In this document: one piece after another, positions 1 through 64,000 of the stretch
How the letters are laid out: every line of letters begins with the position of its first letter
Position numbering within the stretch: the first letter of the stretch is position 1
Origin: Theobroma cacao
Taxonomy: Eukaryota > Streptophyta > Magnoliopsida > Malvales > Malvaceae
Direction: 5' to 3'
NCBI RefSeq assembly: GCF_000208745.1
Contig: NC_030851.1
Span: 734,667 to 798,666, forward strand
Length of the DNA stretch: 64,000 bases
The notes under the pieces: generated by a model
What the model was told of the DNA's origin: nothing
What the model saw: the letters and a program-made list of their open reading frames with translations, nothing else
Database searches by the model: none
Program-made: the position numbers and the translations under genes

Positions 1-270
1 CAGAATTGGGACCAAACTTAAGGTGTGGCAAAATCCAATTGTAAAGTATACATGTTGAAATCAACAGAAAAAGCAATGTCACTGAAACATATTAGGTTCT
101 TTATTCATATTGCTAATGCACATATTAGGTTCTTCATTAACACCAAATCCTAGAAAGCAGACTAGGTAGATCCAGAAGCATACCTATGATAACCATGTCT
201 AAATTAGGGACACAGTTAACAATATTGATGCATACCATCACACATGCTCTGCTGTGACAAAAATTCTTAC

Positions 271-1119
271 CACATCATCACCAGCTTTGATCTCCACCTG
301 TGGAAGAACAATGAAACGTGAATCTCTACTTTCTGGGGTGGCTGCTTTCTTCCGCCCAGATAAATTAGAACTCCTATCCAGAGATGATGACAAAGACCCG
401 GCTCTTAAACCACTGGATACTGAAGGTGACCTAGCAGTTGGAGAAGCAACCTTTGAGATTGTCTTTCGACTTGTGCTACTCGCAGTGCTGTCCAGTGATG
501 AAGAAGTAATCTTTTTCAAAGAAGAAGAGGTTGATAATGCAGGCTTTACTGTAGATTTTCTCACAGTCTTTTGTATACTAGTATCGGATGCAGTCGATGT
601 ACTTAAGCGTCCTCGGAGCATCTCCGGTGACACCGGAACTGATTTCCTAGTCTCTGAAAGGTTTGCTCGAGATGTGTGTTTTATTGCCACTGAAGGCAGT
701 GAACTTCTTCTGAGTTCTGGTAGGGACCGCCTAACTGACTCAGTAGCTGAAGGAGTGGTGGGTTTCTTGCCTGCAATAGTATTAGCATTATTTTGCTGTC
801 TTGCATTAGAGGCTGATGACTTCTCAGGCACGCCCCCAGTGCTGTTTCTTCTTATCGCCGCAACAGAATTTGATGATCGCAGTGAGGAAGATACGGTTGA
901 TCTGGCAAAACCTGAACTCAATTCAGATCCATTTCTAGTATCACTTCTCTTTTTGGTTGAATTAGTCAGTTCTGAGACTTTTGACTCTGCTGCTTCACTA
1001 GATTTCCCAGATTTATTGAACTTTTTCACGCTCTCTGCTGGACTTGCGGCGACCTGGTTCTCCAAATTTAGGGGCTCTTCCACCGGATCTTCGCCAGGTT
1101 GTGCTTCGGGGTCCTCCAT
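271..1119 (-). CDS. AIR9: AIR9-type microtubule-associated protein, first coding exon only
   Basis: This is the N-terminal exon (283 codons, starting MEDPEAQPGE) of a plant AIR9-like protein, a large microtubule-associated protein that marks the preprophase band and the cortical division site. The exon encodes a Ser/Thr/Arg/Lys-rich, basic, disordered region, which in the family is the microtubule-binding part. It ends in FIVLPQVEIKAGDDV followed by a clean GTAAG donor at 269-270, the place where AIR9 continues into its LRR block. The LRR and A9 repeats must lie beyond the left edge of the window. I recognise it from the RRNSTGG motif and the KAGDDV junction as remembered from the family, not from a search. 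The long open frame on the opposite strand (254-1150) is a shadow of the biased composition. Confidence 0.82.
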
Positions 1120-2235
1120 TTTAAGCTACGAAGCTAGTTCTAGCAAATAAAAAACAAATGCGTCATTCAACTCCGCGAGAGTTCTAATCAACAAACTCAA
1201 AATTGAAACTTTCCCACATTGTTCTCTGTTTAAGAAATACCAAAAGGCAAAAGCAAAACGAAAGGAAACTAAACAGTTATGCTTACAAGAAATTTGCTGC
1301 TCATCTATCTTAATTGAGCTTAACCAAAATAAGTTAAATTCCCAGTTGCTTCAAAAGCAAATTAAATTAAATAAGTAACCAAATTCATTCTTAAATTTCA
1401 TTTTCTTTGTAATATGAAAGGTGATTTGGTCACCGACAAAACATGGTTAAAAAAGAAAAGAAAGCAAAAAACAAGCATTGACTTTAAACGTTCACAATGT
1501 TCACTCACTGTAACCACTGTTTAAGTTAAGGCGTCTCTTTCAGTCCTTTAAAACCACACCGAATACAAAAATAAAGTTAAAAAACAAAATGGGAGCTCTT
1601 TTTCCTTCCCACTTCCCTAACTTTTCTTAGCTACCAAACGGATAAGAATGCAACCAAAACCGAACCATATTACGCCTAACAAAATTCAAAAATGAACCAA
1701 AATTAAAAAATTTTTTGAAAAAAACGACTTACAAAGTGCAAGGTTCAGCAGATAAGTTTGGTATGAATATTATATGAAGAGAAAGATCATGCTTGGATCT
1801 GGCAGAAAATGCAGGTTCTTTAGCTAAATTTGAAGCGTTTTTACTCGATCTGACGGGGAGAGTGTGTTAAAAAAGAGAGAAGAAGTCGACGAGGAAGACA
1901 AAAGCAAAATGTGAAAGAAAAAGCAAAAAGAAAAAGAAGAAAAAAAAGAGAGAGAATCTTTATGGTCTTAGCTGAATGCAGAGCAATGTAGATCTGGTGA
2001 AGGGAAAGTACGAAACAGTTCTAGAAAGAAATTAGTACTAATTACTATTAGGGTTCTTAGATTTTAGCAGAAAATAAGAAAAAGAAGTGATGTTGGTGAG
2101 AAAGGGGCACACAAAACAAAGATAAAAAAGGTAAAGTAGGAGAGAGAGAGACAAAGAGAAATGGGGGAGTTGGAGAAGATAAGCTGAAAGGATTAGAAAA
2201 AGAGAGAGAGCAAAGACAGAGAGGAGAGAGTGCAT
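1120..2235 (-). promoter_or_regulatory. 5' leader and promoter of the AIR9-like gene, with a possible leader intron
   Basis: Upstream of the AIR9-like start there is no coding sequence. On the minus strand a strong donor (GTAAGT, 1732-1727) and an acceptor ending TTTGCTAG (1141-1140) would define a 5'-UTR intron of about 590 bp just before the ATG. A purine-rich (GA/AAG) tract at about 1870-2235 is typical of a plant core promoter or leader. The intron is inferred from the splice signals only. Confidence 0.4.
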
Positions 2236-5200
2236 GCGCTTGTTTTGTTGTCTTTAAATAACTTATATTTTTGAAAAATGTTTCTATGTGTGATTAAATA
2301 ATTGACGCCACATTTTGAAATGGCGGAAAATACTGTTTGAAAAATCTGACGAGCTCACTCACTCAGAACTCCTCCACCTGAGTTAAAGAGTCTGACTCGA
2401 ATCTGTTTTTGGATAATACGTTACTTTCAAATCGTTTTTCCTTCGTTTTTTTGGGAGGGCCGATTTGAGACAATACAAGGAGTGAGTATTGGGTGGATTT
2501 AGATCATTGGGTCTATTTAATTTTAAATTTTTGAATATTTTATTAATCGAATTCTTTGACAAAATAATAGAACTATATTTAAAATTAAATTTAATCAATT
2601 TATTATTTTTAGATTTTATATTATATTATAAATAATAAATAGTTAAAATTAATCAAAATAATTGAATAAATTAAATTCAATAATTTCAATCTCAATGATT
2701 TATTCGAATCCAAATACAATCATAACCTAACAAAGTAAGAAAAAAACAAAACAACGTCTTTAATTATATAATAATTAAAAACATTATACATGTATTATAA
2801 GATTTTTTTTCATTATTAAAAGTAACTTTTAATAATATTATTCATGCTTACTTTTTTTACAATAAAAACTTGAATTACTATGAAATAATTATGAAAAATT
2901 AAAAAAAAAAACAACTGATCCCAAGAATTTATGCTCGTAAGAAATAAAAGAAACTATTGATATTTAAGGTAAGAGGAAAGGACATTCAAACATTTAGTTC
3001 ATTCATTAATCTCAATTTAAAAAGTACAATTTGAATTTTTTTTAATAAAAAATTAAAAAAATGTGATTAACATTAATATATATATATGGTTAATCAATAT
3101 ATATATATATATATATGTGGAATTAATAGCATACTAGCATATTATATTAGAAGAATAGAGAATCTAGAGGAAGAAAATAAAGTACTGCTAATCGGATTCA
3201 AGTGCTTGAATGTCAAAGCTCCCTTCAACTTTTGGCTACAGGCACCGAGAGCACGTGAATGGTGAATCATAGCTTTAGTCCCACCAACAAAATTGCAGCC
3301 TATCAAATAATCAAAGTCGTGCCTCTTTTTCGACCAAAAGGAAAACACATTACTCTTTGGATGAATAAGAGAAACAAAAAGTTTATATTTATCGAATTAT
3401 GATTATTTTTATTTATATTTATATAAAGTCTTAATTTTAATAAAAAATTAATTAATATCATTTGATATTATCTATTCATGTATATATATATATATATATA
3501 TATATGACACAAACAAACAATTAATATAGTTAGTTTATATAATCATAACAACACCGATTGTCAAGTCAAATGTTAAGTAAATATAAAACAATAATTTACA
3601 TTAAAGTTCATAATAATTATTTTTATTAAAATTAAAAAAATTTGAATATAAATTAAAATCTTGCACAAATACGATGTAAATAAAAATTAATTGAAAAATA
3701 AATTTAGTCTAAGATTTTTTACTATTTAAGAAAAAAAAAAGACAAAACTTACAATTTCTTGATAAATTGAAGGGCTAAATTTTCCGTTGGTTTGAATAAA
3801 CATGGAAGTCATTGGCATGACTACAAAAACAAGAGGGATACACGTTAATTAGATTAGTGTTTTATTTTCAAAAAAAAAAAGATTATTGTTTTTTAGTTCA
3901 TTCAAAGAATGGGCGGAACACAATTGCCATGGAAACACAGTAATTAGATCATTTAAATACTTGCACAGATCAAAAGATAATTTAAAATAACAACTACAAA
4001 AAAGGAAAAAATAATTGAAAATTCCTACTCTCTCTCTCTCTTGTCCAAAAATTGAATAAGCAACACAATAAGAAAATAAAGACAAAAATCAGAACCAAAA
4101 ATACTCTCAAGAATTAGTGTTGAAAGGCAAAACTGAAAAGAAAATAAAACCAAAATGCTCAATTAAATTGAAGTACCTGAAAGATTGAATCATTTTCTTC
4201 AACGTTACTGTTCGGCACCATGATCAAGTAGAAGGTAAATAACAGCTGATCCAAAAGGTCAATCGTAGCTCTCCCAATCGACTTAAAAACTGCAGAAGAA
4301 GAATAAATTTCAGACGAAATCTTGGAGTAAATTTACCGCAGAGAAAAACAAATTTGGAAGCCATCGTTGAAGACAATTTTAGACGAGCAGTGTAGGAGAA
4401 GAGGGAAATTCGAAGAAGGGATTTTATTTTGACCGCCCCCGTCACGCTCTCAATTTCAGAATTGGGTCGTACAAGAAGTGGGCTAGTGTTTGGGCCCTAT
4501 ACATAGCCTGTCCAATAACAATTAACGTCTAAATTTGAAATTAATACAAAAAAATTACAAATCGTGATTTATTTAATTTAGACATTATATCTTATATCTA
4601 ACGATAATTTACGTTTTAATTTGAAGTTAACACAATCACATTCTCAATCGTAATGTGTTTGATTTTAATCTTGCTTTTAAAATGTGAAATTTTATAATAG
4701 ATCTATTATGAGTTATTAACAGGATTAATAATTTATGACGCATTAATTATTCGATAAAAAAATATTAATATATATAGTAAATTTAAGGATATGAATGGCT
4801 TGTATAACTTGTTCTTTATGCAATAAAAGGAAAGTTGACGTCTATATGCAATACAATATACTCCTATGTAAATATACATAAATAGTTTGTATAACTTATT
4901 CTCTTTGTATAATATCATCAAATTTTGCACTATGATATAAGATAATTATTTTCATTGAGTAACCTAAGACTAGATTGACATCAATATGTACAATAAAAAA
5001 AATCAAAGTATGAATAGTTTCTATAATTTGTTACTTTGTTTTGAAAGATGAATTGTATGTAAAGATAGTACTATTATCTTCTTGTTAAGGGAATAAGTTT
5101 TATATTTTATATTAACATAATTTAAATAGAGCCCCGAGATCGGGAAAATCTTAAAAAGTTTTATAATATCATAAAAATTTTGTAAAGTTGAATTTTTTAA

Positions 5201-5650
5201 AATTAAGTCATCATGACATCCCTTTCAAAGTTCCAATTTTGCTTATTTATTGTCCAATTAAAGCATGTTTATATTGTTTTATGATATTTTTGTATAAGAA
5301 AATATAGAAATTAAAACTTGAGACACATGTTATGTGTATAAATAAATAATTAAAAAATAAAGCTAATAGCAGTTTTTAATCATAATAAATAAATTTAATA
5401 ATAAAAAATGAAACAAGATCATTTACAAGAGAAAAAAAAAGGGAGAAAATTAGGCATTGAGCTTGATAAGATTATTACTAAGTAATTTTAAGTAAGAATA
5501 ATGATATATTTACAACACAGGATAATCTAGATCACGTGGACAGGACAAAAGCTATACGGCTGAGCTGTTCGAGATCCAAAACCAGCGCCGGACAATCTTA
5601 ATCCGTAACAGAATATACCGCATTAGTAGCCAAACAAGCGCCAAATATTG
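2236..5650. other. AT-rich intergenic region with TA microsatellites
   Basis: About 3.4 kb of very AT-rich DNA between the AIR9-like and ACD11-like genes. It contains (TA)n runs near 3077-3118 and 3480-3505 and many A/T homopolymers. Apart from the weak minus-strand locus reported separately, I see no convincing gene. The short open frames here have no family features. Confidence 0.6.
3142..4440 (-). other. Possible small transcribed locus of unknown nature
   Basis: On the minus strand a pyrimidine-rich leader near 4440 precedes an ATG (4364, MASKFVFLCG). Two exon-like blocks follow: one ends TCAATCTTTCAG before GTACTT (about 4180), the other is flanked by TTTTTGTAG and GTAAGTTT (about 3805-3745). 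A GC-richer island at 3142-3348 reads as 68 open codons. The joins do not give a consistent long protein, because a stop appears when the first two blocks are joined in frame. This could be a non-coding transcript, a gene remnant, or chance. I do not recognise a family. Confidence 0.2.
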
Positions 5651-5781
5651 TCCCCTGGATGCCTCGTTCTTTCGGCGTCCTAGTGCAGCAAAGAACATTC
5701 CCCTCGCTAATATTGACCAGACACAGACAAAAGAATTTAACTTCTGATAGGCAGAGAGAGAGAGAGAGAGAGAGGTCAACA

Positions 5782-8339
5782 ATGGTGGATTTAGAGAACG
5801 AAAAGACACTGAGAAAGATCTCTGATGCGTTCAAGGAACTTGCAGCAACCGTAAACTCGCAAGCCGCGGATATGGATGTGGCTCCTTTTTCACGCGCCTG
5901 CTCTTTAGTCTCTCCCTTGTTTGGTTGTTTGGGCATCGCCTTCAAGTTCGCGGAAATGGATTACGTCGCCAAGGTACGGATTTAGTTGATTCGAGTAATT
6001 TGAAATGTTTTGATTCAATAAATTTTACGAGAATCGAGCAAAAAATAGGAAATAGCAAAAAATGTCAGACCAAAAAAGCGTTGCCGAATGATTCCTAATA
6101 ATCATTGATTTTGGGAAACTGTTTGATTTTGTGAAGTGGTTGGTGATAACAGGTTGATGATCTTGCAGAGGCGTCGAAGTCAATTGCAACGCTAAACGCA
6201 ATGCTCGACAGGGATGTAGAGGGGAACTGCGTTAGGAAAGCTGGGAGTCATACAAGAAACCTTTTGAGAGTGAAACGTGGGCTTGACATGGTCAGGGTAC
6301 TCTTTGAACAAATTCTAGTTACAGAGTAAGAGCCCAATGCCTATATTCAATTGAAACTAAATCATCAAGCTGCTGCCAATTTATGTATAACTCAATATGA
6401 TTAGTTTGTGAGAAATGTATCTTTGCTGTTACAAGTTGTTTGCAGACTTTAACACCAAAAGAGTATAACATTCTCTAGTATCATTATGACTTGATAATGG
6501 AATATAGATGGCCTCTTGTGCTAGCTGTCTGCTAGGATTTCGAAATGTATACTTGACTTTATGGCATGTGGCTCAGCTCTGGGGCATCAAATCTTTTTTT
6601 CCAATTTTTCTAAGGTTTAGGTTTGTTTTTTATTCTTTTCCTCCTTAAAGGCATGAGAAATTTTGTTTGCAAAAAGATTTTGAGAACTCAAATAACCTTG
6701 GTCTGCCAGTGTACAACAGTCCTTACTGTTTGATTGAAGTGTAACCAAAGTATTAACTCATGGCTGGGGTGATTGGTACTCATTGAAAGTACGTTGATAA
6801 GTGTTTGAGAAAAAAGAGAAAATAAGCAAATGACAAGCCACTGTGATGTGTGAATCAGGTCATATGGATCTCTTATGTGTTCTTTAATTCAGGTGACCTT
6901 GTCCGTTACTCCTGTTTTATGTAGTATTATTGCATCTAACTAATTAGGCACCGCTTTAGTTAGAAACCATTGTTCTCCAATGAGCTCCAAAGAAATAAGC
7001 AATTGATGATAGTCTTTACTATAATCCATGCTACATGGGATAGAAACATATGCATCTTCCAATAATCTTCTTTAAGAGCTTCTTTGTTTGCTGCAGGGTT
7101 ATATATGTAATTATGTAATCTTTCTATATCCTTTTTTTTCTCTTAATAGAAAATTTTCTAGATCTTTAGAGTCACTTTTTGTTTACATATAGTTGAAAGT
7201 CAGCTTTAGAATGCTCAGAAGAATGATTGAGAAAATTTTCCTTTGTGCAGATCCATAAGTATTATATATAGACAAGAGCTGTTAATGCTCCTTTCAATGC
7301 TAGTTTGCCTAGTATATTAACTTTGTTATGTTGTGACCTTTATGGTTTACTATTCAGCAAATTAATCTAAAATTTATTCTATAGAATATTGAGACAGGAA
7401 TACTCATGTGATTGCAACTTGCATATATAAGCAGACTGCAATTAATTGTGAGGTTGAAATTGTTGAATGAGTTTACTCATGGATCTTTCCTTGGCAGGGG
7501 GAACTCCTTGAAAGATCCAGCTTCCAGGGCCTATGCGCAGGTATTTGCACCCCACCATGGGTGGGCAATCAGGAAAGCTGTAGCTGCAGGAATGTATGCT
7601 CTCCCTACAAGGGCGCAGCTGTTAAAGAAGCTAAATGAAGATGGTGAGCATGCATGATTTCTTTTTTGCAATCAAATAACTCTTAATAAAGTACTTGATG
7701 CAGATGATGTACTTGGTATTCTTATCTGTTTCCATTAGCTTTTGTTTGAAAATTGTGCATCCCGATAGAGTGCAGGCGTTTGGTGACGCAAAACTAAACC
7801 TGTCAAGCATTAACCTATGCCACCTATGGTAGATTGAGCATATGTGGAATTGGGACTGTGTTTACATTTGGTGTTTCCATTTTTCTCTAGGAAGATGTTT
7901 AATGATTATGAAAACAGATTAGTAGAAGGATACGGTTCAGTCTGTAGCATAGGGCTTGGTTTGCAATCAAAATATTGCTTCAAGATTGGATGAGGTTGTG
8001 TCTTTGGACATGTTTGAAAAACCATAGTTAGAATTTGTATTGGTTGAAAGATGGCTTAACTTTAACTTTCACACCATTAATGTTTTCCTCTTAAAAGGGA
8101 AGTGGCTTCTCAATCCACTCTGCACTTAATAGAGGTAGACAAACGTAGATCAACAAATGGGGGCTTTTGTTTTAAAAGTACTTGACTCGTATTGATAATT
8201 TGATGTCATTTCTCCACTTCCTTTTCTTGCAGAGGCATCAGCAAGGATTCAAATGCAAAACTATGTAACAGCATCTGGCCCCATCATTTTGTACATTGAC
8301 CAACTGTTCCTTTCAAGAGAATTGGGTACAGATTGGTAA
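5782..8339 (+). CDS. ACD11: ACD11-like ceramide-1-phosphate / sphingolipid transfer protein (GLTP fold)
   Basis: Four coding exons, 5782-5973, 6153-6325, 7498-7643 and 8233-8339, join to 205 codons plus stop, almost the length of Arabidopsis ACD11. The protein starts MVDLENEKTLRKISDAF, contains the diagnostic PLFGCLGIAFKF and FAEMDY segments, then RKAGSHTRNLLRVKRGLDM (lipid headgroup site with conserved Asp/Asn/Arg), FAPHHGWAIRKA and a terminal GTDW. ACD11 moves ceramide-1-phosphate between membranes, and its loss in Arabidopsis triggers immune-type cell death. All introns are GT-AG; phases are 0, 2 and 1. The 5' leader carries a (GA)n run at 5753-5774 directly before the start. Intron 2 is long (about 1.2 kb). 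No damage is seen. Confidence 0.93.
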
Positions 8340-8516
8340 AAGATATTGTATTCATGGATATCTATTTATTGTGATAATTTCAATCAAGCAAAATAAACCG
8401 TATTTGTCCAGTTGTGTCAATTATTCCATTTTTTCTGCCTCTCTTTTGCCTCATTTTCCCCTTTTAGAACATTGTCTAGTATAATTGTACAGATCCTATT
8501 AAACTATTGGATGGTC

Positions 8517-8678
8517 GAAACCAAACATGAAACATGATTGACACCATGATGTGAATTAAATTTTCATAGCTCTGCTTTATTTGGATCAGATCATATTGAA
8601 ACCAAACATGAAACATGATTGACACCATGATGTGAATTAAATTTTCATAGCTCTGCTTTATTTGAATCAGATCATATT
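8517..8678. repeat. 81-bp tandem direct duplication in the ACD11 3' flank
   Basis: Two adjacent copies of an 81-bp segment (8517-8597 and 8598-8678) that begins GAAACCAAACATGAAACATG. I see essentially one substitution between them (TTTGGATCAG against TTTGAATCAG). It lies about 180 bp downstream of the ACD11-like stop, probably in or near the 3' UTR, and must be recent. Confidence 0.9.
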
Positions 8679-9734
8679 GCTTGCCGGTGTTTTAATCTGC
8701 AGAAAATAATTTATAGCAAAATTACTAGCAGCAGGTGCTATAAACTTGCTGGACAAGGAACTGGAAATCATGAGTACCATTTCCATAATGTGCCTTAATG
8801 GGACTTGCATCTGGTTCAGAAGTCCAGTTCACCATTATATTCTCATTTCTTCTATCTTGCATTGCTGCATGGATGCAATGTCCAGTCAAACATTTTCCAA
8901 CCGTTGTTTATATCTAATCTCATAATATATGATGAACATAATTTGATTCCAGACCTCCATGTGCTTGGATTTCATTAGGTTTTTTGTTTTTACCAAAATT
9001 TGTGTTGTTAAGTACCATTTTGTATTTTATTAAAAATGTGATTATTGAGAATATAATATTATAACATTTGTTATATGCAAGAAAATGTTTACAGGAATGT
9101 AATTATTGGACAGATTACTGTAATAAATAGAACATTTCAAAATTTCTTTTTCCATTTCTTTGAAAAAAATATTGTTTATGCAATTTTATTTTTTAAGATT
9201 TTTTCAAACATTGTAATTTTACATTCTCAAAATCACTTTTAAAACAATTAGAAATCATGAAATCTTAAAATATTTAACATCATTTATATCCTTTTGATAT
9301 ATATAAAAAAATCAAAAGACATGGAGTTCATTAATTTGGAAATTCATATTTAATTTTAAGGAAAATAGATAGATTTTTTTTTAAATAAGCAAATTGCAAA
9401 TTGTGAGTGTTTCACCAGCAGTAAATTAACCTCCAAATGAAATTTACAATAGTATAATTAAGAATATACGTGAACCCATTTAAAAAGGATCAACAAAAAA
9501 ATGGAAAGACAAAAAATTCTAATCGTAATAAGTACATAAGAAAAAAAAAAAAAAAACACTGCAACCTTTCTTTGCAAATTGAAAATTCGAAGTTAGAAGT
9601 TCGAAATTCTAATTCTAGCTCCGTTACCCTCTCAATCTCTCTCTCTCATGATTTCCGACAATAAACCCTAAACCAACCAGAAGAGTGGAAAAAAAAAAAA
9701 AAAAAGGAAAAGACGAAAGGTCACGCGCGTCGAA
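8679..9734. other. Intergenic region and CPSF30 promoter/leader
   Basis: No gene is seen. The sequence becomes AT-rich from 8900. The last 150 bp before the CPSF30 start include two A-tracts (about 9541-9556 and 9687-9704), a CTCTCTCT tract and an ATAAACCCTAAACC telo-box-like motif at about 9660, which is common in leaders of plant housekeeping genes. Confidence 0.5.
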
Positions 9735-12700
9735 ATGGATGACTCGGAGGGAGGTCTCAGCTTCGATTTCGAGGGCGGTCTCGATGCGGGTCCCGCCGCG
9801 CCAACTGCCTCCATGCCCGTTGTCAACTCCGATCCTTCGGCCGCCGCCAACAACAACAGCAACAACAACTCGGCGGTCCCAGGCGCTGCCCCTACTTCGA
9901 CAAATGATCCCGCCGCCGCTGTGGGTGGCGGAGGAGCTGGGCGAAGGAGCTTTCGTCAGACTGTATGCCGGCACTGGCTCCGCAGCCTCTGCATGAAGGG
10001 CGACGCCTGCGGTTTCCTTCACCAGTACGACAAGTCCCGCATGCCGGTCTGCCGGTTTTTTCGGCTTTTTGGTGAGTGCCGGGAGCAAGATTGTGTCTAC
10101 AAACACACCAACGAGGATATTAAGGAGTGTAACATGTATGCTCTTTTTCTTTTACTAGTTTAATTGCTTGCTTTATTGTTTCTTGTTCTTTGTTGTACGG
10201 AATGTACCTTATAGGATTGAGCTGAATTAATCTATAACTTTTATCTTTACTGAATTTTGTTAATAGTTGATAGAAATTTTGCTTTAAATTGGTAAGGCTA
10301 ACTGAAGAAGACAATGGATATTTTGTTTGGAAGTCATTCGATCTCCAAATTTGTTTATCTAAGTGAAAGGAGGAAGAAGCTAAAAAGAAAAAGGAAACCT
10401 CATATTATGGAAGCAAGTAAAACCAAAGGGGGTGGGAAGATGAGGCTTTAGTTGCATAGAGAATGTGTACTAACTGGACAAAAGACCTATTTGGCTTTTC
10501 TTTAATGCAGACTTAAGCAACTGGGAGATTATCTAGCTAGTTTATTAGTTTCTTTTGGTGCTAATATTACTCCCAAAGATGACTTACCTTGAATGCACTG
10601 TAAAACACAAACCGTGGAATTTCTTGAATATATTAGTATCAATTCTGTTTTCTCATTAGGATGACTGCTTATACACAAAATTTCATGGTTGCAGGTACAA
10701 GCTAGGTTTTTGTCCTAATGGTGCTGACTGCCGATATAGGCATGCAAAGCTCCCAGGACCTCCACCTCCTGTGGAAGAAGTCCTGCAAAAGATTCAGCAA
10801 TTGAGTTCTTACAATTATAACAAATTTTTTCAACAAAGGAATTCTGGCTTTGCCCAACAAACAGAAAAATCTCAGATTCCACAAGGACAAAACAATGTAA
10901 ACCAAGGAGCAGGTGGAAAACCTTCAACAACAGAATCTGCTAACATGCATCCACAGCAGCAAGTTCAACAGCCTCCACAACAGGTCAGCCAGACCCAGAT
11001 ACAAAATGTCCCCAACGGTCAGTCTAACCAGGCAAACAAAACTGCTATACCTTTGCCTCAAGGAATATCTAGGTGTGTTCAGAGTCCTGGGGTCTTTAAT
11101 TGGGTTTTGTAAATCGTTAATTGTATTTTATTTTGGACATATTTATGAGATGTCCGTTATTCAACAATAATTGCCTAAAGGAATTCTGTCATCATCTATG
11201 AGGTGTATTTAGTTTCATACAAACCTAAATTAGTTGTGCTTTTTTCTACACATTTATGCTGTATTATTCAAATTTGAGAATTGAATGATTTCCTATTCTT
11301 TTCTGTGTTGTTTTCATCCTTCAAGCTCTTGTATTTTTTATTTTGCAAGGGCATCCATAAAAAGGTGAATCTAGTGCTATCTACCTGTAACCTTTTGGCT
11401 TAGATAGTGCAGTTAAGGACTGAATAGATTAACTCTTCTCCTTTTTTTTCTTCTAAACTTGTTGAAGCTTAGATGCAACAAACAACTTTCTTTTGATGGT
11501 GAAAAGGATTATTCTTCTATACCGTTTTAGGGTAAGGGAAGAAAACTAACATGTCTTGTCTTTGATTTGTATTTTAGAATTTTGGAGTATTTTTCTACAA
11601 CTAGACCAACTTATTTACAAGGATGTGATAAAGTCTTGTGTTATTGTGTTTGTTGGTTTAGAAGTATGAAAGTAAATCAGTCGCTGTTTTCGTATGTGCA
11701 TGCTTATTTTGCTACTTTTGACTATTAAGTTACAGCTTCATGTTTTTTCTACTTTATATGTTAAGATTCTAGAGTTTGAGGATCACTATAATTAGAAGTT
11801 ATAGTTGCAACGCTAATTTTGAACAAATTGAAATGCTCAGTAATAAGAACCCTAAGGTTCAAATCTATGGTTAAGTTTGCCTAAAAATCCTTGGAGTAGT
11901 ATTTTATTGGATTTGCTTTTGTCCATCTGTCAAATGGGTTGAAAACTGATATGCCTAAAAATCCTTGAGTTTATGTTCAGGCTTATAATTGACAATCTAA
12001 CATTAACAAACCTTATGCCTACTATGATACTTTGTACTTAAAAAAACTGCATTGACTTAATGATTGATTACCGGCTCATGTATATGGCACCCTAGGTATT
12101 TTATTGTTAAAAGTTGCAACCGCGAAAATCTGGAACTATCTGTTCAACAAGGAGTATGGGCAACTCAAAGAAGCAATGAGGCTAAACTGAATGAAGCTTT
12201 TGATTCTGCTGAAAATGTGATTTTGATCTTCTCAGTTAATCGTACTCGGCATTTCCAGGTAGTTCAGAAATCTAATATCCTCTATCTATTCAATTTGAGA
12301 ATCAGCACCTGTGTTGTTCCTAAATAACTTGTTACCCATGTCTTACTAGGTCTTGCATAACTATCTAGTCAGTCCTTTATTTGGTCTTATGATATTATCA
12401 TTAGTCCAAAATTTTGCCTTTTCGTCTTTTATGATGTGGTAGGCATTACATTGTCTTTGGCTTAATAGGGTTGTGCCAAGATGACATCAAAAATTGGTGG
12501 ATCTGTTGCTGGAGGGAACTGGAAATATGCTCATGGAACTGCACATTATGGACGAAATTTCTCAGTAAAATGGTTAAAAGTACATTTCTACACCCCCTTG
12601 TTCTCTTCTCATTTTGAGAACAAAATTTTCTGTAATGCTAAGTTCTAAGGAACTAAAAGAGTTAAAAATATCTTTAGCATGGAGCTTATTTTGATATTTT

Positions 12701-14702
12701 TTGTTCATTTGATTTAATTTTGCTACATTTTTAGTGTTTGAGTTGTTTAATGCCCTCTATCAGGTGCAATATTTTGATAATTTTTTGGGCATGCATAAAG
12801 ATCTATATACTTACGGCTGTTCTTGATATGTAGTTATGTGAGCTGTCCTTCCACAAAACTCGCCATTTGAGGAACCCCTACAATGAGAACTTACCAGTAA
12901 AGGTACAATTTGAGGCCCTCAAGGGTTAATCCATAAAATTGGTTGAGGATAATTTTACTTAGAAAAAGTTTTGTCAATTAATTAGTTTAATGTTCTGGTT
13001 TTTATGAATTATTATCTACCATTTTACCATGTATCTTTATCTGCAGTAATAGTGTCTGCAATAGGTGATATTTCCACTTACATGTTGCTGTTGGTTTTGA
13101 GTCAATTTTACTTTCAACCTTATTGCTGTACTTTGTGCAAATGCAGATAAGTAGAGATTGTCAGGAGTTAGAGCCTTCTATTGGTGAGCAGTTGGCCTCC
13201 TTGCTTTATCTTGAGCCAGATAGTGAGCTTATGGTATGCTTATTTTATTTTAATTTTTCTAACATCTGAGTTCCAAAACAAATAGAAATAGAATTATTAG
13301 AATGGAATAGAGAAATGTTAAAAAAAAAAAGGGAAATAAATGAAAAGAGAGGGAAGCAAGTCTTGCGTTCTAGTGCTTGCTTGGATGCAAATTAGTGTGA
13401 TCTCATTTATATACCATAATATGAGGTCCTTGTATGATATAAGTATGAATTAAAGACTCATACAGGCTAATAGCCTTCTAGGAAGTTAATAGCCTTCTAG
13501 GAAGTCATGCTATGCATGTGGATTTAGTGATAAGATTGTCTAGAGTGGTTTAGGGGAATTGAGCAATGATGTTGGGCTTACAAAATTACACTATTATTGT
13601 TTTGGTATACTTAAAGTAGAAGATGCAGTTGAACCATCTTTGTTTAGTTTATTACATAGCTTTCATTTTCCTTGCTTTTGGTTGTTAAAATAAAAGGAGG
13701 CAGCCTAATACTCAGATGTCTGTATTGCATATTGACTTGCCCTTCATTTTATTGGATATCCACAATAAATGAATTTGTATGGTGTATTCAATTTTTTATT
13801 CCCTTGGGGTACAGGCTATTTCGGTGGCAGCAGAATTAAAACGAGAAGAAGAGAAAGCAAAGGGAGTCAATTCAGATAATGGAGGAGAGAACCCGGACAT
13901 TGTGCCATTTGAGGACAACGAAGAAGAAGAAGAGGAAGAAAGTGAGGAGGAGGATGAAAGCTTTAGTGCTGCAGCTCAGGGAAGAGGAAGAGGCAGAGGA
14001 GTCATGTGGCCCCCTCACATGCCACTTGCCCGAGGTGCCAGACCCATGCCTGGTATGCGAGGTTTTCCACCTATGATGATGGGTGGTGATGGCTTTTCGT
14101 ATGGACCCGTAACACCTGATGGTTTTGGGGTGCCAGATCTTTTCGGTGCTCCCCGTCCTTTTCCACCATATGGGCCAAGGTTTTCTGGAGATTTCACAGG
14201 TCCTGCATCTGGCATGATGTTTCCAGGGCGACCTCCACAACCTGGGGCTATGTTTCCTGCTGGTGGACTTGGGATGATGATGGGTCCAGGTCGTGCTCCA
14301 TTTATGGGGGGTATGGGGCCCACAGGTGCAAATCCTGTTCGAGGTGGCCGCCCAGTCAGCATGCCCCCTATGTTTCCCCCACCCCCAGCACCTTCATCCC
14401 AGAATTCTGGCCGGGCAGTTAAGAGAGATCAGAGGACACCAACCAATGACAGATATGGTGCAGGATCAGAGCAGGGTAGAGGTCAGGAAATGGCTGGTCC
14501 GGGAGGCAGGTTGGATGATGAGACACAGTATCAGCAAGAAGGACAAAAGGCTCACCACGAAGATCAGTTTGCTGCTGGAAACAGCTTCAGAAATGATGAG
14601 AGTGAAAGTGAGGATGAGGCACCGAGGAGGTCAAGGTATGGCGAAGGGAAGAAGAAAAGAAGAAGCTTAGAAGGAGATGATGCCAATGGTTCTGATCACT
14701 AG
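9735..14702 (+). CDS. CPSF30: CPSF30 long form: CCCH zinc fingers plus YTH m6A-reader domain
   Basis: Seven coding exons, 9735-10135, 10695-11072, 12096-12258, 12469-12579, 12834-12902, 13147-13233 and 13815-14702, total 699 codons including the stop. An Asn/Ala/Gly-rich N-terminus precedes three CCCH fingers: C-x7-C-x5-C-x3-H at VCRHWLRSLC; VCRFFRLFGEC; and ECNMYKLGFC. A Gln-rich linker leads to a YTH domain in exons 3-6 (YFIVKSCNRENLELS to EQLASLLYLEP), with aromatic-cage type Trp in GVWATQ and GNWKYAHG. The last exon is acidic, then RGRGRG and Pro/Met/Gly-rich, with a basic end. In Arabidopsis this factor belongs to the polyadenylation complex, and the long form reads m6A to steer poly(A) site choice. 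Both fingers and YTH are open, so the long form is encoded. Confidence 0.95.
11073..12095 (+). promoter_or_regulatory. CPSF30 intron 2, likely site of alternative polyadenylation
   Basis: Exon 2 ends after the zinc fingers and the intron is 1.0 kb long. Read-through adds only about a dozen codons (ending GVFNWVL) before a TAA at 11110-11112, so a message polyadenylated here would encode a finger-only protein of about 270 residues. In Arabidopsis the short CPSF30 arises this way. Here it is inferred from structure; AATAAT (about 11165) is one possible signal. Confidence 0.4.
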
Positions 14703-15810
14703 ATGCGAATGGCTCTGAAGTTGTTAGTGATACTGCCATCAGTTATGCCTGCTCGCAACCACAATCTCTCTATGGTGTTTCCTGCCATTGCAGAACATTT
14801 TTAAGAAACGGACTTTGCCTATCTAATATCTTTTCATCTTCCAATTTGCAGTTTTGGAGAGATGGAGAAAGACTTAGGCGCAGATCTTCCTTTTTTTTTC
14901 CTTTTGGTGAATTGTTTTTGCTCCAAAATGCCGAATTATATTGTTTATTGTGTATAATCATGCACCAGAAGCTGATGGGAAGGGTTATAGATACTTGTAG
15001 CATGATATATTGTTAAGTACAGTGTTATCCTTGGATGTTTGTGTAAGATTCCCTATGTACCAAAGCAAAAGGGAAAAGAAAAAAAATTGCTTTTCAAAGT
15101 AGAAGAAAATTAGTTAAGATGACAAAAATAGAATGACTATTCTATTCTTCTCAACCAGACATGCTAATACTTACCCCAAAACAAAACCTTCAAGATTGTC
15201 GATACGAAAGCGCTTAGATCGAAAGAACCCATCAGCAACTCGAGCAAACTCTACTTCGTACTTTCTTGCTCATCTTTCAACATTTTAATTTCTATATTTG
15301 TGTACTTAATTTCATTGTCATCTTTTTCGCTACAGTCTTGAATTAGTTTCAAACTCAACACCCTCCTTCCATTAATCTCATTTGTACGTAGTTAATTCAG
15401 TTATGCATGTTAGGAGCCTTGACCCAAAGCCCACCAGTTGCTGATTTTACCCCCATAGCTCTGTAAAATCATTGCACAACCTGTTTGAGAGTAAGAGATA
15501 ACAAAAACGCAAGAGACAACAAAAATAGAAAAATAACATTTAAGAAATAAAAAAAAAAGAAAAAAAGATTTAATTTAAGATGATTACATTATATTACGTA
15601 GAAGAGTAGAGAGTGAACTTTGAGTTATAATACAATATTAGTTAAATTATAATATCTAATTAGAATTATAATAAAATAAAATTAATCTTATATATATATA
15701 TTATATCAGATTAATCTGTTTTTTTTTAATCGTGTTTGAAAGCGAGAACCAACGGCCAACCAAATTGCTTGCATAAGCACGAGGATGAGGAAGTGACAGG
15801 AAGAAGGGAG
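14703..15810. other. CPSF30 3' region and VOC gene promoter
   Basis: The first 350 bp are probably CPSF30 3' UTR. The rest is AT-rich spacer with a TATATATATA tract near 15690-15700. No open frame with family features is present. Confidence 0.5.
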
Positions 15811-16400
15811 ATGGCGGCAGCGTCGTTCAGGTGGATACTCCAACTCCACAAGGACGTTCCGAAGGCGGCTAAGTTCTACTCCCAAGGGCTCGACTTCTCT
15901 GTAAATATCTGCACTCCTCGGTGGGCAGAACTCCAATCCGGTCCTCTCAAGCTTGCCCTTATGCAATCTCCCAGTGATAATGTGAAGCAGAATGGATACT
16001 CCTCACTTCTGTCATTCACAGTGAACGATATTAACAGTACAGTAGCAAAATTAATGGGATTAGGAGCTGAACTAGATGGTTCCATCAAATATGAAATCCA
16101 TGGAAAGGTTGCTGCCATGCGATGCATTGATGGTCACATGATTGGCCTCTATGAACCTGCATAAATGCTCTAGAGATGAGTCCCTTCAGCGCAGTTGACC
16201 AACTCACGGTTTAAGTCTTTCGAATACATAGAAAAGACATGAGAAACTTTTCCTTTCTTTGGATTCCCTTCAACTATTGTAGGTGATTTTTTATCCAAAT
16301 CAATGACAGTTGTGCATTGTGTGTAAAGAGTTAGACCTGAAAATAATGCCAATAGCGTGAGCTAGTAACCATTGAAGAGAAGATTAATCTGTTTTTTTAA
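15708..16400. repeat. Direct repeats flanking the VOC gene
   Basis: The motif AGATTAATCTG followed by a T-run and AA occurs at 15708-15728 and again at 16381-16400, on either side of the intronless VOC gene. It could be a target-site duplication, or chance in AT-rich DNA. No poly(A) tract is found before the right copy. Confidence 0.35.
15811..16164 (+). CDS. Small VOC (glyoxalase/bleomycin-resistance fold) protein
   Basis: A single-exon frame of 117 residues starting MAAASFRWILQLHKDVPKAA. An in-frame ATG also exists at 15736, but the Lys/Gln-rich extension it would add does not look conserved, so I prefer 15811. The pattern (RWILQLHKDVPKAAKFYSQG, then WAELQSGPLKLALMQS, SFTVNDI and the closing DGHMIGLYEPA) is one complete beta-alpha-beta-beta-beta VOC module repeated as a pair of half-sheets. 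Plants carry many such proteins annotated as lactoylglutathione lyase family. The classic glyoxalase I metal ligands are not obvious, so a glyoxalase activity should not be assumed. Function unknown; a small soluble protein. Confidence 0.75.
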   Translation: MAAASFRWILQLHKDVPKAAKFYSQGLDFSVNICTPRWAELQSGPLKLALMQSPSDNVKQNGYSSLLSFTVNDINSTVAKLMGLGAELDGSIKYEIHGKVAAMRCIDGHMIGLYEPA

Positions 16401-16483
16401 CATATATAATTATATCATACAAGATTTTGATGAATTAAAACTCTCTTTTTTATCCTTTTTCTAACGAAGATGAAGGTATAACT

Positions 16484-17656
16484 TTGAGAAACAAAGAAAG
16501 AGATTGGTCTGACCTTCCCAATGATATTATTAGAAGCATAATGAAAAAGCTTTATTGGTCGCATCGAATTCGGACGCGTGCAGTTTGCAAGAGCTGGCTG
16601 CAGACAGCCCTCTACGGGAGCTGGCTGCAGATGCCCTTCTATGGGATTTCCACCATTAATGAAGTTGTATCGTTAATGCCTGAAGTTGCATGGCTAATGC
16701 GTTTCGGATGTGGGTTTGACGGAATCATTAGTTTTTGTAATCTTATTAGCATCTCTACCTGCAAAACCATCGACGTTGAAGGAGGCATTAAGGGGGAAAA
16801 GAGACTCCTTTTTCAGACTTCTAGATGCGGTTGGGTTCTCTTCGGAAGAGGTCCAGAGGAGAGTCCCAATCAATGCTACAGCTTTTTCTTGTACTCTCCC
16901 TTCACTGATGAGATCATCGAGCTGCCCAAGTTGGATTTAGATTGTGCTATCTTCCCCTCGTCCTTGGTTGCCACGTTTTCGTTGAGTCTATATAATCCAG
17001 ATTGTCTTGTTTTCTGTTTGCATATAGGAGATAGAATTATCGGTGTTAGCACATGTCGTTCAGGTGACGAGACTTGGAAGACTTTGAAGTTCCAAAGATT
17101 TCCTTCGTCTAATCGGCCACGTAGTGCAACCTATTTAGATGGATCCTTTTATTGTGTTTTCTCAGACGGTCAATTGGGTGCCTTCAATGTTGCTCTCCAG
17201 GAGTGGACTTTAATTGGAGAATCATCATGGCCAGGCTCCGCTTATCCAACTTCAAATTCACCAGTTGCTCTCCGGAGGTGGACGACTTTACTTAAGAGAA
17301 TCATCATGGCCAGGATTTGGTTATCCATTTGCTCTCCAGAACTTGAAGAATCATCATGGCCAGGTTCTGCTTATCCAACTTCAAATTCAGCAGTTGAGTT
17401 CATTGCAACTCCTAGATTAATGCCATGTCGACCGTATCACCGTTATTCATTTTTAAGGTTTGATTTCTCAAAGAAGTGTTGGGTTAAGGAATTGGGTACC
17501 ATATTCGAATCGGATCCTCATCGAAGAATCTTACCATTACCAAGCGAAGTGTTTGAGTCATCAAAAACGAAGTTGCATCTTAATGCATGTGTACCTAATT
17601 TACTTCATGTAAACCATTCTGTACAATCTATATATATTAAACTTACTTCGACGTAA
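16484..17656 (+). CDS. F-box / DUF295 protein without a visible ATG (possible pseudogene)
   Basis: The open frame begins with the F-box (DWSDLPNDIIRSIMKKL ... RAVCKSWLQTA), the part that would bind SKP1 in an SCF ubiquitin ligase. It continues through a DUF295-like beta-propeller region (CGWVLFGRG, FFLYSPFTDEIIELP, SATYLDGSFYCVFSDGQLG, FDFSKKCWVKE) to a stop at 17654-17656. The frame is open upstream only to 16439 and contains no ATG before the F-box; the nearest ATG (16470) is in another frame and stops after three codons. An upstream exon, a non-ATG start or loss of the start are all possible. The middle carries a threefold repeat (reported separately) that inserts about 50 residues into the propeller. 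Probably decaying or evolving fast, as is common in this large family. Confidence 0.6.
   Translation: MRNKERDWSDLPNDIIRSIMKKLYWSHRIRTRAVCKSWLQTALYGSWLQMPFYGISTINEVVSLMPEVAWLMRFGCGFDGIISFCNLISISTCKTIDVEGGIKGEKRLLFQTSRCGWVLFGRGPEESPNQCYSFFLYSPFTDEIIELPKLDLDCAIFPSSLVATFSLSLYNPDCLVFCLHIGDRIIGVSTCRSGDETWKTLKFQRFPSSNRPRSATYLDGSFYCVFSDGQLGAFNVALQEWTLIGESSWPGSAYPTSNSPVALRRWTTLLKRIIMARIWLSICSPELEESSWPGSAYPTSNSAVEFIATPRLMPCRPYHRYSFLRFDFSKKCWVKELGTIFESDPHRRILPLPSEVFESSKTKLHLNACVPNLLHVNHSVQSIYIKLTST
17188..17392 (+). repeat. Internal triplication in the F-box gene, middle copy out of frame
   Basis: Three copies of a segment with the core GAGAATCATCATGGCCAGG occur at about 17217, 17296 and 17346, each preceded by a version of TTGCTCTCC. 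Copies 1 and 3 read ESSWPGSAYPTSNS in frame. Copy 2 is shifted and reads RIIMARIW from the same bases, but the frame is restored, so the whole stays open. Confidence 0.85.
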
Positions 17657-18568
17657 CTAGAAGACTTTCAGGAATTCAAGTAATTTTTATATATATATTT
17701 TTTTGTATTACTGTTTTTTTAGAATTGTTTTCAGGAATTTAAGTAATTTTTATTTTTTTTCCTATTACTGATTTTTAGGGTCTAAGCTTTATCAATTGGT
17801 CGATGGTCTCAAAAATATTAAACACCTGATGAGACTTGCTGTATAAATGGATTATACAAATCAAATTATATAAATCTACATGATAATTTGACATACTAAA
17901 TGTATTTTCAGTTTCGTAGCTTAATACAATATAATTAGTTAAATTATATTATGGTCAGGCTCTGGTTTTAAAGTTTGATTTCTTGGGACTCGACCCTCAT
18001 CCAAGAATCTCAAGAATCTTTTCAAGCTCTCAAGCAGTGGGTGAGACAGCAAACACGAACTTGCATCTTTATGCATGTGTATCTTTGCCAGTCATTAGTA
18101 TGTATATGGGGATGCTGTGGAATGCATATGTATTGATTTTTTTGGAGTAAAATCTTTGTTTTTTTTCCTATTAGTGTGTTGGATTCTTTTTTTGAAAGAA
18201 CTATGCAATATTGAAGACAACCCAAAACAGTATATATACAATAAAAAAATCTCCTTTAGTTTCCATTGTTAGGGCCTTTTAACTGACAGAAGCTGTTATT
18301 CCCTTGAAACTAAAGGAATTAAATGATTATTGAAGGTGAAGCAAAGAAACGAAGAAGCTTATGCAATACAAAAAAGCCAAGAACTTCGCAGAATACAATT
18401 GTAAAACAGTACAACATTTCTAATCAACAAAACATATTTACATTGTCATTCAATGAATAATGAATAACAATCTCTTACATCCAAATTTCCTCACAAATTT
18501 ACAATCCTTTACCTTGTGAAAAAAAAAAAAAACCATATGATTGAGAAAATCATTTGTACTCTAAATAA
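17657..18568. other. Spacer between F-box remnant and DUF707 gene
   Basis: Besides the F-box fragment, the spacer holds an imperfect duplicated AT-rich block: GGAATTCAAGTAATTTTTAT at about 17671 and GGAATTTAAGTAATTTTTAT at about 17735. The part right of 18240 probably includes the 3' UTR of the minus-strand DUF707 gene. Confidence 0.45.
17944..18097 (+). pseudogene. 3' fragment of a related F-box/DUF295 gene
   Basis: This stretch resembles the end of the F-box gene above: a TGGTCAGGCTCTGG piece like the internal repeat, then TTTGATTTCT, GACCCTCATCCAAGAATCT, an AGCAGTGGGTGAG piece, and ACTTGCATCTTTATGCATGTG. It corresponds to the last 60-70 codons, with deletions, and has no open frame. It is best read as the remnant of a tandem copy. 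Confidence 0.65.
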
Positions 18569-21500
18569 TTAGTGAGTGCTTTTGTTAACTGATTGTTGGT
18601 AAGGATCAACCCAACATTTGTCCTGGTTGACAGCATTTTCCCATCTTTTACGGAACATTTGCATTTCAATGAAGGACTGTCTTCTCACCTGCAAGCATTT
18701 TATAGTTTGTATGTATGTATTATAATGGTTGCATATGTATGTATAAGTATCTATACTGAACTATGAGAGAAAATGGAATATGTTAAACAACTTATAAAGC
18801 AATGTCTAAGTGGCCCTCACTTCAGGTCTATTGTCAACTTTATGAGATTCAGATGGTGCCTGCAATTTAAAAGAAGGTGAACAATGCTATTAATTAAGAA
18901 GCATTTGTGTTAAGCAAATTCATGTTCAGGAAACATAGCATTTGTGTTAGGCAAATTCATGTTCAGGAAAAATACCAATGTTTCCGAGTCAGAGGAGGGC
19001 TGCCTCCGAGTAATGTTAACTCGTGTAGAATTTAACTGCATCATAAAAAAATGATAGACAGTCAATAACTAACAATGAATTCCATTTACCTGGATTTGAT
19101 ATAGACTTGCCTCATTTTCAGCCAAAACACCAAGTGTAGAAAGACCCAAATGAACTATGTACTCAGCATCAACAACACCAACATTTTTCATACGATCACC
19201 CTGAAAGAGAGTCCAAATATCACTGGAATGCCCACAAGAATCAGAAAAGGATGTCACATGGTTTGAAAAGTTACTTGTGCACAATAACCAAGCTGCATAT
19301 CAAGGCCCCAAGCATGGATCAAGTCATTCTGTAGGGCAAAGGAATATTAAGAAACGGTTACTATAAAGGTAGATGCAATGAATACAAGCAAAAGCCAAAT
19401 TGAGATCTTAAAAGATACCCAAACAACCAGCTGCTATATGAATTTGAGGTTAAACTTTCCTGAAGTGTACATGGGATTTATTTCATGGCCTTTTTTGTTT
19501 TTTATAAAGATCAAACAAATCGTGCAATTTCGGTACACAAGTAGTATACATGAAGTAATGATTTTTGAATACTTTCAGCTAATAGAAGCAAATTAGATAG
19601 AGAAGAAAACAAAGTAACTGAATCTTATTTGAAAAATGCCTTGCCATTATGTTGCACAGTTTACCATGAAGTTCAAAATGTTGTTGGGCCACTCAGTTCA
19701 ATAACAATGGCCAAAAACAATGAGAATTCAAGATGTCAAATACTCAGCCTTTGTGCAGCCAATATGGCTGAGTGCATACGAAAATATTTCTTACCTGGAT
19801 CATATACCACGCACAGCGCCAGGCAGCTCTTGAGAATACAGGGGCCATCATTTCCACCCAACTGCAAAACAGATTTCATTAACTGTTGCTGTCTGGTCAT
19901 AGCTGATGTCTCCTTTTTCAAATAATTGAAAAGCAAATACTCAAAAATAAACTAGGATATCACATGAGAAAAATATTAAATTTTAAAGAAAGCATCCAAG
20001 AGCTGTGTAGTACTAGTTTACCCTATACATGGAGGAGCAGTGCTGCGGCCATCACACCTTCCACTGCCTTTAAACTTGTACATCCTTCTGTTCAAACGAG
20101 ATGGATTTATAGTGTCATAACTAGCAAGATTAAAAGGACATCATTAAGACATACAGGAAAATACGTCCTCTGATCTTCATGAACAGTATAATGAGATCAT
20201 AAGACAGATTTGTCAGTTAAAAGGAAGGTTTTAGCTCTTAATTGTGACAGCTTGGCTACAAAAACACATAATCTACTCTGCAACCACTGAGACATGTCCA
20301 TCTATTACCGTGCTACTGAAGAACCAAACATCTTTTGTATTGCAAATGGCATGTTCTACACAATAGGAATTTCAGTTACACTGAAAATATTTTGAACCCT
20401 TATTAACATGTAAAAGCTAATTCTCCAGTAGACAAGGTCCTGGTCAGACCAAACAGGGGACTTGTTCTTGAAAGGATCTTCCAATGGTTTACACAACTGA
20501 CCTGTGCACTCTTGAATTCCTTCTGCGAGCTGTGATTTGATGATGCACCTCTGACTTAACAGGATCAAGTGCTGGTTGTGATATCTCCAGCCCCTCATCT
20601 TCAACTATAGACAAATATCTACAAAAAAGTTTGGTATATTTTAAGCTCAAAATCTAAATTACAGTTCTAGTAAGTGTGTGTGCAGACAATGTTACAGACC
20701 AAGCTAAACAGAGCTTGACATTTAAGTATGTATGCATGCTGATGTGCATAGGAGTTTGACGTGAAGGACTATGAAAATTTCAGACTTTTTTCACATAAAT
20801 GTAGAATACTTACTGTTTTGGATCAAAGTTATCTACTCCAAGGTCCTCATCCCAGAGAAATAAGTACTTGTAATCAGCAACTATGTCTGGATGCAAGAAA
20901 CGTTTGGCAAACCACCTATAACAACATATCTTAACAGCTGATTAGCATGGATATGACATATGTATCAGGTGCACACTGCTGTGAACAAGAAAGATAAACA
21001 TTTGGGACTACACAAAATTACCATTTTGTTTGATTCACTGCAGAAACATGTATGGCATGATCACTCCACTCCAAATCTCTCCATTCATCCACAATACCAT
21101 CATAGTGGAAAAGCATCACAACAAAATCACTTGAAGGGAACTGCAAATTAGTGATCAGTATTAAGCCTAAACATAATAATATAATTTTGAAATAAAAAGG
21201 CATTTGAGAAGTTGAGGTACCTTTTTAATAATTTGATTTACAATTTCCTTTTGCTTAATACCTACAGCAATGGCTAACAAGTTTGATGATGGCTCTAGAT
21301 TGCCCTGAAATTGCAGTATAAGCATATAAGACAATCAAATAAGATCAATCAAGTAGCACATGAAAGTGTCTGTGTGTGTCTTAGTCTAGAAAGTTTTCAA
21401 CGTAAAGTATTAAAACAGTACATTCTTCACAGTGTCACTCCATAAAGGTCGCATTTCCAAGTTTGATGTTTTGACCACAATTCCTTGAGGTAATGCCTCA

Positions 21501-23279
21501 CTTCCGGGAGGCCTGCATCGAATCTGTGTGGGAAAAAAATGATTTATAGAAAATCATATATCACAATACATTTCAAAAGACTTGACATTTTATTCTAAAA
21601 CAAAACATTCTCTGCCTAAAGAAAACCAACCTTGCATATATTGGATTTTGAATTCTGAAGCATATTAATCACCTCCCATCTCGATAACCTCTGTATACAT
21701 GATTTACAGAAAGATAATCTCAGCAAAAAATCTTTCAGACATGGTGTTCCAAGAGAAGACATCCATGAAAAGTTGAAGTCACATTGAACCATGAAGTTTG
21801 AAAACAAAAAAAAGGTTTGGCAAAACCAAAGCATGGAATTTAGATTGTGTTCAACAAACAGTTGCGTGATTAATTTAATTAAAGCTGTTTTAAACTTCAT
21901 CTGACAGTGAAGACCCTTGCATGTGGACATACTATTTTTTCCCTTACCCAACCGTGGTAAGTTTCTATAGATTTCCTTTATTTCATCCGCCAACCAATCT
22001 GATATTGCACTTTCATGCATCAACAAGTGGAATAGAGCTTGAATTTTATAACACTGTCACGGGAAGTTGACAGAGTTAGAAGGATTCCGTGTTAGCTTTA
22101 ACTACTTTTTCATATGCCTTAAGCAATGCTGAGTATAACACAGTTCCAAATTCCAAGATAAGGAACATTTTCACCAATCAAAATCCATGAAAGAAATGAC
22201 TCAACACCATACCATTCTGCCTCACGAAAAGGAAAAAGTAAATTTCAACAAAGAATTACAAAAGTAGAAATACGTACATCTTTGTATTCCTTAGCAATAA
22301 ATGCACCACTAATGAAGTAGGCACCACAAATCAAAGAAGCTACAACAAAAAGACGGCAGAGGCATGACCTAGTCTTTGGATCCGACACTACAGAAGCCTG
22401 CAAGGAACATTCAAGCAAGAAGAATTATAATTATATTCCATATCATGACAAGATTAGAATCTCGAATAGAACAGCAAAAACAAAATAACTAAGAAATCCC
22501 TGATCAGACACCATGCACTGAAACGAGGAAATAATAAAAGGAGTGACGGAGACCAACTGAAAATCAGGCAAGTCACAGGCCAAATCATTCAAATAGCTTT
22601 GTAAAAAACAATGCAATCCAAATAAAATTGCAGTCAGTTTTAGTCATTATAATAGAAAAAAAAAACATAATAAAATATTCAAAATTCAAAATCCTCTGTT
22701 CTCTGCAATCTTCTCTCCAACCAAACCGTGGATTACAAAAGTTCACTGAAGATTCTGTACCAGATTAAATCAAACTCAAAAGCAGAAGAATCACCACATA
22801 CTTTTGTCACAGCTAAAACACCAGGAAGGAAAATCAAATAAGAAAATTAGAACTTAACTTTGAATCATGAAACAAACAAAATAGGCTTCCCACATTTATA
22901 AAACAACAGTAACAGTAGGACTCAACATGCTGCAGATTCTATCACAGCTCTTTCTTTTCTCAGCAACCAAGCAGGAGCTAAAAAAAGCAATTATGATGGT
23001 AACAATCAAGACCAGCAAACTAATCTTCCCTACTTATTCAGTTCTAATCACTCAAATTATAATCACAAGTAAACCAAAAACAATCACCATTCCTCATGCT
23101 CCACCAAAACCAAAAGACCCTTTCAAGTTCATTGGACACTGAAACAACAAAAAAACCAAAGAAGTAAAAAAATTGAAGCAGACAATCACGAAAATGAAAG
23201 AAAAGAAAAACAACTTCCAACCCATAAATTATTGAAGCAGAGAGTTCTAAACAACACTTACACAATTGAAAGCCTTCAT
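18569..23279 (-). CDS. DUF707 family protein, type II membrane (Golgi-type), 15 coding exons
   Basis: Exons on the minus strand are 23279-23262, 22397-22278, 21690-21631, 21523-21422, 21304-21221, 21140-21022, 20915-20814, 20618-20502, 20087-20022, 19861-19795, 19328-19275, 19200-19090, 19035-18976, 18859-18821 and 18688-18569. They join to 412 residues with every phase matching. After a short MKAFNC start and DPKTRSCLCR comes one hydrophobic segment (LFVVASLICGAYFISGAFIA), as in a type II anchor. The conserved body includes PSSDFVVMLFHYDGIVDEW, KYLFLWDEDLGVDNFDP, GWVEMMAPVFSRAAWRC, and DLIHAWGLDMQLGYCAQGDR. Plants have a small family of these proteins with unknown function; the DED motif and domain order suggest a glycosyltransferase-like fold, which is inference. 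The coding part of exon 1 is only 18 nt, so automated models may miss it. Confidence 0.88.
18901..18974. repeat. 37-bp tandem duplication abutting a splice donor of the DUF707 gene
   Basis: Copies at 18901-18937 and 18938-18974 begin GCATTTGTGTTA(A/G)GCAAATTC. The second copy ends at the donor of exon 13 (GT on the minus strand at 18975-18974), so the intron's first bases are part of the duplicated unit; the equivalent place in the first copy has no donor. Confidence 0.85.
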
Positions 23280-24995
23280 CTTTTTGCATTGAAAAAACCC
23301 AAAACCCAGATAGAGATAGAGAGATACAGAGATGCCCAAACCAAAAAAAGTTTTCTTTTTGCTATGACTTACAGCATGAGAAAGTCTACAGCAAAAAGCA
23401 AAGAATGAAAAAGAGAGAATATATATTAAAGTAGCCAACTTCTGCAATGTAAAGAAAACGATGTCGTAATTTGAAAGCAAAAGCAGAAATCCCTCAGAAT
23501 CAAAGAAACAAAGAGCAAAATCAAACCACTGCCTTTAAAATAAAAATGGGTAAAAAACATTTTGAGAAAGAGAGAGAGAATGCAGTGAAGCATTTTAAAA
23601 AGTTATTTATTTATTTATTTAATGTTAGTTGGCTGTCGTGTTCATTTGATGGATTTCAGGTTTTAGTAAGTTGCAAAGATATACAAACGCACGCGCCGGA
23701 TTCGACGGAAAGATGGTAAGAACGTGCGAGTAGTGGAAAGAAAGTGGTCTGTTCGAGTGTAGGAAACAGAGTATACTCGCTGTTATGTAATCGCCACGTG
23801 TCAGACACAGTCCAATGTTTTTTTCGACTTTTTTCAGGTCTCGTAGACTGAGAATGTGGCTTGCCAGTTGGACTCAACAAACGTGCCCCTGTCTTAAAAT
23901 AGTAACTTTTTTATATTAAAAAATTTTTAAATTTTTTTATAATATGAATATTTAATATTTTTTAAAAAATAAATTTACAAGGAAGGGATATAATTTTATA
24001 TTTAAGTTTAATAGAATTCGTTAATATTAAAATAATATGTAACATGGCATGATGTCTCAACAAGGTATCCCTTAACTTATACTGTTAAGAATAATATTAA
24101 GAAAAAGGGAAAGGGCAAAATGAGAATGGAATCTCCCCAACAGCAAGACATGGGGAAGGATACTTTGAATTTAGTTTAAGTCAAGTGTTCTATCAATTGC
24201 AAATTTTTTTTATTTTAATTTAAAAAATAAGATAATCTTTTCTTCTAACATGATCTTATCTGAGATTCTAAGTGTCATCAGTGGTTGGAAGTTGGTTTTG
24301 GATACTATATTATTATAATTATTATAAGGACATGAAAAGAAGTTTTCTTTACATGTGTCATTTTTTCGGTTTTATTTTTTAATATGTCTTAAAATGATTT
24401 TTTCGTTAAATTTTGAAAAAACCCAAAAAAGAAATAAACATTTAAAGACATAGAAAGTATAATTTATGATTCATCGAAATCAGAATCATTTGAATAAAAT
24501 TATTTATCTTTTTATGTAAAGTTTTCTTTTGCTCATCATTTTTATGTAGGTAAACATGAAGATCAGTTTGAATAAGAGTTTATCATTTATTTTATTTTGA
24601 CTACTTTATGAAAAGTATCTTTTGTTCCCCACTCTAATCTCCCCATGATCTTTCCATTACACCAAGAAATGAATGAATAAATTTTAAAAAAAAAATTGAA
24701 GAAATTAGGATGGAAGCTGCTGAAAATGGAAAGAGAAGGATCCCAATTCCCATGCCAGCCTACAAATTCAGACCCAAACTTTAGTCGTAGGATTTCTTTT
24801 TCCACCAAAAGGGGTATGTCTGTATTTCACTATACTGCTTCATGCACAAAAATTTGGTAATTTAACTAAAACAAACTATAAGTATTCAAAAATGTTTGAA
24901 GTTCATATCAGAAGTTATTGTTCTATGCTCCTGTTGCTGGCATTGCTCTTTTGTGCCTCCGGCATGTCTTCTGGACAGCAAACGGTATTCCTTGA
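23280..24995. other. Intergenic: DUF707 leader/promoter and 3' flank of the PHD-SWIB gene
   Basis: From 23280 to about 23880 lies the likely DUF707 leader and promoter, with a GAGAGAGA tract at 23567-23577, an ATTTATTT run and a CACGTG-containing segment (CCACGTGTCAG, about 23792) resembling a G-box. From 23880 to 24880 the DNA is AT-rich with no gene seen. The last 100 bp are probably the 3' UTR of the minus-strand gene. Confidence 0.45.
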
Positions 24996-27900
24996 CTAGC
25001 TGTTGAAAATCCGTGGGATAGCATCGGTCAGAAGAACTGCCTCTTCTGGTCTCTGACCACTCTTCAAAACCTTGAATTGTAACTGGCAACAGCTAGACTC
25101 ACTCCATTGTTTAAGCACTGTCATAGAGTAAGGGCCCTTGATGTTACCGGTTGGACTGATACAATACCAATCCCGATCCTCGAATGGTTGCTGGCTCACT
25201 GCAACCTTGGCATCTTTTTCATCATCGCTTAACATAATCACTTCAACTTGCTTTTCCACTTCACCAATGTTTGCTGGCTGATTTACCTTTTCCCCAGCGG
25301 CATCACTATGTTGCTTTTCCTGATAAACAGTATTGGTTTGGCCATCAGAAAATTGTTTTGGCAGTAACTGAGGAACAGATGTCCCGGGACAGCTCTGTTT
25401 TACTTGTTGAAAATGTTGATTCCTTTCTGTTTTATCACCTTCAACTCTAGTAGCAATAAATTTAGAGTGATGAAGATGATCATCAGAAATAAATGCTTTC
25501 GTGGGTTGCTGCTTTGCTTCTGGAATAGGTACACCAAAAGCTTTTCATTAGTGGCTCCAGCAGCTTTGTCAAAAAAAAAAATCATATAAACTTGCACATG
25601 GAAAACTTTTATGAGATATCTTTTTGTGATTAAATGAGACAATTTTTTCAGTCCATAGCAGTAAACTTCAAGAGTTTTGCTCAATGATGGCAACTTTCCA
25701 TGCGGGGATGAAGTTTATTCAAGATTGTTTGATCTCAAATTTCATCAAAAGGAATTAACTTAGGATTTGCTTGATATATTTTTCCTGAAACTCAGGGCAC
25801 TGGCTTCCCTGAATGGTATCATGCATGTGAAGGACAAGAATTTGGGTCTTCCCCTGCTATTGCATGCAAAGTAGGAATATTGAATTTCCTCGAGACTCAA
25901 AAAGTTAAATCTACATTTGACTATTTGATTTTGGATGCAATTGTGGAATCAGTTAATTCCATAACTAGATATGACAATGTAGAGATAACACAACAACAAA
26001 ACAGCACCAGAACAAGTTAGATGAGAATTACTCATTAATGCTCTATTCTGATTGAAATTAGATTTCACCCTTACTGTTCGAAATCAATTTCATCATTGAA
26101 CAGAAATAGAACTGTAGAAATTATGACAGAAACAAAGTGCAAATCATAAGCACGTCATACCTGCATCATCCATTCCATCATTCCGGCAACAAGAAACTCC
26201 ATTGTTCTCCAAGATACTTGTTTGAATTCTAGAAACCGATCTGAGGGTTGACTCTGACAAGGTTTTATGTTCTTCTTTGTCTTCTCTGGGAGAGTTCTCA
26301 GAGGCAGGTTCAGGCTCTGCAACATCAGCAACCACTTCTGGAATCTCATGTATTAAGCGTGATTGTTCTGCAGGCATCTGAAGCAATAGCATTCTATCCG
26401 TGTACTCAGAGAGTGTAAAAAAATAACAAGGTTAAGGGTTACTTTATCTTCTTCTTGAGATATGTATCGTACCTGATAAATAAACAAACCAAAACTGGCA
26501 GGGGCGTATCGTGTGTGAGAGTGAGCTTTTAGATATCTAGAGAAAGTAAAAATGAAACTAGCATTATGTTCATATTTGGCATTGCAAAAGCATATTAGAA
26601 AATGTCCGAACAAATGGATGACTTGGGAATGATACACCATTGTTATTGAGTATCCTACCCATTGAAATACTGATTAATTATTGATAACTTTCAGTATATC
26701 TTACTATATAAACTCGTGAAACATTCTCAAAGGATATTCTCTCCTCCATCCTTTCTCATTTGCCCGATTGATCTGGTTTTGCAATAGAACCAGCTCCCTC
26801 ATAATCCACTTGTATATTTTTTCAGGACAATGCAGCAAAGTTAGAAGTAAAAAGTTAATTATAACATCAAAGGCAAGAAGAGCAAACAGAAAGAATGCTT
26901 AGAAGTCCCACTGAACATGGTTTTACAATACTCAATAATCACCCATCAATTCTCAACATATCTAAAATCCATCTAGAAGTTATTGCCTCGTGCATCCCCG
27001 CAGTTATAATATAATTCAAAACTCATAATTCTTAGATATTGTATTCAGAATACCTACATGTTTGGTTATATCCTTATGTAGGCTTCTGGCTTTCTGCTCA
27101 AGCTCCACCTGTCAAACAAGGCATTCAGGTTAATATTTTTTTATTTTTAATTTCACTCACTAATTGTCATTTTCTCATATAAGGTATGCAGCTCTTTTTT
27201 GTTTGTGTCTTTTCATTCCCCTTCTCCTTTCAAGGGATAGTGCATAATTATGTTCAAGCATGCAAAGTAGTAAAAATATGAAAATACTCTCACATATCTT
27301 GAAGGAAACATGTTAATGGAAATATGATACAAATATAATGGTAATAGACTGATAAATTTCCTTGGCAGATGTTAACTTGGTCCATAATAAGATGGCACAA
27401 CCCCATTTGGTGTTCATTCTGTGAAAGCAAAATTTCTTGCAGAAACAAAAACTTGTAAACACTAATCGTTTATAGCTAAGTAACAATGCTATCATTATTC
27501 ACCATAAATGTCATCAATGTTTGAAGGATGCTTCTAGCCCACACAGTATATAAAGAAATGTGAAGAAAACATATCTATATTATAGCTGATTTTCAAGAAG
27601 TGATCCTGTAAACCAGCTCTAAGTCCCTAAAAATAATGTAAAAATTAAGAACTTACAACAGTTGGCCTTTCAAGCCGGCGACTTCTCATTCGCTGATATA
27701 AATCCTCACATTCTTCCTGCAAACAGGACTAGACAGGTAAGTCCACTATCACTATCTGGCAATTTGTAAATGAAGAAAATGATAAAAAATCTCCAAGAAA
27801 ATCACATCATTCTTAGAAATGGATCATTAGAATTCATATTCAAGAAATTTCTATTTTAACCAATTGTGAACAACCAAAATCCTCACAGAAACCTGTCCTT

Positions 27901-30900
27901 GGTTTCCAAGAATTTTACTGCAGCAAGTCTCACAACTGAAATTAAATTGATATAACTTGAAAATTCAAGATTTTATAGAGTTGTCAGGGATAAGAAACTT
28001 TTTATTCCAGTTGATTCTGACCTGCTAACTATTAAGATTCTGTAGTTCCTGTTTCAAAAGAAAAAGATGGAAGGACCAATCAAAAGAAAAGGAAAATTCA
28101 AAATATTAACATCATAATTACCTCAGTGAAGTCATCATCTGATAGCTTGCAAACAGGAACATCATTCACCATGTTAGAAACTTGCAAGAGAATTATAGAA
28201 TTCATACCTTCCTTTGAAGTTTCTTTTATGCCTGAGAAGAAGCAAAATAACACTATGAAGCGAAGGCTGATCAGTTAAGTTCGAAGAAAGTTTAGATATA
28301 AATATATAAAATAATAGCATTCCACGTTAAGAACATCAACTGTTGAAGCAGTGAGGGTAAACCATACCAGTAAAGATAAAAAAATAATAATAAGCCAGAT
28401 TTTTTTTCCTAAAAAATGATTACATAATTCCTAGGGTTGCTATTTCTCTTCAGTCTCCCTTTGAATTTTTTCCCATATGGCACCTGCTGTAGTTCAGAAA
28501 TATTGTAAATGCTTCTTAAGGGGAAAATTATGCCCCAAGCATATCCAATAAGCCATAACTTGGATGAGAACTACTCCCAAAATACATTTCACTTTTCTTT
28601 CGTTTTACCAGGACATGGGTAAGAAATATTGACATCAAATTAGAGGAGCAACTACCACAAGTTGTATGCATTATAGATAGAGAAGATTTCCTCAGTTTCT
28701 TTGTTAAAAGTACAAATTAATTAACAGTATATGATGCTATCACTTGCTTAAAGAGATTAATAGTTGTTTAAACAATTACCTTTAACTTGCACTAGCATGT
28801 GAGAATTTTTCTGCAAGTAGTCATTTGGGTCTGACTTTACCCTCACAAAACTCCCCATCATTTTACCATAAAATGTATCAAGTTGTTTTGATAGCTCCTG
28901 TACCAAACTCCTCTTCAGATAGACAAGCTTTATATTTGCAGAAACTATGGCTGCCCAATAGCCTTGCCGTGGATTCAGAGCTATTTCCTTTTCCTCAAAC
29001 TTTTGATCAGGGCTAGACTTTCGCTGCCGTTTACAAGGAACTAATATATTATCATCATCTTCTTTTGAACTAAATCCTACTGAATCCTCTGATTGCTCCC
29101 AGTTCTCAGCAAAATGAACTGCCAGGAGCTTATAAATACCATTTTTGTTGACTGATTTCCTTCCCAAAAGAGACTGCAATCTTTCATCACAAACAACTTT
29201 CTTCTTTTTTTCTGGGTCAAACAGCTTGTGTTCTCTGCAGTATTCTGTAACTATGGTAGCCACATCATGCTGAGACAATTCTTGCATCACACTTTTACCA
29301 GCAGATGTGAGGAATTCAGTAAGTTGTTTTGATGCCCATCCAAGGAATTCCTTTTTGTTTGGCTTTCCCTTTCTTTTAGTCAGAGAAAGCTTTACTCCCT
29401 TTCTTTTCCTACGTTGCACTTGGTTATCACTCAAATCATCATCCTCAGAAACAGTAAGCTGACCATCATCTTTAAAGTCACTGGCTTCTTCTTCTCCATA
29501 ATTGTTTGCTTGAAAATCATAATTTTTGCCATCCTTCAACAATTGATATGAAGAATGCACTTGTTCTGAAGTTAACCCTTCCTTTTCTTTCACCAACTTC
29601 CAATAGCCTTTGAAAAAGAATTCATACGTTTCTCTATCATTGAAATCTACCTTCAACTACAAATCAACTTGGTCAGTCAAAGAACAAGGAGTAAGAAACC
29701 TCAAGTTCATTTTGTCCAGACAAGAAATGAAATCCTAAAAAAACATAGTGTAGCACTTTATCAATTGAATTTCAGAGTTAACATGTATCAATGATCTTTG
29801 GCTGAAAAGAACATGGTAGTGACTTATTGAGAAAGTCATTTTACACCGCTATTCTTCCTTCAAAAATGAATAAGTAATATATCCCAAAAGAAATGGAATC
29901 TCACAAGGAGTTCTAAATAAATTTTCGCAGAACTTAATACGAAAAAACCCATACCCCATTGGAGTTGGCGTCCTTCTTGTCTTCTATAAGCAGAACAAGC
30001 TCTAAACATGTATTGCAGAAACCCCTTTTCCCTTTGACTAACGCAAATTCAGCATCACAAAGACAGCGCCCACACACAGCAGATGGACAAGAAAAGCAAT
30101 GAAATTTGGCAGGTTTACTGCAAATGAAGCAAAAGTGCCAACCTGAAAGATAGATGCACCATGTAAGCCAATACAATATGTTCTACTAATGATGCATCAT
30201 GGAGTAAGAAAGAAAAAAAAACTCTGATAATTTTTAATTAGTCCAGCCTGTTACTCTGTTTTAAACTTCCAATCATCCTAAGAAAGGATTGAAAACATGC
30301 AAAAATGTTAGTGTGATTAGCGAACACTATAACATGTTTTCTCCAATATTTAGTTGTCAAATGCAATAGCGTCAGGTTAAAATTTAGTTGAAGTAAGAAA
30401 TTACATGAGACATAATTTAGCAGTGATGAATAGCAAATTAACTTCTCTAATCATTCAAGACTACAAGATTTAATTATCTTATCAAGGTAATTCCCATAAC
30501 ATGTTTAAGTTAATACAGGTGAATAGGACAAGGGTTTCTATGAACCATTCAATGTTGTTTCTTTCACACCATTTTGAATTGCAACGGAACATCAAGACTC
30601 CATTTGATTGCAACTATTGGAACTTGCTTTTTGCTTTCACAACTAAAGCAGAAAAACATAAACAGCTAAACAATAAAGTATGCTTGGCTACCAAACACTT
30701 ACCACAAAACCAGCGTTCTTCAGTCTGCAACAGAGAATCGTCCCTTCCCACACACTGGGGATGAAAACTTTTGAGACACTTCCTGTAAGAATCAAGTTGC
30801 AATAATGAAGTTTTCGAAAAGAAAGGCCGCCACCGGGCATTATACTAAATTTTTGAGCTAGCCAAAAGTTTGATTTTAAACAGATTAAGATTGCTCTAAT

Positions 30901-31374
30901 CACAATAATTTGATAATAACAACCATTATTATTGATAACATTGTTACACCCCAAGTATATATATATTTTTTATTCAGGAATTGGAGAAAGGGGAAGATTC
31001 CAACTTTGCTCTTTTGAAGAGAGGGACTATACATGGATTGCGTCAAATGCTCTGGGTGTAGAACAGTAGAAGTTTAATTTTTTTATTAAAAAAAAAAAAA
31101 GATCTACCCTTGGGGCACTGCGCAGAGACAAAAATGCTCGTACCATCTCCAACTCAGCCATGTTAACATGTATCCTTTATACATAAATAAATGAATGAAA
31201 CAACGACTAAGAGTTCACCTTGTCCTGCTTGTACAAGTACTAATAATAAGTTGGGCTATGGGTTTAGAGTACTCACCTATAGTCACAGACCCTGAGCAAC
31301 CCACCATCTTTGCAAAAGAAGCAGTAATCTTCTGCTATGTCTTCCTTCTTTCTCCTACTGTTCTTCCTCCCCAT
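24996..31374 (-). CDS. PHD - SWIB - Plus3 - GYF chromatin/transcription protein (At5g08430-like)
   Basis: Ten exons on the minus strand (31374-31277, 30782-30703, 30142-29955, 29656-28780, 28231-28122, 27716-27657, 27108-27058, 26808-26714, 26393-26161, 25519-24996) join to 771 residues. Residues about 17-110 form a plant PHD-type zinc module (DYCFFCKDGGLLRVCD, FHPQCVGRD, CSKPAKFHCFSCPSAVCGRC). A SWIB/MDM2 fold follows at about 225-307 (EFLGWASKQLTEFLTS ... GIYKLLAVHFAEN), a Plus-3 domain from about 361 (GYWAAIVSANIKLVYLKRSL), and a GYF-like end at about 714-765 (DWYCISPTGNIKGPYSM). Relatives act in the nucleus in chromatin-linked transcription or silencing. The GYF end keeps GPY and the Trp but lacks the GYF tripeptide, so peptide binding is uncertain. 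The donor of exon 8 (GTTTAT) is weak; the join is supported by frame and by the MPAEQSRLIHE segment. Confidence 0.85.
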
Positions 31375-33726
31375 TTTTCTTCCTTCAAACTCCCAAAGCT
31401 ACTATCTTTGGAACCCCAATTGTTTCTCCCAAACCCTCTTGAAAAATCAGTAAAAAAAAAAAAAGGAAGAAACATAGTAAATCTCAACTCTTAAAACCAA
31501 CAATTACAATGCAATTCGTCTCCCCTGGTGATCGACCCAGAGATGGAAACATACCTTTGAACTTCCAAACGTCAAGACTTTAATTTTGTAGCTCTGACAA
31601 AAATATTTTGTTTTTCCTTTTAGGAAAGTAAAGCCTCCAGAGAGAATTAGAATGTTTTGAGACGTTTCATTGCCTGGAAAAAGAAGAGAGTGAAGCAAAC
31701 GTGGCTTGGTGTTAGAATGGAATGCGCCGGAAGCAGCAGCAACGAGGAAACCATTACACCTGAAAACATTTGCCTCGAAAAAAGAGACCAAAAACCTCCA
31801 TGGTGGCAACTGGCAGGGGAAGATCAAAAGTACAACTCTGATTTAGTGACGAGGAGTATAATATTTTATAAAAAAGTAATGGTAAATTGTGGTAATTACT
31901 AATTAGAGATTTTTTTTGTTTTAATTTTCATAAAAATTAAGATTTTATTATAATTGATGTCAACTTTTGAAATTTCTAATAATACAAATATTTAACATTT
32001 TTTAATAAAAAAAAGAGTATAAAGTATTTAAAAAAAGAAAAATATTTTAAAATATCTAAAAAAATAGATGAAAAAAAAGTAATTTTTTCTTTTCTTTTAA
32101 ATATTATATCTATTTTTTTTTAAAAAAGGCTACCCATGAATTATGCATGTTTCTCGGTAAGTCATGAGTAATGCATTTTAGGAAATTTATACTGTAGACT
32201 AATACGGTGATTAGCCATAAAAAATATTACTATGTATGGTAATGAGTGATGACTAAGATATATTTTAGCCAATTGAAGAGTGATAATGCTAGTGTGGTTC
32301 AGCAATAAATGCAAACACATAATTAAAATATGAATTTTCCAGGGATAACAATAGGTGGTAATTAGAATACTAAAATTTATAATCATAATTAAGGATATTT
32401 AATTAAGATATTATCCGAATTAAAGTTGCTCCAAATATTTATTCTAGGAGCATATATATTGTCTTTTATCATAACGAGATTACACCTTAATACATTGGAA
32501 TATAAGTAATCATCCTCGTCTCACTTCTTCTTCTTATAGTGAAATAAATTAATTTCGTAATTCTCTTAAAAATAGGAGAGAAAAACAAAGTACTTTATCG
32601 AGAAAAAATATATAATACTAGTAATACTAACAATTGAATAATTAAAATTTAATGAAACCAAAGTTACTAGTAAAAATAGTCTCACAAAATATGAAACATG
32701 TACCCTAATTAACGTTACAATTTCTTTCTTTTTTGGGTTAAATCAAAGATATTTATTAAGTAATCAAAACATTATAAAACTAATCAATAATTAACCGATC
32801 AAATAAAGTTGAGTGCTGATTTGCACAAAATTTGAGTAAATATTTTGGATTTGCTTCGGATTTAAAATTTTTTTCAGATGGGTAGATAAATTATTTAGGT
32901 GAGAGTTTTGATTTTTTTTTTAATTTTGAATTGAGGAGATTTAGTTGTGATTGTTGAGATTTAATCCTAGGAGATTTGTCAATTAATCCTATGGAGAGGG
33001 GACATCATATAATGCGGGGACTTGAAGTTTAAATTTCTAGTTTTAGCTTAGGAAGGGGTAGTATTAGTGTTGTTTTGTTTTTTGAATATTTTAAATATTT
33101 GAAAACCGAAAGCTATGATATAATAAAAAATTACATATTAAGTGAAGGAATTTTATTTTTGTCTGAGTCTATTTTGATTTTGTTATCTCTCATAGACATT
33201 AAAGAGTTAAGTCTGCTTTGATATCATTAATCACGGACCTATTAATTCCTTATTTATTAATTTAAGACATATCTCATTTTTTATATTGAGATTCGTGATG
33301 TTTTCACTTTAAATGCAATAAGTACATATTAATCGAAATAATATCACTCTTTCGAATTATCAACGAAAATAAAAACATTTTGATCTGTTGACGCCAAATA
33401 TATTTCACCAAAACATACAAGAATGTCTTCCATGGATGTCAAAATCTAGCAATATGAAGGTGAGGGTCCCCAATCCCCATTGTACTTTTCTTCGTCCCCA
33501 CTGCATTTAAAGTCAAACCAGAACTGAAAGCTTTAAAGCATTATCTGCAATAAATAGCCGATATCGTTCATGCATGCAAAGGGCAATCTGTAAGCAAAGA
33601 TCAGAACGTGGGTATGCATGTTCACTCGTGTAAGCCACGTACAAACTGAAATTAATTCACAACAACTACCTCTGCACACACTTCGTTTTTATGAATTTAT
33701 TGGCTCTATCCTTACTCTAAAGCTAA
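31375..33726. other. Intergenic: PHD-SWIB leader and AT-rich spacer
   Basis: 31375 to about 31870 is GC-richer and probably the leader and promoter of the minus-strand PHD-SWIB gene. From 31880 to about 33480 the DNA is AT-rich with no gene seen. The last 250 bp (CATGCATGCAAAGG near 33570) are probably 3' UTR of the GT47 gene. Confidence 0.45.
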
Positions 33727-35232
33727 CTACCTAGACGCAGCAATGGCGTTGTCGTCTTGTATTTTGGTCCTAACATGGTGTGCCAGGGCTTCAAGCGCAA
33801 CGTCGACAGCATCTTCAAACCCGAGATCGGTACTGCTCGCATTAGGGTGCGCGTAAGTGAGCCTTGGGATCATATCGATCACCGTAGCTCGCATTCTCTC
33901 CACCTCTTCTTCCGATATCTTCGACAGCTCCTCTTCTATTCTTTTGCTTCCGTTGCCTTGTTCATCAATATAAACCGAATATTCCGACGTCTTCTCAGGC
34001 AAAAACCAAGCGTACTGCGTGTACGCCGTGTGCCGGGAGAAGAACACCGGTATACAACCGGAAAGAATAGAGTCGAACGTTGACCTCCTCGTGAAGGAAT
34101 CGCCGGGGGCTTGCAGGCAAAACTGGGATTCTCTCATCACTCTTAAGATTTCGGCAGGGTTGTAGCACTTGGGGTTTCCATGGTTACATTGCTGCAGCTT
34201 GCACCGGGTGGACTCCGCGCATTGCTTTATCATTTCGTCCCTGATGGCTGCTTTGTCGACGCCCTTTCGTGGGGCCCCGATGAAGGAGAACAAGTAGGGC
34301 CGATTTGATCGCCGCATCATGCGCTGCCATGTCAACATTTGGTCTGACGTGGACGGGTGGAAGTAGGAAGGGTAAGGGATGCCGTGTTGGTTTGAGCCTT
34401 GCCAGGGATTCCTCTCCACGGTCAGCACCGACATGTTTTTCACAGGTGGCAGATTTAGAAGACAGTTCGCACCGAAATCGGGCCCACTCTCAATTCTCAT
34501 GAAATCCCATGAGGTTCTCCCCAGAGCAATGAAGTGGTCCTTACCGTAATGCTCGCGCCACGCGGGTTGGTCTTGGAGGTAGTCACCCAATCGAACGGCT
34601 AACGCGTCGCGCATTGTGTGATTCTGCTCGCGGAACTTGCTGGACACGTGGAGACCACCGTAGAAAGGAACGTAGAAGAGATTGGCCTTAGCGGGATCCC
34701 TCGTGCGACAAGGGTGGTTCTCCACACGTGCGTGGAAAATCATCTCCGCTATGAACTGGTGGGTCGAGAACCAGGGATTGACGTCGCTCGAGCCGAGGTC
34801 CATGTTGTCCAGCGGCTGGCCTAGACCGCGGTTAGCCACATGGGGACACATGTTGGTGTAGACATTCAAGTGGCTGCAATCCTCCAGGAGGCCGACGTTA
34901 AACTCCGCAGGCAAATTATACACATAGACTGACACCCTCCCGTTGCATTTGGGAGATGACAATGTTGCCGTTGTTCTGGGATTTTGATGAACTCCATAAG
35001 AAGTGGTGGTGGTGGTGACGGCGGCAACGGTGTTGGTGGCGTATTGGGTTTTTGTCGGTGGGAACCAAAACACTTGTAACAAAAACCAAAAGGAGAGAAA
35101 CACGAAAAGAAAGGCAGTGTATCTAAAGTGGGGATTGAGCAAGAACTTGAAGTAAACGTCTTTGCTTTTTTGGTATTTTTCTTTCTCTATCCATGGAACT
35201 GCAGCAGAAGGCTGCTTTTTGGACAGAAACAT
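33727..35232 (-). CDS. GT47 family xyloglucan galactosyltransferase-like (MUR3/XLT2 clade)
   Basis: An intronless frame of 501 residues. A basic cytosolic tail is followed by one membrane anchor at about 39-57 (TAFLFVFLSFWFLLQVFWF), so it should be a type II Golgi protein with a lumenal catalytic domain. The exostosin-type domain shows RVSVYVYNLPAEFNVGLL, ANLFYVPFYGGLHVS, RPYLFSFIGAPRKGV, FCLQAPGDSFTRRSTFDSIL and SGCIPVFF, the usual nucleotide-sugar binding signature of plant GT47 clade A. Members add galactose to xyloglucan side chains (MUR3 at one position, XLT2 at another). The length and intronless form fit XLT2 or its GT-numbered relatives, but I cannot choose the exact acceptor specificity by eye. 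No damage is seen. Confidence 0.85.
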   Translation of the reverse strand: MFLSKKQPSAAVPWIEKEKYQKSKDVYFKFLLNPHFRYTAFLFVFLSFWFLLQVFWFPPTKTQYATNTVAAVTTTTTSYGVHQNPRTTATLSSPKCNGRVSVYVYNLPAEFNVGLLEDCSHLNVYTNMCPHVANRGLGQPLDNMDLGSSDVNPWFSTHQFIAEMIFHARVENHPCRTRDPAKANLFYVPFYGGLHVSSKFREQNHTMRDALAVRLGDYLQDQPAWREHYGKDHFIALGRTSWDFMRIESGPDFGANCLLNLPPVKNMSVLTVERNPWQGSNQHGIPYPSYFHPSTSDQMLTWQRMMRRSNRPYLFSFIGAPRKGVDKAAIRDEMIKQCAESTRCKLQQCNHGNPKCYNPAEILRVMRESQFCLQAPGDSFTRRSTFDSILSGCIPVFFSRHTAYTQYAWFLPEKTSEYSVYIDEQGNGSKRIEEELSKISEEEVERMRATVIDMIPRLTYAHPNASSTDLGFEDAVDVALEALAHHVRTKIQDDNAIAASR

Positions 35233-38200
35233 GAAGATTAAGACAGAGACAAGGAGATGGAGGAGAGAATCAGATCAGTAGGAGCAAGCAGGTTTTGCTG
35301 GTGGGCACTTGGAAGACAGAGACTGCAAGACCTCCACATAAAGAAAAGAAATTCTTCTTCTGAATCAGTCCTACTTGTCTACTAAAATAAAGGAGAATTA
35401 TTCCATAAACTATACCTACCACAAAAGAAAAAAAAAATGAAGGCAGTAGGAAGATGGAAAAGAAGGCAACACCTAAATTTGATGCGTTATGAGCTGGGGC
35501 AGGAACAATCTATAGGAAAGCGTTTAGTCACTTACTGTTTGGTAGTGAAGAAAATGGAAAAGAAAACAACAGAAACTCAAAGGGTGGGGACAAGATTGAG
35601 TGAAGAAGACAAATGGTGTGGCCAGCTTCCATGCACATGTGTGTCACGATCTTACGACGTTGACAACCATGGAGAAAAAGAATTGTAGGTTCAACCATGT
35701 GCTTGTCGTGAAATGTACACTTAGCCCTATAGCCAGCTTCCACGTTCACCAAGCTTGTTGTCACACTCCGTTGAAAAAACTTCCCCGCCCAGCCAAATCA
35801 ACTCGGTTTTTCCACTAGCCATGGAGCGTCTGTAGGCATAGAAAGAAAGCAAGCAATACAGAAAGAAAAGTCAAGTCTATTAATTGAAAATTAAAGAAGA
35901 ATATGAAGATTCCCTGGAAACAATGAGTTTTCAAAAGAAGAAGAAGAAGATGACAAAAGACTGAGAATAGAAGAATCAATCACCCCATTGATTTTGCTGC
36001 ATTCGACTAGGTAAATCCCAATTTATATATTCTGATTCATATAGGCTAGTCCTTTTTTTTAATCATTTTTTTAGAATAAATTTATTTTTCATAAATTTTT
36101 ATTTTTTTCATATTAAAAAATATTGAATATCTATGTTATAAAATTTTTTAAAATTTTCATATAAAATATATTAAAATTTTGGTCTTAATTTTCGAAAAGA
36201 CTGTCGAATATGTCACACAGCTAAGGCCCCTTCTAAATTGTGACTAATTAAAGATCAATAACATAATCATATTTTAATACCTATTTATTTATTTAATATA
36301 TGTTGATGTTTCGTAGCCTAATAATTTGTTCAACAAAAAGAAAAAAAATGGTTGTTAAATTTGGTAAATGATGCCATTGGTGGATTTAATTAGAATGCTA
36401 GACAAATGTTTGAGTCAGGATTTAGTTCAAATGTCCTTGCAGCATAATAAATTATGCTTGAAAAAATGAGTTTTGTTAGTTAAATTATTGAGTTGAATAT
36501 GATTAATTGTCAATCAATCATGCTCTACCAAAATTAAAAAACAAATTCATCAATAATGAACCAACATTAAGTGACATTCTAACAAGTCGTATATTATAAT
36601 GATTTTATAAAAAGTTTTTTTTCAACTATTTTGAATGTGACTAAATGGAAGAAAAAATGTTGGACATTTTTAATTTAAATCAAATTAAAGTTTCTAAATT
36701 TCAAAGAAATTTGGTAACAATTTAAAATGATTTTTTAATTTTTAGAAAATTATAAATTGAGAGTTTTTAAATTAAAACGAGGACGAAGGATGGTTTTCTT
36801 TGGAGCATTAAGAGCGTAAACTTTCATTAATTACATATGAAATAAGAAATGGTAGAGAATAAAAATAATTGAATAATTTGAATAGCACAAAGATTTTGAC
36901 ATAAAAATTTATTAATTATTCATTTAAATAATACTCGCTAAATCATTATAGGTTCAGGCATATGTTTCATTTTGATTCCATTTTAATTATATTTTATTAT
37001 TATTATTACTGAGTATAATGTGACGAAAAAGAAAAATTTAAACTTTAAATCTTGATATTGTACTTAAAAAGTAATATTTATGGACCGTCAATTTTTTATT
37101 TCTGTATAATGTTAAATAAAATTCTTAAATTATTTTTAAAAAAATTCAAATAAGTATATATTCTTCTATTACGTTTAATGAAGACCCTATATTTTTACTT
37201 TGAGTTAAATGTACTCTTATGACTAACAATTCCTTATAATTGATAATTAACTAATTATTTTAACTAATGACAATTAATAAACGATTAATGGTTAGGATTT
37301 TCTTTTGATTGAAAATATAAAGATTTGATTACAATTTCTTGCATTTGTTATCTAAAACTTTATGCTCCTTTTATTATTTTTTTTTATAATTAGCATGGTA
37401 ATGATGCTTTTCATGGAATTAATTTGACTTCTTAAAAATATTTTTACTTCAAAAGATTTAAAAAAACTTTGTTATCTCAATGTAAAAATAGTTAAAAAAA
37501 GGTCAAAAAAAGGATAATTTTAATGGGGAGTCCCATTTAAAATAATTTTGGGTTAAAGAGCCCACAGGGTTAGAATCAGGCCCATTGGAAATAGTTCAAC
37601 TTTGTACGAGCTCTCCAGGTCCACATGGGCCATTGTTAACTGCCCAGCCCAATATTAAAAAAAAAAGAAAAAAATATTATCTAAATCTTTTCGGGTCATA
37701 TTCAGTCAAGATGCTCTTCGATGAAAAACCTTCAAATTCTGCAGATATTAGTATCCCTTGCGTCAAGTAACTTGACTTGAATACAATATTCTAATTCATA
37801 TTCAAGAAGTTGCTTGTACTTGTTAGAATAAACCAAATGAAATTGACTGTCGTATCAGATTTCTTTGATCGTTCTAGTGTTCTGCTTTTGTCATGGACGA
37901 CTGTTCCGGGACCTGTCCACAACGGCACTGGAATCTAGTTAATATTTTTTGTTCAAAACATTTCATTGTGACCAATTCTCCTTCTCTTCTCTCTTTTCCT
38001 TTCTCTTCCGCTTTCTCCTGAGTTTTCAATCGTTTCTTTCTCAATTTTCGTTCAAGGTTCATTCCCCTGTTTTCTCAAATCTCTCCCATCTTCGGTTTCT
38101 CTTGTCATATTCTGTTGGTTTGATAATTTGTGAAAGATTTGAAGTAGCAGAGCAGTTGGTTGATGGGTTCTTTTCAGCATTATGGTTTGCGGGTGTGTTT

Positions 38201-38389
38201 TGGGAGGGACCCTGACTGAAACCTGATGAATGATAAAGCCTGGAAAAACAGGGGAGGAGAACCCGCACTTTCCTGGAGCAGCAGTTCATCTCATTTACTA
38301 TATTATGTTTTGTTGGAGTTGCTGCCTCTGGTGAGCAGCAAAACAATAGATGTGGCTCTCTCTTTTTGAATTGGATTTTTGATATAGTC
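35233..38389. other. AT-rich spacer before the NLR cluster
   Basis: The GT47 promoter (purine-rich, 35233-35900) is followed by about 1.5 kb of AT-rich DNA (36000-37560) with no gene. From 37700 the sequence becomes CT-rich and is probably the promoter and leader of the B3-NLR gene. The frame leading into the B3 ATG is open back to 38237 but has no earlier ATG. Confidence 0.5.
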
Positions 38390-41300
38390 ATGCAGCTCTT
38401 CAGGAAGCTCCTACAGGACAGCGATTTAAGCGAGACGCTCTCGTTTCCAACCGAAAGTTTGAAGGCTTTTAATTTACCTGATGGAGCTGATCCTTCCATG
38501 GAGTTTGAAGCAGAGGATGCCATGGGGCATCCCTGGCAGTTCCAACTCACCATTCAACCGCACGGACCTGATCGCCTCCATCCCGAACCAACTCTCAGCT
38601 CAGGCTGGTTTCACTTCGTTTCCCAAAAGGGTCTCAGGGCAGGCGATGAGGTCGCTTTCTATAAGAAGGAAGATGGGAGCAGAGGACCGCCATTCAAAAT
38701 TGAAGTTCAGAAAGTGAACACATTCTCGAATCCTGATATACAGCCCACTGTGCAGTACGTATGTACATTTAAACATTTTACTCTGTTTTCTTTTTTTTTT
38801 AAAATAATATTTAAGGAATTGGGTTCAAATTTCTTTTCTTCCGAATCGAAAAAATATAACAAATGATATCTATAGAACTTATAGTACTTGTATGATGCTC
38901 TCAAGCTATTGCAATGTGGAAAGAATTGATCGTTGGCATTTGCAGATTGAGAATGGGAAGGATCCAAATGGCAAACAGGGCGTAGCTTCTGATATTCAGT
39001 CAAGTGAACCAGAGCCTGATGATCGAACTGTCACTTCTGCAGTTATCACCACATCCAGTGGCAAAATGCAGAGTTCAGACAGCAAGCTTCCAAATTTGCG
39101 GTTCCGCCAGCAAGCACGTCGGAAGGTACACTGTGATTTTTTTTATCAAAACCGTAAAAAGTTTAAACAAAATAAGGAGGTGAGGAAGAAATGTAAGGTG
39201 TTGAGCAGGAAGAAGGATGCTTTGCTCCTACTTTTATCTTATCCCATGGTTATGATGGACAAAGATCAATCGGAGAAATGGATTGCCGAGTCACAAAAGA
39301 TCATGAGAGATGTGAAATCAAATGAAGAAAATTTGTTTGGTGAAGAGGCAGAAGAATGGCAGAAGAGGCTGCAGGGACTTTCTGCACGTGTGCAGAAGCA
39401 GCTGGATGTTCCCCTCACGGATGATGTGGAGGGAGTTTTACCAGGAGACATAGTTGAGAAACTGTTTATGTCTGCAGAAGCTAATATAGGGCCCCAGTTG
39501 GAATTGGATAGAAACCGGAACTTGGTTTCCGGAGAGACATCAGAGTCTACGGTCTCATCAACACACTGTGAAAGGGAAGTAACAGGAGAGCAAGATAAAA
39601 CACAGCTAATGGCTTCAACAAGTTATGCTGATCAAGTTGAAGAAGTTGAGTTAATCGCGCACGAAGCACTGCCTGTGCCAGAAGAAGTATTTGATGTTGC
39701 AGTTGATTTCGCTGTTCGTCAGACTTTGGATTGTATAAAGAGGGGAGATATTAACCGTATTCGAATAACTGGGAGAAACGAGCAGAGGGTGATAGAGGCT
39801 ATAAAGCACCATCAAGATGTGGCTCCTGAATTTAGATATATCCTTGGTTTCACTTTACCGGAGCATCAAAGTAGTGCAGAGGTTCATGAAGTTATTGACC
39901 GGCAGTTGGATCTTAGGCTAAGCAGATGCTCTGGTTCTATTAACCTCGCACCTGAATTTAAACTGTCTGACAACTTGCAGTCCTTAGGAATTTTTTTGCT
40001 TTTGGAGGATTCTTACAAAAAAATGAACTTTGATAATTTGAGTCTCCCTTTACAGATAAACCTTAATGATTTGGATAATCATTTACATCCAAGTGTCATG
40101 ATCTTTAATTCTAAAATGGCAGCTGATCTGGAGATTAGAATGGAGGATCATCTATTGCCATGGGAGGTCTTCTGCAGGAATGCAGGTGAAGTTCTGCTTT
40201 CACCTACTATCCGACAGATAGCAGCACGTATAGTTAAAGAGTGCCGAGGAAATCTACAAGCCATCCTTCTAATGGCCAGGTCCTTGAAGACCGTTACTGA
40301 TGATGTCAGCCTGTGGGAACTTGCGGTTCAAAAATTGTCCAGGCAGCCGACATCTGAGGTAGAAGATATTGACTATGTCATGGTTAATGCATTAACATTC
40401 ATTTGGGAACGCATGAACAATAAAACAAGACATTGCATCAAACTTTGTACATGGTATCCCTTGGGAGAGAAGATTGATAGAGCTTCACTAATATGCCATT
40501 GGATCCAGGATTGTCTGGTTGACACGTATGATGAAGGAAATGATATTCTCCAAAGCCTTGTCGATGCCTTCCTGGTGGATAATTTGCCGGAGTTAGATTG
40601 CATCCAGCTGCGAAGAGAGATCTATGATGTCTTAGTGAAGGTTCTTATACCTAGAATGAGTCCAGTATTTCTCATGCTAGGTAGTCTAAGATTGACTGAG
40701 CCACCAAAAGACGAGGAATGGGATGCCAAAGAGATACACTTGATGGATAATGAACTATCTGAGCTACCTGAGTCTCCAAAGTGCCCCTCTCTGATTGCGT
40801 TGTACCTGCAGAAGAACTTGGATCTGATGGCTGTACCTTCCTCTTTCTTCAAGCACATGCCAAATCTTCAAATCCTGGACTTATCACATACCAGTCTCAA
40901 ATCTCTGCCAGAATCACTGTCCAGTTTGGTTACACTGAGAGAACTCATTTTGAAAGGCTGTGAACTCTTGATGGAACTGCCTCGCTATGTTGGAGAATTG
41001 AGGAATCTTGAGAAACTTGACCTTGACAAAACTGAGATCATAGATCTCCCAGCAGAGGTTGGAAATCTTTCCAAATTAAAATTTTTGAGAGTGTCATTTT
41101 ACGGATTTATGAACTGTAGCAAAACAAAGTTGTGCCGGGACACTATTATTCACCCTGGAACAATATCAAAGCTCTCTGAGTTAACCGAATTAAACATTGA
41201 TGTCAATCCAGATGATGAGCGTTGGAATGCAACTGTGCAAGCTGTTGTTGAGGAAGCGTGCAGCCTGAAAGCTTTAAGACAACTCAATCTACACCTGCCA

Positions 41301-42257
41301 AACATCCAAATATTGCAAAAACGTAGAGCAGGTAGCACATCTTTGGTGCATTATCCATTACCTCGATTCAGATTTACTGTTGGTTATCATAAGCAACAGG
41401 TCATATCACGAGTTCCAGAAGAAGCTGAAGCTCACTTCAAAAATGGGGAAAAATGCTTGAAGTTTGTGAAAGGCAGGGATATCCCAGCTGAGATGAAAAT
41501 GGCACTGAACCACAGCACAGCATTTTTCCTAGACGGGCATGCCACTGCCAGGAGCTTGTCTGATTTTGGGTTAGAAAATATCAAGCAGCTTAAGTGCTGC
41601 TTACTAGCAGACTGTCATGAGATCCAAACCATTATTGATTGTGAAGAGGCTCACGAAGAACATGATTCACTCGAAAAACTACAGTACTTGAATGTATACT
41701 GCATGAAGAATTTACAGAGCATTTGGAGGAGGCCTGTTCGTAAGAATTGCCTAGCTAGCCTGAAGTTCCTTGCAGTTCACGCATGCCCCAAGTTGACTAC
41801 CTTGTTCTTGCCGGATTTGCTTGCTAATCTTGTTCTGTTGGAAGAGCTTATAGTTGAAAAATGCCCACAACTAACGAGCCTAGTGAACCTGACAGACCAT
41901 TCATTCTCTAACCCAGCAACTGATTGTTTTCTTCCTAGCTTAAAAAAGATTTCTCTTCTTTATCTACCAGAACTGGTTAGTATTTCTAGTGGTTTGTGCA
42001 TTGCATCAGAACTGGAAAGTGTAGGCATTTACAACTGCCCAAAGCTCGAGAGCCTTTCTACAGTGGAAATTTCAAGTGAAAACTTAAGAGTGATCAAAGG
42101 AGAAAGTAAGTGGTGGGAAGCATTGAAGTGGAAAGAATCAGAATGGGGAAATCGGCTAGATTATCTGAATGGTATCTTTTCTCCAATTATCAGGGAGAAT
42201 GATATAAAGACACAATTGGCAGCAGAGGGACTTGTAGAACTTAGTTTTAACCAATAG
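38390..42257 (+). CDS. B3 DNA-binding domain fused to a P-loop-less NLR (NLR with integrated domain)
   Basis: Two exons (38390-38758, 38946-42257) encode 1226 residues. Exon 1 is a plant B3 fold: LFRKLLQDSDLSETLSFP, then GHPWQFQLTI, LSSGWFHFVSQKGLRAGDEV and AFYKKEDG. Exon 2 holds a linker, a helical region (VRKKCKVLSRKKDALLLLLS) and an NB-ARC-like part (about 390-700). Its P-loop position reads RIRITGRNEQRVIEAIKHH, without GxxxxGK(T/S); the kinase-2 position reads IFLLLEDS, the GLPL position CRGNLQA, and no MHD is seen (IQLRREIYDVL). LRRs run from about 717 to the end (EIHLMDNELSELPES, LPNLQILDLSHTSLKSLPES and later units). It therefore should not bind ATP in the usual way and looks like a sensor or decoy receptor. 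The start at 38390 is the first ATG of the frame. Its neighbour 560 bp downstream, on the opposite strand, is a P-loop-positive CNL. Confidence 0.87.
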
Positions 42258-42817
42258 ACAACAAGAATGGTAGGTAGGCTTGGCAACTGCAGGTAATTTT
42301 CGTTGTAACTCTCAGAATGTCCAACTGCAGGTACTTGAATGTTACAGCAAAATAGATGAATGAAATATTCAATTCAGTCTTTGTATATTTAGTAGCAAAA
42401 ATACTTTCTTTTTAGGAATCAATTTCTGTAGTTTCATGTTTTATGGAATTTTGCCATTTCATTTCCTTTTGCTTTTTGCCCCAAAATATGTCAAAATCAA
42501 AGAGGACAAAATTTTGATTTGGAGAGAGTCGAGGATTATATCTGGTTGGAATTTACATCAATTTGATAGTTTGGGGGCGAGCTTGCTTATACCTGTACAA
42601 CTAGGAAAAGCATCAATAGCACCTGTTAAAAACTAAAATCAAACACAAAGTCCAACAATATGTCCTTGGCTAAAAAATTATGAGGAATCTCCAAATCCAA
42701 CAGCTGTTAACACTACGAAGCTACAACATCCACTCAAACTAAAGCAGTTAAAATCTTATGTTGTTCTTAATTGTTATCATTACAGCAGTGCAACCTAGAA
42801 TAACCAGAAGAAAACAT
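42258..42817. other. Convergent 3' region between the B3-NLR and its CNL neighbour
   Basis: No coding sequence. It holds the two 3' UTRs. The right end (about 42715-42817) is clearly similar to 63115-63211 of the second pair (CATTCACCTGAGGC and the bases before it), showing that the noncoding flank was duplicated with the genes. Confidence 0.6.
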
Positions 42818-45727
42818 TCACCTGAGGCTGCAGAAGGATTGAAGGTGGTCTCTAACCTCACTGTCTTGCCACTGCAATGCTTCCCACCATAGTTGTTCTC
42901 CTTCTATTAATTTTAGCTCTGTTGCATTGTTTTTACTGAAAGGTAGTGATTTCACCTTGGGACATCCAAATATCTTAAGCACCTTTAACTGGGGCCATGC
43001 CAATGACTCATCCCCAGATATAGTTCTTAATTTCGGCATGTCAACCAGTTCCAAAATCTCTAGACTTGGAAGCTCAATCAACTTTTCTATCTTGAAGCAA
43101 CTTTCCATTACCAATTTTTTGAGTTTTGAGAGCTGTTGAATCACCCCATTGGAAAATAGCTTTGTCAACATTGGACAACACTTCACTACAATAGTATGTA
43201 GTTTTGACAAGCTTTTTCCTGAAATGGGGCCTTCGAAAATGCTCTTCAGAAGGAGCAAATTCCTTAAATGTAACTGTTCCAAGATCGGTAGAATGTCCAT
43301 TTCTCCTTCCCTTTCGGCATCTATAGTACTTGTGATTTTATCGCATCGCTCAATCAGACAACTGCGAACATGGTTCAGGCTGGCAACATTCATGAAGTCT
43401 GATAGACATTTGATGTTGTTGTGACCGATCAATTCCAATGCATCAGTTTTAGGAAGGACATCACGAACTGTAGAATCATCATTGCCAGTATAGCAGTATC
43501 GCATATATCTATTTACCTTGTATTCCAAACAGTCAAGAATCAGAGGGTTGTTTTCGCTTTCACAGCCAACAAAAAACCAAAATGAGGTTAATTGTTCGTG
43601 ATCCCTCCATGATGGCCTGTTTTCAATAAACATTTTGAGGATCTCTGGTCGCGGAAAGCTTATTCTGAGAGTAGTTAAATTCTTCAAGAAAGCCACCTCC
43701 TGAATGACTCTTTTTGCAACATCAATGCACCAATGGCCATAGGGGGTCACATCAATCATCAGTTCCTCCAATCTTGAAAGACTTGAAATCACTTTGTAAT
43801 CAATTTCCTTATCACGATAGTCTTCTGTATTGCTGCATTTATGGTATGACATGCGCAAGCACCTCAGGTAAACTAATTTGCCAATAAGAAGAGGTATGAA
43901 TATTATCTTGCAGCCTCGAATGTCAAGCACCTCAAGAAAACGAAGTTCTGCAACTTGGGGAGGCAACTTTGTTATGCTGGGGCAATCATTTAAGAAAAGA
44001 GCCTTAAGTCTAGTCAATGTTGATACAGATAATGGCAGTGATGCTATTCCTGTTCTGTACAAGTCCAAAACTAGAAGTTTCTGCATGTTCTGAAAAAATG
44101 ATGGTGGGATGGTAGCCAAATTGGGATTTCTTTGAAGCAATAGCGACAAAAGCTTGTTGCAATTTGGACTTTCTGGCAACTCATGCAGTTTTCCTTCAAT
44201 CATAGAGATCCTTCTTGCCTCTTGCCAATCTGTAATATTTTGAGGATAAGATGAATGTTCACCTTTTAAAGCAATGAATTTGCAATCAGGCTCTTGTGAG
44301 GAAATGTATAAGGCAACTTGTCGGACACTGTTGTTCACTTGAACATAGATCATTTTCTCACCTTTCTCTAGCAATGACACATTGACTAGATGCCCCAATA
44401 TGTCACGTCCTTTATCCCGTGCAACTCGAAATTTCCACCTGTCATCAATAGTGCCAAGTAGTCCTTCAGCAGCCCAACACTCCACTAAATGATCAACATA
44501 TATCTTGCTATCAGCTGGATATAATGCACCATACAGAAAGCATTTCTTTTTCTTCTCATCCTTCAGCTCATGATAACAGAACTTAAGGAATGCATGCATG
44601 TTTGTTAAGCCTGGGATCTCAATTTCTGGCCATTTTTCAAGTTCTCTCAATCCATTCCTCCATTCAGAATCACTGTCCTTTAATTTAAAGGAACTTGCCA
44701 CTGTTCTGATCACAAGTGGGAGTCGATCACACTCATCTGCTACCAGCCGAGCAACTGGTTCAACATCAGGGAGATCTATTTTCTCAGCTGCTATCTGTTG
44801 AAACATCCTCCATGCCTCATCTGAAGATAATCGATCCACTTTGACCATTCTTTCTGTCATTGACGAACAAACATGACGGAATTCAGTAGTCAATACCACT
44901 TTGCTACCATTTCCATTATCTGGGATTCCAATCTGCTGCAAATCAATGGAGTCCATGACTTCATCTAGGAGCAGCAAATACTTCTTATCCTTCATCTCTT
45001 CTGATATGATATTTGCAAGTTCACCAGGGCACATAGCAACTTCCGTCTTGAGTTTAAGTCGCTGTGCAATGTTCAGTTGCAGTTTCTCATCATTCCTCTC
45101 GCTTGAAACATTTACCCAAATGACTATATCAAACATTTTGGCAACTTCTTCGTGGTTATTCAAGTTCTTCATTATTGTTGTTTTCCCAACTCCCACTGTG
45201 CCAAAAATGCCGATTCCTTTTAGTTTATCACTTCTTAGCAACTCCAGTATTTCTTGTAATGATCTTTGGAGGGTAGGAAATCCTTCAAGGTCTGGTGCGT
45301 TCAACTTTAAGATGGCTTCTGGAGGCTTATCTACCAAAAATCCTCCTTGAAAATCTCCCTCTTCCACAAGTCTCTCAACTTTCTTGCACATGGTAATGGC
45401 CTTGCTACTATAATTTGAGCCGTGCCTCCAATCTGAGGCTCGCACACTATCATATTCAGCTCTTAATGTTTCCACTTGTTGAAGAGTCTTTGCAACGCTG
45501 CTAAGCCACTTTTTGTAGCATCTGGTGGTTGTTTTTGTTCTATTTTGTTCCACCGTCCCCTCATGATCATCCCTTTTTGCCTGGAGCTTTTCTGCAGCAG
45601 TTATCATCATGTCGAAATTATTATCCATGTTGTTCCATGAACTATGCTTCCCCATAAGGTAGTCGAAAGCTCCTTTTGCCCCATCTTTTGCAATTTCTTG
45701 TAGCAATTCCTTTGCCAATTCAGCCAT
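42818..45727 (-). CDS. CC-NB-LRR (CNL) receptor, RPS2/At4g27190-like, with intact P-loop
   Basis: An intronless frame of 969 residues starting MAELAKELLQEIAKDGAKG. The frame is open further upstream (ATG-like codons from 45823), but this start gives a normal CC N-terminus. The CC domain (to about 150) is followed by NB-ARC: P-loop GIGIFGTVGVGKTT, RNBS-A FDIVIWVNVSS, kinase 2 KKYLLLLDEVMD, RNBS-B GSKVVLTTEFRHVC, a GLPL-like CDRLPLVIRTVA, and RNBS-D KKCFLYGALYPAD. At the MHD position it reads VQVNNSVRQVALYIS, so Met-His-Asp is replaced. LRRs follow (LHELPESPNCNKLLSLLLQRN ... CPKVKSLPF). Such receptors sit at the plasma membrane or cytosol and trigger hypersensitive cell death. Its tail-to-tail position next to a P-loop-less receptor suggests it is the signalling partner; that is inference. 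Confidence 0.9.
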   Translation of the reverse strand: MAELAKELLQEIAKDGAKGAFDYLMGKHSSWNNMDNNFDMMITAAEKLQAKRDDHEGTVEQNRTKTTTRCYKKWLSSVAKTLQQVETLRAEYDSVRASDWRHGSNYSSKAITMCKKVERLVEEGDFQGGFLVDKPPEAILKLNAPDLEGFPTLQRSLQEILELLRSDKLKGIGIFGTVGVGKTTIMKNLNNHEEVAKMFDIVIWVNVSSERNDEKLQLNIAQRLKLKTEVAMCPGELANIISEEMKDKKYLLLLDEVMDSIDLQQIGIPDNGNGSKVVLTTEFRHVCSSMTERMVKVDRLSSDEAWRMFQQIAAEKIDLPDVEPVARLVADECDRLPLVIRTVASSFKLKDSDSEWRNGLRELEKWPEIEIPGLTNMHAFLKFCYHELKDEKKKKCFLYGALYPADSKIYVDHLVECWAAEGLLGTIDDRWKFRVARDKGRDILGHLVNVSLLEKGEKMIYVQVNNSVRQVALYISSQEPDCKFIALKGEHSSYPQNITDWQEARRISMIEGKLHELPESPNCNKLLSLLLQRNPNLATIPPSFFQNMQKLLVLDLYRTGIASLPLSVSTLTRLKALFLNDCPSITKLPPQVAELRFLEVLDIRGCKIIFIPLLIGKLVYLRCLRMSYHKCSNTEDYRDKEIDYKVISSLSRLEELMIDVTPYGHWCIDVAKRVIQEVAFLKNLTTLRISFPRPEILKMFIENRPSWRDHEQLTSFWFFVGCESENNPLILDCLEYKVNRYMRYCYTGNDDSTVRDVLPKTDALELIGHNNIKCLSDFMNVASLNHVRSCLIERCDKITSTIDAEREGEMDILPILEQLHLRNLLLLKSIFEGPISGKSLSKLHTIVVKCCPMLTKLFSNGVIQQLSKLKKLVMESCFKIEKLIELPSLEILELVDMPKLRTISGDESLAWPQLKVLKIFGCPKVKSLPFSKNNATELKLIEGEQLWWEALQWQDSEVRDHLQSFCSLR

Positions 45728-47567
45728 TGTAACTTCTATGCTGCAACATAGCATTGTGACAAAATCAGATGCCTGCTCATATTTATTGGAAGGAAAGAAT
45801 AGAAGAAAGCATGAAAGTATCACAAATTTCTGAAGTGATCAGGCTAAGATTTTGCAGCCAAAATATTTCTGTTTCTTTTTAGGAAAATTGATTGATTTCT
45901 TTGTGTAATGGTTCTGTCTATTCTCCTATTTTTGTATTTTAGTAGCAGGATTTTTTTCCTTTTCTTTTGGATAAATAAAACTTTTTACTTCAAAAAAAAA
46001 AAAAAAACAGATGCATGCTGAGCACCGGCAATTGTTAAACCCCAAATAAGCTGATCATCTCATCATAACTTGCCAATCTACCTTTTTCAATGCACCATTC
46101 AATCCTAACTACATTATCTAGAGGAGGGTTCAAAGCTTCATGCATAAACCTGAAATCTTACCCAGAAAACAGAAGTAGAAATGGCTCTCCAGATTCATTC
46201 CAACAGTCACAATCCAATTATATTTGTTCCAACATAAGAAAAAAAACATATATCAAATTTCTTACCTTTTATTTGCTCTCGACTTCAAGTCATGAAAAGA
46301 GTTTCATGCAACAATCTGTGGGCTTATACTCTTTATGTTTTTTTTGTGTCTTGTTTCTGGTGTGGTGTTGTGCTGGTTGTAAAAGAGTCTGTTATGAACT
46401 GGGTCTTTGGGGAGCTCTGCTTGTATCTGGGCAGGGGAGAAACAGGGTTATTTTCCTGTTTCAAGATTCTGAGTCTACAGGGTGTGGATGTTGTAAGGAA
46501 GAATTATCTGTTGTGTTTCTTGGGTTGCTGTGAGCAGACAAGGAGAAGAGGGACTCCCCTCATCTAGAGGGGAGGTTCTTCCCTTGACTCTTGTTGCAAT
46601 TAATAAAATTCAACGGGTTTACTTGAGAGTTTCAAACTAGTTCAAAGAAACAAGAAAAATCTAGCTAAGGTTCAAAGATCAAAACACAATCAATCAATCA
46701 ATCAACCAACTTTGATTGAAACGACAAGCACATAAACTACTTGGTCTTGTACTGTCCCGAAGCATTCTCAAAAGCACCCGACAAAGATTTATGTTTCAAA
46801 CCATATTTTGATGAATTGTGTAATCTACTAACAGAAAACTTACATATGTCTACTGGCAGATGATGGACCGTTGACTCAGGAGATGCAAGAGATTTTTTGG
46901 CTCTGATCTGGAATGCCCATACACCACTTGAATCTCATGACTCACTTTTCATATGTCTTTGTAAATAGATAGATTATTGTCTTTGCTAGATATAATGCAA
47001 GAACTAGTTATTACATCTGTAACATACAAGAAGTTTCAAATGAGCTTCCTCTAGCCACGTGGAAGATAAAAAAAAAAGAGAGGTAGAAAGAGAAAGAAAA
47101 AAGCATGTGAAAAGGAGGTTGAAAGAGGCCCGGGCCATAGTCTATTATTCTTAGATGTTATCTCCTGATCAATAATTGTATGCCATGACACCATTGTCCT
47201 GTCCAAACTACTGTAGTCAAAGTCAATGCCTGGCGCTAAAATGTCAATTGTGGTTTGCCTTGGTCGGTGTATATTTTTTTAAAAAATAAAGAATTTAAAT
47301 TCTACTTTTCTTTCTTCAATAATTTTTTTATATAAAAGAAATATATTAACTTAAATCAAAATTACATCATCTTTGACCAAATAATATCAAACATATTTCT
47401 AAATAAAATAATAAAAATACTAGATGGTAAGCCTAATAAAAAATTATTATGATGTGTTGCCATCTAATCTGTACACTGATTAACTTTAAGATGTACGTGA
47501 ATTACATAGCAGTCTCAACTTCTCTGTAACAGACCTTTGATCTTTTACAGTAAATTAGCATAAAGGT
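45728..47567. other. CNL promoter and spacer; no clear gene
   Basis: 45728-46000 is the probable CNL leader. Plus-strand frames at 46090-46567 are hydrophobic and Cys-rich with no family match and no splice logic. They end in a segment with CTCATCTAGAGGGGAGG and AATAAAATTC that looks like the 3' end of a transcribed element. A CAATCAAT microsatellite lies at about 46686-46705. 47240-47450 is AT-rich. Confidence 0.4.
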
Positions 47568-50500
47568 TCAAGTTAGAAATTTTTTTGATATTTTTTGGAG
47601 CACCAACAAAGAGTCAATTTCTACCAATATCTTTCTATAACCTTGGTTCCAACAAATTTCTAATCCTTGATATAAAGCCCATAGTTCTGCTGCTAGAGAG
47701 TAAGTAATTCCTATTTTGTATATAAACCAAACTAACCAGAAATCATTTTCATCTCTGACAATACCACCTGCTGTTGTGAGACCTGGTTGCCCTCGAGCAC
47801 TACCATCCACATTAAGTTTGACAAAAAAGTGCAATGGTTTTGTCCAATGTATCATCACTTCCTGCCTGGTTCGTCTTCCTTGTTTCCCTAAGATATCCCA
47901 GGCTTCTTTAGCTCTTGTCCAGATTTGTTGCCAATCATTGTTAGGCCAAACAAAAGATGCATTGAACACTTGTAAATTCTGTCAGTACCACAAAAGCCAA
48001 ATTCCATGAATGAAAATAACTTTCCATGGTATGCCTTCAATCTCTGCTGTATTAAGTACATTGGAAGTCACCCACTGGTTTAAATCCATCTGATAAAAAT
48101 TTGATTGGATAAATGAAGGCTTTAGGCGATTCCACAAGCTCCTTACGCATCTACAATCTCTAACCTCATGTAATATGGTTTCCTCATGACTCTCACATCT
48201 AGGACACAAATCCATATTGCTTATATTTCTTCTTGAGAGCCAATATCCCGTTGGCAAGGAATTGCGTAAGACCTTCCAAATGAATAAACAGACTTTCCTA
48301 GCACGAGGCAACTTCCAAATAATTTTCCAGAAACTAGAGTTGGCACTAGTACTTACTTGTTGGCATTTGTAGGCTGAGTTAGCCGTGAACTCCCCGTTGC
48401 TAGTAAGTATGCAAACTGTGGCATCATCTTTTTTGCTATTGGGATCAATGAGAACCGCTGCAATACGTAGAACAATGTGCATAGGTAAAGCTTGATTCAG
48501 GTATTCTAAATTCCATTGTCCATTTTCATCACAAAAGCTTACAACTGGTAAGCTGGCTTCTATATTTGATATGTCCCTATTAGCATAATCAATCAAAGGT
48601 CCACAATAGAGCTAAGAATCAACCCAGAATCTCGTTGCAATGCCATTAATGACAACCTTCCCCAAGCCTTTCACTAAAGCATTTCTTGCTTTCAAAATAC
48701 TTCTCCATACATGAGAGTCCGATGACTTAACAGTCACTGTCATGAGATTATCATCTCGCAGATATTTCTTTTGTAAGATATCTACCCATAGATGGTTTGT
48801 ATCCATTAACAACCTTCAGCCAAGTTTCCCCAGTAGTGCTAAATTTAAAAATCTTAAGTTTCTAAGTTGCAATCCTTCTTCCTCTTTAGATGAACAAAGT
48901 TTCTCCCAGCTTACACCATGATTCTTTTTATTACCACAAAAATGTCCCCATACAAAGTTTCTATTCATCCTTGCAAGCTCTTGAATCACATTTTCTGGTA
49001 GAAAAGAAGTCTGCATCAAGTAAGCAACTATTGAACTTGTTACAGACTGTACCAATGCTACTCAGCCTGCCATTGATAATTGTTTGTTGCTCCAGTGTTC
49101 TAGCCTTGCCTTGACTTTAATGATGACGTCGGTGTAGGTAGTTTTCGAAACTCTACCATGTATGACTGGGGAGCCTAGGTGTTTCCCAAAATCCTTGGTC
49201 AATGGAATTTTCGCAGCATTACTCAAAGCTCTTGCTCTTGATAGGGGAACATTGGAAGACACTAGCATTCTAGATTTCTCAAGGCTTACTTTCTGACTTG
49301 AAGCTAAGCAAAATTTATCAAGAACTCTCACTATAGTTTGAACTTGATTCACTGAGGCTTTTTTGAATAGCATCAAGTCATCCGCAAAACAAACATGTGT
49401 TAAATAAGGACCCCAGGTTGTCACTGCTAATGGTTTCCATCTTCCAAGATTGACTTATTCATTTATCAACTGTGAGAGTTTTTCCAAGCACAAGACAAAA
49501 AGATATGGTGAGAGAGGATCGCCTTGTCTTATTCCTCTGGTGGGAGTAAAAGTTTCAATTGGTATCCTATTCCAAATAATCGCAAAAGTTGGTGATCTCA
49601 CAATGAACAGAATAATGTTGATCCAAGATAAAGGCATACCAATTTCCTCGAGAACTTCTTGAATGAAATCCCATTTGAGTCTGTCATAAGCTTTCTCTAG
49701 ATCTATCTTGATTGCCAATGCACCCTTCTTCCTTTTTAATCTTCGCATCGTATGAACAGCTTCTTGAACCATAATAATATTGTCCGTCGCTTGCCTCTCT
49801 GGAATAAAACTACATTATGTTTTTCCCACTAAGTCATTTAATAGCAGGCTCAATCTATTAACTAGAACATTGCTAATTAATTTCATTGAAATTGTGCACA
49901 GACTAATAGGACGAAATTGAGATATCTTCTCTGGTTTCTCTATTTTTGGTACGAGAGTAATCAATGTGTGATTGAGTTCAGCAGGGAAATTACCATTTTC
50001 ATAAGCACGTTGTACAAATTTAACCAAATCATGACCAACAGTCTCCCAATTCTTCTGAAAGAAAGTAGGTGGAAATCCATCAAAACCTGGGCTTTTATTA
50101 GGTTGCATGTCGAACAAAGCTCTTTTTAACTTCCTCAAATGTAATGGGTCTGGCCATCTGTTCAACTTTATCATCACTAAGCTTCCTAACCAAAGAAGAG
50201 TTTAAACGGACTCGTATACCATCATCTGAATAGAAGTTTGAGTAAAATTCCACCACCATCTTCGTTAGCTCTCTCTTGTCCAAACACCATGAGTTATCAT
50301 CCCTCTTAAGAGTATTAATCTGCTTCTTGCGTTGCCTCCCTTCTACAATTGCATGGTAATATTTTGAGTTGCAATCTCCATACTTTAGCTAATCAAGCTT
50401 AGCTTTCTACTGCCACATGACTTCCTCTTGATACAGAATGAGATTAAACTCCTCTACTAACGCCACTTCTAGATGCTGTAGATAGTTATTAGGGCCTTGG

Positions 50501-51438
50501 GCTAAACGTATGTGGATTCCTTTTAGTCTGGCTAGAAGACGCTTCTTTTTCTTAGCTAAATCCCCAAAAGTCTCGAACTTCCATTTATTCAATGCTTCTA
50601 CCAATTTTCTTAATTTTGTGGAATTTATAACTCCATCACAATCCTAGTGTGCTTGGAGAAATTGCTGGAAGTCAGGATGGGCCATCCATGCATTTTCGAA
50701 GCGGAATGTTTTAGCTAAATGGATATTTCGGCATGCTTTTAGACAATTTACCAGTACTGGATGATGGTTTGAATGAGTTCTAGGAAGATTAAAGATTTTG
50801 GCTTCAGGAAACATTGTACTCTATCTGTCATTTGCCACTGCTCTGTCTAATCTCTCTCTGGTGAAATTGAAGCCATCATATTTCCTACTCCATGTGTATT
50901 TTGCACCAAAAGCTCCAAGATCTGATAGATTACAAGAACATAAGCAATCAATCATCTGTTTATAGTGAGCCACATTGACGCCATTCTTGCCAGTCTTCTC
51001 ATCTGGCGAAAGAACTTGGTTAAAATCACCTATAACCATCCAGGCTAGATCATGTATCTCACTAGACAGTTTCAAAGAATGCCACAGCCATTTGCGTTCT
51101 TCTGCCTTCGGACTACCATAAACTGCTATCAAAAGCCATTCATCATTATCTGACCTAACTGTCATATGAACTAACTGAGATGAATATGCCAGAATATCTA
51201 TTTCCACAGCTGTTGATTCCTATAGCACCCATATGCCTTCTGAAAATCCTTCCGCCTCAACTAGAAAATACTTCGAAAGTCCAATTCTTCTATAGATTAA
51301 GTTGGCCTTTTCCCCTGCAATTCTGGGTTCCAAAATAACTACAATGTTTAAACTATGGAAACGGATTAAGCTTCTAATATTCCTAATGCTTCTACGAGAG
51401 GAAACTCCTCTCACATTCCAACTCAATATTTTCAACAT
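47568..51438 (-). pseudogene. LINE ORF2 remnant: endonuclease, reverse transcriptase, RNase H
   Basis: The endonuclease part opens with LKILSWNVRGVSSRRSIR and has LAWMVIGDFNQVLSPDEKTG. The RT shows NKSPGFDGFPPTFFQ, FRPISLCTISMKLISNVLVN, KGALAIKIDLEKAYDRL, TRGIRQGDPLSPYLFVLCLE and the catalytic FADD in HVCFADDLMLFK. The zinc region reads CPRCESHEETILHEVRDC. The RNase H-like end reads LNVDGSARGQPGLTTAGGIV. At least eight breaks separate these pieces. Confidence 0.9.
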
Positions 51439-51481
51439 AAATTAAACTAACAAGTTGGATATAAATATCAAACTTGCAGAT

Positions 51482-53146
51482 TTATATCTTCATAACTTCC
51501 ATCACCTCTGCTCCTTGATCACTGTCGGCATTAGCAGGAACAATGTCCATTTCAAAAGAATCTTCCATGCTATTGGTTTCTTTCTCTCTTGCTACGCCAT
51601 TCACACCTACTCCCACTTGATCCTTTGACCCCTCTTGATTGCAAACTGTATTACCATTGACCAAATTATCTTGAGGTGGTTGGTTGTTCATATCAGATTT
51701 GTCTTCCAGCCCTATAGTATGAGTCTTCATTGCCAAATTGCTCTTCTTAACAGCTTGATCTATGCCTGTTCCATCATTTTGTTTACTTAGCAGGTCCGAA
51801 TAGACTACACGGACTGCACTTGCCACCTTTCCTTTGCCTTTGGTGCTAGATGAGGCTAGGTTTCGATTTGACATCTATACCACACTTTGTAGACTCTTTT
51901 TTAACTCCTCTTTATTTTTACCCCCCACCATCTGCTGCTTTGTATTTGCCACATTGTTTCCAATTGTGTTCTGTTCCAGTGATTCCGGGACCACTACTTC
52001 ATTATCAACATCAGAGAGATCTTCTTCAAGAACTGTAAACCGAGAACCAGTGTTAGTTGTCTTTTGTGTTGTTGCTTCTTTGTCTACTATTTTGACTCTT
52101 GAGCTTGGTGGCTTTCTATAATTCTTTCTGGCTATCATCCATGGCCCAAATTTTTGGTTTTCATACTCCTTATTCCAATTGTTGTTCTGCTCTTCCATAT
52201 TCAAATCTTTATCTTTATTTTCAGTTGCTTAGTTCAGATTCTTGGCAGTGCAAACTTCTGTGTTATGCCCAAACCTCCCACATTGAAAGCACACCATCCG
52301 AATACCTTCATACTCAACTTTCTGCCAACGTCTACCGAAAAACACTTTTGGCACCAAAGGTTTTGGAAGATCCACCTCGACACACAGCCGTGCAAATTTT
52401 CCTCCGGAAATATCAACTGTGGTGCGATCAGTTTCCACCATTCAGCCTACTGCATTTCCAATCCTCGTTAGTACAACTTGATCATAGAACTCTAGTGGCA
52501 TTCCTGGCAATCTGATCCATGCTGCAACGGAGTCCACAGTTCCTTCTTCTGATCTAAATCCTGGAGACCAACGTCTAATGGTGAGATAATGTCCTGCAAT
52601 GATCCATGGCCCATCAGTGAGAACATAAAAATAATCCGATTTGTTGTTGAACCGAACGCAGTAATACCCACTGTCCAAGTTTAACGATTGAAACTCTCCT
52701 TGTAATGACCATAATTGCCTGATTCTGTTGCATAGATAAGTACAACTGATGTCATGACCTAGCAGCTTCACAATCAGGGTATGCTTCCAAGGCTGACGGA
52801 TGCATTTCTTTTCCTCCTTAGTCAATCGAATAGAGGGTCCCTCTGGTGCCTGGTCTATGGTTTCATCATTAGAATCAGTTTCATAAATAAACTCTCCATC
52901 CTCCTCAGTATTATCATTCTCTAGTCCGGTAACATGGCTATCTCTAACAAGCATATTGCGATAGGAGAAGTTCGCATTCTCTTCTAGTTCTGAGTGTGAA
53001 ATGTGCCCAGTTTCAGTATTCTGCCCAGATCTATCAACGGTTTCTTCGATGCTTGACCGAACTCGTTTATATCGTGCTTTCTCGTTTGGTAAGGATTCAC
53101 GAAAACCAGCCAGTGAAGGAGGCTCCCCTGCCGGATCCGCCTCCAT
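51482..53146 (-). pseudogene. LINE ORF1 remnant: DUF4283 domain plus CCHC zinc knuckle
   Basis: The frame starts MEADPAGEPPSLAG and shows a DUF4283-type RNA-binding region (KHTLIVKLLGHDISCTYLCN, TDGPWIIAGHYLTIRRWSP, WIRLPGMPLEFYD). A stop at about 52442 follows NAVG, and the homology continues in the next piece with a CCHC knuckle (CFQCGRFGHNTEVC). The last part (51482-51874) is a low-complexity tail. In active elements this protein coats the RNA. Confidence 0.85.
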
Positions 53147-53160
53147 GAAGAGACAGAGGA

Positions 53161-54098
53161 AAATTTAGGGTTCAGTGAAGTAAATTTTGCTTTTTAAGTA
53201 AGAGATTAAAATATTGTGACAAGGGACAAGGGCGTGCCGACCAAAGTTTGGTTTTCGCTAGTTCAAAGAACATATGGGCGTTTCTTCAACTTGCTCTTCA
53301 TTGTTTCATTTGACTAAATTCATGGAGCAGATCTTGGGAGTGAGCGGGCGGCTCTCGCTTCTTCTCACATGAAGTTTGAAAGCTTTCAACAACGCTACCG
53401 GAGTGTGGAAGAGTCCATGGCAGATAGGCTATTGATGAGATGGGAATTAATCATGGGGGGTTGATGCTCAGCATTTAACAGGTTGGTACCCGAATCCCCT
53501 ACATATGCAAGCCAGATTGGTCCTTTTTGTTGGATGAATCATCCTCCCAGGGATTAGATTTTTATATTTGAGACGTAATTTTTATGCAAAGAAGACTAAT
53601 AAGATTTAATTACACAGGTGGAGCACTTGATTTCCCAAGTTTTACTACATTTGGAAGCTCTCGTCCTCCATTCATTGATTACTAGTGAATTGTTAACCGG
53701 CATTAGGGAAGTAAAAACCATCTGCCAAACTCGTATCAAGGTATAGCTGGACACAGTAAGAGTACAATTTCAAGTTTAACTGAGCCTGGAAATTGTTAAC
53801 TCTGAGCGCTCAACTATAAATTGGATACGACAAACTTTTCCTGCTAATTCTTTCATTTTCCAACCCTTACGGACTTTTTTTTTTTAATTTGACAACTTAT
53901 TCTCGATTCCTGGTGCAAATTACTACATGCTTTCAGCTTCGAATTCACTAATTTTCTATTCTTAGATGCCAATGTCCTGCTACTTTTTGGCTTGTATTCA
54001 ATCACACTTGCTGGACGAAACCTTATCTCCTATTGTCGAGATTTTATGGTAGTACATCTAATTCTTTCTTTCTTTTTTTTTTTTTTTCCAATAGAGAC
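53161..54098. other. Spacer between the LINE and the WRKY exon fossil
   Basis: No open frame with family features. It contains a T-run (53878-53886) and a longer T-tract just before the WRKY fossil (54070-54087). Parts may be the old promoter of the captured WRKY gene. Confidence 0.4.
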
Positions 54099-54401
54099 AT
54101 GGAGAGCTGGGAACGTAAGAATGTTAGAAATGAACTAAGACAAGGAAGGAAGCTAGCAAAGCAGCTCCAAGCAAATCTCAAACAGTCATCTTCCTAAGAA
54201 AATCCTGAGTTAGTCCAAAAGATCGTATCTTCCTTTGCAAAAGGCACTTTCAAGGCTTAACTGCAGCACCTCCTCTATGGCAGCCAAGCTGCAGCCCATA
54301 GCTCACGGCTCGCTTGCTCGTGATGGAAGTCACCAGAGTAAGGACTCTGACCATGATATCATGGAGCAAGAATTCAAAGTTTAAGATTTCTTCATGAAAA
54401 G
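54099..54401 (+). pseudogene. Fossil of group III WRKY exon 1
   Basis: From the ATG at 54099 the frame reads MESWERKNVRNELRQGRK then LAKQLQANLK, which is the typical N-terminus of group III WRKY factors (WRKY30/41/53 type: ME-x-WE(Q/R)K...NEL-x-QG...AKQLQ). After a TAA at about 54196 the homology continues as ELVQKIVSSFAKG, again a group III hallmark. More stops follow, with a likely frame change. The block ends with SKDSDHDIMEQEFKV, a TAA, and AAAAG before GTACATG, the usual place and phase of intron 1 in these genes. It shows that a whole WRKY gene, not only its DNA-binding domain, was captured here and that its original first exon is dead. Confidence 0.72.
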
Positions 54402-54473
54402 GTACATGTAGACATATGGGAAATTTATGATGACATAAGATGGAAACCTAAACCAATTTATGCTTAATTGCAG

Positions 54474-54960
54474 TGAAGTAACTGAGTCACAGCCTAAAGG
54501 ACTTGCAACTGGAATGTCTAAATTCCCGCCTCCTTTTAGTGGAAGCTTCTCAAGTATGGACTCCTCAAGTACGGGGAATTTGGAAGCCTTTGACGGGTAT
54601 GTTTCCTCTCCTTTTTATGAAAGCGATACGGACTCTGACTATGGATTCAAGGAGCAGGAGTTCAAAGTAAACTACGATATCAATAAAAAAGTACTTTCTC
54701 TATTTCTTTTTTTATCTAATTTTTTAAATGTCATATAATATATTTCATATTTCTAATTTATTTTTTCTATTAAAAATATTAAATATTTACTTTATAATTT
54801 TTAAAAATTTTAATATAAAATATTTCAAAATCAAAACTTTAATTTTAATTTTCATGAAAAGAGTACTTGGCAGGAGTACTTAAGATGATCTATAAAAGGG
54901 AAAACTAAACCAATTTATGCTTGAGTGCAGTGAGGCAGCCGAATTAAAGCCAACAAATGT
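54474..54960 (+). pseudogene. Older, decayed copies of the pre-WRKY repeat exons
   Basis: After the acceptor TTGCAG (54468-54473) an exon-like block (54474-54690) reads SEVTESQPKGLATGMSKFPP ... DSDYGFKEQEFKVNYDINKK, a longer and perhaps ancestral form of the repeat that fits the end of group III WRKY exon 1. Its donor (AAAAAAGTACTT) is poor. At about 54880-54960 a further intron end (TATAAAAGGGAAAACTAAAC then GAGTGCAG) is followed by a short SEAAELKP remnant. They lie upstream of the VQ start, so they are probably not in the mature message. Confidence 0.6.
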
Positions 54961-55255
54961 TTATGATAAATAAATAAATATACAAAAAAGCTGCCGCCGG
55001 AAATAAGATATATAAAATAATATTAGAAACGATTGTTATAATAAATAATTATTGGAGAAATATTGGAACTGATTTTGCAAAAATAGGCAATAATATTTGC
55101 ATTGACTTAGCTTTTCTTTCTGTTTTTCAAAGTCAAATAATTTGCCCGAAAGTGTTCAAGGCGGTTCATGTCATCATCTACCCAAAAATTTCTGCTCCTC
55201 TCTTTCCCTTCTCTATCCCCGAAAGGACCTTTCTTCATCAGCAGCATCGTCGATC

Positions 55256-58178
55256 ATGGACTCTCAATTTCACGCCGGGGAGCCACCGTCAAAGCGTCAG
55301 CTACAAATCCAAGGTCCACGCCCACCCCCTCTAAAGGTCAGCAAAGACTCCCATAAAATCAAAAAACCACCTCACCCACCATCCCACGCCGCTGGTCCCG
55401 CAGCAGCAGCAGCAGACCAACGCCGTCCCGAGCCAGTAATCATCTACGCCGTCTCACCAAAAGTCATCCACGCTGAAGAATCCGATTTCATGTCTATCGT
55501 GCAACGCTACACCGGACTTTCATCCGGTACCTTCTCCGGAGACGGCGACGTCTACCGGGCGGCGAGGTTGGCAGCGACGGAAAAGGCGAGTTCTAGCTCG
55601 AGAGAGAAAATAGGGGACGTGGGGGTCGCGGGTGAAGGTGCGATGGAAGAGGGTTTGATTCGAGCACTGCCAGGGATACTTTCTCCGCCGCCGGAGACGT
55701 TGCCAGAGGTGGCGGTGGGATTCTTTTCCCCCGTTCGTACGCCAGGGGGGACGTTCTTATCGCCGGCGGCGAGGTTGGCAGGGACGACAAAGGGGAATCC
55801 TAGCTGGAGAGAGAAAATAGGGGACGTGGGGGTCGCGGGTGAAGGTGGGATGAAAGAGGGTTTGATTCGAGCACCGCCAGGGATACTTTCTCCTGCGTCG
55901 GAGACGTTGCCAGCGGTGGCGGCGGGAACATTCTTTTCGCCCGCCGTAGCAGGGGGGACGTTCTTATCGCGGGCGTCGGAGGCGAGAATGATGTCGGCAG
56001 ACATCATATATGGTCAATCAAATAGTTGCAGTGTGAAAGATGAGTCAAAGCCTGCGGGACTTGCAAACATAATGTGTAAGTCCTTGTCTGGCTATAACTT
56101 GGAGGAGCAAAAGCTCACAGTCAGTGATGCTTCCAAGAAAAGGTGTGTATAACAGGCATATGGGCAATTTATGATGATATAAAAGGGACAACTAAACCAA
56201 TTTTGTGCTTTAACTATAGTTCTGCAGGTGAGTTACTACCCACAGAAGTTGAGTTTAAAAAGCCCAAATCCTCGCATTATCTTGGCGAAAGCCTCCCAAG
56301 TAAGGACTCTGACTATGATTTCAAAGAGGAGCAAGAGCTCAAAGTCAATGAAACCTTCAACAAAAGGTATGCTGTATATATTTATGGGTAATTTGTGATG
56401 ATAATTAAAAGGAAATCTGAACCGATAATTTGTGGTCAATTAAATAGTTGCAGTGTGAAAGATGAGACAAAGCCTGCAGGACTTGCAATCGCAATGTTTA
56501 AGTCCTTGTCTGACTATAACTTGGAGAAGCAAAAGCTCACAGTCAGCGATGCTTCCAAGAAAAGGTGTGTATAACAGGCATATGGGCAATTTATGATGAT
56601 ATAAAAGGGACAACTAAACCAATTTTGTGCTTTACTATAGTGCTGCAGGTGAGTTACAACCCACAGAAGTTGAGTTTAAAAAGCCCAAATCCTCGCATTA
56701 TCTTGGCGAAAGCCTCCCAAGTAAGGACTCTGACTATGATTTCAAGGAGGAGCAAGAGCTCAAAGTCAATGAAACCTTCAACAAAAGGTATGCTGTATAT
56801 ATTTATGGGTAATTTGTGATGATAATTAAAAGGAAATCTGAACCGATAATTTGTGGTCAATTAAATAGTTGCAGTGTGAAAGATGAGACAAAGCCTGCAG
56901 GACTTGCAATCGCAATGTTTAAGTCCTTGTCTGACTATAACTTGGAGAAGCAAAAGCTCACAGTCAGCGATGCTTCCAAGAAAAGGTGTGTATAACAGGC
57001 ATATGGGCAATTTATGATGATATAAAAGGGACAACTAAACCAATTTTGTGCTTAACTATAGTGCTGCAGGTGAGTTACAACCCACAGAAGTTGAGTTTAA
57101 AAAGCCCAAATCCTCGCATTATCTTGGCGAAAGCCTCCCAAGTAAGGACTCTGACTATGATTTCAAGGAGGAGCAAGAGCTCAAAGTCAATGAAACCTTC
57201 AACAAAAGGTATGCTGTATATATTTATGGGTAATTTGTGATGATAATTAAAAGGAAATCTGAACCGATAATTTGTGGTCAATTAAATAGTTGCAGTGTGA
57301 AAGATGAGACAAAGCCTGCAGGACTTGCAATCGCAATGTTTAAGTCCTTGTCTGACTATAACTTGGAGAAGCAAAAGCTCACAGTCAGCGATGCTTCCAA
57401 GAAAAGGTGTGTATAACAGGCATATGGGCAATTTATGATGATATAAAAGGGACAACTAAACCAATTTTGTGCTTTAACTATAGTTCTGCAGGTAAGTCGC
57501 AACCCACAGAAGTTGAGTTTAAAAAGCCCAAATCCTCGCATTCTCTTGGCGAAAGCCTCCCAAGTGAGGACTCTGACTATAATTTCAAGGAGCAGGAGCT
57601 CAAAGTCAATGAGGGCTCCAGCAAAAGGTATATATAAGGGCATATGAGCAATTTATAATAATACATTGCCAACTAATCAAAAAAAAAAAAATTACATTGC
57701 AAAGAGAAGGCCTCAATTAACCTTTTATCTTAAATTGGTTTGAACAAAACAATTTCATGTTGCAGGAAGGATAGGGAGAGGAGGACAGTATTGGTTCACT
57801 CTGGTACGGTCCTAGGGGAACTTCCTCCTGATGGTTACAATTGGAGGAAATATGGACAGAAAGTTATTCTTAATGCAAGATTTCCAAGGTAGAGACACTT
57901 TCCTCTTTTAGCGCATATTATTAAAAGCAAGATGCAATTGATGCTTTAATTAAGGCTCAGACCGCTCCGTTTAGTTGTTATTTTTTCTTCATAAAGCCAT
58001 TAAGTGTGTTATTTAGGGTTATAGGTTAATCAGTTTATTCTTTTGAGAGTTAAAGTTCACACTTTTCTTTTTTGGTATATGGAGAAGATATTTCTTCCTT
58101 CCTTATCATGTCTTTCTTGAAGCCATTTTCGTATATCCCTTCAGAATGCATTGCTTTAGAGTAACACTTGAGACCTTC

Positions 58179-58237
<59 letters not shown>

Positions 58238-61200
58238 CTGAAACATTATCACATAAAATCAATGTAGGCCAAAAACCAACTCTATGTGGACAGCTTAAAC
58301 TGGACTTTTACTCCTCTGCAGTTCCATTATTATCTGTTCCAAGCAAAAGATGTTTTATCAGTATGAGCATTCTTGACTGCATGCTAGTGCAGCACCTTGG
58401 TGCCTAACCAATGGCATGATTTAATATTTTTTTCTGGATTTAATGTAGAATAACTGTTCTAGACAATTGTGTATATTTGATAATAACTCCCATTTCCTTG
58501 AGAGCTAGTGTCCCAAAGACATGCCATGTAGATGTATTTCATATATCCTATTTTTGATGAAACAAATTTCAAAATTCACTGAGCTTTAAACATGAAATAA
58601 CCTTTCTTCTCTGTCTTACAGAAAGTACTACAGGTGTGAACATCGACACAGCCAAGGCTGTAAGGCTATAAAGCAAGTCCAAAGAGAGGATAAAGATCCA
58701 ACGATTGCCTGGGTTACTTACTATGGAGGACACACTTGCACACTAGCTGTACAAAACCTACTTTTTATCATGTTCCATTTAGATTAAGGTCTTTCTTAGA
58801 TAGATTAAATTAATTTAGATACTGATATTCTAGTGATATAAGTATTTTTCATGTATGTTTGCAGCCTTTGGATACTGTACTTGGCGCCTATGGAGATGAC
58901 AAAAAGGATTCACAATCTAATCTTCAGTCAAGTGTACACAGTCCTGACAATCAAACTTGCATTTCGTCAACCGAGCTGACAAGTGAGGTTCCAAATTTAG
59001 GGCTCAACCTGAATGTGTTTCCTGAGAAATCATTTGAGTCATATCCAATGTGGGTAAACTTTCATGAAAATGAAGTGAGGAAGAATTGGAAAGTGCTGAA
59101 CAGGAAGAAGGATGTGCTACTCTTACTTTCATCTTATCCTATGATTATGATTGACAAATCTGAAACAGATAAATGGATTAGTGATGTAGTGGCAATCATG
59201 AGACATGTGAAATCAACAGAAAAGATTTTATTTGGTGTAGAGGTAGCGAAACATTTGCCAGGAATCACTATGCTACACAAACTTTCTGGACGTGTGCAGA
59301 AGTTGCTGGATGTTCCCTTGATGAATGATATTGAGGGAGTTTTACCGGTAGACTTGGTTGAGGACCTATATAGGCCTACAGAAGCTGATTTAAAACCCCT
59401 GTTGGAAGTGAAACACAATATAATTAGCGGAAAGACATCAAAATCTAGAGGTTCACCAAGTAACAGTGAAGGGGCAGCAATAGAAGCTGAAAAACAATTG
59501 CAGCCAATGCCTGCAAAATGTAAAACTCTGGTAGAAGATACTGAGTTGTCAGCCAAAGGAACACTGAATGCACCAGAAGAAATATTTGACTTGGCAATTT
59601 ATTTAGCTGTTTGTCAGATCGTAAAATGTATAAACAAAGAATATATCTGGTGTATTACAATCAGTGGAAGAGATAAGAAAAGGGTGCTAGAAGCAATAAA
59701 GCAGCACCAAGATATAGGTTCCGATTTTGGATATATCATTGTATTCACTGTGTCAGAAGATCAAAGTGGGGCAAATGTTCATGGTGTCTTTCACCTGCGG
59801 AAGGGTATTTGGCTAGGTGGATGCGTTGATCCTGTTCACCTTACACATAAATATTTTGACAACTTGTGCTCCCTAGGAATTTTATTGCTTACAGAGGATG
59901 ATTATGACAAGAACATGAACCTGGATCACTCTACACTCCCATTTTCGATAAACCTTAACAAGTTGGTTGACCATAAACATAGTGATTCAAGGTTCATAAT
60001 CTTTACTTCTGAAATGGCAGCAGACATGGAGATAAGAATGGAGGATCATTTGTTGTCATGGAAATTGTTTTGTAGGATTGTGGGTGAAGGTTTGCTTTCT
60101 CCTAGTATCCAACAGATAGCAGCAAGTTTGGTGAAAGAATGCCGTGGCAATCTCCTCGCCGTCATTCTAATGGCCAGGTCCTTGAAGAAAGTTGTTGATA
60201 ATGTCAACTTGTGGGAACTTGCTTTTAAAAGATTGACGATGCTACCTCCATCTCAGATAGAAGATATAGACAATGTCCTGATTAATGCATTAGCGTTCAT
60301 TTGGGAGCGTATTAACAATAAAACAAGACATTGCATTAAGCTTTGTACTTGGTATCCCAAGGGAGAGAAAATTGACAGAGTCTCACTAATACAACATTGG
60401 ATCCAAGATTGTCTGGTAGATACCTATGATGAAGGTACCAACATTATCCAAAATCTTGTTGATACATTCCTGCTTAATATTGTGGAATTAAATCACGTCC
60501 AACTGCGAAGAGAGATCTATGATGTATTAGTAAACCCACTAATTCTTCAAATGCATCCATTATATCTTATGCTAGGCGGGGCGAGATTGATTAAACCACC
60601 AGAAGAAGAGGAATGGGATGCCAAAGTGATCCATTTGATGGATAATAAATTATCTGACCTACCAGAATCTCCAAAGTCACCCTCACTAATTGCATTGTAC
60701 CTTCAGAATAACTTGGATCTCATGGCTATCCCATCTTGTTTCTTCAAGCACATGCCTTTGCTTCAAATCCTAGACTTATCACATACCAGTATAAAATCTT
60801 TGCCAGAGTCAATTTCGAGTTTGGTTAACCTTCGAGAACTCCTTTTGAAAGGCTGTGAACTCTTAATACGACTCCCTAGGCATGTTGGAGAACTGAAGAA
60901 TCTTGAGAAGCTCGACCTTGACGAAACTCAGATTATAGATCTCCCAGCAGAGATTGGACATCTTTCCAAATTAAAAATTTTGAGGGTCTCATTCTATGGA
61001 TATATGAACTGTAGCAAAACAAGGTTGCGGCAAGATACAATAATTCCCCCTGGAACAATATCAGGTCTCTCTGAATTAACTGAATTAAGCATTGATGTTG
61101 ATCCAGATGATGAACGCTGGAATGCTACTGTGAAAGCAATTATTGAGGAAGCTTGCGACCTGAAAACTTTATTACAGCTTAATTTGTACCTGCCAAACAT

Positions 61201-62158
61201 CGAAATATTGTGGAAACGAAGAACAGGTAGCACATCATTGCTCCATTACCCCTTGCCACGTGTCAGATTTACTGTTGGTTATCACAAACAGCAGGTCATA
61301 TCTCGAGTACCAGAAGAAGTAGAAGCTTACTTCAATAAGGGCGACAAATGCTTGAAGTTTGTCAAAGGCAAGGATATCCCAGCTGAAATGAGAATGGCAG
61401 TCAACCACAGCACAGCATTTTTCCTGGAAGGTCATGCTACAGCTAGGAGTTTGTCGGATTTTGGAATTGAAAATACCAGGCAGCTAAAATTTTGCTTATT
61501 GACTGAATGTAATGAAGTCCAAACCATCATTGATTGTGCAGAGTTTCCTGAAGAGCAGACTGATGCACTTGGAAACCTACAAGACTTGACTATATATTAC
61601 CTGAAGAATTTAGTGAGCATTTGGAGGGGGCCTGTTCATAAGCACTGCCTAGCTAGCCTGAAGTTCCTTGCACTTCATAAATGCCCCAAATTGAGTATCA
61701 TTTTCTCGCCAGATTTGGTTGCTAATCTTGCCAATTTAGAAGAGCTCATTGTTGAACACTGCCCTCAACTGACCAGTCTTGTGAGCCTAATAGGTCATGC
61801 ATCCAGCAACTCAGCACCACAACCAAATTGCTTTCTTCCAAGCTTGAAAAGAATATCACTGCTTTACGTGCCAAATCTTGTTAGCATTTCTAGTGGCTTG
61901 TGCATTGCTCCAGAGCTGGAAAAAGTAGGCTTTTACAATTGCCCGAAGCTTAAGAGTCTTTCTGCGATGGAAATTTCAAGTGAAAATTTGAAGATGATCA
62001 AAGGAGAAAGTCGCTGGTGGGAAGCATTGGAGTGGAAGAACTCAGAGTGGGGGAACCGGCTGGATTATCTGCATAGTATCTTTTCCCCACTTATTAAGGA
62101 GAGAGATGTGAAGGCGCAATTGGCCGAGGAGGGAATTATGCACCAAGCTTCAACTTAA
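55256..62158 (+). CDS. VQ (MKS1-like) - repeat array - group III WRKY - P-loop-less NLR fusion
   Basis: Eleven exons join in perfect phase to 1782 residues: 55256-56142, 56220-56366, 56454-56564, 56641-56787, 56875-56985, 57062-57208, 57296-57406, 57484-57627, 57766-57888, 58622-58748 and 58865-62158. Exon 1 is an MKS1-type VQ protein (KRQLQIQGPRP, KDSHKIKKPP, IIYAVSPKVIHAEESDF; VQ motif FMSIVQRYTG at 78-87). Residues about 260-601 are four A and four B repeats. Exons 9-10 form a WRKY domain: WRKYGQK at 628-634, zinc ligands C648, C656, H680 and C682 (C-x7-C-x23-H-x-C, group III), split at the usual Arg codon. Exon 11 is a degenerate NB-ARC (P-loop position CITISGRDKKRVLEAIKQH; no GKT, no MHD) plus LRRs, paralogous to the B3-NLR. 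MKS1 is a MAPK substrate that binds WRKY33/25 in Arabidopsis, so both modules are plausible pathogen-target decoys. Joins are predicted and need transcript support. Confidence 0.82.
55562..55976 (+). repeat. 207-bp in-frame duplication in the VQ exon
   Basis: Unit 1 starts at 55562 and unit 2 at 55769 (GCGAGGTTGGCAG(C/G)GACG). They are 207 bp apart, i.e. 69 codons. Both carry REKIGDVGVAGEG, then GLIRA(L/P)PGILSP and a FFSP...GGTFLS end. Such Pro-directed Ser motifs (SP) are the kind of MAPK sites found in MKS1, so the duplication doubles possible phosphosites. Confidence 0.88.
56032..57627 (+). repeat. Tandem array of ~421-bp units, each carrying two mini-exons and two introns
   Basis: The A exon (111 bp; SVKDETKPAGLAIAMFKSLS, DYNLEKQKLTVSDASKKR) and B exon (147 bp, last copy 144; TEVEFKKPKSSHYLGESLPS, KDSDYDFKEEQELKV) alternate A-B-A-B-A-B-A-B. 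A exons end at 56142, 56564, 56985 and 57406, giving periods of 422, 421 and 421. Units 2 and 3 (56454-56874, 56875-57295) appear almost identical, introns included. Every exon starts and ends in phase 2, so units can be gained or lost without a frameshift. The A1 copy is not preceded by an intron but is fused to the VQ exon. Confidence 0.93.
58182..58234 (+). repeat. 53-bp poly(A) run in the WRKY intron
   Basis: An uninterrupted A tract lies inside the intron between the two WRKY-domain exons. It may be the tail of an inserted retroposed sequence or a slippage product. No obvious SINE or LINE body is seen before it. Confidence 0.9.
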
Positions 62159-63211
62159 ACAAGGAGAGAGATGTGAGGGCGCTGGGCAACAGCCAGGTAA
62201 TTTCTTTTAAATTAAGAAGGTGTCCTTTTATTTGTCATCCAAGTAGTACAAGTAAATAAGCAGATAATGGGCTTAATAATGGAGGATGAGCAATTCACGA
62301 AAGGCTAATATCTGACTCCCCTAACCCCACACCTCCCCACAACCCACCACCCCCCCCCCCCCCCCCCACAAAAAAAAAAAAAAAAANAAAAAAAAAAAAA
62401 GAAAAAAAAGAATCAACAAAAACAGTAATAAGAACCACTGGGCACTTCTGTTCTTTTGTTTTTTGTCAGATTTCTCTATGTTCTTCAGACTATACTTCTC
62501 ATGATTTAAGTGATTAGTCTTGGACAAAACTGTATTTCCAGGAGTCCAAGAGCTAAATGTGGAACCATGACAGTTTACATTGGTGGCTCGGATTTTGAAT
62601 AAATTGAAGGTCAAAACCTCACACCAACATGGATGATAGTTTATTTTGTCTGAGTAGGCAGCTGCAGGCGTAGCTTGCCGATAGTGTATGCACCTTTTGT
62701 TTTTTCCTGATATTAAACCTTTTATTGGATTTCTGAGAGATACATTTCTAACATGTATATCATCACGTTAAGGGTTCAATGCCAGAACATTGGCGGGTAT
62801 TTCAAGAATTAGTTGTTTGCTATAATCCCTGTCAAGTTTTATTCTGATTATGTTGAAATTGTGATAAAGAGCTTTTGCATCATTTTTTGTCCTCTTGCAA
62901 TCTCTGTTCTTTGAATGAAAAAAACTGAAACTCTGTGAGGATTTTGAACCAATTGCTTTATAAAATTTCAAGCATATTGACGTATCCTCGAAGCAACCTA
63001 GAGTTAAAGCAGCAAATAAAAATTTGTTTGGGACCTAGAGTTAAGGCAGTGCAAATTTTAGGCTTATGTCCAAAGTTTTTCTTTGTGCTATAGTAAAAGG
63101 TAACTAGTATGAGGAATCTACAACATCATTCAAACCAAAGCAGTGCAAATCTTTTGTTGTTCTTAATTATTCTCATTACAGCAATGCAAACTTGAATAAC
63201 CAAAGAAACAT
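62159..63211. other. Convergent 3' region of pair 2, with homopolymers and one undetermined base
   Basis: Spacer between the WRKY-NLR stop and the CNL copy. It has a long C-run (about 62349-62367) followed by A-runs with one N at 62387, a likely assembly weak point. The bases from about 63115 to 63211 match the 3' flank of the first CNL. No gene is seen. Confidence 0.6.
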
Positions 63212-64000
63212 TCACCTGAGGCAACAGAAGGATTGAAGGTGGTCTCTAACCTCACTGTCTCTCCACTGTAGTGCTTCCCACCGTATTCGTTCTCCTTCTA
63301 TTAATTTTAGCTCTGTTGCATTGTGTTCACGGAAGGGTAGTGATTTCACCTCGGGACATCCAAATATCTTAAGCACCTTTAAATGGGGCCACGCCGATGA
63401 CTCATCCGCAGATATAATTCTTAATTTCGGCATGTCAACCAGTTCCAAAGTCTCTAGATTTGGAAGCTCAGTCAACTTTTCTATCTCGAAGCAGCTTTCC
63501 ATCACCAATTTTTTGAGTTTTGAGAGCTGTTGAATCTCCCCGTTGGAAAATATCTTTGTCAACATTGGACAACTCTTTACTACAATAGTATGTAGTTTTG
63601 ACAAGCTTTTTCCTGAAGTGGGGCCTTAGAAAATACTCTTCAGAAGGAGCAAATTCCTTAAATGTAACTGTTCCAAGATCGTTAGAATGTCCATTTCTCC
63701 TTCCTTTTCGGCATCTATAATGCTTGTGATTTTATTGCATCGCTCAATCAGACAACCCCGAACATGGTTCTGGCTGGCAGCATTCATGAAGTCTGATAGA
63801 CATTTGATGTTGTTGTGACCGATCAATTCCAATGCATCAGTTTTAGGAAGGACATCACGAACTGTAGAATCATCATTGCCAGGATAGCAGTATCTCATAT
63901 ATCTATTTACCTTGTATTCCAAACAATCAAGAATCAGAGGGTTGTTGTTTCTTTCACAGCCAACAAAAAACCAAAATGAGGTTAATTGTTCGCGATCCCT
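63212..64000 (-). pseudogene. Second CNL (paralogue of 42818-45727), 3' part only, premature stop
   Basis: This is the LRR C-terminus of a CNL very close to the first one, in the same orientation and again tail-to-tail with an integrated-domain NLR. The frame is open from the window edge (WFFVGC, then CLEYKVNRYMRYCYPGND) to LLLKSIF. There, at 63628-63626, a TAA replaces the GAA that the first copy has in LLLKSIFEGP. Homology continues in the same frame to the natural end (DHLQSFCCLR, stop at 63212-63214). The stop removes about 140 C-terminal LRR residues. The 5' part lies beyond the window, so it is unknown whether the NB-ARC is intact; a truncated receptor is possible. Confidence 0.85.

Follow-up and report, generated by a model that had tools for sequence, protein, structure and literature searches.

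A single open frame of 1782 residues, joined from eleven exons at 55256-62158 on the forward strand, was found in a 64,000-nucleotide stretch of Theobroma cacao contig NC_030851.1 (here called the window). It combines an MKS1-like VQ head, a WRKY domain and the body of an NLR. We favor the reading, at a probability of roughly 0.55, that the frame belongs to a single protein-coding gene, whose product would be an immune receptor of the sensor type carrying two integrated baits, the VQ head and the WRKY domain.

Eleven exons form one open frame

Exon-by-exon rebuilding of the gene gave a spliced message of 1783 codons with its sole stop at the end. All 10 introns have GT-AG borders, and the exon junctions are phase 2 in nine cases and phase 0 in the last. 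From the N terminus to the C terminus, the frame encodes an MKS1-like VQ head, a set of amplified short exons, a group III WRKY domain, a P-loop-less NB-ARC remnant and an RPS2-like LRR, distributed over the exons as follows.

55256..56142, +, exon 1: MKS1-like VQ head, internal 207-bp duplication, then repeat-A exon tail
56220..56366, +, exon 2: repeat B, within the 421-bp array
56454..56564, +, exon 3: repeat A
56641..56787, +, exon 4: repeat B
56875..56985, +, exon 5: repeat A
57062..57208, +, exon 6: repeat B
57296..57406, +, exon 7: repeat A
57484..57627, +, exon 8: last repeat B (from here P0001, see below, switches to another paralogue)
57766..57888, +, exon 9: first half of the WRKY domain (WRKYGQK)
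58622..58748, +, exon 10: zinc-finger half of the WRKY domain, C-x7-C-x23-H-x-C
58865..62158, +, exon 11: linker, conserved N block, P-loop-less NB-ARC remnant, RPS2-like LRR, stop

Each of the seven repeat exons (exons 2 to 8; 147, 111 or 144 nt) is a multiple of three in length and of phase 2-2, and together they lie within a tandem array that has 3.9 copies of a 421-bp unit, units 2 and 3 of which differ at 1 of 421 positions. A preliminary description of this DNA had proposed that the eleven exons join in phase and had named a stop or frameshift in the spliced message as a finding that would speak against a fusion; the join held, and neither defect occurs. VQ, WRKY, NB-ARC and LRR, the domains it had read from the letters, were all recovered above the Pfam cut-offs. 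Chance joining of eleven exons is ruled out by the frame, the intron phases and the predicted cacao protein P0001. We infer that the message is spliced at full length and that translation starts in exon 1.

An MKS1 gene as the source of the VQ head

The VQ domain was assigned to residues 66-90 (Pfam E value of 2.5e-7; 30.5 bits against a cut-off of 20.5). The head as a whole (residues 1-248) resembles P0121, a stand-alone cacao relative of MKS1, and over its first part 155 of 174 aligned columns are identical, the rest being 16 mismatches and 3 gap columns. Its nearest stand-alone relatives are MKS1 proteins, in agreement with the MKS1 type assigned to it earlier. An MPK4-docking-type motif with the conserved Leu and Val is present, as is FxxxVQxxTG; the 33 residues EPVIIY...GLSSG, which include the VQ motif, are exactly those of P0121, and the docking-like RPPPLKV at residues 22-28 differs from it at one residue. 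Among the 120 homologues listed, PRPxxLx[VLI] was present in 112 and the VQ motif in 117. Judged by these similarities, the head evidently derives from an MKS1 gene. Of the SP equivalents of the MPK4 sites, the first copy of the head keeps the Ser72 type and has lost the Ser108 and Ser120 types; SPAARLA recurs at 169-170 in the second copy within the duplicated head. The C terminus of MKS1 is gone, the likeness to P0121 stopping at MMSA, residue 248.

The head lies downstream of the receptor's old, broken first exons, traces of which were detected at the following positions.

54099..54402, +, relic of the ancestral first exon, matching the N terminus of P0002 and P0003
54475..54690, +, relic of the ancestral second exon, matching P0003 residues about 102-169
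54929..54961, +, stretch of 11 residues like P0002 residues 153-163 (10/11, E value of 3.3)

The first-exon relic carries stops at 54195-54197 and 54382-54384 and a frame change before 54235. The proteins P0002 to P0004 have an N terminus different from the MKS1 head, and it is this N terminus whose relic remains upstream in the window. With an E value of 3.3, the 11-residue match is possibly due to chance; it is also possible that it marks the 5' edge of the VQ segment. About 290 bases separate this last possible old-exon remnant from the VQ start, and this interval may stem from DNA upstream of the donor MKS1 gene. A repeat search of 54700-56060 for terminal repeats or a target-site duplication gave nothing convincing. 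Since VQ genes are mostly intronless, according to the account of their structure in PMC6427031, a retrocopy and a DNA copy of the segment are indistinguishable. Because its old first exons are broken, the receptor would have needed a new 5' end; we propose that an MKS1-like VQ segment, apparently with its own upstream DNA, landed downstream of these exons and became the new 5' end of the WRKY-NLR.

The same landing could have been retained for another reason, namely, that the segment supplied the headless WRKY-NLR with a start codon and a functional promoter, perhaps one that is defence-inducible, in which case the VQ peptide would be a passenger and the WRKY domain the sole bait. The broken first exons, the approximately 290 bases of possible donor sequence and the loss of the MKS1 C terminus together with two of three MPK4-site equivalents are consistent with this history, as is the predicted cacao protein P0122, which has lost eight residues shortly before the VQ motif, as relaxed constraint predicts. 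However, the VQ-motif residues are unchanged and the docking-like motif has a single change, against the 16 mismatches and 3 gaps in the 174 columns, and in P0001 a head with no residue changed sits on a different body. We regard a passenger head as unlikely, although this is the alternative that fares best.

The WRKY domain is complete and the NB-ARC is degenerate

The WRKY domain occupies residues 624-682 (Pfam E value of 1.5e-22). Direct reading showed WRKYGQK and C-x7-C-x23-H-x-C to be intact and a hydrophobic stretch, TVLVHS, to lie N-terminal to the core. The intron between exons 9 and 10 sits in the arginine codon of FPR, the usual place of the PR intron. The closest solved relatives in a PDB search were OsWRKY45 and, second, the WRKY domain of RRS1, the latter solved in structures with effectors, as stated in the portion of PMC8685902 dealing with it. 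The intact motifs and the PDB neighbors bear out a complete group III-type domain.

The NB-ARC match covers only profile positions 160-223 of 248 (E value of 1.6e-5; 24.7 bits against a cut-off of 23.5), so that the P-loop half is unmatched. On alignment, the protein had no counterpart of the P-loop columns of the neighboring CNL (GTVGVGKTT), and neither a G....GK[ST] nor a kinase-2 pattern was found in it; it gave no match to a coiled-coil family in Pfam at an E value of 10 and no match to TIR. The LRR part matched LRR_RPS2 and further LRR families. The body is thus the P-loop-less, degenerate NB-ARC with an LRR that had been described. As an autonomous CNL executor, defined by a coiled coil, a P-loop and kinase 2, the protein falls short, and by its sequence it would class as an NLR-ID, having NB-ARC, LRR and non-canonical domains in one frame, with the NB-ARC represented by its second half only. 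Relative to the B3-carrying paralogue in the window, dN/dS was 0.22 for the LRR and 0.38 for the NB part (dS of ~0.6) and near neutral for the linker (0.97) and the N block (0.91). These ratios point to purifying selection on NB and LRR, which argues that the body is not a plain pseudogene.

Other cacao models join a VQ head to a WRKY domain

P0001 (LOC18607098 isoform X3), an automatic prediction, holds VQ, WRKY and LRR and gave no NB-ARC match in Pfam at an E value of 0.01 or better. It matches exons 1 to 7 at 553 of 553 residues, and from exon 8 onward its body is that of another paralogue; the same head therefore stands on a different WRKY-LRR body. A relative with VQ, WRKY and LRR, which the preliminary description had thought worth seeking, was thus found, on another body. 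P0122 joins the VQ head to the first half of the WRKY domain at the same junction. The nearest body is P0002, which carries the number TCM_006103, and from the matching number 006103 we infer that it and Thecc1EG006103 are one gene.

A further alternative is that the fusion exists in gene models only and that the locus yields a truncated VQ protein, which ends at 56152, and apart from it a WRKY-NLR that either starts further along, for instance at an ATG in a repeat-A exon, or is a pseudogene. Without splicing, exon 1 runs into its own in-frame stop at 56150-56152, just inside intron 1; exons 3, 5 and 7 each contain an in-frame ATG (residues 359, 445 and 531), which would permit a VQ-less start of the WRKY-NLR; and models such as P0001, which joins the head to another body, can be over-joined. 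Such a division sits poorly with the disappearance of the MKS1 stop and C terminus, with a frame that enters repeat A and crosses ten phase-matched introns, with the purifying selection on NB and LRR, and with the two cacao models besides, P0001 and P0122, that join VQ to WRKY. We consider it less probable still than a passenger head.

The preliminary description had also claimed that two interacting partners of one defence complex are fused. An MKS1-type VQ motif and a WRKY domain do stand in one frame, but the claim of interaction is weak, since the integrated WRKY is of group III whereas the VQ partners reported in the relevant section of PMC6427031 are the C-terminal domain of group I WRKYs and group IIc WRKYs; MKS1 itself is tied, in the part of PMC11088704 that treats it, to WRKY33, a group I protein. 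It is improbable that the VQ motif docks on the WRKY of its own chain, gated by MPK4 docking or phosphorylation, so that the activity of the MPK4 cascade is what the receptor senses, in place of direct effector contact or in addition to it: the docking-like motif, the Ser72-type site and the VQ motif are intact alongside an intact WRKY in one chain, and TVLVHS lies where the same part of PMC11088704 places the strand N-terminal to the WRKY core that WRKY33 requires for VQ binding, but the published partner groups (PMC6427031, same section) are not that of the integrated WRKY, and two of three MPK4-site equivalents are lost.

The receptor core belongs to a P-loop-less clade

A tree places the core of the VQ-WRKY-NLR among eudicot proteins, in a clade that lacks the P-loop and whose named rows carry eudicot names; no P-loop-type motif was found beside the core in any of the 76 clade rows. 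The underlying homologue search was keyed on the whole fusion, with candidates of about 980-3118 aa, and so favors long proteins and those that carry a WRKY; of 7996 scored candidates, 329 were matches, of which the best 120 were listed. Gene models in the clade bear about 20 kinds of extra domain as labeled from their listed Pfam content, many of these architectures being automatic models, of which some may be over-joined. The regulators that the broader proposal below would place on a P-loop-less chassis comprise WRKY, VQ, B3, CBP60, AP2, bHLH, GRAS, NAC, NF-YA, kinases, RIN4, U-box and others. The cores of three architectures like RW4, RW7 and RW8, which are separate groups in Rinerson et al. 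(PMC4350883), sit together in this one clade; on that view, a single chassis would be prone to capturing domains, and the captures would not be a multitude of independent events. This wider pattern matters more than the single fusion, and a P-loop-less chassis would be a natural start for building receptors with chosen baits.

We tentatively offer, as possible rather than probable, a broader proposal: that the MKS1 head, stripped of phosphosites, serves as a bait for MPK4 and WRKY by which the receptor would physically monitor the MPK4-MKS1-WRKY node, and that the receptor is one product of an undescribed eudicot-wide lineage, in which a P-loop-less NB-LRR chassis served by P-loop-competent CNLs has had regulators repeatedly spliced on, and in which heads continue to pass from body to body in cacao.

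Comparison with known systems

The RW8 R protein-WRKY group of cacao (Thecc1EG006103, 006109 and 006116; 805-852 kb of scaffold 2; Rinerson et al. 2015, PMC4350883) has a group III WRKY N-terminal to NB-ARC-LRR. The window gene fits this definition, which is published without VQ, whereas the window gene has an MKS1 head. It also fits, with VQ, NB-ARC and LRR in one frame, the "R protein-VQ" fusions, including FvVQ13 and OsVQ34, named by Garrido-Gala et al. (2019, PMC6427031); however, their section on these fusions names no WRKY, and the strawberry protein is LRR8-NBS-ARC-VQ, whereas the VQ of the window gene is N-terminal and MKS1 derived. In a search of open-licence papers, no account was found of VQ and WRKY together in one NLR. 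Within this scope, the novelty suggested earlier holds for the combination; VQ-NLR and WRKY-NLR fusions are each known already. If expressed as one protein, the window gene would be the first known NLR in such papers with both an MKS1-type VQ and a WRKY. The window head shares the docking-like motif, the Ser72-type SP and the VQ motif with stand-alone MKS1 (VQ21), but it differs in lacking the C terminus and, in its first copy, the Ser108- and Ser120-type SP sites.

RRS1 is a TNL with a C-terminal WRKY and a head-to-head partner. The RRS1/RPS4 system of Arabidopsis resembles the window gene in its integrated WRKY, borne by a receptor that would signal via a partner; the window gene differs in its N-terminal WRKY and VQ, its want of a TIR match and of a P-loop, and its tail-to-tail CNL. 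More than one integrated domain per NLR is also seen in YrU1 of wheat (ANK and WRKY) and AtWRKY19 (PAH, WRKY and kinase), although the domains differ from those found here. In grasses, NLR lineages described by Bailey et al. reportedly take up foreign domains repeatedly. These major integration clades (Bailey et al., as cited in a passage of PMC7004385) resemble the present clade in such repeated uptake by one NLR lineage, and the present clade differs in having named rows from eudicots and in being P-loop-less.

Neighboring sensor and CNL genes

The window also contains the following NLR loci.

38390..42257, +, B3-carrying paralogous sensor (B3 exon 38390-38758, P-loop-less NLR exon 38946-42257)
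42818..45838, -, CNL1, open, P-loop-positive NLR (GTVGVGKTT)
63215..64000, -, CNL2 fragment, cut by the window end, with a stop at 63626-63628

Exon borders of the B3 paralogue were set by the cacao protein P0006, with which its LRR is identical across 502 columns. CNL1 has an open frame, in line with the P-loop-positive CNL to which the preliminary description had referred; it belongs to the same cluster and lies ~9.4 kb upstream of exon 1 of the VQ-WRKY-NLR gene.

With neither a P-loop nor a coiled-coil family match, the receptor would most likely be unable to fire alone. Under the two-bait reading that we favor, the receptor would change state when a pathogen effector bound or modified its WRKY domain or its MKS1 head, and cell death would be carried out by a P-loop-competent CNL from the cluster (CNL1 type). 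If the receptor is expressed as one protein, the MPK4-MKS1-WRKY node would be a possible target of cacao pathogens. On sequence grounds, a two-bait receptor is suggested by the open frame, the Pfam domains, P0001, P0122, the similarity to P0121, the broken old exons, the dN/dS ratios, the P-loop-less clade, the convergent orientation of the B3 paralogue and CNL1, and the PDB neighbors of the WRKY domain; the exon-1 stop, the ATGs at residues 359, 445 and 531, the missing NB-ARC match in P0001, the CNL2 stop, the tail-to-tail layout, the unequal dS values and the near-neutral linker and N block would count against it.

CNL2, the nearest would-be partner, may be dead because of its premature stop. 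In an ungapped comparison, it has the same residue as CNL1 at 229 of 262 codons. The dS between CNL1 and CNL2 was ~0.1 as against ~0.6 between the two sensors, which argues against a single duplication event in which each sensor-CNL pair was copied as a whole. CNL1 and the B3 paralogue are 561 bases apart, and CNL2 and the VQ-WRKY-NLR gene are 1057 bases apart. Whereas known pairs of sensor and executor usually have a head-to-head layout, the sensors and CNLs in the window are arranged tail to tail.

Gene structure and domains

The preliminary description had proposed that a single receptor with VQ, WRKY, degenerate NB-ARC and LRR parts is encoded by 11 exons at 55256-62158 (+), and this gene (VQ-WRKY-NLR) was rebuilt in frame with all of the domains found. 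Its introns are GT-AG in 10 of 10 cases and 76 to 733 bases long, nine exon junctions being in phase 2 and the last in phase 0. The spliced message was examined for internal stops and frameshifts, and the sole stop in its 1783 codons is the final codon. The Pfam search that had been proposed for the predicted protein gave VQ, WRKY, NB-ARC and LRR families that all exceeded their cut-offs, with the NB-ARC match confined to profile positions 160-223 of 248. Exons 3, 5 and 7 also contain in-frame ATGs, and the MKS1-like VQ segment of exon 1 (the head) is thus, judged from the sequence, not the only possible start. Two possible assembly trouble spots were noted, a run of 53 A at 58182-58234 in the WRKY intron and a single N inside an A run near 62386.

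Origin of the head

With the exon-1 product as query, MKS1 proteins were retrieved, the top one among the matches listed being P0121, a cacao protein of 222 aa named 'VQ - like 7'. Head and P0121 are identical at 155 of 174 columns, with 16 mismatches and 3 gap columns; a second matching stretch (72/81 identical) appears because the head carries an internal 207-bp duplication. The similarity stops at MMSA, residue 248, and by comparison with P0121 the MKS1 C-terminus is absent from the head. The head has 59% G+C (GC3 0.585) versus 40% (GC3 0.383) for the receptor exon, as would be expected of a foreign piece. The following features lie upstream, two of them related to the cacao WRKY-NLR relatives P0002 and P0003, which have another N-terminus:

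54099-54402, +, first-exon relic of a WRKY-NLR, resembling the N-terminus of P0002 and P0003
54475-54690, +, next-part relic of a WRKY-NLR, matching the continuation of the P0002/P0003 N-terminal part
54929-54961, +, stretch of 11 residues, too short for sure assignment

The first-exon relic is broken by stops at 54195 and 54382 and by a frame change before 54235. The head is thus flanked by dead old exons on one side and by the live remainder of the gene on the other.

One head on two predicted bodies

The seven repeat exons measure 147, 111 or 144 nt, are all phase 2-2, and look like copies of the pre-WRKY exons of P0002-P0004. Only 1 base in 421 separates the second 421-bp unit from the third, and the array is therefore young; units can be gained or lost with the frame kept.

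A separately predicted protein, P0001 ('PREDICTED: uncharacterized protein LOC18607098 isoform X3 [Theobroma cacao]'), carries VQ, WRKY and LRR, and in a Pfam-type domain search NB-ARC was not matched at an E-value of 0.01 or below. It matches 553/553 residues of exons 1-7 of the window gene and has four extra residues there, SC twice, as if acceptors six bases upstream were used. Divergence begins at exon 8 (43/48 residues alike) and continues through the two WRKY exons (60/84 window residues), the NB (274/311) and the LRR (460/512), while from exon 8 onward P0001 equals cacao P0003 (POUND7_017034) at 1250 of 1258 aligned residues. Therefore one head is joined, in predicted proteins, to two bodies, either by a body swap through recombination within the 421-bp repeats or by transcripts or gene models that continue past the head into the next body. 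When the head was used as query against long proteins only, 2 of 7999 scored candidates matched, P0001 and P0002, the latter through the repeat alone. In P0122, also from cacao, a VQ head is joined to the first half of the WRKY with the identical junction SEARMMSADIIY; this head misses eight residues shortly upstream of the VQ motif, and its VQ match of 20.1 bits is slightly below the Pfam cut-off of 20.5.

Sites kept and lost in the head

In AtMKS1, an N-terminal docking motif (Leu32) is required for MPK4 and the VQ region for WRKY33, Ser72, Ser108 and Ser120 are phosphorylated in planta, and residues 127-223 are reported as dispensable for the effect in mpk4 mks1 plants (PMC3010986). The SP positions of two crucifer MKS1 proteins (P0175, 75/111/123; P0195, 73/109/121) have the spacing of these serines, which would locate the phosphosites on the homologues of the head. 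The head keeps RPPPLKV at 22-28 (RPTPLKV in P0121), SP at 67-68 and FMSIVQRYTG, and has lost two sites, SP to YR at 100-101 and SP to SS at 112-113. Among the best 120 of 188 homologues, P0122 included, SPxARLA is present in 116, with M or V for L in two more, and [ST]P follows within 14 residues in 114. The losses could suggest a decoy; however, the internal duplication brings back one SPAARLA, at 169-170, and P0122 has both later SP sites without the Ser72-type site, and both observations count against a simple decoy reading. Relaxed constraint would account for these findings no less well than a decoy function.

The WRKY domain and the working of the receptor

The WRKY domain shows the group III pattern C-x7-C-x23-H-x-C, which is intact, as is WRKYGQK. 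Among 13 PDB sequences the closest was OsWRKY45 (6ir8), followed by RRS1 (5w3x, 7p8k). In RRS1, AvrRps4 is contacted through the WRKYGQK strand, and PopP2 acetylates that strand (PMC8685902). It had been proposed that integrated baits were formed by fusing two interacting partners. Baits remain the best guess, but the interacting pair is not supported: the WRKY partners reported for VQ proteins are group I C-terminal and group IIc domains (PMC6427031), so the natural partner of the head is probably not the integrated group III WRKY.

The neighbouring NLR genes were as follows:

38390-42257, +, B3-NLR, P-loop-less paralogue, convergent with CNL1
42818-45838, -, CNL1, open frame with P-loop present
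63215-64000, -, CNL2, cut by the window end, convergent with VQ-WRKY-NLR

The arrangement of a sensor followed by an inverted CNL therefore occurs twice in the window. CNL2 shares 229 of 262 residues (87%) with CNL1 at dS 0.095 and has a premature stop at 63626-63628 (-), and may be dead. The two predicted sensor-CNL pairs are not products of one unit duplication. Over 502 tree columns the LRR of the B3 paralogue is identical to that of cacao P0006; further B3 members among the matches listed are from Craigia, Reevesia and Diplodiscus. Together with the identity of the head to that of P0001, the LRR match assigns the window to Theobroma cacao or to something very near it. The window also holds LINE-like fragments between the sensor genes (about 47982-53164, -; reverse-transcriptase and zinc-knuckle-like frames, by eye), an F-box gene with a KIB1-4 beta-propeller (16439-17653, +) and a SWIB plus Plus-3 domain gene (28760-29656, -).

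Simple counting for the single pair of VQ-WRKY-NLR and B3 paralogue (overall dS 0.59) gave dN/dS values of 0.22 for the LRR, 0.38 for the NB, 0.91 for the N block and 0.97 for the linker. Such a conserved LRR would be unlike that expected for direct effector binding, and fits sensing through added domains. Most likely, the receptor would work as a sensor with two baits, the VQ head and the WRKY, reliant on a CNL of the cluster.

VQ is listed as an NLR-ID in 9 species and WRKY in 35 NLR-IDs, reportedly from 13 species (PMC4759884); R protein-WRKY groups RW1-RW8 are defined in PMC4350883, the only hit of a gene-name search in open-licence PMC literature, and VQ-NLR fusions are named 'R protein-VQ' in PMC6427031 (see also PMC5067614, PMC9229891, PMC12787737, PMC12405883, PMC9528084, PMC8832786, PMC7004385 and PMC11088704). 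Neither a VQ-WRKY-NLR nor a eudicot integration clade of this kind was described in the titles and abstracts listed by searches of that literature. The original observation is right and the locus richer than first stated, the chief surprises being an MKS1 head replacing a dead 5' end, one head with two predicted bodies, and a P-loop-less clade that collects domains.

A P-loop-less clade with many added domains

A quick tree (IQ-TREE, LG+G4, LRR columns, 75 different rows) was built from P0001-P0080, taken from the best 120 of 329 matches, together with three proteins of the window; P0073 had too little LRR and was left out, so that 82 of the 83 rows were kept. A clade of 76 rows (SH-aLRT 99) was separate from six P-loop-positive CNL rows. 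No G....GK[ST] motif was found in 66 of the 76; in seven (P0014, P0026, P0038, P0039, P0041, P0067, P0069) it sits on a different NB-ARC, 279 or more residues away from the clade core, and in three (P0037, P0054, P0071) elsewhere. P0014 retains a kinase-2-like motif upstream of the core. A large Malvaceae subgroup is LRR-only, its matches starting at query residue 1245 or later.

Extra domains were labelled by hand in 53 of 76 rows, from the listed Pfam content and from hmmscan searches with 21 of the listed proteins, of which 20 belong to the clade. This gives a provisional 24 architectures and, with the outgroup included, at least 33 changes along the tree; long branches (P0059, P0061, P0062, P0071 and others) were flagged, P0059 and P0061 may be grouped falsely, and many of the models come from automatic annotation. 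The extras include WRKY, VQ, B3, CBP60, AP2, bHLH, GRAS, U-box, SHI, NF-YA, NAC, PCC, response regulator with Myb, kinase, RIN4 cleavage site, lipoxygenase, TIR and others. The sole extra was another NLR in five rows and a TIR domain in two, leaving 46. Outside the clade, a hand count of the same list gave 2 of 27 NB-ARC matches with such domains (Fisher, 1e-8 for 53 rows and 9e-7 for 46, a guide only since rows include isoforms and close kin).

RW4-like (P0059), RW7-like (P0021, P0022) and RW8 architectures all fall inside this single clade. VQ and WRKY also occur together at another place in the tree, in the predicted Hibiscus protein P0044, where residues 17-1218 carry the clade LRR, WRKY, CBP60 and, at the C-terminus, a VQ motif; by direct reading the WRKY of this second case is C2H2-type. 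Other single predicted proteins join a kinase, the clade LRR and an AvrRpt-cleavage (RIN4-type) site at 1119-1152 (P0072, Lonicera), DUF702, LRR, response regulator and Myb (P0045, Durio), or PLAT and lipoxygenase C-terminal to the NLR core of the clade (P0020, Davidia).
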